Positions 1 through 64,000 of a stretch of DNA of 64,000 nucleotides are shown piece by piece. The translations under genes and the position numbers were made by a program. Source of the stretch: Lyophyllum atratum. Taxonomy: Eukaryota > Basidiomycota > Agaricomycetes > Agaricales > Lyophyllaceae. The notes beneath the pieces were generated by a model. It was not told the DNA's origin. It worked only from the letters and a program-made list of their open reading frames with translations, and ran no database searches. The first letter of the stretch is position 1, and each line of letters starts with the position of its first letter. Location: positions 2,914,001-2,978,000 of the forward strand of contig JACGCN010000002.1 in assembly GCA_014905825.1 (NCBI GenBank), given 5' to 3'.

Positions 1-751
1 CGGCACATCATCTTCAAAGGCCGTCTAGTCTTGCTGATACTCTGGCGATGCAAGCGCAAGCGCGGGCGCGGGCTGGGGAGGGGTGGTGGTGGGGGCGGGT
101 TAGAAGAGGAGGCGGGGAGGCGGTATTCGTCCAGGGAATAGGACGAGGTCGATGATTATTATTGAAAGTGAGGGTTCAGCAGGAAGTTGGTGCGAGTTGG
201 TGCGAGGCGAGTGCAGGGTCGGGGTCGGTGACAAGCTGGGGTTAAGGCGAGTACAGACCTTCTTCTCCCGGGCTGACATCACAACATTACTGGGAGGAGG
301 GGGAGGAGGATGTGGGGAACGACAAGGCGGGTGACGAGGCAGGTGCAGAAGGGAAAGGGGGGTGCTCGAGTGGGGAATCTGGGGAGTCGAGTGAGAGCGA
401 CAAGGGGGAAGGAAGACCGTGTCTTTTCAAATTTGATGTAGTCCTAGCTTCATAGGATGTGCAATGACATGAAATAGAATGAGACGTCCCAGAACAGCGA
501 GGTTGGATGATGTCGGAGGAGGTGTGAGAGACGGCTGGTGGCGGATATCCTTGGAAAGTGTTTTGGAGAAGACTGACTGGCGTGAATACGGGGTATTGCT
601 GCTAGCGTGGCGTAGAATTCACACAATGATGACAATACAATCAATAATCAAAGTCGATGCAAGAAATTCACATTGCAACACGAAGTAAAAAACAATCTAC
701 AAGAAGCTCAAGTATCTCTAACCTAGAAATCAATGAATCAATGTCAACGCG
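1..751. other. Window edge, no supported gene
   Basis: This stretch follows the 3' end of the first minus-strand gene. It is purine-rich and low in complexity near 60-130 and 290-420. The open frames on both strands are short and look compositional. I see no exon with family-like sequence, and no RNA gene. Confidence 0.5.
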
Positions 752-3522
752 TCATCGTAATGGCAACGGCGATGATGGTGGTGATGAAGAGGTTGGCAAG
801 GAAGGTAGTAGTAATGGCGATGAAGGTGGGGAGGAGGTAGCGGGCAAGGAAGCTCGTAGCAATGGTGAAGAAGGTGGTGAAGACGAGGTTGGTAATGAAG
901 ACTGCGATGGTGAAGGAGGTGGAGACGAGGAGGTTGGCGCGTGGTATGAACGTGCTGAAGCCGAACGTGAAGCGCGAGGGCGAGGGGGCAACGGTGAGGT
1001 CAAGATCGACAGTAAGAGGTCTCGGTCTGCAGATCGACGAGGCTTCTTCCGCTTGGGTGCCAGGTCATCGTTGACGTTTTCCTTTTCCTCCTTGTCGAGA
1101 GGGCGCTTTGTGGCGGTAGCGGCTCCAACTCTAGCGGACGATTTAGAGACTGCAGCTTTGACGGTCTTGAGCACTGTGCTAGAGAGGCCATCCTTGTGTG
1201 AATCCGTCGCTTTCAACTTGGATGTCTCCAGCGAGTATTCCAGTCGCTCATGATAGAAAACGGGCACCCGTGGGTCTCCTTTGCACAACATGACCCTAGA
1301 ATATTGATGAGCAAAGATAACATGAGATTCTGATGTTTTCGAACACCACTCACACGTCTTTGCCACGGCCCTTTATGCGACGCGCGATTCCACAGTAATC
1401 GAGCGGCCCAACAGCATAGTTCTTCGTATGCTGTGTTATGTGTGAGAACAGGAGTTTGCTGCGTTCCTCGTTCCCGATGATCTCGACCTTGACCCGTTTG
1501 GGCTTCACGGGGACGCTCTTCTTTCTAAAAGGAAGTTAGTCTCCACGATAGAGAGTGAAATAATTAGAGGTTACGTTTTGGGATGCACTGGCGTATATTC
1601 AGGATAGTCGGGAGTGTCTGCGGTCGAGTTTTCATAAATAGGAATTATGGACCAGACATTGGTCCTGTTAATGCGGTAAACTGTTGTTGGCTCCCAGTTG
1701 GCTCTAAGTTCCTGTGGGCCCTGAAGAAAAAGTCGTTCATACGCAGTCAAATCGAGCCAGGAGTTAGATGTCGCTGAGACTATTCAAATTAAAACATGTC
1801 CATAACGATACATGAAGAGACTTACATTCAGGCTTTGTGAAATAACGGGTGAGAGCGTTGTCAGAGGTCAAAGGTAGACCTTCAAGGGCAGCTAGACGTG
1901 CCCATGCGTCGTTCCCGAAGATGAGAACTCCCAGATTGAGATCATCGAGCTTGGACAACGCAGCTCGACAAAATTCAGGCTCAAAGACATCGAATGGCAT
2001 GTCTGAATCACCAGGCCGGCGTGCCTGTATGCCGATGGCAGATGCTGCCAATGCTACGGACGTCTGAAATATTTATTGATTACTCGGAGATTCAGAAAAG
2101 TTGAAAAAGAACATACCTTGAAATCCTGAAGCAGGGATTGGAAGCGAGCGCTAAAATGAGAGCGGTCTTTGCCATGAACAAGAAGGCTCTTCGTGTATTC
2201 CAAGCGGTCCTTGTTGTTGACAGCAATGACATAGCCCACCATGTACCTTTTGACGAGTTTCCTGACCAAAAAAATCGTCAACATCTGATGAAAGCGATTT
2301 AGCACACTTTACCATAGTTTCATCTCATCTCCAAATGCCTCGTATACGAACGTATAATAAGCTGCACAGAGGCGTGCGGTGCGGGAGCCAGAATCAAAAA
2401 CCTCGGCCTCGGTGAGGCTTGGAGATAAACCTATTGAGTTTCATCTTAGAGGCAATCAGGAATGTTGATCAGTTTGAACATACCCGCTCGGTGCCATATT
2501 TCGGCAACAGTATAGACCCCAACACCACAGAAAATCCCCTCTGACCTCATAACTTCCATGGCGTTTCCACTGCGGTTAACCTTCTCGTCACGTCTCGACT
2601 GCAGCCACTTGGCGAGCTCGTCCAGGAAGCGAGGGAATTCCGATAATACGTTGGCCCCCTGGGCGGGTAGCTTGTCTCGACTGTTCGCCCAGTGCAGCTA
2701 AGAAAGTGGAAAGAAGAACATAAATCAAATCTGAGTTCTCGAAATGCAAAACGATGCAGGAAGAAAACAAATGACACACCTGAATCATGTTATCGAGCGT
2801 CACGAAAGCCATTATGTACTTTGCAAACTGAAATGCGACGCCGACCTTGAATCCACGGGGCTTGCTAGGGACCTTGGCAATAGATTCATTCCAGTCATCT
2901 TTGCTGTAGATTTGGAGGACAGTGTGCGTGAAAAGTTGAACCTGGGTGCTTCGGTCAGAAAGACATTGGGCGATGTCACTATGCTCAAGGTACGCACCTG
3001 TAACCAATACTCGGCGCCAGTGCGGTCGTTGAATTTGAGGATAACATTACGAGGGTGCGGGAAAACTCCGGTGAGCGTGAGCTTGTGCGATGCAATGGGT
3101 ACAGGGGGAGCTGCACGAGAGGTCGAGTAGTTGGGAGGGTACACAGGTGTTTGTGCACCACATTGCCCCCTAACAATCCTAGTCGAGGAAGCTAGTGGAT
3201 ATACATGCCCAGTGATACCAGCAGGAGGTATAGCATCAGGAGAACGAGACGAAATCGTAGCCTGTGCCTTCTGCTCCTTTCCAGTCGCGTCGACTAAAAT
3301 AGCCTGGAGGATCTTCTCATTCTTTGGTTCACGTTCATTGAAGTCTTGGGCGATTTTTCCGGACTGGAGGCTCTCTTTGATCTCCGGCATGAAGTCCTGA
3401 CAGGAAGAAGCTGTGTGAACAAGCAAGAGAGGTGCCCCAGACACGCGTGAAGAAGAAGTCGCGATGCAAACAGTGACTCGACGCGTTGACATGATATCAG
3501 GCCACCGTGTGACGCGTGACAT
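752..3522 (-). CDS. Orphan multi-exon protein with basic, Ser/Pro-rich tail
   Basis: I do not recognise this protein. About nine minus-strand exons join cleanly. The 5' part (roughly 3522 to 3010) reads through a segment ending TGAEYWLQ. Later exons include KYIMAFVTLDNMIQ, then KRYMVGYVIAVNNKDRLEY, then FGNDAWARLAAL, then WLDLTAYERLFLQGPQEL. The last junction, near 1360-1310, joins RIKGRGKD to VVMLCKGDPRVPV through a GTGAGT donor and a CTAG acceptor. The C-terminus has a basic cluster (APKRKKPRR), a possible nuclear localisation signal, then an imperfect repeat rich in SSSPPSSPL before the stop. An ATG at 3522 or 3492 is the likeliest start; one at 3564 is possible. The head-to-head neighbour is the HNH gene, about 200 bp away. 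Consistent coding frames across many short introns support a real gene; no function is inferred. Confidence 0.6.
770..935 (-). repeat. Imperfect tandem repeat encoding SSSPPSSPL-type units
   Basis: On the plus strand the motif GGTGGTGATGAAGAGG and variants recur four to five times with a spacing of about 40 bases. On the coding minus strand this gives repeated Ser/Pro-rich units at the C-terminus of the orphan gene. It is probably a variable-length minisatellite inside the coding region. Confidence 0.6.
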
Positions 3523-3730
3523 TTGAAGTACTTCCTGACAAAATCTGGTCTCAACATCACACATCTTGCTTTTGTTATACTTTAAAGGTCTCAAATAGTC
3601 AATACCCATCCCAATATCAATACAGTATGCGCGGTTTTCATTCATTTAGCAGCGCGAAAGAGATATGTGGGCAACACAGTGCCCTCAGGTCAAATTCGGT
3701 ACATGAGTCACGTGCCGATTACACGAGTCC

Positions 3731-5100
3731 ATGGGGTCTCCATCAAAATATTTCACTCCCAGCATCTCGGCGACCATGAGCCGGCTGTTCTTGGCAGCTT
3801 GTCGCTCCGGCTTTCCATAACTGGTCGATGCCGCAGAGAAGATTATCAACGAAAAGTTCGCGCCCGATTCCCGCAGTACCTATACATACAAAAAAGATTC
3901 CGAAGAGATATCTGCGGAACTAGATAAAGTCATGATCGCCATGCTCGCCTGCGCCGAAGAATGCGGAGGCGAGAGCGGAAAACGTTACGTGGCGTCCGCC
4001 ATCTTGACATGTTCCGGGGAAGAAGATGTGGTTGCAGCGCTCGCAGCCCTCGGTACGACATGGCTCACTCACCTTTTGTTTATTTGTCAGTCCAACCATC
4101 TTCTTATGAACGGAAACCAATATTTTCCTTAGTCAAAACAAGCAACAAGCTCAATAAAACAACTTCTGGATTTGCCACCCCGACAGTCGACAAAACGGCA
4201 ACCCATCTTTTAGAAGGAGTAGGCAACAGGAAGAAGTCATTTCGAGACGATGTGCGTAGACTCCTCTTGGAGCAAATGTTGTTTTGTTGACTTCCCGCTC
4301 AAGCTGCTGATGCGAGACGGATATACGTGTGTTTTAACAGGGTATCAAGATTCCTCGCACCCTAAGCGAGCTCAAGGAATCCCAAAAGTTCCCTTGGTCG
4401 GCGCTCACATACTTCGCAGAGCGATTGGTGAATTTGACAAGGACCATAACTCGAAATCCGTGAGTCGTCTTTTCTTCAATGTACATAAGTTGCTCACTAG
4501 ATGTCGTTGACTATATGTCTAGTTCAAGTCCGCTGTCACAACGTTTGACATACTCGTCAATTTTACCCGTCTTCCAGTCCAAACACTTGAAGAATTGCAT
4601 GACAAACTCGACCACCCGTCAAATGGCTTGACCCTCCAACATGATGCACACGATGCGTTTGATGACTTTAATTGGTGCTTGAAGGAAACAGCGGTCAGGT
4701 TCATGATCCTCCATTGATTTCTTCAAGCTGATGAGGCATTCAGAAGGAGCATGTATACGATTTGAGAATTTTCAAGGATGAAGGTATACTGCGCCAGCCT
4801 GAAGATAATCGCATCTCTTTCGAGGACCACAGCAATGATTTCCTTCCGGACTCCACTCGCAAGAGGAAGGCTCCCGTCGATCTGCCGGATCCTCACAACA
4901 TTGCAATACATGCTGCCATAGCCGGAATTTTGAACATGAGTGGTGCAGGGAGATTTTTCGACGAGCTCTTGGACAAATATAAAGACGACGAGGGAAACGT
5001 TCCTGCTGTGCGATCCTGGCCAGAGCTAGAGACGTTGATGGTGAAAGAATCTCTGACTGAATTGGTTACTCAGGGATTACAGTCAGTCAAGGTGTATTGA
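3731..5100 (+). CDS. HNH endonuclease-domain protein (possible early in-frame stop)
   Basis: Member of a family common in basidiomycetes with a C-terminal HNH nuclease-like domain. The core reads LLMRDGYTCVLTGYQDSS, then VGAHILRRAIGEFD, then HDAFDDFNWCLKET, which supply the conserved Cys, His and Asp positions. The C-terminus DLPDPHNIAIHAAIAGILNM plus GAGRFFDELLDKYKDD is the usual end of the family. Introns: GTCAGT near 4088 to TTAG near 4132; GTGCGT near 4252 to CAAG near 4303; GTGAGTCG at about 4459 to CTAG at about 4522; and a short one near 4693-4741. In the frame of the first coding exon, an ATG at 3731 is followed by a TAA at 3818-3820, just before LVDAAEKII. The gene therefore has an unseen 5' intron, starts elsewhere, or is broken. 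All downstream exons are open. The substrate and role of this family are unknown to me. Confidence 0.75.
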
Positions 5101-5945
5101 ATCCTGTTCATACCGTATTGCTACGTGTTTGTGATCCCTGCTGTACATGTAACCCAGGACGCTGTAAATCTTCTCTATACTGAGCTCTTGTTAATGCCTT
5201 GCACGAAACAATGATGGAAGTTTATACTACTCCAACGGTGGTTCGTAAACTCTCGAGATCGTTATTTGTTTCGCTACTAGGTTTTAGCTGACGCCGCTGT
5301 CGCGCCAACTCGTCCCTCTGTCTCTTCAGGGCTCTCACTCACAGGTCCTAGTACTGTAAGCCCGTTTTCTCGAGAGTAACTGCAAGTACGTGCCGGTTAC
5401 TTCGAAAACCAGTAGGCCAAGCTTGTCCAAATCGGACAAGATACGTATTCTTCACAGAGGTAGATAGTGACCGCGGACTCGTGAGAGTCGTAGGAGAGCG
5501 AATCAGAAAGTTATGAAGAGTAGAACCCAATGAAGAGAGCTGGCGCGTGCCGTTGGTCAGACGCACCACCGCATCATAAGGGGCATGCGCCATACAAGTA
5601 ATCTGATGTCCGCGGTTCATGTAGTTGAGGATACAATTGGGCTACGACTAGATATCGGGTTACACTTTCAATTCCGGCAATGTAAGATGCACCCTTCATC
5701 TTTTCCTCTGGCACATGTGCTCTCCAATAGACAATTGTTGTGGCGATCGATAACATATCTTCGGAGACACCAGACAGTGTCAGTACTAGTGATTCTTCAG
5801 GGTCGAATCGTATAGTTACAGGTATCCGCAGCGTATGACTAGTAGGTGTAAGGTAATTGTGAATGTAAGTAGGTTGCACAGCAATGCACGATATCAGTAT
5901 GCATGACCTGGATAGCGCTCCCGAGTCTTCTCTCGTTCCTCCCAC
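5101..5945. other. Intergenic, convergent 3' ends of HNH gene and SMC5
   Basis: Spacer between the stop of the plus-strand HNH gene and the stop of the minus-strand SMC5 gene. It has short open frames on both strands but none with recognisable sequence. It presumably holds both 3' UTRs; I cannot point to a defined terminator. Confidence 0.5.
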
Positions 5946-10805
<4,860 letters not shown>

Positions 10806-11247
10806 CGGCCGCGTATTTGACGCGCGAGGAACGTAACAACAGAGTAATGGGGGAGAGGGAGCTACAAGGGAGCTGGTATCGACGCGTTGTGAGGGATGAA
10901 TTTCTTGTTTGGTCGTAATTACGATTTAGGGCGGGTCTTTTCCTGACAAGCTTTTGCAGATTCACCTTCCTCACATGCACTCGTCCTCCTCGGCGTCTCA
11001 TAACTCATCTTGAAATAGTACTCAGCTCGTATAGGCAGCAACAAATTTTCCGCAACTTTCAGCAGGCCCAACAGATCAAACGCATTTGAGGCATATATTG
11101 ACCTTTACTTGATTTAGAACCCTTAGCAATACATGCACAAAGTTCTTCCTCGTACATAGCACGCTGATAGCCTGTTTAATTTTGTTCAACGTTCATAGCG
11201 TTTCTCAGCGGTCTTCAGGATATCTAGCTCCTGCCCCTAATGTTTCT
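10806..11247. other. Divergent promoter region between SMC5 and DUF5745 gene
   Basis: The two genes are transcribed away from each other, so this 442-bp spacer must contain both promoters. I see no clear TATA box. A plus-strand frame open from 11182 begins with TTG, not ATG, and is treated as 5' leader. Confidence 0.5.
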
Positions 11248-12266
11248 ATGTCTGCGTACACAAATAACAGCGACTACAAGGCCCTGGTGAGGCAGCTGAA
11301 TGCCCTTCTCGACGCGCTGCACATCCCAATTCCTTTGGAATCTCCGACAGAACTTACCCCATCTCTCCTTATCGCTATCCTGGAATCATTGCTCTCCACG
11401 CGCATCCCCCAAGATATCAACCCGCCAACGCGTGAAAACATAAGCCTGCAAAATACGAAACTTTTCCTTGGTATCCTCGAGACCGATGTCCTTAAAATAG
11501 ACGTCGGCTTGAGCAATATCGACCCCCGGAGACTTGCCATCGGAGAACAGGAAGAGTGTGGATATGTCGGTGAGCTTCTTTGCTGGGTAGGCCGCAGGCT
11601 CGGCCATATTACGAGCGAGGACCCGTTCGAATTGGATGATGAGCCACCATCGAGGGCCGGTCACACACAATCGTACTCGCCTTCGACATCGACAGCGACG
11701 AGGAAGACGTTCACCACATCCAGTTTCTCCATGCACCTCCGTAGCGACTCGAACACGAGCCTAGAATCTTACAGACCCTCGACTCCGACCCCGAAATCGA
11801 CACCCCGGCCGTTATCAAGGCCAAGGTGTATACACGAGATTTCAACACCGTCTGTGATTCTCTCGCCCAATCTGGACAGCCCGCCTACGAAGGGGCAGAG
11901 CTTCTGCGACTGTCCAGACTCGCCGACACCTTCGCGCAAACCCCATGTGCGTTATACGGGGTACATCTCACCCGTCGACGAAGAACTTGAGCTCTTGTCG
12001 TTCGAGCGTAGCCGGAGCATGTCAAGGACGGAGACGGTCAACGAGAGTCATGATGTGCGTCACCCTTCTTAGATTTGATCTACTTCTGTTCCATTTACCA
12101 GTTTTCCTTGGACACCCCACTTTAGACTCAATCGGAATCAACGCACTCACTGCTTGCGCTCCGCGAGTCCCGTGCACACACCCTCGCACTATATCAGGAG
12201 CGCGCACGTTTGTTGGAAGAGCTGGCATGGCTCGAACAAGAAAGTCTTCGACATCCTGAGCGTTGA
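11248..12266 (+). CDS. DUF5745-domain protein
   Basis: Two-exon gene. The ATG at 11248 gives MSAYTNNSDYKALVRQLNAL, and a helical N-terminal region of about 110 residues follows (ALLDALHIPIPLESPTELTP, then LLIAILESLLSTRIP). I recognise this as the fungal DUF5745 region. The middle is Ser/Thr/Pro-rich and probably disordered (SYSPSTSTATRKTF, STPTPKSTPRPLSRPR). Exon 1 ends at 12054 before a GTGCGT donor and exon 2 starts at 12126 after TTTAG. Exon 2 encodes a heptad-like end (LLALRESRAHTLALYQERAR, then LLEELAWLEQESLRHPER), probably a short coiled coil, and stops with TGA at 12264-12266. I know no firm biochemical function; an association with centrosome or spindle-pole proteins would be speculation. 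Confidence 0.75.
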
Positions 12267-13397
12267 CACGTATTCCCTGCTTTGCCCCGAGTTCCCAAGG
12301 GTTGGTGTATCCTGCGAGATATGCTAACATCCGTGAACCGCCTCTCAGGCCACACGCCCTACAGATTTAGGTCGTGCCGCGAGCCTTTCTAGAGCTAATC
12401 GTATCAGATCAGCACGACGAAACTTCTGATTGTGGTGCGTAGCGCGCCTTGATGATGACATTCTCGGCTTGAGCAATTATCATAGGCTTCAAAAGTAGGT
12501 AGCCTATTTCATGTAATAATTCTGAAGGGGTCGGTTCTTGGTTAGTTTGTTTTGGTACTTAATTATGGATATTACTAGGGATCTTAGGGGATGTAATCGA
12601 CATGTATGTATAGACTCGACATACGGTGAATGTCTTTCGTTTGAAATGGGAAAAGAGTTAGAGCGTGTAATTCAAGACAGTGCTTGAAAGTTGAAGCCAC
12701 TGCGTCGGGCAACGCCATGAGGGGTCCACCATTTTTCAATTCGGGTCGATGGAGGTCGAGGGCTCTGTCCACCTCCAATGTTCTCACAATTGCCGCTACC
12801 TCCAGCACTCCTACTTCCACCGCCGCCCACCCTGTACCCATACATAGATTCCACTACCAACCGAAGCGAACATCTATGTATGCACGGGGAGTCGGAGCGC
12901 GTTTGGTGGGCAGCCACGACTTGTTCTCTCGCTTTAGAAGGAGTGGGGTGATCATGGACCAGGGAAAAAGCACATGAGGTACCTACCGTTCTGCGCATCT
13001 TGCGATGGTTTTCAGTCGGAATTGTAGGTGTGGCATATATGATATAAGTAATCGAAAAACATGGACGTTATCAGTGCTTGTCAGGACCTTCTGTTGACCA
13101 AATTAGTGGCTAAGTTATGAGAACGTGGTGGGGTGGACAATTGAAGTACTGCCATCTAATATGTTAGTAGCCGCTATCAGCACGCGGAAGAATGAGTAGA
13201 CCATGTTAAGTTACTAGATCTAATCTCCTAGACAAGATAAGATCAACACTTCGAACTCGGAATGCCATGCCAGTGATCTGTCTATCTACGACGATGTGTT
13301 CACTGGGTTCTTTTTCTCGCAAGCTGAGTTTCTCTCGTCTCAGCAGCCATGGGGTTCCTACGCCCCCCGAGCCCAGAGTTCCAACCAAAAGAAGTAA
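12267..13397. other. Intergenic, no supported gene
   Basis: About 1.1 kb without a convincing exon on either strand. A 20-odd-base stretch near 13170-13195 (TATCAGCACGCGGAAGAATG) recurs with one mismatch near 17365-17385, so the region may contain remains of a dispersed repeat. Confidence 0.4.
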
Positions 13398-13678
13398 CAG
13401 CCTCTTCAGTGTATAGTATATACCCTCGAGTCGAGCGTCGACTCGGACACGGCCTCATCAGCTCCTACCACCTCCTCGGGAAGCACTCTTCCCGGACCCG
13501 GAGCTATTTCTGGGAAAGTCATACTCGCTCTTGGAAAGCTGACTCTGCGAAGTGCAGAGTATATTATAATATGCCGACGGCTTAGTGTCATTGCCTCTAA
13601 GCTCTTGCAAGAGAGTACTTTGGATGCTAAAGCAATGGAACGCATGTACGACGATCTTCTGGAAATTTCAGGGTGAGC
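13398..13678 (+). pseudogene. Orphan gene fragment with GxxSGKxILALGK motif
   Basis: An open plus-strand frame reads YTLESSVDSDTASSAPTTSS, then GSTLPGPGAISGKVILALGK, then SAEYIIICRRLSVIASKLLQ, ending MERMYDDLLEISG before a TGA. There is no ATG in frame after the upstream TAA, so it would have to be an internal exon or a decapitated copy. The segment is homologous to the plus-strand frame at 46014-46140 (SLESSITSSTAFTTTTSPGS, then TIPGRGALSGKAILAL), at roughly half identity over about 45 residues. The function of this family is not known to me. It lies just upstream of a second broken gene and the MITE pair, in a zone that looks like decaying DNA. Confidence 0.45.
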
Positions 13679-13749
13679 CGCGGCTGCTATTCAATGTTCA
13701 TGCAAAGATACTAAGCGAGGTGGAATGGGTAAGGTAGGTATGTACCCGA

Positions 13750-14205
13750 ATACCATCAGAGACCGGGCCATGCAACTCCTAGCCGTGTGTGCAGTGATGA
13801 TGGCGGCGTCATCGGTGTCCTCGACATCGCCACCGTTTTCCACGACACCCTTGGTAATGCTCAGCGACGATCTTCCGCTTCCGAGAAACTGCTTAGTGCC
13901 ATGGCTGGACTCCAAGCAGACTCGGCTCGGATGGCTCCGACTCGGACATGTTGCCTGGGCCGAGATGCTTCGCGAGAAGACTGCGTTGCCCGACTTGGCC
14001 GGCATCATGAGCTCGCGCACCCAACGAGCCACCGTCCGTCCAAGAGATACTGTGCCCGAGGTGGCGCAACTGATACTGGAAAAGGATATCTCGGCTGTTT
14101 GTATATTGGAAGAAGCTGGTCCAGTGCCATCTGGCGCTGTTCAACGGCCTTCCAAAATTGCCGGAATTTTCACTTCAAAAGACTAATCGCATCCGGCGTC
14201 GCGTA
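13750..14205 (+). pseudogene. Frameshifted remnant of a CBS-domain (CBS/PB1-type) protein gene
   Basis: Two frames together reproduce the middle of a multi-CBS protein. One (from about 13790) reads SDDGGVIGVLDIATVFHDTL followed by RRSSASEKLLSAMAGLQADS, the end of a second CBS domain and its linker. A different frame (from about 13935) then gives WAEMLREKTALPDLAGIMSS, RTQRATVRPRDTVPEVAQLI, EKDISAVCILEE and RPSKIAGIFTSKD, the start of a third CBS domain. A third frame carries LIASGVA. The order matches that of fungal CBS/PB1 proteins, but at least two frame changes without plausible introns break the reading. The N-terminal CBS region and the PB1 part are missing. Homology ends about 25 bp before the first MITE. 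CBS domains bind adenine nucleotides; this copy is unlikely to be functional. Confidence 0.65.
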
Positions 14206-14233
14206 GCGCGATCACCAAATGAAGGTGGTATTA

Positions 14234-14922
14234 GCCCCGTTCAAAGTTGAGCCACGACTTTCGTGGTCGCGGTCGTGGCTCATCACCTGACCATAATTTT
14301 GACAGTCCGCCGGAGGCTGCCGTGTGACCCTCTGTGACCTTACCACCCATGGTTTCGACGCGCAATGACGCCTGGTGAAAATCTGCGTCGACTATGCCTT
14401 GCTGAGTCTGCAGTGTGTTAAAAACTTCGATTTTTACGAAATCTTATGCCTGGAGTGCTTGAATTTTTTCCCCCATTTTTAACACCTAAAAGCATTGTAA
14501 AAGTAAGTAAAAGTCAGTCAGGAAAACTACTCAATGACTCATGGCATGGGGGTAACACAACATGTACCGATGGAGCAAAGATGTCTTAATAAATTAGATT
14601 GGCATATTAAAATCAGCCTTGACAGGTAGCCTTGAATATTTCAGACAATTGACCAGCTACTAAACATGTTTTGACTTCAAAATAATATGAAATAAACTAC
14701 TTTGAGGCCTGGAGTGTAAAACAGACATGTTTCATAATTCTGAGATGTGACGCAGCTCTCGCTGACTCGCGCGTAGAAATATGCGCGTCGCTGGCTAGGA
14801 CTTGGCGTCGTCGCGACGCGTTGTAACGCCTGCGCCGGTGTTAGAAGCGGACTCCGAAAATAACGTCAGGTGACGAGCCGCGACCGCAACCACGAAAGTC
14901 GTGGCTCAACTTTGAACGGGGC
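14234..14922 (+). mobile_element. MITE copy 1, TA-flanked, ~57-bp terminal inverted repeats
   Basis: The element begins GCCCCGTTCAAAGTTGAGCC and ends with its inverse, GGCTCAACTTTGAACGGGGC. The inverted termini match over about 57 bases with three mismatches. TA dinucleotides flank both ends (14232-14233 and 14923-14924), as expected for a Tc1/mariner-type target duplication. Each terminus contains a small perfect palindrome, CCACGA-CTT-TCGTGG. The interior is non-coding and AT-rich. The absence of an ORF and the length of 689 bp fit a non-autonomous miniature element. Confidence 0.88.
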
Positions 14923-14961
14923 TATTGTCAGGTATCATTGTCACCAAAAACAAAACTAGTA

Positions 14962-15652
14962 GCCCCGTTCAAAGTTGAGCCACGACTTTCGTGGTCGCGG
15001 TCGCGGCTCGTCACATGATGCTATTTTCGGAGTCCGCTTCTAACACAGGCGCAGGCGTTACAACGCGTCGCGACGACGATAAACAGCGACGCGCATTCCT
15101 ACGCGCGAGTCGGGGAGCGCTGCATCACATCTCCGAATCACCAAATATGTTCATCCTACGCTCTAGGCCTCGAAGTAATATAATCCATATCAGTTTGAGT
15201 TTTAAACGCGTGTTCGAACCTACCAGTACTGATCATATCTGAAATATATAAGGCTATCCGTCAAGATTCCTTTCGATATGCTCCTTCAACTTATAAAAAC
15301 ATCTCTGTTTCAAGGATATACTTTGTGTTGCCCTCATGCCTTGACTTATTGAGTGGCATTCCTGACTGACTGTTACTTACTTTGCAATACTTTTATGTGT
15401 TAAAAAAAATTGGGAAAAAAATGCCAAGCACTCGAGATATAAGATTTCGCAAAAATCAGAGTTTTTAGCACACTGCAGACTCAGCAAGGCGCACTTGACG
15501 CGGGTTTTCACCAGGCGTCGTTGCGCGTCGAGATCATGGGTGTCAAGGTCACAGAGGGTCACACGGCAGCCTCCGGCGGACTATCAAAATTATGGTCAGG
15601 TGATGAGCCGCGACCGCGACCACGAAAGTCGTGGCTCAACTTTGAACGGGGC
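14962..15652 (-). mobile_element. MITE copy 2, inverted relative to copy 1
   Basis: It has the same termini as copy 1 and is also flanked by TA (14960-14961 and 15653-15654). Its left end continues into the sequence found next to the right terminus of copy 1 (the GCTTCTAACAC...GCGCAGGCGTTACAACGCGTC region). Its right end repeats the left interior of copy 1 in reverse complement (the ...GACTCAGCAAGG...GGCGGACTATCAAAATTATGG region). So it is a full second copy in the opposite orientation, 691 bp long, diverged from copy 1 at many positions. The spacer between the copies is about 39 bp including both TAs. The downstream gene starts about 90 bp after it. Confidence 0.88.
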
Positions 15653-15740
15653 TACTAAAGATAAGGAACAATGGGAATTGGGAGTTTCCATGTAAGCCCG
15701 ATCACGGCACGTGTCCCTGCACTAGGTTTAAAGACCTTGA

Positions 15741-16647
15741 ATGACAACTTCGTCCCACATCTTCTCCCACTCGCTCTACATTATGAATCGCCGCGCCACT
15801 GCATCATCGAGCCCTGGTACCACCACAATGTATCCCAACTATGCCGCCGAAAGCCCCGAAATCTCGGAGTTCGTGCAGCACATGATGAAGCGCCTTCAAA
15901 TCACAGAACAGCATGTCCGCAAAGCATGCATCGAGACCTACGGCTCACTCGAGCTTGCCATGGAGACGGTTCAAGCGGATGATGCCGAAGATATGGAAGC
16001 CCAGAGAGAAGCCCTTGAAGAGATGTACCCCAATGGTGGAGGCCCTATTGCGCTCGGGGTGAGTCGTCTGCGAATCGGGCGCTTTCGTGGCTGACAGAAT
16101 ATTCGTCTTCGTAGGCCAAGCCTACCGAAGGCGAGCGCGTGACTACTGCACCCATCAGGCAAGGGGTGTGGCTCCGCGTCTGGGGAGACAACTTGGCGAG
16201 CCTCCACTGCTACTGCTTCGACTTCGTGGACGAGAACGGCAGGTACATGCGCACTCCCGACAGGCTCAGGATTTATTCGGAGCCGACCGGGGCCGAGGTT
16301 TTTTCGATCGAGAGGTCGGTAGATGCGACGTCCGTTAACGCCACGTACGATGCCAGCAAAGTCGATGAGAACTGGGAGACGTACGTCATTCAGGAAGGCA
16401 CCAATCTCCGCATCGTGCAACACGGACGACAGGACATACATATCCAGATCCCGACACGCGATACCAACGTGATCACTCTCCAACCTGCCCATTACCTTGT
16501 AAGTCCACACGTTCATGCGACGGCATACCTTCTGCTGATGTAGCGATTCTTAAGCCTCAGTAGGTCATTACCGCTGTCGAACAGTTGGCGGTCGCAGTCT
16601 GGGGCATGGAGGTGTTTGCTTCTTCGATTCTCCTCGGACACGCCTAG
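15741..16647 (+). CDS. Hypothetical protein with UBA-like N-terminal helices
   Basis: Three exons fit. Exon 1 starts at the ATG at 15741 (a second ATG at 15783) and carries FVQHMMKRLQITEQHVRKAC followed by YGSLELAMETVQADD, which resembles a UBA-type three-helix bundle. A GTGAGT donor after IALG joins the exon beginning AKPTEGERVTTAPI. That exon holds a compact, probably all-beta segment (GVWLRVWGDNLASLHCYCFD and RTPDRLRIYSEPTGAEVFSI) ending PAHYL at a GTAAGT donor near 16501. The last exon is either an immediate stop at CAG|TAG or, with the acceptor three bases later, VITAVEQLAVAVWGMEVFAS up to the TAG at 16645-16647. I do not recognise the family. The beginning of the transcript lies almost against the right MITE, so that element may contribute to its promoter. 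Confidence 0.6.
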
Positions 16648-17658
16648 GTACACCCCCTGCTTACTTTCTATTTGCTTATGCCCGGCTCTTCTCACTTGTA
16701 CGCTCGCACCTACTGGGTACGACGGCCTGACAAGCTTCTGAGTTTGTCAACGGGGACTGTAGGAATAACTTACACTGCGGTACCACACTTTTCAGCTGGA
16801 GGAGGAGAAGCTAGGGAATTCATACGATGTGTGTCGGTTGTGGCTCTGATAATCATGTTACACATGCAAACGGATGGTGATGATTGCTAGATCCGTGAAG
16901 CATAAACTTGAACGCGATTTTCATGATGCCCTCCCAAGCAATAAGTGCAATGTAAACTTCTTGTTCACCACAACCATGGCTCGGACGCGCCGCCGCGTCA
17001 ATGCGATCGTCCTCTTCTAAAAAGAAAGCTCTAGCTATCAGCATTCAATGGCATAACTTGTACGTGCAGTTTCAGCTAAATAACACTTGCTATTCCCCTC
17101 CATCGGATGTACAGTCTGCTCTCCTGCGTACTACAAAGGATCGTGGCAGCGCAGAGAAGCTATTCCCCATCAGCCGTCGTCCAGTCCAGAGCGGTCTCCA
17201 CCACTGTAGTTTCAAATATCTAACTATCAGTCCCAATATCTAACACTATCTGTACCTATTGAAAATGTCCTCAACGACAACTCTAGCCGCCCCAAGCTGT
17301 CCGAATGGGACCTGAAGGCATTTCCATCCACCGACCATGTCACATTATCAATTCAGCACAGCTAGTATCAGTACGCGGAAGAATGATTAAGGTCAATATA
17401 GTCATCTTCACACTGCGTGTTTGACAGTAAGGTTTACTTACTTTGTGATACTCTACAAGTCTCAGCACATAAGATGAACAAAGCCAGATGGGTCGAAATG
17501 AAGTTCCATTTCTGCTTCAAATCTCGACTGGAGAACGTATATGCGTATTGCCTCGTGCTTCGCAAGGGATATGCAAAATTTGGCAAGCTAGATTTACACT
17601 GCATATTCCACTTCTAAGTAGGAACAGGTATACTCTTGGCATACTGATAACTGGCAGG
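16648..17658. other. Intergenic, no supported gene
   Basis: About 1 kb with only short open frames that show no family-like sequence. A short segment near 17365-17385 nearly repeats one at 13170-13195. Confidence 0.4.
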
Positions 17659-18441
17659 CTACAAGTTCGCCTTAGGAGGAGGAGATGGCTGCATCTTGAT
17701 ATGCACACCTGACGAGACCAGACGGTGGTGACTAGTGTTCCAGATCTGCTCTTGCCTCAATTAGTCAGTATTCTAGGTGTATGCCTGTGCCGCACCTCCG
17801 TTCGTACAGACTGAGCTCGGGCGCCCAGCGTTATAGTGGTGTTGACAATACGCAGATGATCTCCCCTGCATTTGACAATTAGTCAAATGGTGGGAGAGAC
17901 GAGAGAGGCGGGGCGGAGACTTGCAGGTCTGCGGGGGAGTGGTATACCACGTTTAGGGACTGCGAAACGCTGCCGTAGATCTTTCCCGTGTTTGTCATCC
18001 GCAAAGCCATGAGTGCCATCGAGGAGCACCTGGAGGCTTGTCAGCATTTTTTTCATTCGCTACTCAGGATGGAAGGCGGACACGTCGATTAGGAAGGCAG
18101 AACAACCTCCTTGGACGCTTCCGGTACCATTGATCATATCTGGCGAACGCAGGCATATTGGCTGTCAACCACAGGAGGTGTTTATCCCACCTACGAGGAT
18201 TGATCTCACCTTCTTCGACAGTAACCTCGCACACGACCCGCCCTTCCAACCTCTCCGGCTCCTCTTTGTTCTTCTCCACCGATATCTCGGTCACAGCCAA
18301 CCGCCTTATAATCGAATCCCCAAATATCGGTTTAGTCCCCCCATCACGGCGACGGTAGAACAGGCTTGTATTGCCGACGAAAGCTTTGACGCTGTCTGGA
18401 GCGTTCCCAGAAATCTTCGTGATATCTACTTCCTCGGCCAT
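17659..18441 (-). CDS. Hotdog-fold thioesterase-superfamily protein, paralog 1
   Basis: Five exons rebuild a PaaI/4HBT-like hotdog protein. The ATG at 18441 gives MAEEVDITKISGNAPDSVKA, then the family block LEGRVVCEVTVEEG at a GTGAGA donor. Exon 2 reads DMINGTGSVQGGCSAFLID, exon 3 CSSMALMALRMTNTGKIYGS then VSQSLNVVYHSPADL, and exon 4 a form of LRIVNTTITLGARAQSVRTE. Exon 5 reads IWNTSHHRLVSSGVHIKMQP and ends with TAG at 17659. The usual HGG motif is QGG here, replacing the His. The donor after the FLID block is weak (GTCCGC), and reading through it gives a stop after AFHPE. The next donor is GCAAGT, a GC-AG intron. The paralog at 18.8-19.6 kb is the closest relative. Activity is doubtful; such proteins would hydrolyse acyl-CoA or act as hotdog-fold binders. 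Confidence 0.75.
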
Positions 18442-18827
18442 CGCAACACGAGTGAGGAGGGTGGGAGGAGCGCTAGGCCGCAGCGTGGACGTCGTTGTGC
18501 ATGCTCAGGCTGGTTCAAGTTGGCAATGGCGTGATCGGGAGCCAAAGTGATCGTTTATCGGTGGCTGTGCGCATATCTGCGGCCCCTTGGCGCCTGGTTC
18601 GGCGAGGTTCGGCGAGGGCGAAATTTCACTTGCACAAAACGGCTATAAAATGCCTTTGCTATAACATGCCTTTCTATGTTCTCGAACACACGAGCACCAA
18701 GGACAGTTGGCTGCAATAGCACACAATTAATGGAACAAGGATATCCAATTACATGGTCATGTTGTAGATTCCGACGCAGAGTCGCAGACACGCGCAGGTA
18801 TATGCTTCGCGTCATGGCACTAGCTGA

Positions 18828-19597
18828 TTATAGATGCGCTTTAGGGGGAGACGGCTGCATCTTTATGTGAACGCCCGAAGAGACCAGGCGGTGGTGGGTC
18901 ACATTCCAGATCTAGCCTCGCGTCAGTTATCAAGCTTGACGCGCGTCCGTTCTTAAAAACGCACCTCGGTTCTTGCGGACTGAGCGCGGCCTCCCAGAGT
19001 CATAGTGGTATTTACGAGACGCAAACGGTCTCCCCTGCATCCAATCTTCGCTTAGCGTCGTTGAAGATATCATGGGAGACAGGCGAGGAGCTCACAGGCC
19101 TGCGGGAGAGTGGTATACAACGTTGAGGGACTGAGAAACACTGCCGTTGACCTCTCCTGTGTTCGTCATCCCCAAGGCTATGAGGGCCATAGTAGAGCAC
19201 CTGAAAACTGGTCAAATGAATTTCGATCCCCTCTAGAGAATTACGCACATGTCTATGAGGAACGCGGAACAGCCTCCGTGGATATTTCCACCACCGTTAA
19301 CCATATCTATAAACTGCCTTTAGAGTGAACACCTTTGTCGTCACGATTTAGCTTACCATCTTCGACAGTTAATTCACACACGACCCGCCCCTCCAACTTC
19401 TTCGACTCCTCCGCCTTCTTCTCTACCGACACCTCAGTAACGACTACCCGCTTCATAATGGACTCCCCGAAGATGGGCCCTGTCACTCCATCAAGCGTAT
19501 GTGCGTACGCGTAGTAGAAGCTCGTGTCAGCAACGGCGGACTTGACGTCGTCCGAGGCGTTCCCCGCGATCTTGCTGACGTCGAAGTCCTCAGTCAT
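18828..19597 (-). CDS. Hotdog-fold thioesterase-superfamily protein, paralog 2 (HGG intact)
   Basis: This is the best-preserved of four paralogs in the window. The ATG at 19597 gives MTEDFDVSKIAGNASDDVKS, then KKLEGRVVCELTVEDG at a donor. Exon 2 is DMVNGGGNIHGGCSAFLID, with the Asn and HGG positions expected in PaaI-type hotdog thioesterases. It is spliced (GTGCGT to TTCAG) to CSTMALIALGMTNTGEVNGS and VSQSLNVVYHSPAGL. The fourth exon reads GDRLRLVNTTMTLGGRAQSA with RTE at its end. The last exon reads IWNVTHHRLVSSGVHIKMQP and stops with TAA at 18828. All junctions are canonical and keep the frame. The expected reaction is hydrolysis of acyl-CoA thioesters; the substrate cannot be told from sequence. 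It lies in tandem with paralog 1, which points to local duplication. Confidence 0.88.
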
Positions 19598-19963
19598 TCC
19601 TGCGCGCGATGGGGAGGACGGGAGGACCAGCTGCAGCTGTGGCCTGTGAGCGCAGGAATAACTTTTGCACAAGATAATTGATGCATTGCCGGGTCGGTGT
19701 GAGAAGAAGCCGGAGATTGGGGGGGGTCGATAAAAATATCCACAATCTGATATATCAGTGGCTGTGCTTGCTACTACAGCACTGCTTCAGCTTTGTTTGA
19801 ACTTTGCTCTCGCCCACCGACTTGACATTCCCTTAACTGTATTGGTATACCCCCTGGTCGTCGTTCAAAGACGACCTATACACAGGAGATTGTATATTTC
19901 TATTTACTGGTGCGCAAACCTACGATCGCAGAACATGTAACAGCTTTATCAACGGCACCCAGG
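19598..19963. other. Divergent promoter region, thioesterase paralog 2 and AlkB-like gene
   Basis: The two flanking genes are transcribed outward from this 366-bp spacer. A plus-strand frame is open from 19910, but it begins with GTG and lacks an upstream ATG. I see no exon or repeat here. Confidence 0.45.
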
Positions 19964-20965
19964 ATGCCCCAGCTTTCTCTATCGGCTTCAAGCATCATAG
20001 GACCAACCAAACGAAAGCACAATCCAGAAGGAACAACCGAATTCAACCCAGCGCTCCCTCGCAAACGCCAGCACCTGTCTCTCCAAATCACCATCCCAGC
20101 ATTTTCAAACCTTCCAGAACAACCGCAGGATGGCGACGACTCCGACCTCACCAGCACTAGCTCAACAATCTCAGGACTCTCAGACCCCGACTCTCTATTT
20201 GACGAACCAACCGCCTTGAGCGCTCAAGACGACTCAGCTCAATCTTCATCAGGTCTCCGACCCACTCCGGCCCTCCGAACGGCCCCACCCATCCAAGGCC
20301 TTTTCCTCTCGCCGACCCTGCGTCTCCCCATAGAAATCGCAGACAGCGTCACCCGCTATTGTCTCGACACTTACTTTCAGCCACAAGGCGTGAACCAAGT
20401 CATGCTGTTCGGCCGCTTCTCCACACCTCAGCCAGGGTCACCTCCAGCCTCGACAGGCCTTCCTCCCGTGTTACTCCAATTGCTCTCGACGCTCGAGACG
20501 ATCCTGCTCCCCCTTCTCCCGACAGAAACGCACGCCCTCCTCTTCCCTCGTGTTCCAACATGTGCGCGGCAGGCCATTCTGAACTTGTATCAACCTGGTG
20601 AGGGGATCTCCCCGCATGTTGACCTGCTTCGGCGGTTTGGCGACGGGATCATCGGGGTGAGTCTTGGGAGTGGGTGCGTGATGCAATTCGCAAAGGCAGA
20701 CGAGCAGGCTGGGAGGAATGCACCAAAGGAGAATTGGGATGTGTATCTCCCAGAGCGGAGTGTGATCGTGTTGTCTGAGGACGCGCGTTATGGTTGGACA
20801 CATGGTATTGGAAAGCATACGCGGGACTACGTTGCTTTGTCTGATGCTCCTCGGCTTGAGGACACCGCTGACCGGTGGATTGAGAGAGGTGTACGTTTGA
20901 GTATCACTTTTCGATGGCTGCTCCCTGGGGCAGATGTTGTTGGAGAGGAACAAAGCTCTCCATAG
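19964..20965 (+). CDS. AlkB-like 2-oxoglutarate/Fe(II) dioxygenase
   Basis: Uninterrupted 333-residue protein from the ATG at 19964. The first ~110 residues are low in complexity, with a basic patch (PRKRQHLSL) and acidic Ser-rich stretches, probably disordered. The catalytic domain follows: LNLYQPGEGISPHVDLLRRF supplies the iron ligands His218 and Asp220, GIIGVSLGSGCVMQF is the usual strand before the insert, GWTHGIGKHTRD supplies the third ligand, likely His280, and RLSITFRWL gives the 2-oxoglutarate-binding Arg pattern RxSxTxR (about 311-317). The family oxidatively demethylates nucleic acids or proteins using Fe(II), O2 and 2-oxoglutarate. The core resembles ALKBH8/ALKBH7-like eukaryotic members more than DNA-repair AlkB, but the substrate cannot be assigned. 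No intron is evident, unlike most neighbours. Confidence 0.88.
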   Translation: MPQLSLSASSIIGPTKRKHNPEGTTEFNPALPRKRQHLSLQITIPAFSNLPEQPQDGDDSDLTSTSSTISGLSDPDSLFDEPTALSAQDDSAQSSSGLRPTPALRTAPPIQGLFLSPTLRLPIEIADSVTRYCLDTYFQPQGVNQVMLFGRFSTPQPGSPPASTGLPPVLLQLLSTLETILLPLLPTETHALLFPRVPTCARQAILNLYQPGEGISPHVDLLRRFGDGIIGVSLGSGCVMQFAKADEQAGRNAPKENWDVYLPERSVIVLSEDARYGWTHGIGKHTRDYVALSDAPRLEDTADRWIERGVRLSITFRWLLPGADVVGEEQSSP

Positions 20966-21310
20966 ACGATTATTTCTGTTATTCAATCGTCGTATTGTAC
21001 CCTATCGTCATCTGTAAATCGGTGCATTAGTATCAGAGTTCATAGGTTGGTTTTGGATTCAAGATCGTTGCGGAGTGAACTTTGTGAAACAGGGTACATC
21101 GAGGAAAGCTCTTGGAAAAGAAAGGCTTCCGATCCTGTCGTCAATAGAGCAGACGTGCATGCTGTTGACCGAGCGGTTCCTAGCAGCTGAATGTTCTCCG
21201 CTTTGGCATTTTTGCGCCAGACAAGCATGATCATGTCGTATCAAGCAGTGATGGGCTCGCCTCCTGTTATTAAAATCATACACTCTGAGTCGTTCTATAT
21301 CCAACATGAA
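20966..21310. other. Convergent 3' spacer, AlkB-like gene and NEDD8
   Basis: 345 bp between two converging stop codons. No exon or repeat seen; presumably both 3' UTRs. Confidence 0.5.
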
Positions 21311-21786
21311 TCACAGTCCTCCACGTAGCGCAAGAACCAAATGTAGGACAGCGCCCGCCGTGACATTCAACTCCTTCGCTGTCTTATCATCTTGCCTGCG
21401 GTGTCGAACTCTAGTCAGTATTGGCGTAGACGAGACAAAGATAGATTGCGACGCACATCTGCTTTCCAAGATAAATCAACCGTTGTTGTGGCGGCGGGAC
21501 ACCCGCCTGCTCCTCCACTTTCTCCTTTATACGTGCGATCTGTCCCATCGTAGGTGTCGGTGGCGTCGCTCGAGTCTATAATCACAGTAGTACATACCTT
21601 ATCATCTACGTCAATATCGAGCTCAATCTATCAAGGAAACAAGTTGATCAGTCATGATCCTGCATTCTGAAGATTCTGGGAAATAAGCATACCTCTTTGC
21701 CGGTGAGAGTCTGGTTCCACCGATTGTTAAGACGCGTTAAGAGATCATGGATGAGATGGGCTCGTTACCTTGATCTTAATCAACAT
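21311..21786 (-). CDS. RUB1: NEDD8/RUB1 ubiquitin-like modifier
   Basis: Five tiny exons on the minus strand give a 77-residue protein. The ATG at 21786 opens MLIKIK, spliced to TLTGKE, then [10 protein letters not shown], then [20 protein letters not shown] with LIYLGKQM, then [20 protein letters not shown] with LALRGGL before the TGA at 21311-21313. All splice sites are GT-AG and in phase. The ALRGG ending, with Ala at position 72, is the feature that separates NEDD8 from ubiquitin (Arg72). The single residue after Gly-Gly is removed by a C-terminal hydrolase before activation. The protein is conjugated to cullins by the E1 NAE1-UBA3 and E2 UBC12 and so activates SCF-type ubiquitin ligases, which are relevant to the F-box genes in this window. 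Confidence 0.95.
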
Positions 21787-22193
21787 TGTGGAGTCTGCTA
21801 CACGAGATGAGATTTAAATGTGCTGAAAACGCGTCGGAGAGGAGGACGACTTGGGAAGATCGGCGGCAGCGGTAGCACGGGTACTTGTATAAGCCAGGAA
21901 AGCAGGAGAGTTACAAAGAGTCACAGCGCGTGACTCGCCCTGACTGCGACCTCCATCATCCAGATTCCACTGCTTTCCAGTGCCGCTGCTGTCATCCTGC
22001 CACGCCCCTCCGGTGTCTTCCTTATTTGCGCGAAACGAATCTATAGCGCTTGTCGCGGATAACTGGAAGTTGGAAACCTATAAATTGCTCCCGGACTCCC
22101 AGTATAGCCCTATTTGGATATCTCGAGCTTTACTATTTGAGCCCGACGAAGACTCGGATATGCTAATGGCCTCCAAGACAACATGCTTCCACA
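21787..22193. other. NEDD8 upstream region
   Basis: About 400 bp upstream of the NEDD8 start, presumably its promoter, shared with nothing recognisable. No exon seen. Confidence 0.4.
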
Positions 22194-22640
22194 TCAGAAC
22201 ATCAGTATAGAGATTCCCGATGGCATCACTGGAGGCGAACGACGCTCTGCTACCTGGTTATGGACGGTCGACCTGCCGCAACTGTAGCCTATGGTTTTAG
22301 TCACCCCAGGCTTGAGAGCTGACGGGAGCTGCATAATCCTCCACACTTCGGTTCGAATCATAAGCACCTCGTCGCCTTCGGCGATGTCATACCCCTTCAC
22401 AGTCCTGTCGTCCTGTCTGAATGTTACTTTGAAGGCGAAAAGCCCCTACCTTTGTACGATAGGGTGGAGATGTGACGTGAGGTCGGGATCGTCGCGTTGT
22501 GTAGAGCTATAGACAAATCGGGAACTGGAAGACGGACGATGACAGCAGCCGTCGCCTTGCCATATGACCGTGGATGGACAGATAGAGCTGTAGCCTGTAG
22601 CGACCAGGTAAGGCACAGTCCATTGATCTATATTTATTGT
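22194..22640 (-). pseudogene. Probable frameshifted orphan gene
   Basis: Two adjoining minus-strand frames read like one protein. The upstream frame contains SLQATALSVHPRSYGKATAA, VIVRLPVPDLSIALHNATIP and TSRHISTLSYKGRGF. The downstream frame continues AFKVTFRQDDRTVKGYDIAE, GDEVLMIRTEVWRIMQLPSA and LKPGVTKTIGYSCG. They join in a run of Ts near 22445, where one missing base would restore a single frame. There is no room for a normal intron. It could be a recent pseudogene or a sequencing indel. I do not recognise the family, and the 5' exons upstream (about 22.65-23.0 kb) are unclear. Confidence 0.4.
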
Positions 22641-23658
22641 ATACTAAGGGTCAGCGCACTCGGCCTTTGAAACAAGCGTAGCTTACCCAGATGGACACTA
22701 GCCCTAAAAACAATACTCATGGTTATCTGCCTCGCGAGCCCGCATAGCACCTACTCTCAGTCAACGTTATTTCGTGAGCACCTTCTGTTCCGTCCAACAA
22801 ACGATACGCCTCCTCGCCATAAACGCTTACCTCCTTGAGTATCATGTTCATTTGCTTCCGCTGAAATTTCCCCGGCCGACATCCAAGATCTCTATTCTTC
22901 TTGGCATTCGAAGACCTTTCTCGGTGGATGATACTCCTGCTTCGCAGATTTGATCGATACATGGAAGCGTACATGTTGTAACGGTCGAGCCACGGTACGA
23001 TGGAATGATACATGAGAAAGATAGACCAGAGCGTTTCGTTCTGCGCTTCGTGACCTCATCGTAGTATGTAGGGCTTATTTCTCCCAGTTATTGATGTCCT
23101 CCAATAATCGCTGACTTGAAATCTCTCCAGATCCATTTGTAACGCATTATTCGCCGAAAATTTCCCGCATGTTATTTCTACGCAATCTTCCCTATACTCA
23201 ACATGCTAGCTTCCAAGGCTCATCTTCAAGCCGTTAAGATACAAACTTTTGCCACGATTACACTGGTTACAGGCCATTGTAAGTCATATCTTCTCTCACA
23301 CAGTGGTCAATTGACTGACAAGGTTCGCGGCAGAGCTTCGGAAAGCGGGCTTCTTCAGCTCCTCGGGGCTTGCATCTTCGCTCCTAAGCACCTTTCCCCC
23401 TGATCGATCACATAAAGGATCGATTTTTCCACCGTGTCTTATTACGGCAGCCTAGCAGAGCCAATAGCTGAACTCCTCCGGGGTATCTATGGAGAAAAAC
23501 ACTTTCCAAGACTTTCGCTGTATCTCCACACCTGGCGAGCTTGAGGATGCACTTATAAGATCTGTGAAGGATGTCAATCAAGAGCTTCTTTATCCCACTT
23601 TCGTGCGGACTCCTGTTCCTTGATCTTCGCGCCCCGGTCTTGGACAACTTAACGAATA
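22641..23658. other. Intergenic, no supported gene
   Basis: Contains a minus-strand frame at 22723-23013 that starts with ATG but has no family-like sequence. Otherwise nothing is seen. The final part presumably holds the promoter of the sugar transporter. Confidence 0.4.
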
Positions 23659-25847
23659 ATGGCGAGCAGCGCATCCCCGGCGAACGAGAAGGAGCACCCG
23701 AGGCTCGCGGCGCGCGAGCTTGCTGATCCCATTGTGACGCGCCTCGCTCAATTGGACGACACGCCGTGGTACAAGAAGCGGAACCTGCGCTTGCTGTACC
23801 TTCTCATGTTCCCTACCTGTATTGGCGTTGAGATGACGAGCGGGTGGGCAGCGCTTTCTTTTCGCCTCAGTTTTGTTCTCACTCCCGAAGTGCAGATTTG
23901 ACTCATCTATGATCAACGGCCTCCAAGCCGTAAACTCCTGGGATATTTGTTGGTATTCATGTCTCTCGTTGGGGTTCCAGCACTTACGGTAATGATAGTC
24001 TTCAATTCCCCGCGTTCCACCCTTCTCGGCCTTATTTCGGCCATGTATTCGCTCGGCGCTATCGTGGTACTACCTTTAGTCCCCTGGGTTACTGACCATC
24101 TTGGGCGCCGCAATGCAATCACCCTCGGAAGTGCGTTGATGATAATCGGCGCTGCGATCCAGACTGCTTCCCAAAACTGTCAGTAAAGTTATATTGGACC
24201 TAACGATTGCTCATGCTGATGAGCGCCCACTCCTAGTTGCCATGTTCATTATATCCCGCTTGATAATTGGCTTGGGTATTCCGTTTGCCATCGTTGCAGC
24301 GTCGTCGCTCATTGGAGGTAAGCCGATGTCTCTATAATCAAGAGAGAAGTTATTGACTGGCTTGTTGTCGCCCAGAACTATCGCATCCGAACGAGCGAGC
24401 CATCCTAGGATCTCTGTTCAACTCATGCTATTTCATCGGTGAGTGGCTTGCCTGTTTGAGGATATCCTTGACATGAACTGAGGCGCAAACCTTCGATAGG
24501 TGCCATCATCGCAGCCGGTATCACACTTGGGACATTCAAACTTGAAAGCGACTGGGGCTGGCGTATCCCGTCACTCCTCCAGGTGGTACCCAGCGGGCTT
24601 CAGATCACGTTCATCTATTTCATGCCCGAATCTCCTCGATGGTTGATCTCCAAAGGTCGTGGCGACGAGGCCATGGCGATCTTGGTCAAATATCATGCGG
24701 AGGGTGACGAGACGTCCGAGTTCGTCAAGGCGGAGTACGTGCAGATTGAGAAGACGCTCGAGCTCGAGAGGGAGACAGCGAAAGTAGGCTGGATGCAGCT
24801 TATCTCTACGAAGGGCATGCGGAGAAGGATGCTCATTGGTGCATTCCTCGGACTTGCGACCCAATGGAGTGGAAACGGCCTCACCTCGTACGTTGTGTTC
24901 TGGCGCTTGGGTGGGAGGAATTTTTAACAGGAAGTGCTATATCACAGGTACTTCCTTGCACGTATCCTGGATAATGTGGGCGTACATGACAACCATACTA
25001 AGAACGTAATTAACCTGGGCAACACCTGTTGGGGATTCTTCAATGCCACGATCCTCGCGCTCACCGTCTCGCGTTTTAAGCGCCGCACGATGTATCTGGT
25101 ACGTTGCTTTCATTCCGTCATGCAAATCATGGCCGACTAAAGGAATGTTATAGGCATGCACCATATCCCTCCTGACGGTTTTCACGGCTTGGACAATCGC
25201 AAGTGCTCGGTATGCCATAACCCAAAATCAAGCTTCGTCTCGTGCCGTCATTGCGTCAGCAATCCCCTGCTTTATTTTCAAGAACGATCTGATCTGAGTA
25301 AATTGCCTTACAGCTTCATCTTTCTGTACAGCCCATGTTATAACATGGCCTACAATGCCCTCACGTACAGTGAGTTCCCACGTTGCGTACCCTTGAACAC
25401 CTCTCAACTATCCGGACACAGCATTCCTCGTGGAACTCTTCCCATTCCATGTCCGCGCCAAGGGTCTCTCCGTCTTCCAATGGTTTAGCCGATTGGCTGG
25501 CTTCTTCAACCAGTTTGTCAACCCCATTGGTATCGCCAATGCTGGTGCGTGTTGAGTTTGCTCGGATGTGTTCAAAATAATTTAATCGATATGATAGGTT
25601 GGAAGTACTACATCAGCTACTGCGTCTTCCTTCTATTCGAGGTGGTCTTCGTGTACTTCCTTTTCCCAGAGACACAAGGCCGTACCCTGGAAGAACTAGC
25701 GTTCTGTAAGCCATACCTGCTCTCTTCCGATCTGCTACTTGGGACTGACGCACGTAACACCCAGTGTACGAGGACGACAAGGTTATCGAGCAAAAGAAGC
25801 GTGTAGAGGAGGAGATCCGTATGGAAGAGGTCAACGAAAAGGCCTAA
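23659..25847 (+). CDS. MFS sugar transporter (sugar porter family)
   Basis: Twelve-helix plasma-membrane sugar symporter or facilitator, split by about eight to ten short introns. Exon 1 (ATG at 23659) has a cytosolic N-terminus then LLYLLMFPTCIGVEMTSG, spliced to FDSSMINGLQAVNSW, the family's helix-1 motif. The loop 2-3 motif is seen in TDHLGRRNAITLGSALM. Further exons carry ISRLIIGLGIPFAIVAASSL, IGELSHPNERAILGSLFNSC and the sugar-porter signature PESPRWLISKGRGDEAMAIL. The central loop is followed by LIGAFLGLATQWSGNGLTSY, FLYSPCYNMAYNALTYTFLV, ELFPFHVRAKGLSVFQWFSR and PETQGRTLEELAF, the second signature. The stop is at 25847. The layout resembles fungal hexose and lactose/cellobiose permeases; the substrate cannot be assigned. 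The exon border around 23945 is uncertain. Confidence 0.9.
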
Positions 25848-26145
25848 CAACCCAATACAAGTACCATAGCCACTAACGCCCTCGATATACTTCCAATCAA
25901 CGACTTGGACATGGAAGTTACTGTACATGTACGATTCAATTGTCTTCATTTCACGTCCGATTCTCGTAACTGCGACTGAGCTGCATACACGGAAGCTGAT
26001 AAATACTAGGTGCGGTAGTAACTTAAATTCAACTACTTGTGGTATATCACATTCATCTACTTCTAACACTTTGGGTGCTGTACAGATGTTGTTCAGAATC
26101 CCCACTTCAACAGCGTAACATATGGATATTATCGCGTGGTGGCCA

Positions 26146-27479
26146 TCAAGCTGATAGGGCTTTCAAGAATTCAGCAGTGTTCGTATGATCTCCGAAACTA
26201 ACGGAAAGCTTTCCTGTTGCATCAAGAATAGGAAAATGCGCCCGGAGCCCTTCGTCCGTGTCCACTTCCAAATCCTCCGCATCGTCCATATCGTCGAAAA
26301 CCACGTGGATCGTGATGGTACGCAGTGGCTCTAGGTGGCCAAAGAAGCTATCAAGATGACGATCGATATCAAACGCATTCGTTGATTCCTTGACGGAGGG
26401 ATCGAACATGGTTGCATACATGTTGTCCTCGACGATAATGGCAAGTTTCTCAATCATACACGGGACTGACACCTCTTCCAGCAGATCGTATAGGTGATAG
26501 AACCCGGCCTTTCCAAGGTTGACGTAGAATACCAGAGTGCGGAGGTTTGTCAACTGCTCGAAGTTGTAAGCAGGAATATCTAGACAATAGGAACATTGTG
26601 TTAACGTCATAGGAGACGAGATGAGGGACGCAGATGATACAGACAATGGTCAAAGTATGGATCAAGCCAAACCAGTGTTTCAAGGTTCGCTGCTGTTTCC
26701 CGTAGAATCGTGCACAGCTCATCCAAGAATCTCCAATCTGACGATTCCGCTATCACTAACGTTTGGAGGCCCGGGAGCTTGTAACAGCTGCGAGGATTGT
26801 TGAAAAGCTCTGACAAGCCTTTCCCATCCACGCCTCCAATCTCCAATATCTCCAATGGCTTCAAAGTTTCGTTACGCTGCACACCGTGAGCATCGGAATA
26901 TGTTCCCGAAGCGTGATACTCTGTCAAGTCGCAACCCGCGTCCATCCCGATGAGCGTTAGTCGTTTCACGTTCGGGGCAGTTGTAAGTTGATCTACTGGG
27001 AATGTGCATGCACACATGTCTTCAAGGTGGATACGGAGAGTATGAAGGCTTTGCGAGCAAAACATTTTGTAAAGTGGGTCTTTGAAGGCAATCGGGATTT
27101 TGTACCAGTCATCATAGCCTGACAATTTGGGTGAAAAGTTGATAGAGAAGACGCGAAGACTTCCACTACGTGCAAATAGCGTCAAGAGCGCTCGGAATTC
27201 CACATCTTCGATGATACTGTCCGTTCCGTCCACCCATAGCTCGTGGATATAAACGACCAGTCGAGGGTTGGCCATGAGATAGTTGTAGAATGGTTTATAT
27301 GGGAGGTCGGAGGAGTCGCCACTATGGGAATTAAGGTATATGACTCGGAAGAGCCGCTTTCGGCTTGGCACCACGAATGCTTTACAGACCAAAGAGCAAC
27401 GACGAAGAGATTCAGAATCGTTGTGAAAGTGGCCGATAATGTCATCGAGGACATCCAGTGGGAGTTGTGGGGGAAACAT
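26146..27479 (-). CDS. F-box protein with LRR-like C-terminal part
   Basis: Two exons. The ATG at 27479 opens MFPPQLPLDVLDDIIGHFHN, DSESLRRCSLVCKAFVVPSR and KRLFRVIYLN, a typical N-terminal F-box that would dock to SKP1 in an SCF ubiquitin ligase. Exon 1 continues with leucine-rich, repeat-like segments (ALLTLFARSGSLRVFSINF, HTLRIHLEDM, NVKRLTLIGMDAG, LEILEIGG, LQTLVIAESSDW). An intron near 26640-26580 joins exon 2, DIPAYNFEQLTNLRTLVFYV, ending FGDHTNTAEFLKALSA and TGA at 26146. This architecture is very abundant in Agaricomycetes, where the targets are mostly unknown. The reading frame looks complete. Confidence 0.85.
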
Positions 27480-27775
27480 CGTCGTCGAATGTTGAGCCTT
27501 GATTCGATTGAATATCAGAGTGCATCTACAACCATGTGATAGACGGGGACATTGAGTTTGACGTTGACAAGCTTCACGTTCAACTTCAACAAGGCTGTTG
27601 AACTTGCAAGGCAGAGTCCAGACGCTGGCGTCGTATTAGTAACCTCATCATAACTCATCACGTGTAAATCTCATGATTCCCCGGGCGCCCGGCGCTAGTT
27701 GCACAAACCTTGCGCAAACCCTCGACTACTACATACTCCTCCTCCTCCTCCTCCACGAATGAAGACTATTTAGGT

Positions 27776-29642
27776 ATGACACGGAAACCAAAGATAACCA
27801 CAATATCTGAGCCAGACAATGATTCGGATTATCAAGGTAGGTGCCTTCCCAATGAGCTTGTTGACACATTAACAGAGGAGGACGCAGTGGAACTAGACGC
27901 GTTGATATCGACGAAAACATCTCGAAAACGCGCTGCGCCAAAGGCCCTCAACAACAAACCGAAGAAGCGCGGCAATTCCGGCAAACTTGAGGGAATCGAC
28001 ACGAAACTGCCAAAAGAACTCGTGTTTCTCGTATGTTTTATATTTTTCTACCAAACGTCTGTTTAATGAGGGCTCTTCAGATCCTCGGCTATCTCGATCC
28101 TCAAACCTTGATCAACCTCTCCCGAGCCAACAAACAATTCCGGCAGACTTTGCTCTCTTCGGACCTGTTCTGGAAGACCTCAAGGCAGGCGGTTGGACTG
28201 CCCGATCTTGAGGCTCAAGATATCAGTGAGCGACAGTACCTACTGCTCGTCTTCGACAGGGATTGTCATGTGTGTCCTGTTCATCACTTGACACTTTCTT
28301 CCGTGACCGATTTTTGAGTCTAACAGGCATGTTCCAAACCGGGTGTAGAGCGCAGGGTAAATCCAATAAGCTGTACACGACTATGCGGCGAATGTGCCTG
28401 GGAAATGTGCGCTATGGCTTTTTACCTTCCGTACTCTCGGTCTGATAATATTACATAGGACGGCAAGGGAATCAACAAACGTGTTTGAGTCGCTGCATCC
28501 AAAGACCGAGGAGTGCGCCAAGGATAGTGGGCCGCGTGGTTTGTCTCCCATGAAGTGTCGTCTACTTAGATGGTCGCTGAGAAAGCGTCATATGCAGGAG
28601 GCTGGATACCCCGCGGGATTGTCAAGATGTCGCAAAAACTTTACCAACTAAGCGATGCTGAGGTCGAGGACTTCGTCGCCGAGCGTCGCTTACTGAAGGA
28701 GCAAATTGCTCGGGTATGTTAGTTTTTATGTGACTCACACACACACACACACTTGGCTGATGGTGGTGGCCCAAGGATGGCTTCAAGATCATAAAATGGT
28801 TACGCGGGCGGGAGCATGAACAACGCGAAGAAGACAAAGTGACCAAGAAGGCTCGTATAGAGACCATCAAAGAGCATCTTTTCGCCTTAGGTTGGACGGA
28901 TGAAACGTGAGTTCGAACTTAAGCTCCTTGATGCGATTTGCTAACCGTCTTCTCCAGTCTAGTAACTGGATGGGACTGGGGAGAACTAGTTGCTCAACCG
29001 GAGCCTCTCACTCCGCGGAGTGAGCTTCATTTAATTTCCTCATAGACCCTGCATCTCATTTGATGTTTTATAGTCTGGAAGGCCCTCAAGGCTCCTCTCG
29101 TCAAATACCTGCGCCTCCATCTGATAAGAGCTCGCAATTCGCTCAGGCGTCGTGCACTCATGCCTCACTACCAGAAGCTTTTGGAAGAGGATCCTCAACC
29201 CGACCTTTTCCCCCATCATCGGGACTTCTTTGAAATGCGCTCATTGGACGCCATATGGCTGAAAGAAGAGGGACCGCCTGCGGCGGAACGCCTGGAATTC
29301 CACGCTCTTGTGGAAGCTGATTGGCTGGCGGCCCTGCCGGGCATTAGAGCTGATGTTTTCCGATACGGGCAAATGATGAGGGATCATGCAGTTCAGCGTT
29401 TAACAGAGGGTTATAAAGATGCGGATCTTCCAGTGCCCGAGTCTCCCATCGATGACCCAAGGTCATATTTCTACTATTCCCGGGAAATTAGGCATCACGA
29501 CAGGATCATGTTGCCGTTTCCTGCTATTCATGGTGCGATACGGGACAACGGACCTGGTAATGGGTCGGTACACACAACCTTCCTAAATGTGTCTTGGTGG
29601 TATTGTGATGTGGCATTGAAAGGTGTATCATATGAGTGGTAA
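27776..29642 (+). CDS. F-box protein, second type (Cys-rich region after F-box)
   Basis: About eight exons. The first ATG in frame is at 27776 (MTRKPKITTISEPDNDSDYQ), preceded by a five-codon upstream ORF (ATG at 27759). After a basic linker (KTSRKRAAPKALNNKPKKRG) comes the F-box LPKELVFL|ILGYLDPQTLINLS, RANKQFRQTLLSSDLFWKTS, split by an intron at 28032-28080. Next are Cys pairs (DRDCHACSKPGVERRV, then CTRLCGECAWE), which may bind zinc. A helical region follows (YQLSDAEVEDFVAERRLLKE, KWLRGREHEQREEDK), and the C-terminal exon reads LRRRALMPHYQKLLEEDPQP, with VFRYGQMMRDHAVQRLTEGY further on. The stop at 29642 follows a stretch with less typical sequence, so the true 3' end may differ. Two introns in the 28430-28550 region are inferred. 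The predicted role is SCF substrate recognition. Confidence 0.75.
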
Positions 29643-30414
29643 GTAGTGATAGTGATATTACCCAACGCGACCAGGAACTTGTGGGTTTACGTACTACGTA
29701 CATGGCATCAATGTACGCTACGGACGCAAGTCTACCATAGCCGCTATGATATACGGAAGCTCCCGGGTTAGCTATACGGATCAATTATTATCTGTAAAAG
29801 GTCACAGAGGCTAAATTAGCTGAACTACACGAGAGTGCCAATGTAAAATAGATGGTGATAGGAGATGAATCGAAGGGGTTGAGAAAGCAGGAGTGAGGTT
29901 GAAACAGGAACGAGCGGTGGAGTTGGCATCACAAGCATAGCTGTCGGCTGGAATGAAGAGAGGCACGAAATGAGTGCGCGAATTGGAAAAGTCCAGTTGC
30001 GCTGCAATCCCACGTAAAATCTGAATTCAGTAGGGCAGACGTGATATCAGACTGGAATGTTATTGATGTAGTATGTCGCCAATCGGTTAGTCCAAAACGC
30101 ATCCGTAAAGGTAAGCAGCACAGGAATAAACATAGCCACGAAGGGAATCGAGAAATGGGTCGTATGCAGAGGAAGAATGGCTAATGATAAGGACTATGAA
30201 CAGGGAGAGTGGTGACAGGCCATTCAAGGCCAGGGAACCCAAAGGAAGGAACCAAAGGACAAAACATCCCACCGAAGGCAGAGAAAAACAAAAATACATG
30301 AATAAATACGTAGATGTGCACCTAACACGTTCAGCTCACGCTAGTCTCTCCTAGACACACAAGTCAGTCGTACTCCTTTCCTCGAAAAACACTCACACAC
30401 ACACAGGCGCACCC
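29643..30414. other. Convergent 3' spacer between F-box gene and SH3-SAM-PH gene
   Basis: About 770 bp between two converging stops. It contains a short CA-rich tract near 30390-30405 and no plausible exon. Confidence 0.5.
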
Positions 30415-33400
30415 TTACCAAACCAAATTCATCGGCGCCGCCATAAACCCCCCCGCCTGCACCGACCCCGCACTCCCCAAACTCATCGCAACCGCCCTCC
30501 TCTTCTCCTCCCACGCCCTCAACGCCCTCAACAGCTGCACGATCTTATCGCGCTTCCCCTGCCTCACATCATTAATACTAACACTCCCCATCTTCACCTC
30601 GTTCTCGAGGAGGAAGTCGAACAGCTGGAACAGCCCATCGAGTTTATCGTCCGTGGGACCTTGCGGGAAGGCGGAGTCGGGGACGGGGGGCGAGGTGGGG
30701 CGGCCTTTGATGGACTCGGCGATGCGCAGGAGGGCGAGGCCGCCGCATAGGGAGCTGGTGGGGTCGCGGATCTGGAGCGACATGGGGAGGTGCGAGTTTG
30801 CCCATTCGATTAGAGCCTTGTCTTCAGCTGAGTTCGAGAAGGACTGTTCCAAAGTCTTGAGTTGAATACACGTCTGGCAACAAGAAATGGGACTTACGGC
30901 ACGACTGGCGCTCTGTCTCCGCATCTCCCTCGAAGGCCGAGCAGGCGCAGGCGCAGACGCTCTGGGCGTAGACATCGCCGACCCATTCCCATTCATCCCT
31001 TCCCCGTCCGGGGCCACAACCTCGTTACTGAAGAACGACTCCAGCCTTGTCCTCTCCTCCTTACTCTCATTCGACGACGGCAGCCCCATCAGAATCCTCG
31101 CATCCCGACTCGACAGCTGATTCGTGTTCTCGCGGCGCAGCGCCTTCTGCGTCGCGTCGCGCGCGGTCGGGGAGGGCGGGCGGGGGGCAGGGTTCATGGC
31201 TTGTGCTACCATCAGGGGGATGGTGGGTATGTTGCATGAGGAGATGACCGGTTCTATCCATCGTTGTTAGGGTTGAATTAGACGGGTGTGGAGAGTGGGG
31301 GGACGTACTGGTATAATCCCGCCCGATGGTGGCTTTCATGATGGCCTTCATCCAATCGCGGATAGCAGTCTTCTCGTCCGAGCTGAAATAATGCGTCCTA
31401 TCATTGTCGTGTTCGATCCGGAACCCATACCGCCCCGGGTTCACATTCTCGTCCACCGTGACCTTGTACCCCACGATATTGATGTACCCTTTAATCTTCG
31501 TTTCCTATGCCACACACACACACGTTAGCCAGGCCCGAAGAAAGAGAAAGAGAAGCGCAACGTACCGAATTGCTATTACTCCTCAAACAATACAAATGCG
31601 CCCCCTTCAGCACAAAATACCTCAGCTTCCAGCTATTATACCGGTCCCCCTTCTTCCTCATCCACCCCCTATGATCGCTCTCCCCAATCTGCTCCAATAT
31701 ACTCTGCCCCTGCTTAATCGGGCTCCCAATCGCAATCACCGCACCACCAACAACCCCCGCACTGTTCCTGTTGGCATCAGTAGGAGGCGCCGGCGCGGAC
31801 GTGGTGCGCTTGCGCAGCAGGGTCGGGTCCCGCGGCGTCTCCTTGGCGACGAGGACGGGCGACGTCGTGTCGATGCCTTTACCCGCCTTCGGTTCCTTGA
31901 CATGCTTCGGCGTCCCATTCAACATACTCGGGCTAAGCGAAAGATGCGACCCCGCCGACGCCTTCCTGCTACTCCCACCACTCCCCAGCCTCGAAAACAT
32001 CGATCCCGATCCCGACCCCTTCTCCGTAGTACTCGCCTCTTCACTCGCACTAATTCACAAAGAAAAAGTTGAGCTCAGTGTAGGATGAACTTCAATTGAT
32101 ATCGAGAAAGCTAACGAACTTGGGATATTTCGGCGGCGGCTTGCGGCTCTTCCCCCCCAGCGTCCCTGTGAACGTGCCCCCGAAGATGCTCAGTCTCTCC
32201 CCGCCGCCGCCGCTGCTCTTGCCCCCGTCCAAGCTCTTCTTCGACCGCGCGTGGCGCACGCTCAATGCGTCTTTATCTTTGTCCTTCTCCCTGTTCTTGT
32301 CCTTGACCTTCTCGGGGATGGTGGGAGACGCGATGACAGAGCCCTCCTTCGAGTGTCGCGAGTTGGCCGAAGAGTCGACTTTGGAGGAGGACGACTCGTG
32401 GGAGCGCCCGAAGAGACGCCGGCGCATGCTTTTGGTGTGCGTGGCTTCGCCCTGTTCAGTTGTCAGCATAATCGACAATTTTAAATCGGAAAGGGAGAGA
32501 CGTACCTCGCTTGCAACCCCCCGATCCTCCTCCTCCTCCTCCTCCTCCTCAGCAACATCAGAAACAGCCTTAGCAGACTCCTTCAACGCCCCATCGCTCG
32601 GCGAGAGCATCAAATACGCCGGTCTATCCTTCTACCCCCCCCAAAAAAAAAAAACATCAGAAACTACTTCAACCCCCAAAAAAAAGCAAGAAAAAGAAAA
32701 GGTACGCACGGATCCCTTCCCATTCATAGCAGGCGCCGACACCGACATCCCCAGCCCCTCCGACTCCGGCATCATCAACCTATCCTGCCCCTGCCCCTGC
32801 CCCTGCTGCCCCTGATGCACGTTGTACCCCCCTCCAAACCCCTGATACTCCCCCCCACTCTCTCCGGCCCCACCCGCCCCACCATTCCCATTCCCATACC
32901 CGTACGTGCCCGGGTACGAGTGGTGCGAATGCGACGTCAACGACTGGTGCCTCGAGTGACTTTGGGACTGACTGAGAGGTGAGTGCGGCGCGAGAGAAAG
33001 GGAGGGGGATGGGTGGTGATCGGAGTAGATGATAGAAGGCGGCCGGCGGAGGTCGGTGATGGCATTAGCGATGCGCATGCGTTTCCCGAAGGCGGGGATG
33101 CCGAGTTCGGTCTTGAGGAGGGTGACGTCGAGTTCGAGGAGGACGTCGCCTGTTATTTCTTGTTCTGCACGCAGGTCAGACTATAGTAATAAAGGGCATG
33201 GATGTGTACGTACCGGTGAACTTGTCGCAGACGTCGGAATCGAACCCTTTACTCTTGAGCCAATCTACCACGTCCTCGACGGACCACTCCGCCGGAATCA
33301 CCTTTAGATTCAACTCCTTCTTCTCCTTCTCCTTCTCCTTCGCCTGCTCCTCCACAACCTTCGCCTGCTCCTCCACCAGCGTCGTCTGCGTCAGAGGAGG

Positions 33401-34792
33401 CTGCGACATAGCAGAAGCCGACACCGTAGGTGCCGACCCGACACTATTATGCTTCGACGCCGCCTGCGGGAGCATCCCGTAGAACGAGCCCGTCGGGGAT
33501 GGAAGCGCAATGAGGGACTCCCGGTATACTGCGTTGTTGCTGTTCCGCTTGGGCTCTGGGAGATTAATCAGGACTGGTGGATCGGGCTCCTGAGCCGGTG
33601 CGTCTGTGGTGGTGACAGTGGGTGGCTGGAAGATGGGGAAGGACATGCGTGTGGCGGTGGCTGTCTGCGCTTCGGACTCGTCCCGCTCAGGGAGTAAGAC
33701 GTGCGTGGAGTCCGCACCGCCACTCGCGCGCTTGACTGTATTACCCTCGCTCCCCAGCTCCTTCATGTGCTGCACCCCCGGGGGCGAACCCGCACGATCC
33801 CCGTCCGTCTCCACATCCTCATCCTCCTCCAGGATATACGGGTGCTCCCTCTCCCTCAGCACCACACCCGAATGCCCATGCCCCATATACTCCTCCTCCC
33901 CCTCACTCTCATCGCTCATCTCCACCTCAATCGGCGGCCTCCGATCCCAATCCCGATTCGCGCCCCCACCCCCACCCCCACCCGACATCATCATCGCCTC
34001 GAGCTTCTCCGCCTCCGCCACCGCCCTCCTCGCCTTCTCCGCCAACTTCGTCCTTGCACCTTTATGCCAGCTCTCCCCTACCTCGGGGCGGTCGATATCG
34101 CTCATATCGAAGTCGGTGTCGGTGTCGGCGTCGCCGTCGGTGTGCGTGTGTGTGGAGCTGGCGAAGCTGAAGTTGCTCCGCGCCTCGCCGTCGGGGCGGG
34201 CACGCCCCAGCTGCTCGATGGCGTGCTGTACGTCGGTCATGGTGGCTTTCATCACCTCGTCGCCGCTGGACACCGTACGGCGGTGGGTGGTCGCGGCCGA
34301 TGAGTCTGTGTCCGTCTCGTGCCCTGCGGGGGCTTGGGTTTGGGTTTGGGGTGTGGGCGACAGGATGGGGGGAGATTCGAATTCGGACTCTTCCTCGTGG
34401 AGGGCTTGGAGAAAGGGTTTGGGGGCGGCGTCTGAGGGGGCTAGTTCGGTGGTGCTGGAGGAGGTGGAGGAGGAGGGTAAGACTGTGTCTGCGGATGGGA
34501 CGGGTGCGGTGTAGCTCTGTGGGAATAGACCTATTTTGCCTGCGAGGTTGCGGCCCTGTGGATTCAGAGTAGATGATGAGTTGAGGGGTTTAAGCTTAAG
34601 CATGGAGGAGACGATGCATGCATGGCTCGCGTGGCATGAATGAATGAATGAATAAACGTAACGTACTTGCCACCACCCGTCACTATACATATCATCCTTC
34701 TCGATGACTTCTATCCGTTCGCCCGCATGGAACGAGACTTCATCCTCGTGTTCGGGCAGGAAGTCGTGTAGTGCGTAGACGTATTCGGGCAT
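30415..34792 (-). CDS. BOI1: Boi1/Boi2-type polarity protein (SH3-SAM-PH)
   Basis: Scaffold protein acting at sites of polarised growth, by homology with yeast Boi1/Boi2 and fission yeast Pob1. The ATG at 34792 gives MPEYVYALHDFLPEHEDEVS, FHAGERIEVIEKDDMYSDGW, WQ|GRNLAGKIGLFPQSY, an SH3 domain cut by an intron near 34670-34560. A long acidic, Ser/Pro-rich linker with a coiled-coil-like segment (KLAEKARRAVAEAEKLEAMM) follows. The SAM domain begins LKVIPAEWSVEDVVDWLKSK, GFDSDVCDKFT and continues in the exon near 33180-33050 (KRMRIANAITDLRR). After more low-complexity sequence comes the PH domain: GWMRKKGDRYNSWKLRYFVL, KGAHLYCLRSNSNS, then GYKVTVDENVNPGRYGFRIE and the helix KTAIRDWMKAIMKATIG. 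The C-terminal exons hold predicted helices (KVLEQSFSNSAEDKALIEW-like) and the stop at 30415. The yeast proteins bind Bem1, Cdc42 and the exocyst; whether this one does is inferred. Confidence 0.9.
32520..32552. repeat. (TCC)n microsatellite in polarity gene
   Basis: A run of about ten TCC triplets, encoding a Glu run on the minus strand. It is a slippage-prone tract inside the coding exon of the SH3-SAM-PH gene. Confidence 0.85.
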
Positions 34793-35231
34793 CACCTCAG
34801 GCCCTGTGAGGTGGTGCTGATGAGAGATGGAAGCAAGTTGAAGGAAGGTGGTTCGTTGGAAAGAAAAGAAAAAAAAGTGGGATCAGGGTGTCAGTAGGGT
34901 GCGCAGAGTAAGATGTAGTGCAGAGTAGCAATCAGGCAACGTTGGAATAGGATCCACGTCCAACGATCTGACGGCACAAATAATCTTCTTGCTCAGTCAG
35001 CAATTTATTCACGTGGTCCGACCCCACTGATTTCTGTCACTCCAGCAGCATGGACAACGGCTGTCAGTGATAGGAGATAAAGCTATAGGATAAAGCACCA
35101 TGCAAGGACGAACAATGATCAACGTTAGTATAACTACTGCACAACACAAATCTGCAATATATACGCAAAACTATCAATTCATCCCAAGCGAAATCGTATA
35201 CATGTGGCAAGGGGCGAAGATTTGCAAGTCA
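34793..35231. other. Upstream region of SH3-SAM-PH gene and 3' end of SAP18
   Basis: About 440 bp, with a purine-rich stretch near 34860-34880. It must hold the promoter of the polarity gene and the 3' UTR of SAP18. No exon is seen. Confidence 0.5.
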
Positions 35232-36323
35232 TCAGTCATACCGCCTCCTCCTCGGTGGAGGCGGCGGGCTGCGCGAACGCGAATTCGAACGGGAGCGAGA
35301 TCGTCTTCCCCCACCCCCACCACCCCGCCCACCCCTCCCACCCGCGCCCTCTCCCCAACCACGCCTAGCCCTCGGAGGAGGCGTATCCCCACCCCGTCTC
35401 GGGGGCGGCACCCGCCTCTCCTCCCTACCCACATCCCTATCCCTCTCCCTTCCAAATTCCCCTCCACCCCGTCCACCCCTGCCCCTCGACCCCCCAGCCG
35501 GCGGCGCACCCGAATCACCCCTCCAATGCCCCCCACCCCTCCCAGCCCCAGGCCCAGCAGACGGCGCCACCGACCCGCCCCATCCACTATCCCCCCCGCC
35601 CGCCCCCCTCCCCGCCCCGCCCCCGCTCCTCCACCCATTCGCAGGCGGCGCGCCCCCACCCGCGCCCCCCGCCGACCCCTTAATCGAAATCTCCGTCGGC
35701 ACCGTAATGCTCTTCGGCAACAACACCGCCACAAGCAAATAATCCCCCGGCACGAACCTCAGCTCATCCAACGTCCTCTCCTCCTTCTCCCTCTCACTCC
35801 GCTCCCCCCCTTCCCCCTCTTCCAAAAAATCGCTCTCGCGGAGTCGTGGGGCGGTGAGGTCGAGCGCCCCGGGCTCGCCGAGGACGTCGCGGGAGTACAC
35901 CATCCCGAGGTCTTTTTGGGCGAAGCGGCCTTTGGAGGCGGAGTCGGCGTAGACGGTGCGGAAGGAGAAGCGCGCGAGGGGGTGGCGGTATTCGGGGGTG
36001 AGCGGGGCGGTGTTGCGCAGGGTGGTTAGGACTTCGCGGAGGGTCGCGTCTTTCCTGCGTACCACACCCCTCTTTTTAGTACTTAAAACGTGTTTAGGAA
36101 AAGGAGGGAACGCACCAGGTGAAGAGCTGCTGCTCGTCGGTGGTGGGGAGGCTGCTGTCTTCGAAGAGGCTGAGGCGGTGGAAGCTGCCGATTTTCACGA
36201 ATGTCCTGATGAGAAAGGGCGCTGTCTGGACTACATTCAGTATATGCAGGTCGTCCTCCAAGAGAATAAGCTGACCTTCTCCCTGGAGACCACAGGCTGG
36301 CCTGCTGGCAATGTCGTGTCCAT
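35232..36323 (-). CDS. SAP18: SAP18, Sin3-associated/ASAP complex subunit, with extended RGG/RS tail
   Basis: SAP18 is a ubiquitin-fold subunit of the Sin3-HDAC repressor and of the ASAP/PSAP splicing complexes. Three exons splice cleanly. The ATG at 36323 gives MDTTLPAGQPVVSREK, joined (acceptor TCCAG) to TAPFLIRTFVKIGSFHRLSL, FEDSSLPTTDEQQLFTW, joined (GTGCGT to CGCAG) to KDATLREVLTTLRNTAPLTP, HPLARFSFRTVYADSASKGR and FAQKDLGMVYSRD. The fold ends with LDELRFVPGDYLLVAVLLPK. After it the protein continues for about 130 residues of Gly/Arg/Ser/Pro repeats (GGGAGRGAGGG, RGRGGRGGGE) and finishes with SRSRSNSRSRSPPPPPRRRR, TGA at 35232. The tail resembles RNA-binding RGG and SR proteins. Human SAP18 lacks such a tail as far as I know. 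Confidence 0.92.
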
Positions 36324-36632
36324 CGCGGTTCCAACGAAAAGGTATATCTTACGTAATCTGGACTCTGATTCTGTTTGAACATGTGTGTGGCCATGGACCC
36401 AGCTCACCAGGACGCGGCAAGCTGGAAGGATTAAGGCGACGGTACTAGGCAGTAATGGACTACATAGGAATTAAGTCACTGACCGACTACTTATATATAG
36501 TAAAGGTCCACGCATCATGTAACTTGATACAAGTCATCAGCATTCGTGATGGTATACGTATAGACAGCACGGGTAACACATAGTCCATAAGTAATAACAT
36601 ACCACCAACTCAAATATATCCACCCCCCCCAC
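36324..36632. other. Spacer between SAP18 start and NADAR gene stop
   Basis: 309 bp, tandem minus-strand genes. Presumed SAP18 promoter; no exon seen. Confidence 0.5.
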
Positions 36633-38306
36633 TCACCTCTCCCTATCCCCCCTCACCCTCCCCCTAACCCTCTCCACCACCCTCCCCAACTCATTCCCCC
36701 CCGCCTCCCCACCCCCACCCACCCCAATCCCCCAATACGAGTCCGACGGATCATCATACACAAGCCTTGCGTCGCCCGTGCTCAAGAGCAGGTCCCCCAG
36801 GCGAGCGTGCTGGCAGAACTTGAGGTAGACGACCATCTCCATCTACACACAAAACACATCAGTAACTCAACGACTCAAGACAAGGACAGGCTTGGAATGG
36901 AACGGAACTTACCATCTCCAAATACGCTACCCCATACCCCACACTCTGACACCCCGCATTCTCCGCCGACACCTCATACACATCCGCCGTATCCTCGCAC
37001 CTCCTAATAGTCTCCGCGATATCAGGGCGCAGCGGCATGAACTTCAGCGCCTCCAGCAGATGCGTCGCGGTGGGGTACTCCGCCCGCTCGTACGACACGT
37101 TGTAAGGGGAGTGGTTCAGGAAGGGGGAGTAGTCTGTGTCTTGGTTGAAGTATATGGGCGGGAGGTCGGGGTCCGGGGCGGTATGTATGGACGCGCTTCC
37201 TCGTTGGGAGTGGACAGCCGAGTGTGGGGTAACACTCCCCCGTCGGGAGTGAACAGCAGAGTGTGGGGTACTAGGCGGTGGTGGCGCAGGGGACGAAGGG
37301 GCGGGATCGGGGGCAGGCGTAGGTGGCGCCGACACATGATCCCCAAAATGGCCCGAACCCTGCGGCACGAACACATACCTCACCTCCCCCGCCTCCTTCC
37401 TCACCTCCTTCTTCCTCCTTAACACACTAAACAATCCCTTCTTCAGCGGCTTACTCTCCGGCCCCTTCACGATGATCGTTTGCGCAACGGCCGGCAGCGT
37501 AGGGAGGGCCTTGGGCGCGAGGAGATGCTTATAGGGCGAGCTGGCGTATATGTCCCGAGGTGGGTCTGGGAGAGGGTTGGGAGTACGTGTTCGTGTTTGG
37601 GGTTGGACGGGAGGAGGAGGAGGAGGCGCGGGTGTAGGTGGTAGGAGGGGACTGGGGGGTGGTTGGATTGGGGAGGCTTGGATTTGCACGGAAGCGTGCC
37701 GGCTATGGGTCGAGTGCGACGGTGAAGGAGTCGCTGGGGGTGCGTTTGGACTGCTGCCCAAGTCCGGGTGCGGTGCAGGTTGTGGTGGGGCGTATATTTG
37801 AGGTCGGGAGGCAGCTCCCGCGGAGGATCCCGCCGTCGAAGGTATGTCTGGCTGGTCTGAATCCTCTTGATGAACCGCCGCAGTCTGCGTAGATGCTATA
37901 ATTCCCCTCCAAAATCAACTACCCGAACCAGCCCTCAAGCAGCAACACACATACCTTCAACAGGCCCACTCCTCGCCGTCGAAAACGTCAAAGTAGCAGT
38001 TGGCCCCCTCTTCCTCGTTTTCCTTCTCTTCTTCGGGCGTGAGTCCTGCGTCGGCTCCGGGGGCCATTGAAGCTGAGGCTGAGGCATCTGGAGAGCGTAT
38101 TGAGGCATGATGTATCCCGGGGGTATCACTGGTCCTCCATGGGCTGGTATGAACCCGGGGTGGGGGTGCGGGTAGCCGTAGTTTGGGGGTGGTGGGGGGG
38201 GCCAGTAGTGAGGTGGAAAAGTGGGGTCGTAGGGATAGTAGGCTTTTGGGGCGTGGAGGGGGTGCGGACGACGCTTCGACTTTGCTTTGGAGGATGATAT
38301 ACCCAT
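36633..38306 (-). CDS. NADAR (YbiA/DUF1768-type) domain protein with Pro-rich N-terminus
   Basis: Three exons. The ATG at 38306 gives MGISSSKAKSKRRPHPLHAP, whose Gly2 and Ser/Lys pattern fits N-myristoylation. A Pro/Tyr-rich segment follows (PPHYWPPPPPPNYGYPHPHP). The intron near 37960-37900 ends at an ATAG acceptor and joins ASTQTAAVHQEDSDQP. A long Pro/Ser-rich linker leads to the NADAR domain: IYFNQDTDYSPFLNHSPYNV, SYERAEYPTATHLLEALKFM, PLRPDIAETIRR. A second intron (GTAAGT near 36912 to GTAG near 36846) joins MEMVVYLKFCQHARLGDLLL, LVYDDPSDSYWGIG and GNELGRVVERVRGR, ending with TGA at 36633. The domain family acts on ADP-ribose or N-glycosidic intermediates, as in YbiA and the riboflavin pathway. 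The linker contains duplicated TPHSAVHSRRGSV-type repeats. A substrate cannot be assigned. Confidence 0.85.
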
Positions 38307-38879
38307 GGAGATTTGACTGAGTAGGATGACTCCTGAATATTACAAGGACGTCGTGTGGGATCGTGCAGGTTCAAAGATGACCGATATTCAACGGTAATAA
38401 ATTGAGGGTAATGGGTGTAAGCCCTCTGGCCTTGAAGTCTTCCCGGTTTTCGTAAAGGTCGTCGCAGAGTATGGTCAGTTCAAGAACCTTCGTGGTTGGG
38501 TCGTGAAGTATGGGATAGCGCAAGCGATGCGGTGGCTGAGGAGGAGGGAGTTCCGAATTGCCAAATTCAACTTGCCGGAGTCACGATCACGCTGAAGACA
38601 CGTGCTAGGCCAGACGCGTCAAGTGACCTATAATTAGTCGTGACGCGACTTTGACTCGAGCCGTCGTCTGCACTCTGGACAGTTCGGAGTCAGTTCGGAG
38701 TTTTCATTTCTTCATGTATGATGACTAGAATCCGATTTTTGAAAAAAAAAAATTGCCTTGGGCATCCTTCTAAACTGCTCCCGGATGAAACATCTGGAAC
38801 GCCTGGGGTTTCGGACGAAGAAACCTAGAGGAACCTCACGCCCCTGCAACATCATCGCGAATTATGGCTGACTTCGCAT
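38307..38879. other. Spacer upstream of NADAR gene
   Basis: About 570 bp between two minus-strand genes. It includes an A-run at 38741-38751 and short GC-rich direct repeats (CAGTTCGGAGT twice near 38688-38702). No exon is seen. Confidence 0.45.
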
Positions 38880-41800
38880 TTAACGAGGAGTCCACTTCAG
38901 CGCTTGTGAAGGCACCATCTGTAGTTGTACTCCAGACGCCACTAATCGATGATGCTCGATGTCCCAGATCTTCAACAATGTACAATACTATGTGAGCATA
39001 CCACGGCCCGCTTTTGATGAAATGTAGAACACACTTCGCTGCGACACGACCCGATGCCCTCGCCAGTCGACATGCTAGTATTCACGATCCTGAGCTTTGC
39101 ACCCCTGATCAAGGGCTCGCATTAGTTGATACGTCGTATCACAACGGCCTGATGAACGACTGACAGTTTGGCCGGATGGTGGAACACTGTGTTGATGGCT
39201 TGGGAAACGCCCACTTGGAAATCTCTGCCCTCGGCTGCGTTGAGGACTGCCAGGGCACAAACCGAGCACCTGCATTTCGGAGGGTTAGTGATGTGCTAGG
39301 CTCGGCCCAAAGCCTGAAGCCGGCCGAGGACGGGCCGCTTTGGGCCGAGCCGTGACGAGCCGTCTGGCAGGCCTCTGACGGCCTGCGGCTCAGGCTCATA
39401 ATTTGTGAAGCCTGAAGCCCCGTCCTGGGCCGCGGCTTTTGGTGGCTGGGATATATTTTTTTGCGCCAGATCTAAGAACTGTACAGTAGTAGAACAACAA
39501 ATAAATAATTGTATGCCTCGCGTTATTTGGCCGTGTTACAATCGGACAACGCAATGGCGGCACCGCGGCCCAATCGTGCAAAAAATCCCTCAACCAAACT
39601 CGTTGCAGACAACTCGGAGCCACCTCTGTTGACTTCACATCGCCAGAACATTGCCAATGCAGAAGCTGCTGCTGCAGCTGCTGCAGCTCTTGCTGCTGCC
39701 TCCACTGCTGCGGGACCCGAACCTCCGGTTGTGCAGCGTGTGCCTGAAACCTCGACATCATCCAACCCCGCGACCTCGACATCATCCAACCACGCGTTCT
39801 CGGCTACGCCTCGCGTAGATCTAACAACATCTCAGCGGACGAGCTCAACATCAGCTCTACAACTGGACTCAACGACTTCAACCAACAAGCGTAAAGACAA
39901 TCCAGGTACGGTCTGGTCATCATCTATTCTTCATGTTTCACTCACAACGGGCATACTAGGAGAGACAGATGGCGAAGTTGACAAGACGGGCTTGTACAAG
40001 GACGTCGACATCTTGGATATCGAAGATTCTGATGAAGAAAAACGCCGCACCGAGAACAAGAACCCGAGAAAAGATCTGGACCATTTCTTCGAAGCCTCAA
40101 AGGCCCCGAGCGGAGGTGACAAAAATCCACGGCGGTTGTGCAAGCTCTGCAAGTGAGTTCCTGAACATAATTAGCAATTATCAGAGCTCTTACGGCTCGT
40201 TTTCTATTCAGGGCTGGAAAAGGATGTCCGGTACAGCAGGTCCACATTGTCGATCAACACTCGACACTTCGTCGACACCTGGCATCAAAGCACAAGGTAT
40301 GATTCTCACGGAGACTGCGACACGACGTCGGCCGCTACTTATGACAGTTATGCAGGGCCCGTATCATAAATGGTGTAAGGAAACCGGGTTCATTTCAATG
40401 CTGGCCGAGGATTCGAAACAACGGCGACTCGAGGCGGCGGCAAGTGTAACGGCAGAACAAACGAAGGTCGACTCGCATTTCCGCACACTGGAGCCGGGCG
40501 AAAAGCCAGTGCCGTATTCCGACGAGTTGTTCAAAGAGGCGGCTATCCAGTGGTTGGTTGAGACTGATCAGGTAAGCTATGCCAATGTCTCAAGTATCGA
40601 ACTCACGTCGCGTTCACTAGCCAATTCAAGCCTTCGAACACCCGTCTTTCAAGAACATGATTGACGTGGCGGCCCGAGCGACACGGGGTGTCACCTTGCC
40701 TAACCGTAAACAAACGCGGGAGGCCATCATGGAATTATTCAAGCAGCAAATGCGAGCACTACGGGACCGCTTACAGGTGAGTATCGTGCTATTCCATACG
40801 GTGATTCAAGTACTAATGTGATGCTTGTCTTCAACAGAGTAAAGCTGTCACGGGCGATATCAGCCTGACTTGCGATGCGTGGCAGGCATCGAACGCTGAT
40901 AGCTACTTCGCAGTCACCGGGCACTGGATCGAGGAACGCACTCCTGGAAAATGGACCCTCGAACATGGACTTTTCGGGTTCATGCGCATGAATACTGCGC
41001 ACAACGGGAAGCGACTTGGCCAAGCCTTATTCAAGATATGCGATCGTCTTGGGATCGCACACCGGGTACGTGACTACGTCCTCTTTACAACAAGAAGCAT
41101 TAACTGAAAATTTCCTTCAGATCGGACACGTTACTTGCGACAACGCTGCGAATAACAACACGATGATGAGTGAGTTTGCAGTCCGATATAAGGAACGAAC
41201 CGGCCGCAAATTTGATGTGCGTAATCGACATATTCGGTGAGTCGACCCACTCACCTTCCGCTTGCCTGTCGTTAACATTAACTGCTGTCCCGTCCGCAGG
41301 TGCTTGGCCCACATCATAAACCTCGCCACCCAGGCCCTCATATCAACGCGAAGCAAGACAAAATATTTCAATCCTCACGAAATTGAAGAACATCTCCCCG
41401 ACACGGATGCGGCTGAACGAGACGAGTTGGGCCTCGTTCGTGCCATCGTAGTCAAGGTAATGAGTGCTTTGACTCTTATAATTCTAAACTTAATGCTTAT
41501 CTCAATTAGGAGCGTTCGTCTTCGCAACGAAAAGACTTATTCAAGGCCATACAAGTACGAGATGGAACCAAATCTGCGGAGAAGAAGCGGCCGCCGGTTC
41601 AGCTGCTCCTCGATATGAAGGTCCGCTGGGGATCATCATACATCATGCTCCACCGTGCCGAGTCTCTTAGAATGGTAGGTCATAATCCGCCCATTGATAT
41701 AGTTGTATCTGACTGCAATTTTCATAGCATGTCGATACATTTGTGTATGAGCTCGGTCTCAAGGCCGAGAGCATCAACAAACGCGCAAAGATAGATGCAT

Positions 41801-43615
41801 TGAAGCTTACCAATGAAGAATGGGGAAGAGTCGGCATATTTTGCTCGCTTCTTAGTGTGAGTCTTTTTGAATACTATCTATCCGCCTATCATAAATATTC
41901 TGCTCAGCATGCGGACAAGGCTCAACAAGCATTTTCATCTGTTCGTGTACCGACACTCTTTAATGCTGTCCCTGCGGTCGAGGCCCTGCATTCGGCGTGG
42001 CATAACCGATCAATCAAAGCGAAATATGCACCTTTTCGTGATGCATTGGACGCCGCTTGCGCAAAGCTCGGAGAGTACTACGAGAAGACTGCTGATTCGA
42101 ATGCTCACATCCTTGCCATGGGTATGTCGTACTCCTAGCTGTCATGTAGGTAGCATGTTAACGTGCTCATATCCTTAGTCCTCCATCCTACGCGAAAGAT
42201 GGGTCATTTCAAGAAGCACTGGGACAAGGATCTTCAAGATGACGTTCGTGATTTGGTCCTCAAAGTGGTAAGTTGAATGCTGTTCGTACCTTCCTCTATT
42301 GAAGATGACATCTCCTCCACTGCAGTTCAAAGAACGTTACCAAGCCTTGCATGCTTCAACATCGACGTCTGCCCAGCCGCCACGCAAAAAACGGAGAACA
42401 GCTGGCGTTCTATTGCGCGCAAACAACACCGACTCCGACAGCTCGGACTCTGATGTTGACACACCAAGTGATCCGACAAAGCCCTGGATGACTGAGTTTC
42501 AACGGTACCTCGACACAAACGAGATTTTACCGGAAGAAATGACTGTCGTTGAATGGTGGGGTGTGAGTACATCTATGGACTGCTCAAGATGTCGCGGTGG
42601 GCTGATCACATGTCTCTTTGAAGATGAATGCTCATCGGTATCCCACTTGGGCGTCCCTTGGGCGTGACTACCTCGCTGTTATGGCATCGTCAGTCTCGAG
42701 TGAGCGTGCCTTCTCATCCGCAGGGATCACGATTAGCAAGCGCCGCAATCGCTTGAAAGGTGATATTGTTGAAGCGTTACAATGCCTCAAATGCATGTAT
42801 CATAACAACCTTATCTTTCGGGAGGTAGATACTTGTGCGGATGAGGAGCAGTTTTTGGAGGAGGATAGCTCGGCAGCTGATGGTGAAACGGGTTTCTCGT
42901 GGGACCAGCTCCTCGAGGATGATGCTGATGATGTCGCAGACTCGGACATAGATATGGCGGGTTTAGACATAGACGTTTACTAGTTGATATCTGTAGTAGC
43001 TAGCCACACCCTCCCCCCTCAGAAATGTAGGCAGAAGCCGCGGCCTGAGCCCAAGCCGGGCCCAAGCCGGCCTGAAGCCTACATGACGGCTCAGGCTTAT
43101 AATTTAACGAGCCCAAGCCTGCCAAAGACGAGCCCAAGACCAGGCTTTTGGGCCGGGCCGGGCCTAGCACATCACTACGGAGGGTGCGTAAAGTGAGTTT
43201 ATGCAGCAGCTTCAGGTCTCCGCTGATTGACGTAGACAGGCAACGCACTCATCAATCAAAAAAACTGCACATCCATGTTGCATGTTCCCTGTCCCACCAA
43301 GCATGTCTGGCATACATAATGAGTGGTTAATCACGAACTTCTGTCAAGACCGCACCAACCTGATGTCACGTCAATCTCACACACCACCCTTCCTTCGATC
43401 CTGCACGGGTCCTCTGGGTTCTTCACAAGAGAAACCTCTACCACCCTCACCCTGCTCGCAACTGACTTAGCGAAACTGGCTCTACGGGCACGGAATACGG
43501 CAAGCCATTTCAGAGGCACTTCCTTGATTTCGCGCGGGGCGTTACCCGCAACTTGAGAAATCACATCATCGGGGAAGTCCGTACTGAGAATGCTCCGGGC
43601 AGCGGTAGAGACCAT
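38880..43615 (-). CDS. Hotdog-fold thioesterase-superfamily protein, paralog 3 (intron carries a hAT transposon)
   Basis: The exons lie on both sides of a transposon. The ATG at 43615 opens MVSTAARSILSTDFPDDVIS, then CRIEGRVVCEIDVTS. Exon 2 is DMLGGTGNMQHGCAVFLIDE, ending at 43248 on a GTGCGT donor. Exon 3 starts at 39269 after ATGCAG with CSVCALAVLNAAEGRDFQVG, VSQAINTVFHHPAKL. Exon 4 has IVNTSMSTGEGIGSCRSE, and the last exon reads IWDIEHHRLVASGVQLQMVP up to the TAA at 38880. Intron positions match the paralogs. The donor-acceptor phases around the last exon (GAAG|GTGTGT) do not fit exactly, so that junction may be damaged. The HGG motif reads QHG. Removing the transposon and one target duplication leaves a normal 78-nt intron; the present one is 3,978 nt (39270-43247). 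Expression depends on splicing out the insertion. Confidence 0.72.
39278..39285. repeat. Left 8-bp target-site duplication of hAT
   Basis: CGGAGGGT immediately precedes the terminal TAGTGATG. The same eight bases follow the right terminus at 43178-43185. Confidence 0.95.
39299..39351. repeat. Subterminal 15-bp inverted repeat in hAT left end
   Basis: GGCTCGGCCCAAAGC (39299-39313) and its exact complement GCTTTGGGCCGAGCC (39337-39351) could form a hairpin with a 23-base loop. Related GGCCCAAGCC motifs recur at the right end. Transposases of this superfamily bind such subterminal motifs, so it is a candidate binding site. Confidence 0.8.
39554..42983 (+). CDS. hAT transposase (BED finger, RNase H-like core, hAT dimerisation domain)
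   Basis: About ten exons form an open reading frame from the ATG at 39554 to the TAG at 42983. The N-terminus is Ala/Ser/Thr-rich. A BED-type zinc finger follows: RRLCKLC, then after a short intron STLRRHLASKH (C-x2-C ... H-x4-H). The RNase H-like core shows the first acidic residue in GDISLTCDAWQASNADSYFA, the second in IGHVTCDNAANNNTMMSEFA, and CLAHIINLATQAL between core strands. RVPTLFNAVPAVEALHSAWH precedes the C-terminal part. The hAT dimerisation region is WASLGRDYLAVMASSVSSER, AFSSAGITISKRRNRL. The tail is acidic. I see no forced stop or frameshift, so the element may be autonomous. It catalyses cut-and-paste transposition of hAT ends. Confidence 0.88.
43178..43185. repeat. Right 8-bp target-site duplication of hAT
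   Basis: CGGAGGGT, identical to the left copy at 39278-39285, directly after the terminal CATCACTA. Confidence 0.95.
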
Positions 43616-43902
43616 GGTCGTAAAGACAGATTCAGGACGCCTGGCCGTGCCTGAGGGTGCGATAGAATATAAAGTATGGAGGAGACAAGAGGATACATGA
43701 TATCCAGCCGGTTAGGAGAAACCCGACCCGGTGTAGGAAGCGGCAAAGCCCTGCAAAGCCACGTGTACCGCCACACTCAACTTCCCGCTTCGATCACTAA
43801 TTAAGTTGAAAATCGCTTCCGCCCTTTCCAGTACAGTTACCATGATCACCTTTAAAACTGCCATGCTCAACGGTGCTGATTCATAGCGCCCCACGCAGAC
43901 CC
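43616..43902. promoter_or_regulatory. Bidirectional promoter between thioesterase paralogs 3 and 4
   Basis: Paralog 3 starts leftward at 43615 and paralog 4 rightward at 43903, so this 287-bp spacer must drive both. No TATA box or operator can be named by eye. Confidence 0.5.
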
Positions 43903-44694
43903 ATGGCCAATCGCATGCCCAATGTCAAGGCCACCACGGACGTCTCGCATATTAGAGGCAATGTGAGCGATGACGAGAAGCGCCTCGCCCTGAAGATCTT
44001 GGCCCATTTCGTGAGCACCCGGGAGAAGTCGTATGGGGCTGACGTTGGCCAGCGGTTAAAGATGGTTGAGGTGAATGTGTGGGGGAGGGACAGCCCAGGG
44101 GCCTACGGGGAAACCGTATTCGAGGTCGAGGTTGAGAAAGGTGTGTAGCTCGCTCAAATCCATCGCCGCAAAATAATCGAATTGGCGTTCTCCCTTTCCT
44201 TACTTGCCTACAGATATGTGCAACATATTTGGGACATTGCATGGAGCGTGTGCGGCTTATATGATCGATCCGTGCGTCTCTGCCGTTCACAGTTTGGAGC
44301 AACTAAGCGGACCTTACGCAGATGTTCTGTGTCGTCTCTAATTGTACTTGGAAATGCGACGGGCGTCGATGGTACCGGTGTCTCTCAATCCATGAATTTA
44401 ATGTGGCATCAGCCTGCTCATCTGTATGTGATTTGCGACCGTTCAACCTCCATAGAGACTGATGATTCCATATAGAGGAATGAAGTTGCGCATCGTATCA
44501 ACGTCTGTATTCATCCATGGTCGAGTTCGTTCCGCGCGTTGCGAGGTAGGTCGTACCCTGATGATCGAAACGGGTGCCTCGCTTTCTGACGATCACGATA
44601 GATGTGGAATGGTGATCAGCTATGTGTATCTGCGGTTCATTCTACCGTCAATCCCTGGGCGAATGAAAAGATGACAGCGAAAGGCAAACTGTGA
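43903..44694 (+). CDS. Hotdog-fold thioesterase-superfamily protein, paralog 4
   Basis: Five exons. The ATG at 43903 gives MANRMPNVKATTDVSHIRGN, then RLKMVEVNVWGRDSPGAYGE, TVFEVEVEKG at a GTGTGT donor. Exon 2 reads DMCNIFGTLHGACAAYMIDP, exon 3 CSVSSLIVLGNATGVDGTGV, SQSMNLMWHQPAHL, exon 4 GMKLRIVSTSVFIHGRVRSA with RCE at its end, and exon 5 MWNGDQLCVSAVHSTVNPWA, NEKMTAKGKL, ending with TGA at 44694. All introns sit at the same places as in the other paralogs. The HGG motif is HGA. It is the most diverged of the four copies but has an open frame and good splice sites. The closest neighbour is paralog 3, head to head. A thioesterase-like or non-catalytic hotdog role is inferred from the family only. 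Confidence 0.78.
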
Positions 44695-44989
44695 AGCTTT
44701 GGGACCTCTAGTCATTGTCTAATATCCGTTCTTTTGTATTAGAAGGTAAGGCCCGTTCTCTCTCGCTGGTAAACCCTCAGCTTACACAACGATAAGCTTG
44801 CTCTTGTTCCTTCATTTGTATCATACCTACCTGTACAAGCTCTAATCCTGATTCTGTATACGATGATGCTGGTATAAGCGCCAATATCAAGAGCTTCCAG
44901 CAGCCTTTGAAGCTCCAGCCTAGGCATCGCGAAAGCAAGGTGAGATTCCAATCAATTGCTGAACCCGGTGCTACTGCAGGTCCAACGAC

Positions 44990-45883
44990 CTATGCCTGGG
45001 TGGGCAAGGATTGCAGGTAGGCGCGCAGTTTCTCTAAGGCTTTGTATCGGTGTGACATCTTGTTCTTCTCTTCAGAAGGCATTTCTGCGTATCTGTGTGG
45101 CAAAATGGTCAATGATCCATAGAGGAGAACGCAAATATAGGACCAACGTGAATCCTGTCCCATCAGGTTCGAAAACAGCATCCCATCCAAAGATCTTCGG
45201 GCCCCTCGCAGGCACGATCGACCCGTCTGTACGCCCCTCAAACACAATCGGTTCAGTGCCTGCGTTCGATGATCAGCGATAGGTTATAGTTATCACTGCA
45301 AATCAGGGACTCCTTGTACCTGGTCCAGCAGAATAGGCAAATGTACAGAGAGCCCATGCGGCTTTGGTCGGGAAGCCTACGAGGAGGTTGTTCAGGCCTT
45401 CATGCCCTACTTCTGCCATAAAGTGCTTGATGTAAGGTCCAGGCAGACCATTGAGTGCGGCATAGCATAGCGCTGTGTCCTCGGTTATACACGCGGCACC
45501 TGTCTATCCGGTCGAGGGAATTTAGAACAGGGCCATGGAGTCACGGATAGATTGGCTGCCTAGGCAACTTACAAGTTCAGCAGCTCTTCGACACTTATCT
45601 TTCGCGACTTCTTGCGTCGTTCCCTGGATTTCCGGAACTGTGAATTATAAAGTAGTGATTTTGTGTGTCAGATCGCGCACAGTTTCGAGAATCGAGGCTA
45701 GGCTACTTGCTATCAAGGCTTTGCGAGTCTATCTCGATCGGGTGGCCTCCTTCTGAAAGAATAGCCTTCACTTCTTTGAGCTTGTTCACGTTTCCCGTGA
45801 CAAAAACTGCCAACAGGGTATATGAGTGATCGATGCGAGGAGATCGTGAGCCACTAGAAGTGCTCACTGAGGGGTTTGGACAT
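44990..45883 (-). CDS. HAM1: Inosine triphosphate pyrophosphatase (HAM1/ITPA)
   Basis: Hydrolyses ITP, dITP and XTP to monophosphates, keeping deaminated purines out of DNA and RNA. The ATG at 45883 gives MSKPL, spliced to [20 protein letters not shown], with the conserved TxNxxKxxE motif in its [11 protein letters not shown] form. Later exons read [20 protein letters not shown], then [20 protein letters not shown] with PGPYIKHF, then [20 protein letters not shown], then [20 protein letters not shown] with [12 protein letters not shown], and [20 protein letters not shown] with [16 protein letters not shown] at 44990. The second intron has a GC donor (GAT A|GCAAGT); all others are GT. The acceptor before TGAAC is GATAG, six bases upstream of an apparent ACAG. 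Length and motifs fit a functional enzyme. Confidence 0.93.
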
Positions 45884-46013
45884 GATGACTCCAAGTCCGA
45901 AGTGGTGGCTAAAGATAGATTACCTTAAATTTCCAAGTCCGGTCGACGCGGTCGGAGTATAGAATTAGTTGATTTGCTCTCCGCCCTCCGACTACCATCA
46001 ACATCTGACTGGT
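45884..46013. promoter_or_regulatory. HAM1 upstream region
   Basis: Short spacer between the HAM1 start and the orphan fragment; presumed HAM1 promoter, no motif recognised. Confidence 0.3.
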
Positions 46014-46196
46014 ATGGAATCTTCCTCGTATTCTCTCGAATCGAGTATCACCTCTTCAACTGCGTTTACAACCACTACTTCCCCAGGAAGCACAATTCCA
46101 GGCCGTGGAGCTCTTTCTGGGAAGGCCATTCTAGCTCTATGCAAGGCCGGACCTGTTAGCTATAGTACTACACCAGGAGTCCCTTTTTCTCTATAA
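46014..46196 (+). pseudogene. Truncated copy of the GxxSGKxILAL gene fragment
   Basis: The ATG at 46014 opens MESSSYSLESSITSSTAFTT, TTSPGSTIPGRGALSGKAIL, ALCKA, after which similarity to the 13.4-kb copy stops and the frame soon ends. The match covers the Ser/Thr-rich lead and the GxxSGKxILAL block. The sequence is homologous to 13410-13530, about 32 kb away. It stands about 200 bp upstream of the NLR gene, and could be an unspliced first exon or a relic of a duplicated gene. The function is unknown. Confidence 0.45.
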
Positions 46197-46404
46197 TCTT
46201 ACCCGAAGGGCTCGATCTATTTCGTTCGGCAAGACCAAGGTACTTCAGCTCAATCGATAAAATCCGAATGAGGAAGTGAAGACGTCTATCATTGCTCACG
46301 AGACCCTTGATTACACACGGATGATACACATGGCCGATGGCAGATAGGCGCACCAGCTTCTGACCTGGACTACTTGGACTACTCCGAGTCGTTCTGTGTT
46401 AGCC

Positions 46405-49400
46405 ATGTCTCTAGGCAGTCCTGCCTCTTGGTGGTCAAAGCGCTCAAGTTTGCGCGGCAGAGAGAAGAAAAAACAGGCGAGTCTATTATACTCGAGTTTT
46501 CAAAGGCTTGGAATGATCATTGATGACGTTGAATACTCTTTAGTCGTCTACTGAAGTAGCTGAGCAAAAGCAAGACAAGGACGATCTAGGAAATCCGACT
46601 CGGGGTGAATATGTCTGTGAAGCAGCAAAGGAGTTTCTGAAGGTGATGGAGGCTGTGGCCCAGGGTATCCCTGTTCCTGGAGTCGGTGCAATTGTGAAGA
46701 TTGCTTTAAATCTCATCAAAATGTGTGAGGTACAATTGAAGTCGCTGCCTTCATATGTGATATTTCTCATTTTTCCCCATCTAGGACAGTCACGCGACTT
46801 TGGAACGAGCAGAAGAACTAAAATTGCGAATCAAAACGTTGGTCGCCGTCTTAGTTGACGAATTGAAGGGCAAAAAGGCGGACGAGATACAAGAAAAGCT
46901 CAAGGCTGATATCTTGTCATTAGAGAAGTGAGAGCCTTTCTAAGTTCACCTCTAATGCCACGGCGAATTTTCTGCTTCCAGGGACTTGCTGTATATTCAA
47001 AAGAAACTCGAGGAGATTTTGTCACAGTCCCCTGCCCTTGTGATACTGTTCAAAAGCTTCAATGAAGAGAAAGTCCAGAAGTGCGTTGAGCGCTTACATA
47101 CTTCATTGGAACGCTTCAATGTACTGTTGCACACTTGAGGCGTCCCGACATGTTGACCAACCTGAACTTTCTGCTTCCAGCTAACACGCGAAATAAACCA
47201 TGCCAACCTTCTCCACCGCCTAGAAAAACAGATTCTCCAATTCGACGCGAGCCAACGAGAGCAACGAGAGCAACTCGAAAGCATTCAATTCGGGATAGAT
47301 GAGATAAAGCTTCTCCTCGGCGATCGGCCGGATGGTAGCTCGACGTCGCAATCTCACTCGCGGGCTACAATGCCTGCTCCTACGAGCCTCTTCTACGGGC
47401 GAGATCACGTCGTCGCCGATCTCGTGGCGAACCTAACCAATGTGACGGAAGGTAAGAAGAGTCCGCGAATTTGTCTTTTAGGTCCTGGTGGAATGGGCAA
47501 AACGTCAACCGCCCTCGCTGCGATGGCACATCCCGATACCAAGAAGTGTTTTCCTGACACTAATCAGGCCTGGGTGCCGTGCGTCATGGCGACATCAATT
47601 CCACTTTTCCTCGACACACTATCCCAGTCGTTGGGTATTACAAAAACGTCTGTAAACCCCCGTAGTGACATTCTTAACGAGCTCAAATCATCTCCACCAC
47701 TGGTCCTCCTACTCGATAACTTTGAAACACCGTGGAACATAGACGGGGGCCGAGCAGATACAGAGCGGATTCTTCGCAATATTGAACAACTCCCCCACAT
47801 CACCCTCTTCCTGACAATGCGATCCTCCGCCCCGCCCTGCAAGGGGATCCGCTGGCACGCCGTTGATCTCAAGGCTGTCGATGCCGAGGCTGCGCGCCAA
47901 ATCTATTCCGAAATATACCCTGCGGGGGGCACGGATCCGCAGCTGCCACAGCTACTCCAACTGGTGGGATATTTGCCGCTGGCGATCACATTGATCGCGT
48001 CCTTCGGACATTTCACGTCGCTTGGAGCTGAAGACCTTATGAAGCAGTACAATGTCACAGGTACTGCCATGCTTGGACAAGGCTCTGATGCGGAGAACAG
48101 TATGGACATCTGCATTAGCCTCTCCGTTGACAGTCCGCCTATGAAGCGACATCCCGAGGCATTCGAGCTTCTCGCGATCCTCGCCATGTTGCCCGTCGGA
48201 ACCACAGCCAATATGTTGATCACCTGGTGGGCACGTGAGGTTCGGAACGTCGCAGGCGCCCTCCAGGTCCTCGGGGAAACATCCCTAGTTGAACGACAGG
48301 ATACCACTTTCGTTGTCCTTCCTGTCATTCAACGATATGTCCTAGATGCTGCCCGCTTCCCTAGCCATGTGCGCACATCCATGGTTGAATCGGCGTGCGA
48401 TTTTTTGGGAAAACATAAATCTTCTCCTGGAGATGCTTCGTACAAGGAAGACACCAAGGCAATTGCTATAGAGGAAAGCAATCTGCAAGAAATTCTCATG
48501 GGGGCAACGACGCCCACACCTCCTTTGATTGATGCGCTTCTGGTGCTGGCACGGCACCAGCGACACACGAGACCACGCACCGACGTTATTGAACATGCCT
48601 TCAAGCTTGTGCGCCAGCTGAAGGACCGCCCCGACATCGTTGGGAGAACTATGGAGTGTTACGGCCTCATTTTCTCTACCTTCATTCGCGACAATGAAGC
48701 CTTGGAACAGTTCACTCTCGCGCGCGAAGTATATCTCTCGATTCCTGACACCAGTAAAGCTGCCATGTGTTTATTACACCAGCTCGAGGTGCACAACCAC
48801 TCGACTCACCCGGTTGTCGCAGAAAATAAGGCACTCATCGAAAAGGCACAAGCTGAATTTGAAGCTGCTCGTGATACTCACGGCACTGCACTCTGTCTAT
48901 ATCATTTAGGCACCTTGGCTTGGCAGAACGCCACATCGTGGCCTTCACCTGCTGAAGAAGTTGCACATGCCGCCGACCTACTTGACCGTGCCAGGGCAAT
49001 GTTTGATGGGCCGCTCCACATCGCCAATTGCTCCTCTGAGCTTGCCAAAAACTATTACTGGGCAGCACAGTATGAGGAGGCACAAACTCAGGCTGTATCT
49101 GCGGCGCAACAATACCAGGAAATTGGATTCTATGACACAGACCCGTCCATTATGCACGCGCGCTCATGTCTTGCCCGGCGTGACTATGATGGCGGTCTCT
49201 TTGTGGTGATTCCAATGCTTGAAACGGCCAAGTCGTACGGCGTGTCCCTTACGATTGCTATGATACTGGAGCTGATAGGACTTTTTTGGGCATGTATGGG
49301 GAAGAAAGCTGATGCACGAGGTGCTTTCGAGGAATCCTTGCACTATTCATCCACAGTATCAGATGCGGGCGTGACGCATCGTGCTCGTTTCTTTTTGAGG

Positions 49401-49490
49401 AAATTGTTGGATCCAGGGACGATCCCCGATAGCGAAGAAGAGAGGTATATTGAAATCATATACCCTTTTGATATTGTAGGTATGCTTTAA
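46405..49490 (+). CDS. NLR protein: helical N-terminus, NB-ARC-type NTPase, TPR-like repeats
   Basis: Nucleotide-binding receptor of the kind linked to fungal self/non-self recognition. The ATG at 46405 gives MSLGSPASWWSKRSSLRGRE, then a GC-donor intron (CAG|GCGAGT) to SSTEVAEQKQDKDDLGNPTR. The N-terminal region (about 240 residues, four introns) is helical and resembles HeLo/MLKL-like bundles: EFLKVMEAVAQGIPVPGVGA, IVKIALNLIKMCE, LERAEELKLRIKTLVAVLVD. The NTPase has Walker A LLGPGGMGKTSTALAAMAHP and Walker B PPLVLLLDNFETPW, then TMRSSAP and GYLPLAITLIASFG (GLPL-like). After a winged-helix-like region come TPR-like repeats (MCLLHQLEVHNHSTHPVVAE, ALCLYHLGTLAWQNATSW, ELAKNYYWAAQYEEAQTQAV, ELIGLFWACMGKKADARGAF). 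It is about 945 residues and looks intact. The trigger and the type of cell death, if any, are inferred only from the family. Confidence 0.85.
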
Positions 49491-49889
49491 TTACTTTACT
49501 TAGATTGTAGGTACGTGGTAGGCGCCTCATAATTATTGCGTCGACAAGATGCTGTGGTCCAACCCATGTCGCGTCAGGACCCCTTTTCTCTCTCATGAAT
49601 CGTCATCCCCGGATGTCGCTTCATCTGCTTGGACAAGCTATCACCCAGCTAAATTCGTCAATCTGCTCATTGCATAGCTCCCTAGCTGCCTTTGAAACTC
49701 TCTTTGAACCCTGGAACATCCTCAATAGCCTGGATTGTAGCCCAATGACCTCGTTATTTGTTGCGCTTCTTCCCGACCCCCTAAACGCAATACCTTAGCC
49801 GTCGCCCCTGTTTGAACTTGAGAAGAGTCCGCTCCAAACGTCTTGAACACTCTTCGTCCTGTTCAGCTTAGCTACCACCAATTGCTCCC
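49491..49889. other. Intergenic, no supported gene
   Basis: About 400 bp after the NLR stop with no plausible exon. Confidence 0.45.
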
Positions 49890-50422
49890 ATGGCCATGCC
49901 CACAAGCGCACTAATAACGCCCTCCGATGCGGAAGAAAGGACTTCAAATAACTCCAACGACGAGTGGCCCTGCCCAAGGCCCGATCAGGAGGAGGACGCT
50001 GACTGGGATTGGCCCCCTAAAATAGACCCAAGCGTCAGCGACGACTACAATGGCCACGGGCACGGCGCACAAGCTAAGATAGGTTCGCTTCAGCCTCGGC
50101 CGCCCATTCTGCCGCGTCACTGACCCAGAGGTATATAGACTTCATCTCACATATCATCGCGCATGCGCCAGCACCGGGGTGCGGATTCTGCGACGTCGAT
50201 TGCGTTTCCACGATCGAGTACGCGATACCTGTGTGGACATTGCAGGTGATGGTACCACGCACGGAGGGTTTCTTCTGGGAAGAATATGGCAATGCTGCTA
50301 GGTACCCTGATGGTGTGGGACATATCTGTTTGCGCTGTTATCGAAGGGTGCTTCAGGAGCAGCTGGAACGCCCACAGTGGGGCAACTCTATCGGTATTAA
50401 TGGATGGGAGTCAGTAGAGTAG
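49890..50422 (+). CDS. Small Cys-rich hypothetical protein
   Basis: The ATG at 49890 gives MAMPTSALITPSDAEERTSN followed by an acidic Trp-containing stretch (EDADWDWPPKIDPS). A second part reads RYIDFISHIIAHAPAPGCGF, CDVDCVSTIEYAIPVWTLQV, then EGFFWEEYGNAARYPDGVGH, ICLRCYRRVLQEQLERPQWG and GWESVE before the stop at 50422. C-x2-C-x3-C and a later C-x2-C suggest a small metal-binding module. The junction between the parts (around 50083-50130) is unresolved: a GTTCGC donor with a CCCAG acceptor does not keep the frame, whereas an earlier donor (GTCAGC near 50033) would. I do not recognise the family. Confidence 0.4.
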
Positions 50423-50845
50423 TCCTGAATGTAGTCGTGACATATATAGGCCGGTGATTCGTTCTCGTCGTTCGTCTGCGTATCCACGGGAGGTCCCTAG
50501 ACTTCAGATGGATAACGCGATGCCAATAATACAGCGGTCATGATGTTTGCATTGTCCTGCTAGCTATTTAAACAGCAGACAGCACTCTAATAAACGCAGA
50601 TGAGAACAGTTTAATACATGGTCATTACGTAGGTCGTGAAAAGTACCAGCTCGAAAGTCTGTATGGCATCTGTGAGCCAAGGTTAAGGAACATATCAGCC
50701 CCTGAATTGTATAAGCAACGGATATAGGTGTCTACACTCAGAATTATCAGTATAAGAAACAATAGCAACATATGCAAACGTGCTTGACCTCCTGATCTTT
50801 GAGCAAATCAATGACAAGAGTAGCATCGCTTGGGGACTCCAAAGC
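50423..50845. other. Convergent 3' spacer before TAF11
   Basis: About 420 bp, no exon seen; presumably the 3' UTRs of the small protein gene and of TAF11. Confidence 0.45.
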
Positions 50846-52120
50846 TTATCGTACAAAGAGCTTCTTCGACCTCAAGGGCCGTGCGGCACCCACGCGGCCC
50901 GTTTCATCCTGGTATATCCTGTACGCCTCTCGTAGGTGGTCTGGTGACAGAGGGCCGGTCTCCCCCCGCCGCTTTTGGACTGCACGAGCTAGAAAAGGTA
51001 AACCGTTAGAACAACCAGAAGGGGAAAGGGAAGAGAGGGGTGACGGACCCTTCTCCACGATTTCGCCGACAAAAACTTTCGAAAATCCTGCTACAATCTG
51101 GGCCACAGGTTGCGAGACTTGTTGACCGATGGTCTGTTGGATGACCTGATAATGCGCGCGCGAAGTGAGCAATAGGAAGCAGTGCTGACTCGAATCAACG
51201 TACCTTCCGAACTGCTTGCTTCGGTAGCGCATGTCTTCGATATGCTTCAAAGCGCTCATATTGCGCTGGATTGAAATTGTCCATTAGAACCCTATACGAA
51301 AGCATTCAGAATGATCCACCTGCGCCAAGTCCTACACTACGCACTTGAGGTTATCCTTTGACTGGCTCTGCCACGAGAGTTGGGCTGAATAATCATCATC
51401 TGCCATCGCGGGCAGAGCTTCCTCCTCGCCATCACCTTCGTCTTCACCCGTTCCAGGCGGCCGAGAAAGTGGTGTTGCACCTGTCCCAATTGCACCTGCT
51501 CCAGCAGGTAGAATGGGCCCTGCGGCTCCAGAGAGGCTAAGAAGCCCTGCTGTATTCAGAGAAGGCATCGCAGACCCAGACGCTGATCCAGACCCCGACG
51601 CAGACCCGGAAGGCATGGCGTAGTTCAAGGAGCCCATAGCAGGCGTCGCGGATCCACCTCCATTCACACTATACGATGTAGCAGCTGCCTGTGTCGGCTG
51701 TCCTTGTGAGTTTGTGATTGTGGAGGCATACGCAGTCGATGTTGAAGAGTTTATAGCCGTAGTCCCAGTCCCAGTCCCGTTTCCATTTCCATTTCCACTC
51801 CCGCTCGCAACAGGCCCCCCCGCCCCCGCTTGTGTCTGTCCCGGCATGGCCCAATGTACGTGGGGAAATTGTGGCGACGAGAAAGCAGGGCTTGCTGTAC
51901 CGACTCGATTCTCCTGTGGCGACATCCTGGGCGTTGTTGTGCCCACCCCCGCCGCCCCACCGCGCGGCTTCCGACCGCGTTTCGCACCTGTTAGGGCGCC
52001 CCTCGGTCGTCCGCGAGTAGCTGGAGTTGGCGTAGAGAATGCATTATATCCTGGTGTATCTGGCGTAGGACTCTGGGCAGAGAATGCGCCAGGATTGAAT
52101 GGGGTCGTTGGTGCATTCAT
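50846..52120 (-). CDS. TAF11: TAF11, TFIID subunit with TAFII28 histone-fold domain
   Basis: TAF11 pairs with TAF13 through a histone fold inside TFIID, the RNA polymerase II initiation factor. The ATG at 52120 gives [20 protein letters not shown] and a long Gly/Ser/Thr/Pro-rich N-terminus with an AT-hook-like RGRPRG (near residue 36) and GRKPRG. Exon 1 ends SQSKDNLK before a GTGCGT donor. The next exon reads [29 protein letters not shown], then [32 protein letters not shown], then [40 protein letters not shown], and SKKLFVR with TAA at 50846. The domain is complete and highly conserved. It is followed by an F-box gene on the other strand about 155 bp away. Confidence 0.94.
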
Positions 52121-52275
52121 GGTGGTATGAGAGAGACGATGTCACGTGCGAATCCCAATGGTCCTCGATGAGTCGATCAAGTTATCAACTCCAACTCCCA
52201 CTGCCAGATCCTTGAAGATCCTTGATCACAACTTTCATTGTCTGCTCCACCACAGCGCTGACTTCTGCTCACATC

Positions 52276-53872
52276 ATGAAGAAGTTTGGGCTCCTTGAGT
52301 GTCCTGAAGATTTACACCTAGAAATACTGGCCCACCTGGATCTATCTGATGTACTGACTGTTCTCCGCGCAAGTATGTTTCTCTTCACCAGGTACCCATA
52401 TCCTAATCATGCATCATAACTCTTAGCTATGTTCATCGTTTCGGAAACTGGGGGAAAATCGGGTACTCTGGATAAGTCTTTTAGAGCGCACTGAGGCTCG
52501 CAGGCCCATTGCATGTCCCCGCGGGACCGATCTGAGAAAACTTGATATGCAAGCTTTACGAACTATCGCTCGCCGGACCGATCAGCTTGAACAGAATTGG
52601 AGCCGACAGAGTCCCCGTGTTACGGGGAGCGTCAAAATACCGATGAGCAAGCGTTGGCGTCAAACTTTAATGCTTGCTACTATACCTGGGACGTCCCTGA
52701 TCATCAACTGTGCTTCTAAAATTGACGAGGACGTCTTGCTTTTATGCTCCTTCGACGACCGACGAATACGGACAAAGATTCACTCTATGGGCACACTCCA
52801 CGGTTACGCATCTTACGACGATAACGGCAGGTTTCTCATCGCTATCACTGCTAGACCGTCGCGAGGTTTCCCCGAGGAGTGCGTCCGTTACCTCTGCTCC
52901 ACCTTGCCTCTGACACCGATAGCTCTGTCGCAGTCAATACTTGTGCATATTTTCAATAACATACGAATGGTGTCAAACACCAGAGATACAAAAAGTCTAT
53001 CAAACGTCAGTTGCCGAATATTCGGATCTAGCATGGAAGATGTTTCTGTACAAGGATGTCCTTTTCTACATGTGGGAGAGCCTAATCGGCAGGCACGAGA
53101 TTCGCGCTTTCAACTACAACACCAATAAGCAGGTTGTTATTCCCCTCGGACACGATATACGCTGGGTCTGGGTAAGACTCGTTCTCTGAAAGGCTCGTGG
53201 CGTGCTATTAATTTTTACGGATTGAAGGCTGATGGCCCACCATGTTGCACCATCTCTGAAGGCATTCCTGTTATAACGTACGCCTTTGGGAAAACTTATG
53301 GCGTCTACCGGTGCCCAATAGAGCTCTTTCCTGGGTCGACTACGCCAACGCAGGAAAGGCTCCCACTCCACGACCTTGAATGTGTGAACGAGGTTGACTC
53401 TCCCGTGCTGCCGAGGCCCGACTCGCTCTACCTGTACCCTGCAGCCGAGGACGCCATGCTCTTCCCATCACCTTTGGGCTATCATGTGTTCGTCTATGGA
53501 TATCATATGTCGGAGAGATCGCAAGGACTCGCAAATGGGACTTTCACGGTTGTCGAATTTTTGCCTGCTCATACGAGCGTCTCCGCCAGGGTCGAGCTGC
53601 AAAAAGCATATCATCTGATGGTCCTGTCTCCATCTGGTTCCTATGCATTGCTATCCACCAGCACTGTAGAATCGCACAAGGCAGATGTGGATATCATCCT
53701 CTTGCGATTCATTTCAGAGCCCGCGGACATCGAGGTCCGCCGGATTGCGTTGCCTTCCGAGACCTGCAGCGATCTTCGGACTGCCTCGGTTCTCATTGAC
53801 GAGAGGCTCGGAGTTATCTATATCGATGATATCGGGACCCCAAGCTCTTTGATCGCAGTCCAGTTTACCTGA
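52276..53872 (+). CDS. F-box protein with propeller-like C-terminal region
   Basis: The ATG at 52276 gives MKKFGLLECPEDLHLEILAH, LDLSDVLTVLRA, an F-box start. After the intron ending CTTAG at 52426, the frame continues as CSSFRKLGENRVLWISLLER. The GTATGT donor at 52373 leaves phase 1, while the next exon is phase 0, so either another donor (GTACTG at 52351) is used or one base is off. Later exons carry TLMLATIPGTSLIINCASKI, then IHSMGTLHGYASYDDNGRFL and SRGFPEE, then YKDVLFYMWESLIGRHEIRA, VVIPLGHDIRWV, and in the last exon VFVYGYHMSERSQGLANGTF and IDERLGVIYIDDIGTPSSLI before the TGA at 53870-53872. Repeated short hydrophobic strands suggest a beta-propeller, but no WD signature is clear. Probable SCF receptor. 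Confidence 0.72.
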
Positions 53873-54740
53873 GTCAGTGGAGTCTAGATAATGGTAATAC
53901 ACAGCTCAGTTCTCAGGGAACAGGAGGGCTGCGGTGACGGTCATGGACATTCGTGAAGTCACCGTTGACAAGTTTATATCTATCTCCTTTTGCGTGCATA
54001 TGTGTCTGTCTCTCCACTGCAGAATCAAGTTGTAGTGATCCGATAATGCTTGTCTGCATACTCACCAAATGCCAACGGATTGAGGTTCGGAATGCGATTA
54101 TCCTCTCCGGGCGACACCTGTGTTATCGCACGACTTCGCGGCTTGCTATATTTGTGTGTAGGTAATCCCCTTAGGGCGCCCTTTGTCATCTACAAGCTCA
54201 ATGTAGGGAAAGGGATCTGCACAATTTTTTAGAAACCGCCGCTCGCTGACCCCATTCGTAGTTCTTACGACCTATTTCATTTCTCTGGATCATTTGACGC
54301 TTAGGAAGGCGTCAGGGTATTTATAATCTCGATACCTTTCAGATGCTGGCCATCCCTGGCAGTGGTTCTTCCAGATAACAAATAGGATGTGCTTCATCCT
54401 ATTCTCTCATGCTTTTTGACACAAGTGATAATACTTACTTCATGTCCCTTAAGCCTTTTTGTATCTGAACTGGTAGATAATGCAGCAACAGTGTTGATCC
54501 TTCGCAACTTATGGTCAACCGAGTATTTTCAGTACCCTTATATTATACAGTTCCACTGGTTTCAATTTACACGCCAATTTGCTACTAGTAACGCCTGAGT
54601 CTCCGAAGCATGAAGTTACTTCCAGGCACATTTTGCCTCTTTAGACTTGTTATGTTCTGACACTAATGCCAAATAATGGTTGACCGTTCAGTGCACTGGC
54701 TCGCCATGAAATTTCATAGTCCCCATTGTCCGTCGCGGTT
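53873..54740. other. Intergenic upstream of NUP192
   Basis: About 870 bp, AT-rich in its second half, with only short open frames on the plus strand. It is presumably the NUP192 promoter and the F-box 3' UTR. No RNA gene is recognised. Confidence 0.5.
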
Positions 54741-57700
54741 ATGTCAAGCGAGCTCGCGAAAAGATCTAACCTGGTCGATGTGTACGTGTATATATCTCGT
54801 GTCTACTCTTATATACTAACTTTTGACAGGACATACCAACAACTTCACTCGATACTGTCGGGGCACCATGAGGGCGTGCATCCGGAGCAGATCACAGAGT
54901 ACCTTGAGCCTCGGAAGGCACAGCTCAAACAGCTGTCTCAACCCTTTGGAAGGCCATCGGACGCGTCGCGCAAGAAGATCGAGTCGGGTTCAGTGGTTCT
55001 AGCAGATGGTGTTACCTTGCGAGTCGAGGATCCCGACAAAGAGTTCGTCTTCGCCATTAGCAACAAATTCCAAATCGACGAGGTTCAAGCCCTAGTTTTG
55101 ATGCGCTCATTTCTCTACAACGAAGGCCTACCTGCCACTGCGGAGTCCGCGTCCACGAGTTCTATGGTTGCAGAACTTGTCGAGGCCATCACCCCCTTCT
55201 ACTACTCCGAACGACTCTTTCTCTTCCGTATATTCATCCCACTTTTCCGCGCCCTCGAAAACCCGGAAGACCCCATCTACCCCGTTGCCACCAAATTCTT
55301 GCCTGAACTCATACCAGATGGCCCTGCATTTGCCCAATCACTCATGAGCGAGATTGTGGCGAAGATGAGGGAGAAATTGCCAGATTCGATGAACGGGCAA
55401 CCCAAGGTCGCGTCGCGGTGGGCAAAACAGAATGCCAGGGAGCAGTTGGTGATGTCGGAAGTGCTCTTCTGGGCAATGTGGGGATTCGTACCATGTAGCG
55501 GGCCACTGGTGGAGAAGATCCTCGAGACGGGATATAAAAGGAACCTGGGTAACCTGCAAGAAAACACGAGGTTGCTGCTGGATGAGGAAGGCCAATCTAT
55601 CCTGGATGACCTCATAGCGCTTTGGCAACTCCTTATGGTCGAGGTACTTGAACTCGAGACGATAGGCGACCCCGGTGCGCCTGAGATTACGGAAAACCCA
55701 ACCCAGAGAGACATATACACGTCATCTCCTGACTCGCTCCTGCGGATACACAAGATGGTGTGGGAGCACAGAACGCTACCTCTCCATATCTGCACAACCC
55801 TCGCATGGGCGTTCGTGCTTTCGCGATTCGTGAAGCGGAAAGCGGAACTTAGGGAAATCCCAGATTCGTACCACGCGTTTTTCACGAATATAATGCCTGA
55901 CCGGACGTCACCCAAGGCAGCACACGAGGAGCTGACGGAGATATGCCTGGATGACAGGATGCATTTATTCCGCGGGCTCTCGGGTCTACTGACAAACTCG
56001 CCGCTTTTCGTAACTTCTGCTGCATGGAAGAGGGGATCAACCGTGACGGACCCGAACGCCATCGCATTTCGGTCTGTTCTAAAAGGTGTGTGTTTCTGCC
56101 TAATTTCGCATCTAATTCGACACTGACGCTACGCCGATCAAGGTCTTGTCATTGCACTCGTGGAGCTTGTCCCCGTCGAGGAAATCCCCAACTTTGATGC
56201 CCTCGTCGATGTATGGGTCTCACTGTTTGGGCGCAGCGAGAGCCAGTCCATCGCCGGAATCTGCGCTCAGTACTGGCAGGCCGACTGGCACAACGGTATC
56301 GCGCGTCGCGCCATCTTCGACGTTGCCCGATCACGCTTCCCCGTCCACTTCAAACCCCTCATCCGCCTCCTCCGTGCCATGACTGCCTCCGGTTTCCTTG
56401 ACGACGACACCCTTTCCATCGCTGACCACACCACGGAAAGTGAAAGTGTTTCCGAGGAACGCGAGATCTGCGCTAGCCATGTCTTTTACTATTTCGACAA
56501 GCTTCCCACATTTACCCAGGTCATCCCGCTTAGTGCTTGTACGGGCGCCCATGCTTTGTATGAAAAACAGGATCGCCAAATCCATCCCACCATCACGTAC
56601 ACCAATACGCGGCCTATCAAGCTGCCTGGCGGGAGTATACTCCCCGCACGCTCCACAGGGCGTTGCCTGACTGACGGTGGCGACCCGATCGTCGTCATGT
56701 GGCAGCACGAGCACTCGGGGTGGAAAGTGGTGTTGGAGCTCCTGACGGACTACGTCAACCGTCGGCGGATGCTCTCCGGGCCTGGGGCAGGTGCTGGGGG
56801 TGCGTATCAGGATGTATCGTTTGGGCGGCGGGGAGGCTCGCAAGTGAAGGTGGTCAGACTGGAAGACGTGGGTATAGATCCCGAAGAGATAGGGGACGAG
56901 GAAACAGTCATGCATTGCCTCGACCTTGTGCGAAGTCTCATCCAAGGCAACCCAGCGCAAGCGGAGCAGTTGATGCAGACGTTAGAGGCTGGTGAGCCTG
57001 TCGTAGCTCATACCATGACGGAGGCCCAGCCACCGGACCTTGTGCAGCTTACAACGATGATACTCGAGGACGCGCTGTCGCAGACGGACCCGCGTGCCAG
57101 AGCACAACCCCGCCCTCAGCTCATCACCTCTGCCATGAGCGTGTTATCAGCTTTGCTTGCGCTCCCGAACTACTCCAATAGGGTGTGGCTATATATCCGT
57201 TCCACGACAGCCTTGTTTGGCAATGACCGCATTGCAGGTTTTGCCTCAGGCGCACTGGCGGCTGAACGCGCGACGGGACACTATACCATGACGCTTGCCC
57301 TTCTGCACCTCGTGCAACAGCTGTTCCGTGAGGCAGCTGCGTCCGTGCTGTCTGACAACCCTCGATTGCAGCAACTCAAAGAGGATGTCTTACTCCGTGC
57401 AGCACGTTTCATTCATAACGAAATCTGGGTCGAGCACTTGGGATGGAAGTATACACAGCTAGCGGATCGTTTTGAGATTGGGAGGCGGGTGACGGTGTTC
57501 TATGTCGAAGTTTTAGAGCATGCCCCGCCAGTCTTAGAAGAGCGTCCATTTGCAGCTCTCAGTCAAGCTGTCGTCGATGTTCTCCTGTTCAAGGCGACAA
57601 GCTCAACCATCAACCCCCTAGTGTCATCCATCAATTCTGGTGACCAGAGCCTCAAGAACTTGTACGCGTCCCGTCGGTATGGAGATGCTCGACGCCTCAT

Positions 57701-60700
57701 CTCACTCCTCGAAGCACTTCTACATCTCACCCGGCTTGTCCTGACGTATAAACAAATGTCGGCTGATGCATCACGGCCATGTCTTCTCGAACAAGCTCTA
57801 TGCGCGCGCATCTCCTGCGGACTATCTGTACATGCCTCCACGCGGACAAAAGTCGACCCGATCGATGTATTGGCCCAATACGTCAAGGAACGGGATGCGG
57901 GCACCACCGTCCCCGTCGAGGCCGTGCGTGTTTTGTACGCACTCTGCGCCTCACTATCTATGTCGCAGCCTTCGCCTCCCACCATCATCGGGCACCTCGC
58001 GAATCCGGAAGCGACTGTCGCCGCGTTTGTGCGCATTGTGCAGCACCCGTACGACGACATGACGCTACGCAATGCGGTGTGGAGCTTCATCTCGCTCGGT
58101 GTCGATAAGGAGCCGGCACTGGCGAGTTTGTTCGTGACAGGGAAGTTTAGAGCACCAAATGAAGTGAAGGACAAAGGGAAGGGCAAGGAGAAGGAGAAGG
58201 AGACGGAGGGGAAGGAAGGAGCGGAGAAGGCCAGACTTACAAGCGCGATCGACGTAGCCCGCGATGTCCTGTCGAACTGGCGCGAAATGTGGGACCTCAA
58301 CCCGCATTTGTTGACGTCGGTGTTACGCTTCCTTGATGTTGTGTGGCAGCATGGGCTAGAGCACAAGGCGGCGCTGGAGGCAATTCGGGAGGATGATGAA
58401 TTTTGGGATCAGGTCACGTCGATTGCATGTGAGGAGGTGGGGCCGATGCCGGAGTATCAGACAACAGAGTGTGATATAGTGGATGGGGTGAGGCATTCGA
58501 ACTTGCACGGCGTGGTCGCTGCGCACGCGTACAAGACGGTGGCGAAGTCGCATGCGGTGCAGATCGTGGGTCGGGACATTACAATGCACCTCCAACTGCA
58601 TGGCCGGGCACCCTCGGCGAACAGACCGAAGAGTTTCCTCAAAATGGAGCCCCGCTTCAGATCGCAGGACCAGTTGAACGATCTTGTGTGTGAGGCGGCA
58701 CCGAGCCCATATGACCCCCAAATGTATGACCAGCTCTTGGAGCAGCTCAAGACACACTACCCTGGTCTTACCCTGGAGCAGGTCAGGTCGCAAGAGCCTC
58801 TGGAACAGCGGGAGTTTGGTGACAATTTCGTCTTTTCGGTGGAACTGCTGCGAAGTCGTCTCCGTGCACACGCAAGGACGGGAGATGCCATGGAAGATAA
58901 TACCGACACCGTTGTCGAGAAGCAGGTGCTCTCGATCAACTTGAACTTGTCTTTGGAACATGCACAATCTGCCCTTACGGAGTCGTGGCAGTTCCTATTC
59001 CAGCAGGTCGTTCCATACCTCAGAGGGGATGCCTCCGTTCGACCGATCGTCCTTGCGATCAGCGCAACCGTCTCGTACGACATCGCCAAGGAGGGGAGGT
59101 CTGGTGATATGATGGCAAGGATACATGGCCGGCGACTCTCCTTGCTTCTATCGATGTTGGAGCTGGCGTGGTTCTCATCGTCGGACAAGCCGCCTGAAGT
59201 GGCATCATTCATTGAGTTGGTCAGGAACGTGCATGGGATCACCACCAACGAGGCGCAGCCCCCTGGCAACTCATTCCTTGGGATGGTATCCACTCCATTC
59301 CACCGCACCCTGCTACAGATCACGTATTTCTGTGCACGGCACTGTCGCAGTCTGATACGACGGCCTAAGGTGCTCAATGCGGAGCAGCGATTGAACATTA
59401 CATTCATGGTGGAAGCATCGCTCATCCTTGTCATTGATGCCCTCAAGCTCGTCTTCGAATCAGCGCGTACGAGGGTGGATTCAGAACTCGACCGTGACAT
59501 GGATCTGTTGGTTGCTGTATTTGAGCAATGCACCCATTATGACATCACTCCCTCCTCGGCCTTGTGGTTGGCGCGATGCCAAGAAACGAACATCATTAGA
59601 GAGAGTCTAGATCTATATGCTCACTCTGACCTCGTCGGCCTCTCCGACCTCCCTCTTCTCCTTGCGAGGAAGCAGCCGCTTTACGCCCCTCACCTCTTGC
59701 TCTTCCATATGACATTGGCGAGCAAACCGACTGCAGCCGAACGGCTCGCGAGTGATGGTGTCCTGGCCGCCTACAGCAATAACTTCATCAGTGCTGCAAT
59801 CAGTGCGGGTATGATTGACGTCGTGCTCCCAGAACTTCCTGGTGAACGAAGCCCTGCTCACCGTGCCTATTGCTCCATGCTAGGCATTGTCGCGGCTGTG
59901 ATCTCAGCCCTGGGTCGTTACAACCACTTCTTCGACTCCGAAACCTGTGGGTTTGTCCAGCTGTATGGCGACCAGATAGTCCGGGCATTGAGGTGGACCA
60001 TCGGCGATCCTATCACTTTTGCATTCCTCGAGGAACTCGAGCAGACCGTCCATTTGTTCCAATCCATCGCCCTCAGCGCACCCGCATCCGCAAACACCAA
60101 CCCTGTCATCGATAAAGTCCTTCGGACCTTCTCCGACCACGCCCTACAACTTCTTCAGCAGCTCAATTATGCCATCACTCACCCGATCCATCTGACGAGC
60201 CTCTTTGAGCCTCTCACAGCCGAGGAACGGGCACAGTACGAGAAGGACCCCCCGACGATGGAACCCCGAAGACGGCCCATGATTGCCCACCTCATCCACC
60301 GGCTCTACCAGCTGTCGAGCAACATCATCACGACTCTCATTTCCATCAGCCGCGCTGAATCAGTTCTGCTCGGGCATGAAGACGAGTGGCCTGTCAATGA
60401 GGCTCTCATCGTCCCCGTCAGTCTTTCCGCAGCTGAATTCCTCATCCCTTCCATTTGACTGACTCCGTTACTCCTTTTTTAGCATTCAAAGGTGGTTCTG
60501 GGTGAGCCCGCGTCCATGGGAACACTGCTGGAGCTGGGCAATGCTACGTACGAGCTCCTGCGGGACCTTGTCAATCGGCCGGCGGGCCAAAGCCTCGCGG
60601 GGCCCACGTCGACATCCCCGGTCTCCCACCCTCTCGACGTGCGCGAAGGCATCCTGACGGCTCGGCGGAATCTGGAGGGTGTGTTGGTGTACGCCGTCAC

Positions 60701-61016
60701 GCAGCTCGTCATGTGGTTGTCGAAGCCGGAGTTCGAGGCGCAGCCGGTGCTGGAGGAAGACGTGGACCTGTCGATGCCGGTGGACGTGCAGCGGGTGGAT
60801 GTGGGCAAGGAGCGGAGGCAGCCGCGGAAGTCTTTGACGCTTGGGGAGCGGCTGAGGCGGGGGATGACGGGGGAGATGGCGGCTGATTTGCAGTCGTTGT
60901 TGAACAAGGCGAAGCCTGTTATTGCGAAGAGTGATGCGTTGCTGGGGAGGCAGAGCGTGGATCTGACGCAGGTGCTTTCTAATTTTTTGCATGAGCGGAT
61001 CGCTTTGCCTGCGTAG
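54741..61016 (+). CDS. NUP192: NUP192/NUP205, inner-ring scaffold nucleoporin
   Basis: Large alpha-helical scaffold subunit of the nuclear pore inner ring. Four exons: 54741-54781, 54830-56085, 56143-60416 and 60483-61016, all GT-AG and in phase. The predicted length is 2,034 residues, close to human NUP205 (about 2,010) and longer than yeast Nup192. The N-terminus gives MSSELAKRSNLVDVTYQQLH. Recognisable family segments include EFVFAISNKFQIDEVQALVL, PFYYSERLFLFRIFIPLFRA, LVMSEVLFWAMWGFVPCSGP, YFDKLPTFTQVIPLSACTGA and VVMWQHEHSGWKVVLELLTD. The later part is heat-like helical repeats. A Lys/Glu run (KGKGKEKEKETEGKEGAEKA) near 58170-58230 is a loop. The C-terminus LLGRQSVDLTQVLSNFLHER is typical. 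No defect is seen. Confidence 0.94.
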
Positions 61017-61354
61017 TAGTAGTAGTATATGTGGTTTTTTCCGTCGTGTGTTACCCTGTTTGTAGTGCGTCATTATTAGCATAAAAAGTATTTTATACAG
61101 TTGTACAACAGTCTGTTATCGGAGGATTTAGTCTCCATAGATGTCGTTTTCGGAGAACCCGAGGAACGAGGGTGATCCGAAAACAGGGTCTACGTGATGA
61201 GTAAGCCTGTGTGGCGAGCACTCCTTTTGCTGCTCGCCACGCACATAGTAGCTCACTCATCGCCTGAAAACGGCGTTTCAGTCTCGTTTTGAGTCTTACG
61301 AACAACAACTAGCTTCATAAAAAAATCTCTCTAGCTTCTTAAAAATTTCTGGCC
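61017..61354. other. Hairpin-rich leader of a retroelement (5' region, possible terminal repeat)
   Basis: Between NUP192 and the gag-like ORF. It contains several inverted repeats. GTTTTCGG ... CCGAAAAC encloses about 61150-61190. GTGGCGAGCA (61211-61220) and TGCTCGCCAC (61231-61240) form a perfect 10-bp stem, and outer ATGAGT/ACTCAT extends it with interruptions. CTGAAA/TTTCAG frames GACGGC-like sequence near 61263-61280. Two copies of CTAGCTTC(A/T)TAAAAA lie just before the ATG. Whether this is an LTR cannot be decided because the right end of the element is outside the window. Confidence 0.5.
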
Positions 61355-63103
61355 ATGTCTTCTCTCAGAAACGACCCCAACGACGCAATCTGCCCTGATT
61401 TTGCGTCACCCGACTATGCGGTCGCGCGCGCCGCGCTCACGAACGATAACATCGACGATGCGACAGCACTAGTGATGCTTGTCAGTGCATGGAACGCTAA
61501 TAACGCCGCGGAGAGGGTGATATGGGCGAGGCAGGAGCAGGCCGAGGCTGAGGCCGCAGCCGAAAGTCAGCGGCAGGTAGAGGCTGAGGAGGCGCGTCAG
61601 GCAGAGGCACGCGACCGCGAAGACCGAGAAGTCCGTGCCGAGGAGCTCAAAAAGAACAGGGTCAAGTACGTACCTATCCCAAAGCGTGATCCGCCGACGA
61701 CGCAGCCCGAGATCATATCGCCCTACGCGCTTAAGCGCCTCCAAAAGGGGCTTTACGTCGAGCTCTGGTATTTCACTAATGCAGGCATCAAACACGCCCG
61801 CGAGACCTCCAGTACGATCGACGACGATGCCATGGTCCAGACCACTGACGCAGACGGCCTCGTTACGTGGGTCTCCGCCACGACCTCCAGAGAAGCCCGA
61901 TCCGTCGTCGCCGATAGGAATCTCTCATGGGAAGACTTCACACACGCTGTCAAGCGCATCGTCATCGCGTTGAACACGGCGAAGTGGCCTGCTGACCGCC
62001 AGGGGATGCTCGCTAGCTTGTGGGGCTCGCTGCAGATGCACCCTCTCCGTTTCACCGAACACCCCCAGGACCAGCGAGCGTTATTGCTCTACCAGGACGA
62101 GCAGCGCAGGGCATGGCACCAGGCCATTGACTCGCCAGATGGCGCTTGGGACATTGGCACACTATCGGAGAAGCTCGTCGACGATGCCCACAGAACTATC
62201 TACAAGGAGGATAGGAGGAAGGAAGATGACAGGAGGGATTACCTCGTACGTGACTTGCATCTTAATGTTTCCAGCCTGCTAACTAGTCTTCCTTTTAATC
62301 CCTTTATCTCATATCTGCTTCTCCAAATCATCCCCACCTCATATCGTGCTCCTCCGCATGCACTTGTCCCCGCGCTCCTCCGCGCCTGTCCTCATCGCGC
62401 TTCTCCGCGCCCGTCGTGCTCCTCCGCACCTGCCTCCATCGTGCTCCTCCGCACTCACCTTTTGCGCTCCTCCGCGCCGGTCATCCATCGTGCTCCTCCG
62501 CACATTTACCACTCGCTCCTCCGCGACGTTTCATGTGGCTCCTCCTTGCCCATCAACCCCCTGCAGTATGATCGTAGGTTGGCAGACATGTCGAGAGAGC
62601 CCCGCCATCGTGATCGCTCCCCTATCCGCTCCTCCTCGCGGCGACCCAGGTCGGCCTCTCCCGCGCGCTCCTCATCGCGGCGGATCGAACGCTCTTATCC
62701 CTCCTACAGTGGACGAGGTGATACCCCTGGTGGTGGACAGCGTCAGGGTGGCGGACCTGGTGGCAGGGCAGACCCCGACAGGTCTTTTCGGGCCCGGGAT
62801 CGCGAGAGGGGTTTTGGGCGAGGCGCAGGCAGAGAACGTCTGGCTGCCTGCGCCGTATGTCTCGGTCGTCACCCCCACAGGATTACCGATTGCAATGCCA
62901 CCCGCACCTGGGACGACTTGTTCGCCACCCTGGCTCGACGCATCAATCGCATCCTCTCCATGCGCGATGGGAAACCAGTGTGTCACGATTGGCAGCGAGA
63001 CGAAGGGTGTCGGGCACCCAACCACGACGCCATACACTTCTGTTCTGGGTGCGGAGTCACCGCTCATGGCGCTCAGGAATGCCCTCGTGCAGAAAGGGCT
63101 TGA
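61355..63103 (+). CDS. Gag-like protein of a reverse-transcribing element
   Basis: The ATG at 61355 gives MSSLRNDPNDAICPDFASPD, then an Ala/Glu/Gln/Arg-rich coiled-coil-like stretch (WARQEQAEAEAAAESQRQVE). The middle domain, LQKGLYVELWYFTNAGIKHA and RNLSWEDFTHAVKRIVIALN with WPADRQGMLASLWGSLQMHP, recurs in gag proteins of basidiomycete retroelements. An Arg/Ser/Gly-rich segment follows (RSSSRRPRSASPARSSSRR), then a Cys/His-rich end: LAACAVCLGRHPHRITDCNA, then CHDWQRDEGCRAPNHDAIHF and CSGCGVTAHGAQECPRA. The segment 62248-62565 reads in frame but is Pro/Leu/Arg low complexity; GTACGT at its start and CTGCAG at its end suggest an intron of about 318 nt, a multiple of three. The stop at 63103 overlaps the next ORF by 38 bases. 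Confidence 0.75.
   Translation: MSSLRNDPNDAICPDFASPDYAVARAALTNDNIDDATALVMLVSAWNANNAAERVIWARQEQAEAEAAAESQRQVEAEEARQAEARDREDREVRAEELKKNRVKYVPIPKRDPPTTQPEIISPYALKRLQKGLYVELWYFTNAGIKHARETSSTIDDDAMVQTTDADGLVTWVSATTSREARSVVADRNLSWEDFTHAVKRIVIALNTAKWPADRQGMLASLWGSLQMHPLRFTEHPQDQRALLLYQDEQRRAWHQAIDSPDGAWDIGTLSEKLVDDAHRTIYKEDRRKEDDRRDYLVRDLHLNVSSLLTSLPFNPFISYLLLQIIPTSYRAPPHALVPALLRACPHRASPRPSCSSAPASIVLLRTHLLRSSAPVIHRAPPHIYHSLLRDVSCGSSLPINPLQYDRRLADMSREPRHRDRSPIRSSSRRPRSASPARSSSRRIERSYPSYSGRGDTPGGGQRQGGGPGGRADPDRSFRARDRERGFGRGAGRERLAACAVCLGRHPHRITDCNATRTWDDLFATLARRINRILSMRDGKPVCHDWQRDEGCRAPNHDAIHFCSGCGVTAHGAQECPRAERA
62346..62525. repeat. Array of short self-complementary TCCTCC units in gag
   Basis: Eight units at 62350, 62376, 62401, 62420, 62445, 62468, 62494 and 62517 (start of the TCCTCC or TTCTCC core), 19-26 bases apart. 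The four bases before the core pair with the four after it: GTGC/GCAC three times, GCGC/GCGC three times, TCGC/GCGA once, and GTGC/GCAT (imperfect) in the first. A ninth, degenerate unit (GGCTCCTCCTTGCC) lies near 62537-62550. The arms change while staying complementary, so selection on pairing is plausible. Confidence 0.75.
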
Positions 63104-64000
63104 GTCGGGCTGTCCCTACCCCCCCGACATCTGGGAGGCCCAGCTTCGGGCAGCCGGCCTCCTCCAAAAGTATCCTCACATTCCCGACGGCTTCCGACGG
63201 GGGTTTTCCTTTAATTTCCCTATCATCAGTTCCACTCAAATCCCACCTAATAACACCAGTGTCGTTGAATTCGCCGGCGAGTTCCAGAAGATCATCCACT
63301 CCGAGATCAGCAAAGGGCGGTACCTGTGGCCCTTTTCCCGTCGCACGATTGAGGCGGCTCTCGGCCCTTTCCAGACTTCGCCCTTCTCCATCATCCCAAA
63401 GTCTGGCAAGCCCGGAAAGTTTCGTATCATCCAAAACCTCTCCTTTCCCCATTCGCCTTCGACTTCGTTTCCCAGCCCTTCCATCAACTCATGCGCGCCT
63501 GCCGACCTCTTTCCTTGCACATGGGGAACGTTCTCCGTCGTCTGTCTTCTTGTCTCACGCCTTCCTCCGGGTTCACAAGCGGCAGTACGGGATGTGGCAG
63601 AGGCCTATCGCACTATTCCCCTCCACCCATCCCAGTGGCCAGCCGCAGTCGCTCGCATCGGAGATGATGAGTTCTGTGTGGATACACGCCTTTGCTTTGG
63701 GGCAGCACCATCATCTGGGGGGTATGGACAGCCGGCCGATGCGGGTTCAGACATCATGCGCCACCATGGCATCGGTCCACTCTCCAAGTGGGTTGATGAT
63801 CACTTCTTCATTCGCATCCGCCGTGAGTACCTCGCCCAGTACAACATGCTCCGCCGTGAGTGGCGAGACGAGATCGCCTCTCGGGAGGTACACCACTCGG
63901 GGGGCAGGCTTTGGTACGGAGGCCGTACTTTTGACGACGGCTCGGTTGAGGAGTTTGATGAGGATTGTAGGTTCCCATGCCAGGACCTCTCAGGCAGCTC
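63066..64000 (+). CDS. Reverse transcriptase (pol) ORF, open at window edge
   Basis: An uninterrupted frame from the ATG at 63066 runs to the end of the window; it has no stop and lies +1 relative to gag. It begins MALRNALVQKGLESGCPYPP, and contains WPFSRRTIEAALGPFQTSPF, SIIPKSGKPGKFRIIQNLSF, the palm motif RDVAEAYRTIPLHPSQWPAA and a catalytic-type box LSKWVDDHFFIRI, where VDD replaces the usual YxDD. CVDTRLCFGAAPSSGGYGQP stands for the LPFGLxxAP motif. The gag-pol overlap and these motifs resemble DIRS-type or other tyrosine-recombinase retrotransposons of basidiomycetes. RNase H and a recombinase or integrase, needed to decide, lie beyond the window. The region carries no stops, so the element may be fairly young. 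Confidence 0.75.
   Translation, partial: MALRNALVQKGLESGCPYPPDIWEAQLRAAGLLQKYPHIPDGFRRGFSFNFPIISSTQIPPNNTSVVEFAGEFQKIIHSEISKGRYLWPFSRRTIEAALGPFQTSPFSIIPKSGKPGKFRIIQNLSFPHSPSTSFPSPSINSCAPADLFPCTWGTFSVVCLLVSRLPPGSQAAVRDVAEAYRTIPLHPSQWPAAVARIGDDEFCVDTRLCFGAAPSSGGYGQPADAGSDIMRHHGIGPLSKWVDDHFFIRIRREYLAQYNMLRREWRDEIASREVHHSGGRLWYGGRTFDDGSVEEFDEDCRFPCQDLSGS

What the first reader, a model, noticed from the sequence alone, without database searches (positions are those of the whole stretch)
38880..43615. Intact hAT transposon nested antisense in an intron of a thioesterase gene
Perfect 8-bp duplications (CGGAGGGT), 16-bp perfect termini and a readable transposase show a young insertion. Its place, 8 bp from the acceptor side of a normally 78-nt intron at a position shared by the paralogs, means the host gene could survive by splicing out a 3,978-nt intron, and the transposase is a nested gene on the opposite strand. 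This is a test case for tolerance of giant introns in a compact fungal genome.
Basis: partly seen in the sequence, partly recalled or inferred. Interest (0 to 1): 0.78.

Follow-up and report, generated by a model that had tools for sequence, protein, structure and literature searches.

The report
Young mushroom hAT transposon in intron
An intact, apparently recent "cut-and-paste" transposon sits inside an intron of a small enzyme-like gene in one of two copies of a mushroom's genome; it is an ordinary kind of insertion, but its ends place splicing-like signals at both junctions, so whether the host gene still works can be tested directly.

Summary
A 3,892-bp hAT element (39286-43177) has an intact-looking 14-exon, 898-aa transposase, termini matching in 22 of 23 bases and perfect 8-bp duplications. 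It lies antisense in intron 2 of a 5-exon hotdog-thioesterase-like gene (43615-38878, minus). The same assembly holds a syntenic contig (C85) with the empty site and one CGGAGGGT, so the insertion is derived and best read as polymorphic between haplotypes. No second full-length copy was found. The genome is very probably Lyophyllum atratum. Alleles differ at 30 codons synonymously and 6 nonsynonymously, so the gene was under constraint; but C85 has its own 737-bp repeat in exon 3, so neither known allele is uninterrupted. The giant-intron idea is only partly supported. The insertion parts the native branch-like sites from the acceptor. The upstream element edge supplies a TAG, making a normal-sized 74-nt intron and a truncated protein; the downstream edge creates CTAAC 15 nt before the native acceptor, so removal of 3,979 nt is possible but not favoured. 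The one L. atratum protein among 44 hits is exactly the 116-aa intron-retention product. New member of a known kind; RNA reads would decide the splicing outcome.

The parts
39286..43177 (+). hAT element, 3,892 bp, orientation by its transposase
   Evidence: termini and flanking duplications; only full-length match in the own-genome search, whose counts are lower bounds
39278..39285 (+). target-site duplication CGGAGGGT, acceptor side of the host intron
   Evidence: single copy at the empty site C85:424775-424782
43178..43185 (+). target-site duplication CGGAGGGT, donor side of the host intron
39286..39308 (+). left terminal inverted repeat
   Evidence: 22 of 23 bases match the right end, first 16 identical
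43155..43177 (-). right terminal inverted repeat
39554..42983 (+). transposase gene, 14 exons, 13 GT-AG introns of 49-63 nt, 898 aa, hand-built model
   Evidence: Pfam PF05699 1.9e-18; Hermes transposase 4e-15; best-scoring relative 53% identity over the searched part
43360..43615 (-). host gene exon 1
43249..43306 (-). host gene exon 2 (ends ...FLIDE)
39270..43248 (-). host intron 2, 3,979 nt with the element; 79 nt in the empty allele
39165..39269 (-). host gene exon 3 (CSVCALAV...)
39035..39104 (-). host gene exon 4
38878..38969 (-). host gene exon 5 with stop codon
43188..43197 (-). native branch-site candidates CTCAC (43197-43193) and TTTAC (43192-43188), upstream of the element on the host strand
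   Evidence: consensus matches only
43175..43177 (-). TAG, the first three bases of the element on the host strand: candidate cryptic acceptor of a 74-nt intron 43248-43175
   Evidence: inference from sequence
39284..39288 (-). CTAAC created at the element/target junction (CTA from the element, AC from the duplication), 15 nt before the native acceptor
   Evidence: inference from sequence

Best explanation
A single intact, probably autonomous hAT transposon inserted by ordinary cut-and-paste into intron 2 of one allele of a hotdog-thioesterase-like gene of an agaric (very probably Lyophyllum atratum, both nuclear haplotypes assembled). Shown from sequence: element anatomy, empty site on the syntenic contig, intact coding sequence of the host allele apart from the giant intron. 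Inferred: the insertion happened after the two haplotypes parted; on the host transcript the short-intron splicing machinery pairs the donor with the native branch-like sites and the TAG at the element's edge (74-nt intron) or leaves the intron in, so most transcripts end in the element (162 aa) or in the intron (116 aa). A minority could use the junction-made CTAAC and the native acceptor to remove all 3,979 nt.
For: Element. Empty site with one target copy and no footprint. Collinear second contig over window 23343-55753. No second full-length copy. Geometry of both junctions against 24 hand-built uninserted introns of 48-70 nt. Truncated products. The one L. atratum protein among 44 hits equals the intron-retention product letter for letter (116 of 116). 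A survey paper extends intron definition to basidiomycetes and says it works only below about 250 bp (PMC2397502, passages).
Against: No RNA data were available; the ranking of splice outcomes is inference. The 116-aa database model may be a limit of gene prediction, not a transcript. TAG is used less than CAG as acceptor here (7 against 15 of 24, 2 AAG). The created CTAAC is close to the branch consensus as I recall it, which favours the distal route somewhat; yet CTAAC itself is listed in none of the 24 introns, while CTCAC is in 3. Loss from C85 by precise excision is not excluded.
Confidence: 0.7

Rival explanations
1. One reading: the host gene is kept alive by efficient removal of the 3,979-nt intron, with the transposase as a tolerated nested antisense gene. 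The junction CTAAC (element CTA plus duplication AC) serves as the branch site in place of the displaced native ones.
For: Donor, native CAG acceptor and a YTNAY branch-like site 15 nt before it, with no AG between, are all in place; exons remain in frame.
Against: A closer acceptor (TAG, 74-nt intron) with the native branch-like sites comes first on the transcript; the one L. atratum protein among the hits is truncated; intron definition is said to work only below about 250 bp.
Confidence: 0.15
2. Pseudogenisation in progress: both haplotypes lost the gene independently (hAT in the intron on C64, a 737-bp repeat in exon 3 on C85), because the gene is dispensable, perhaps covered by paralogs.
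For: C85 carries the exonic insertion; no other close copy among 14 matches in the own genome, all on C64 or C85; paralogs near 18.4 and 19.6 kb.
Against: Codon differences between alleles are strongly biased to synonymous (30 against 6; NG86 dN 0.016, dS 0.267; YN00 0.018, 0.222), though 4 of the 6 changes fall in the last 7 codons; orthologs are kept in related species. Not exclusive of the best explanation.
Confidence: 0.12
3. An assembly artefact or misjoin places the element here.
For: None found.
Against: Perfect target duplication, exact empty site on another contig, flanks collinear on both sides.
Confidence: 0.02

Closest known systems
MarorhAT-10 of Marasmius oreades (PMC9674265, passages read)
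   Different: movement was observed there, with related nonautonomous families; here only presence/absence between two contigs is seen, the exact 16-base terminus occurs nowhere else in the genome, and the site is an intron
Putative AC transposases of Agaricomycetes, e.g. Hypsizygus marmoreus P0001
   Same: 53% identity over the searched residues 170-850; P0001 carries precomputed PF27041, PF27039 and PF05699
   Different: the DNA of that element (termini, target) was not examined
Maize Ds1 spliced as an intron (titles of Dennis 1988, Wessler 1991, Giroux 1994 seen in the reference list of PMC3260210; papers not read)
   Same: hAT-superfamily element whose ends affect splicing of the host transcript
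   Different: there, as I recall, small nonautonomous elements in exons are removed; here a full element lies inside an existing intron and the signals are a TAG and a branch-like site
ACOT13/THEM2 hotdog thioesterases (PDB 2f0x; Hypsizygus marmoreus 'Acyl-coenzyme A thioesterase 13' 71%)
   Same: host protein residues 74-176 align to the solved enzyme
   Different: weak match (E 2.7e-4); activity untested

Membership tests
hAT superfamily of DNA transposons | 8-bp target-site duplication | tested here: met
   perfect CGGAGGGT on both sides, single at the empty site; a full-length relative (60-69% identity) on C71 and C108 is flanked by TTTTGGAC on both sides
hAT superfamily of DNA transposons | short terminal inverted repeats | tested here: met
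   22 of 23 bases
hAT superfamily of DNA transposons | C-terminal dimerisation domain | tested here: met
   PF05699, 66.5 bits against a cut-off of 21.4; Hermes transposase 4e-15
hAT superfamily of DNA transposons | DDE catalytic residues | tested here: met
   D347, D417 and E806 invariant in 8 of 8 aligned proteins, 7 chosen from the 64 hits. That these are the triad is recalled from Hermes; one search aligns the region of E806 significantly, that of D347 only below significance, and that of D417 not at all
hAT superfamily of DNA transposons | BED-type zinc finger near the N terminus | tested here: inconclusive
   C178, C181, H204, H209 invariant in 8 of 8, but no Pfam zinc-finger hit at E 0.1
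hAT superfamily of DNA transposons | transposition activity | not testable with these tools
   presence/absence between two contigs only
hotdog acyl-CoA thioesterase (4HBT, ACOT13-like) | sequence match to the family model | tested here: inconclusive
   Pfam 4HBT 15.8 bits, below the cut-off 20.6, and 4HBT_3C 18 below 24.1; THEM2 structure 2f0x at 2.7e-4; named ACOT13 in Hypsizygus
hotdog acyl-CoA thioesterase (4HBT, ACOT13-like) | thioesterase activity | not testable with these tools
   no assay

The most novel reading that the evidence does not exclude
The ends of this hAT family act as portable splicing signals: whichever way the element lies, the host transcript meets TAG at the upstream edge (an acceptor) and CACTA at the downstream edge, completed to the branch-like CTAAY when the target begins with AY. 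An insertion near the 3' end of an intron then splits it into a short exonising route and a long self-removing route, so one insertion becomes a switch between a truncated and a full-length host protein.
Probability: 0.15. Interest if true: 0.6.

Novelty: new member of a known kind. Interest (0 to 1): 0.35.

Why it matters
Two natural alleles of one gene in one assembly, one with the site empty and one with an intact hAT element in the intron, give a clean test of how a short-intron genome handles a 50-fold intron expansion, and of whether hAT termini carry usable acceptor and branch signals. As a transposon it is ordinary: an autonomous hAT with a single copy in one nucleotype and new insertions has already been described in another agaric (PMC9674265, passages).

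Tried and rejected
Assembly artefact: rejected by the empty site and collinear flanks. High-copy young burst: rejected. One full-length copy was found, and the perfect 16-base terminus occurs only at its two ends; counts at up to 3 mismatches (182 forward, 176 reverse) do not exceed the reversed control (187, 184). C85 as a random paralog: unlikely, as it is collinear over window 23343-55753. Eight further pairs of places were compared, chosen because their hits looked alike or to tell polymerase loci apart: the full-length hAT relative (99.5%) and five other pairs (94-99%) matched over nearly the whole loci, 2 pairs, between different polymerase loci, did not match. An own-genome search for a polymerase domain gave one pair on C1/C133, one on C64/C131 and one locus on C24 without a partner, so the second haplotype is not complete or not everywhere separated.

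Literature: the listings of searches (20 of 70 papers listed; 15 of 34; 7 of 7; 12 of 387) showed no title on branch or acceptor signals in hAT termini of a fungus; one search (hAT, Lyophyllum, transposable element, genome) found 0 papers; one search (Lyophyllum atratum) found 7, none about this locus by its title; searches were for background on fungal introns; one search (YARNG) found one paper, where the motif is given for P elements, so my recalled use of it for hAT ends was not confirmed. These do not prove absence from print. I read passages of PMC2397502, PMC3260210, PMC9674265, PMC6710886 and PMC2820524; other papers only as listings.

The intron statistics rest on 24 hand-built introns plus the empty C85 intron, set by reading frame and GT/GC-AG ends without RNA. 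Three of 24 had no YTNAY site in the range looked at (tpase10, tpase12, par1_3) and 2 more had one only with an AG between (par1_1, par2_4). On re-reading, the donor of par2_2 was set two bases early; in phase that intron would be 52, not 54 nt, which changes no count given. The paralog at 43924 on the plus strand is my reading of translations and was not found by the protein search.

Full report
What is there. Bases 39286-43177 form a 3,892-bp element with termini matching in 22 of 23 bases (first 16 identical) and flanked by perfect CGGAGGGT copies. On the plus strand a hand-built 14-exon model (39554-42983) reads 898 aa without a stop. It matches the hAT dimerisation domain at 1.9e-18 and Hermes transposase at 4e-15. 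The protein search on residues 170-850 gave 64 proteins (only the 7,995 candidates sharing most words were scored); 56 of 64 bear an organism name, all of which I know as Agaricomycetes (recalled, not looked up). The best-scoring one has 53% identity over the whole searched part; higher identities come only with partial cover (55% over 81%, 54% over 75%, 84% over 9%). D347, D417 and E806, which I take from memory of Hermes to be the catalytic triad, are invariant in 8 of 8 aligned proteins.

The host gene. On the minus strand five exons (43615-38878) give a 192-aa protein. The family assignment is modest: Pfam thioesterase models score below their cut-offs, the THEM2 structure 2f0x is matched at 2.7e-4, and the protein search returned 44 proteins, among them Lyophyllum shimeji at 83% over 98%, Hypsizygus marmoreus 'Acyl-coenzyme A thioesterase 13' at 71% over 99%, and two short ones, Tricholomella constricta at 88% over 67% and Lyophyllum atratum at 98% over 57%.

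Which organism. The short Lyophyllum atratum protein P0069 (FPV67DRAFT_1473054, 116 aa) equals letter for letter what this allele would encode if intron 2 were kept; its source contig is 3,291,870 bases, and the window's contig is reported as 3,290,000, apparently rounded. So the window is very probably from that species' public assembly. C85's corresponding retained product differs from P0069.

The empty site. Searches of the own genome with each flank hit contig C85. There the two flanks meet with a single CGGAGGGT at 424775-424782 and no footprint. C85 is collinear with window 23343-55753 in pieces, most at 88-98% identity, one of 50 bases at 82% and one (53976-54459) at 75%, and other chosen places of the genome also come in two near-identical copies, so C85 is best read as the other haplotype. 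The insertion is therefore derived and, unless C85 lost it by precise excision, younger than the split of these alleles. It is not datable further. The element was found once at full length. The other 19 matches in the genome are pieces of 32 to 681 bases at 66-94% identity, those over 150 bases at most 80% (counts are lower bounds). They include an older full-length relative at 60-69% present on both C71 and C108 with an 8-bp TTTTGGAC duplication.

State of the host gene. Between the two alleles 36 of 192 codons differ, 30 synonymously and 6 not (NG86 dN 0.016, dS 0.267; YN00 0.018, 0.222), so the gene was under constraint; 4 of the 6 changes fall in the last 7 codons. Against an undisturbed function, C85 has a 737-bp repeat in exon 3 with a duplication of 6 bp and imperfect inverted ends of roughly 180 bp. 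Its family has six other near-full-length copies at 82-90% among 25 listed matches. Thus neither known allele is uninterrupted, and no third close copy was found (14 matches, all on C64 or C85; four of them are the two paralogs at 36-40%).

Splicing geometry. In the empty allele the intron is 79 nt with YTNAY sites 24 and 19 nt before the CAG. In 24 other hand-built introns (13 transposase, 3 host, 8 of two paralogs) lengths are 48-70 nt; 21 of 24 have a YTNAY site in range and 19 of 24 have one without an AG in between. The element inserted between the native sites and the acceptor. On the host strand the element starts with TAG, giving a 74-nt intron with the native sites 19 and 14 nt before its end. 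It ends with CACTA, and the duplication begins with AC, giving CTAAC 15 nt before the native CAG. The TAG is fixed by the terminus; the AC is luck (AY dinucleotides are 0.118 of the window over both strands). CTAAC itself is listed in none of the 24 introns, the native-type CTCAC in 3. Use of the TAG would give a 162-aa protein ending in the element at 43002; retention gives 116 aa. Because the 74-nt intron is complete long before the distal acceptor is transcribed, and a survey infers intron definition for basidiomycetes and says it works only for introns below about 250 bp (PMC2397502, passages), I rank truncation above giant-intron removal. This ranking is inference; no RNA was available.

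Known or new. An autonomous hAT with a single copy in one nucleotype, and its new insertions, are known from Marasmius oreades (PMC9674265, passages), and hAT elements that alter splicing are known from maize Ds1 (titles in a reference list). The finding is a new member of a known kind with a neat natural test.

Noticed in passing
C85 about 423946-424682 (locus L014 about 5947-6683), orthologous to window 39186-39192: The other haplotype has a 737-bp repeat with long imperfect inverted ends in exon 3 of the same gene; six other near-full-length copies lie elsewhere in the genome.
   Followed up: partly
window 33287-38670 and 43166-46017 against 46205-53973: Identity between the two haplotypes changes along the window: 88% and 91% around the host gene, 95.6-97.6% further right, 94.8% to the left at 23343-33286.
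   Followed up: no
window about 17700-18441 and 18820-19597, minus strand: Two tandem paralogs of the host gene with introns at the same place by my reading; one intron of the 18.4-kb copy appears to be GC-AG.
   Followed up: partly
window 43924-44700, plus strand: A divergently placed neighbour reads as a further thioesterase-like gene (translation); not found at E 1e-3 by the protein search.
   Followed up: no
window 53973-53976 against L015 7700-8227: C85 has about 530 extra bases here, part of which resembles window 29644-29771, a further haplotype-specific insertion.
   Followed up: no
window 47166-49490, plus strand: Long open frame whose sequence looks like an NTPase with repeats (NACHT/TPR-like by eye, no search done).
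   Followed up: no
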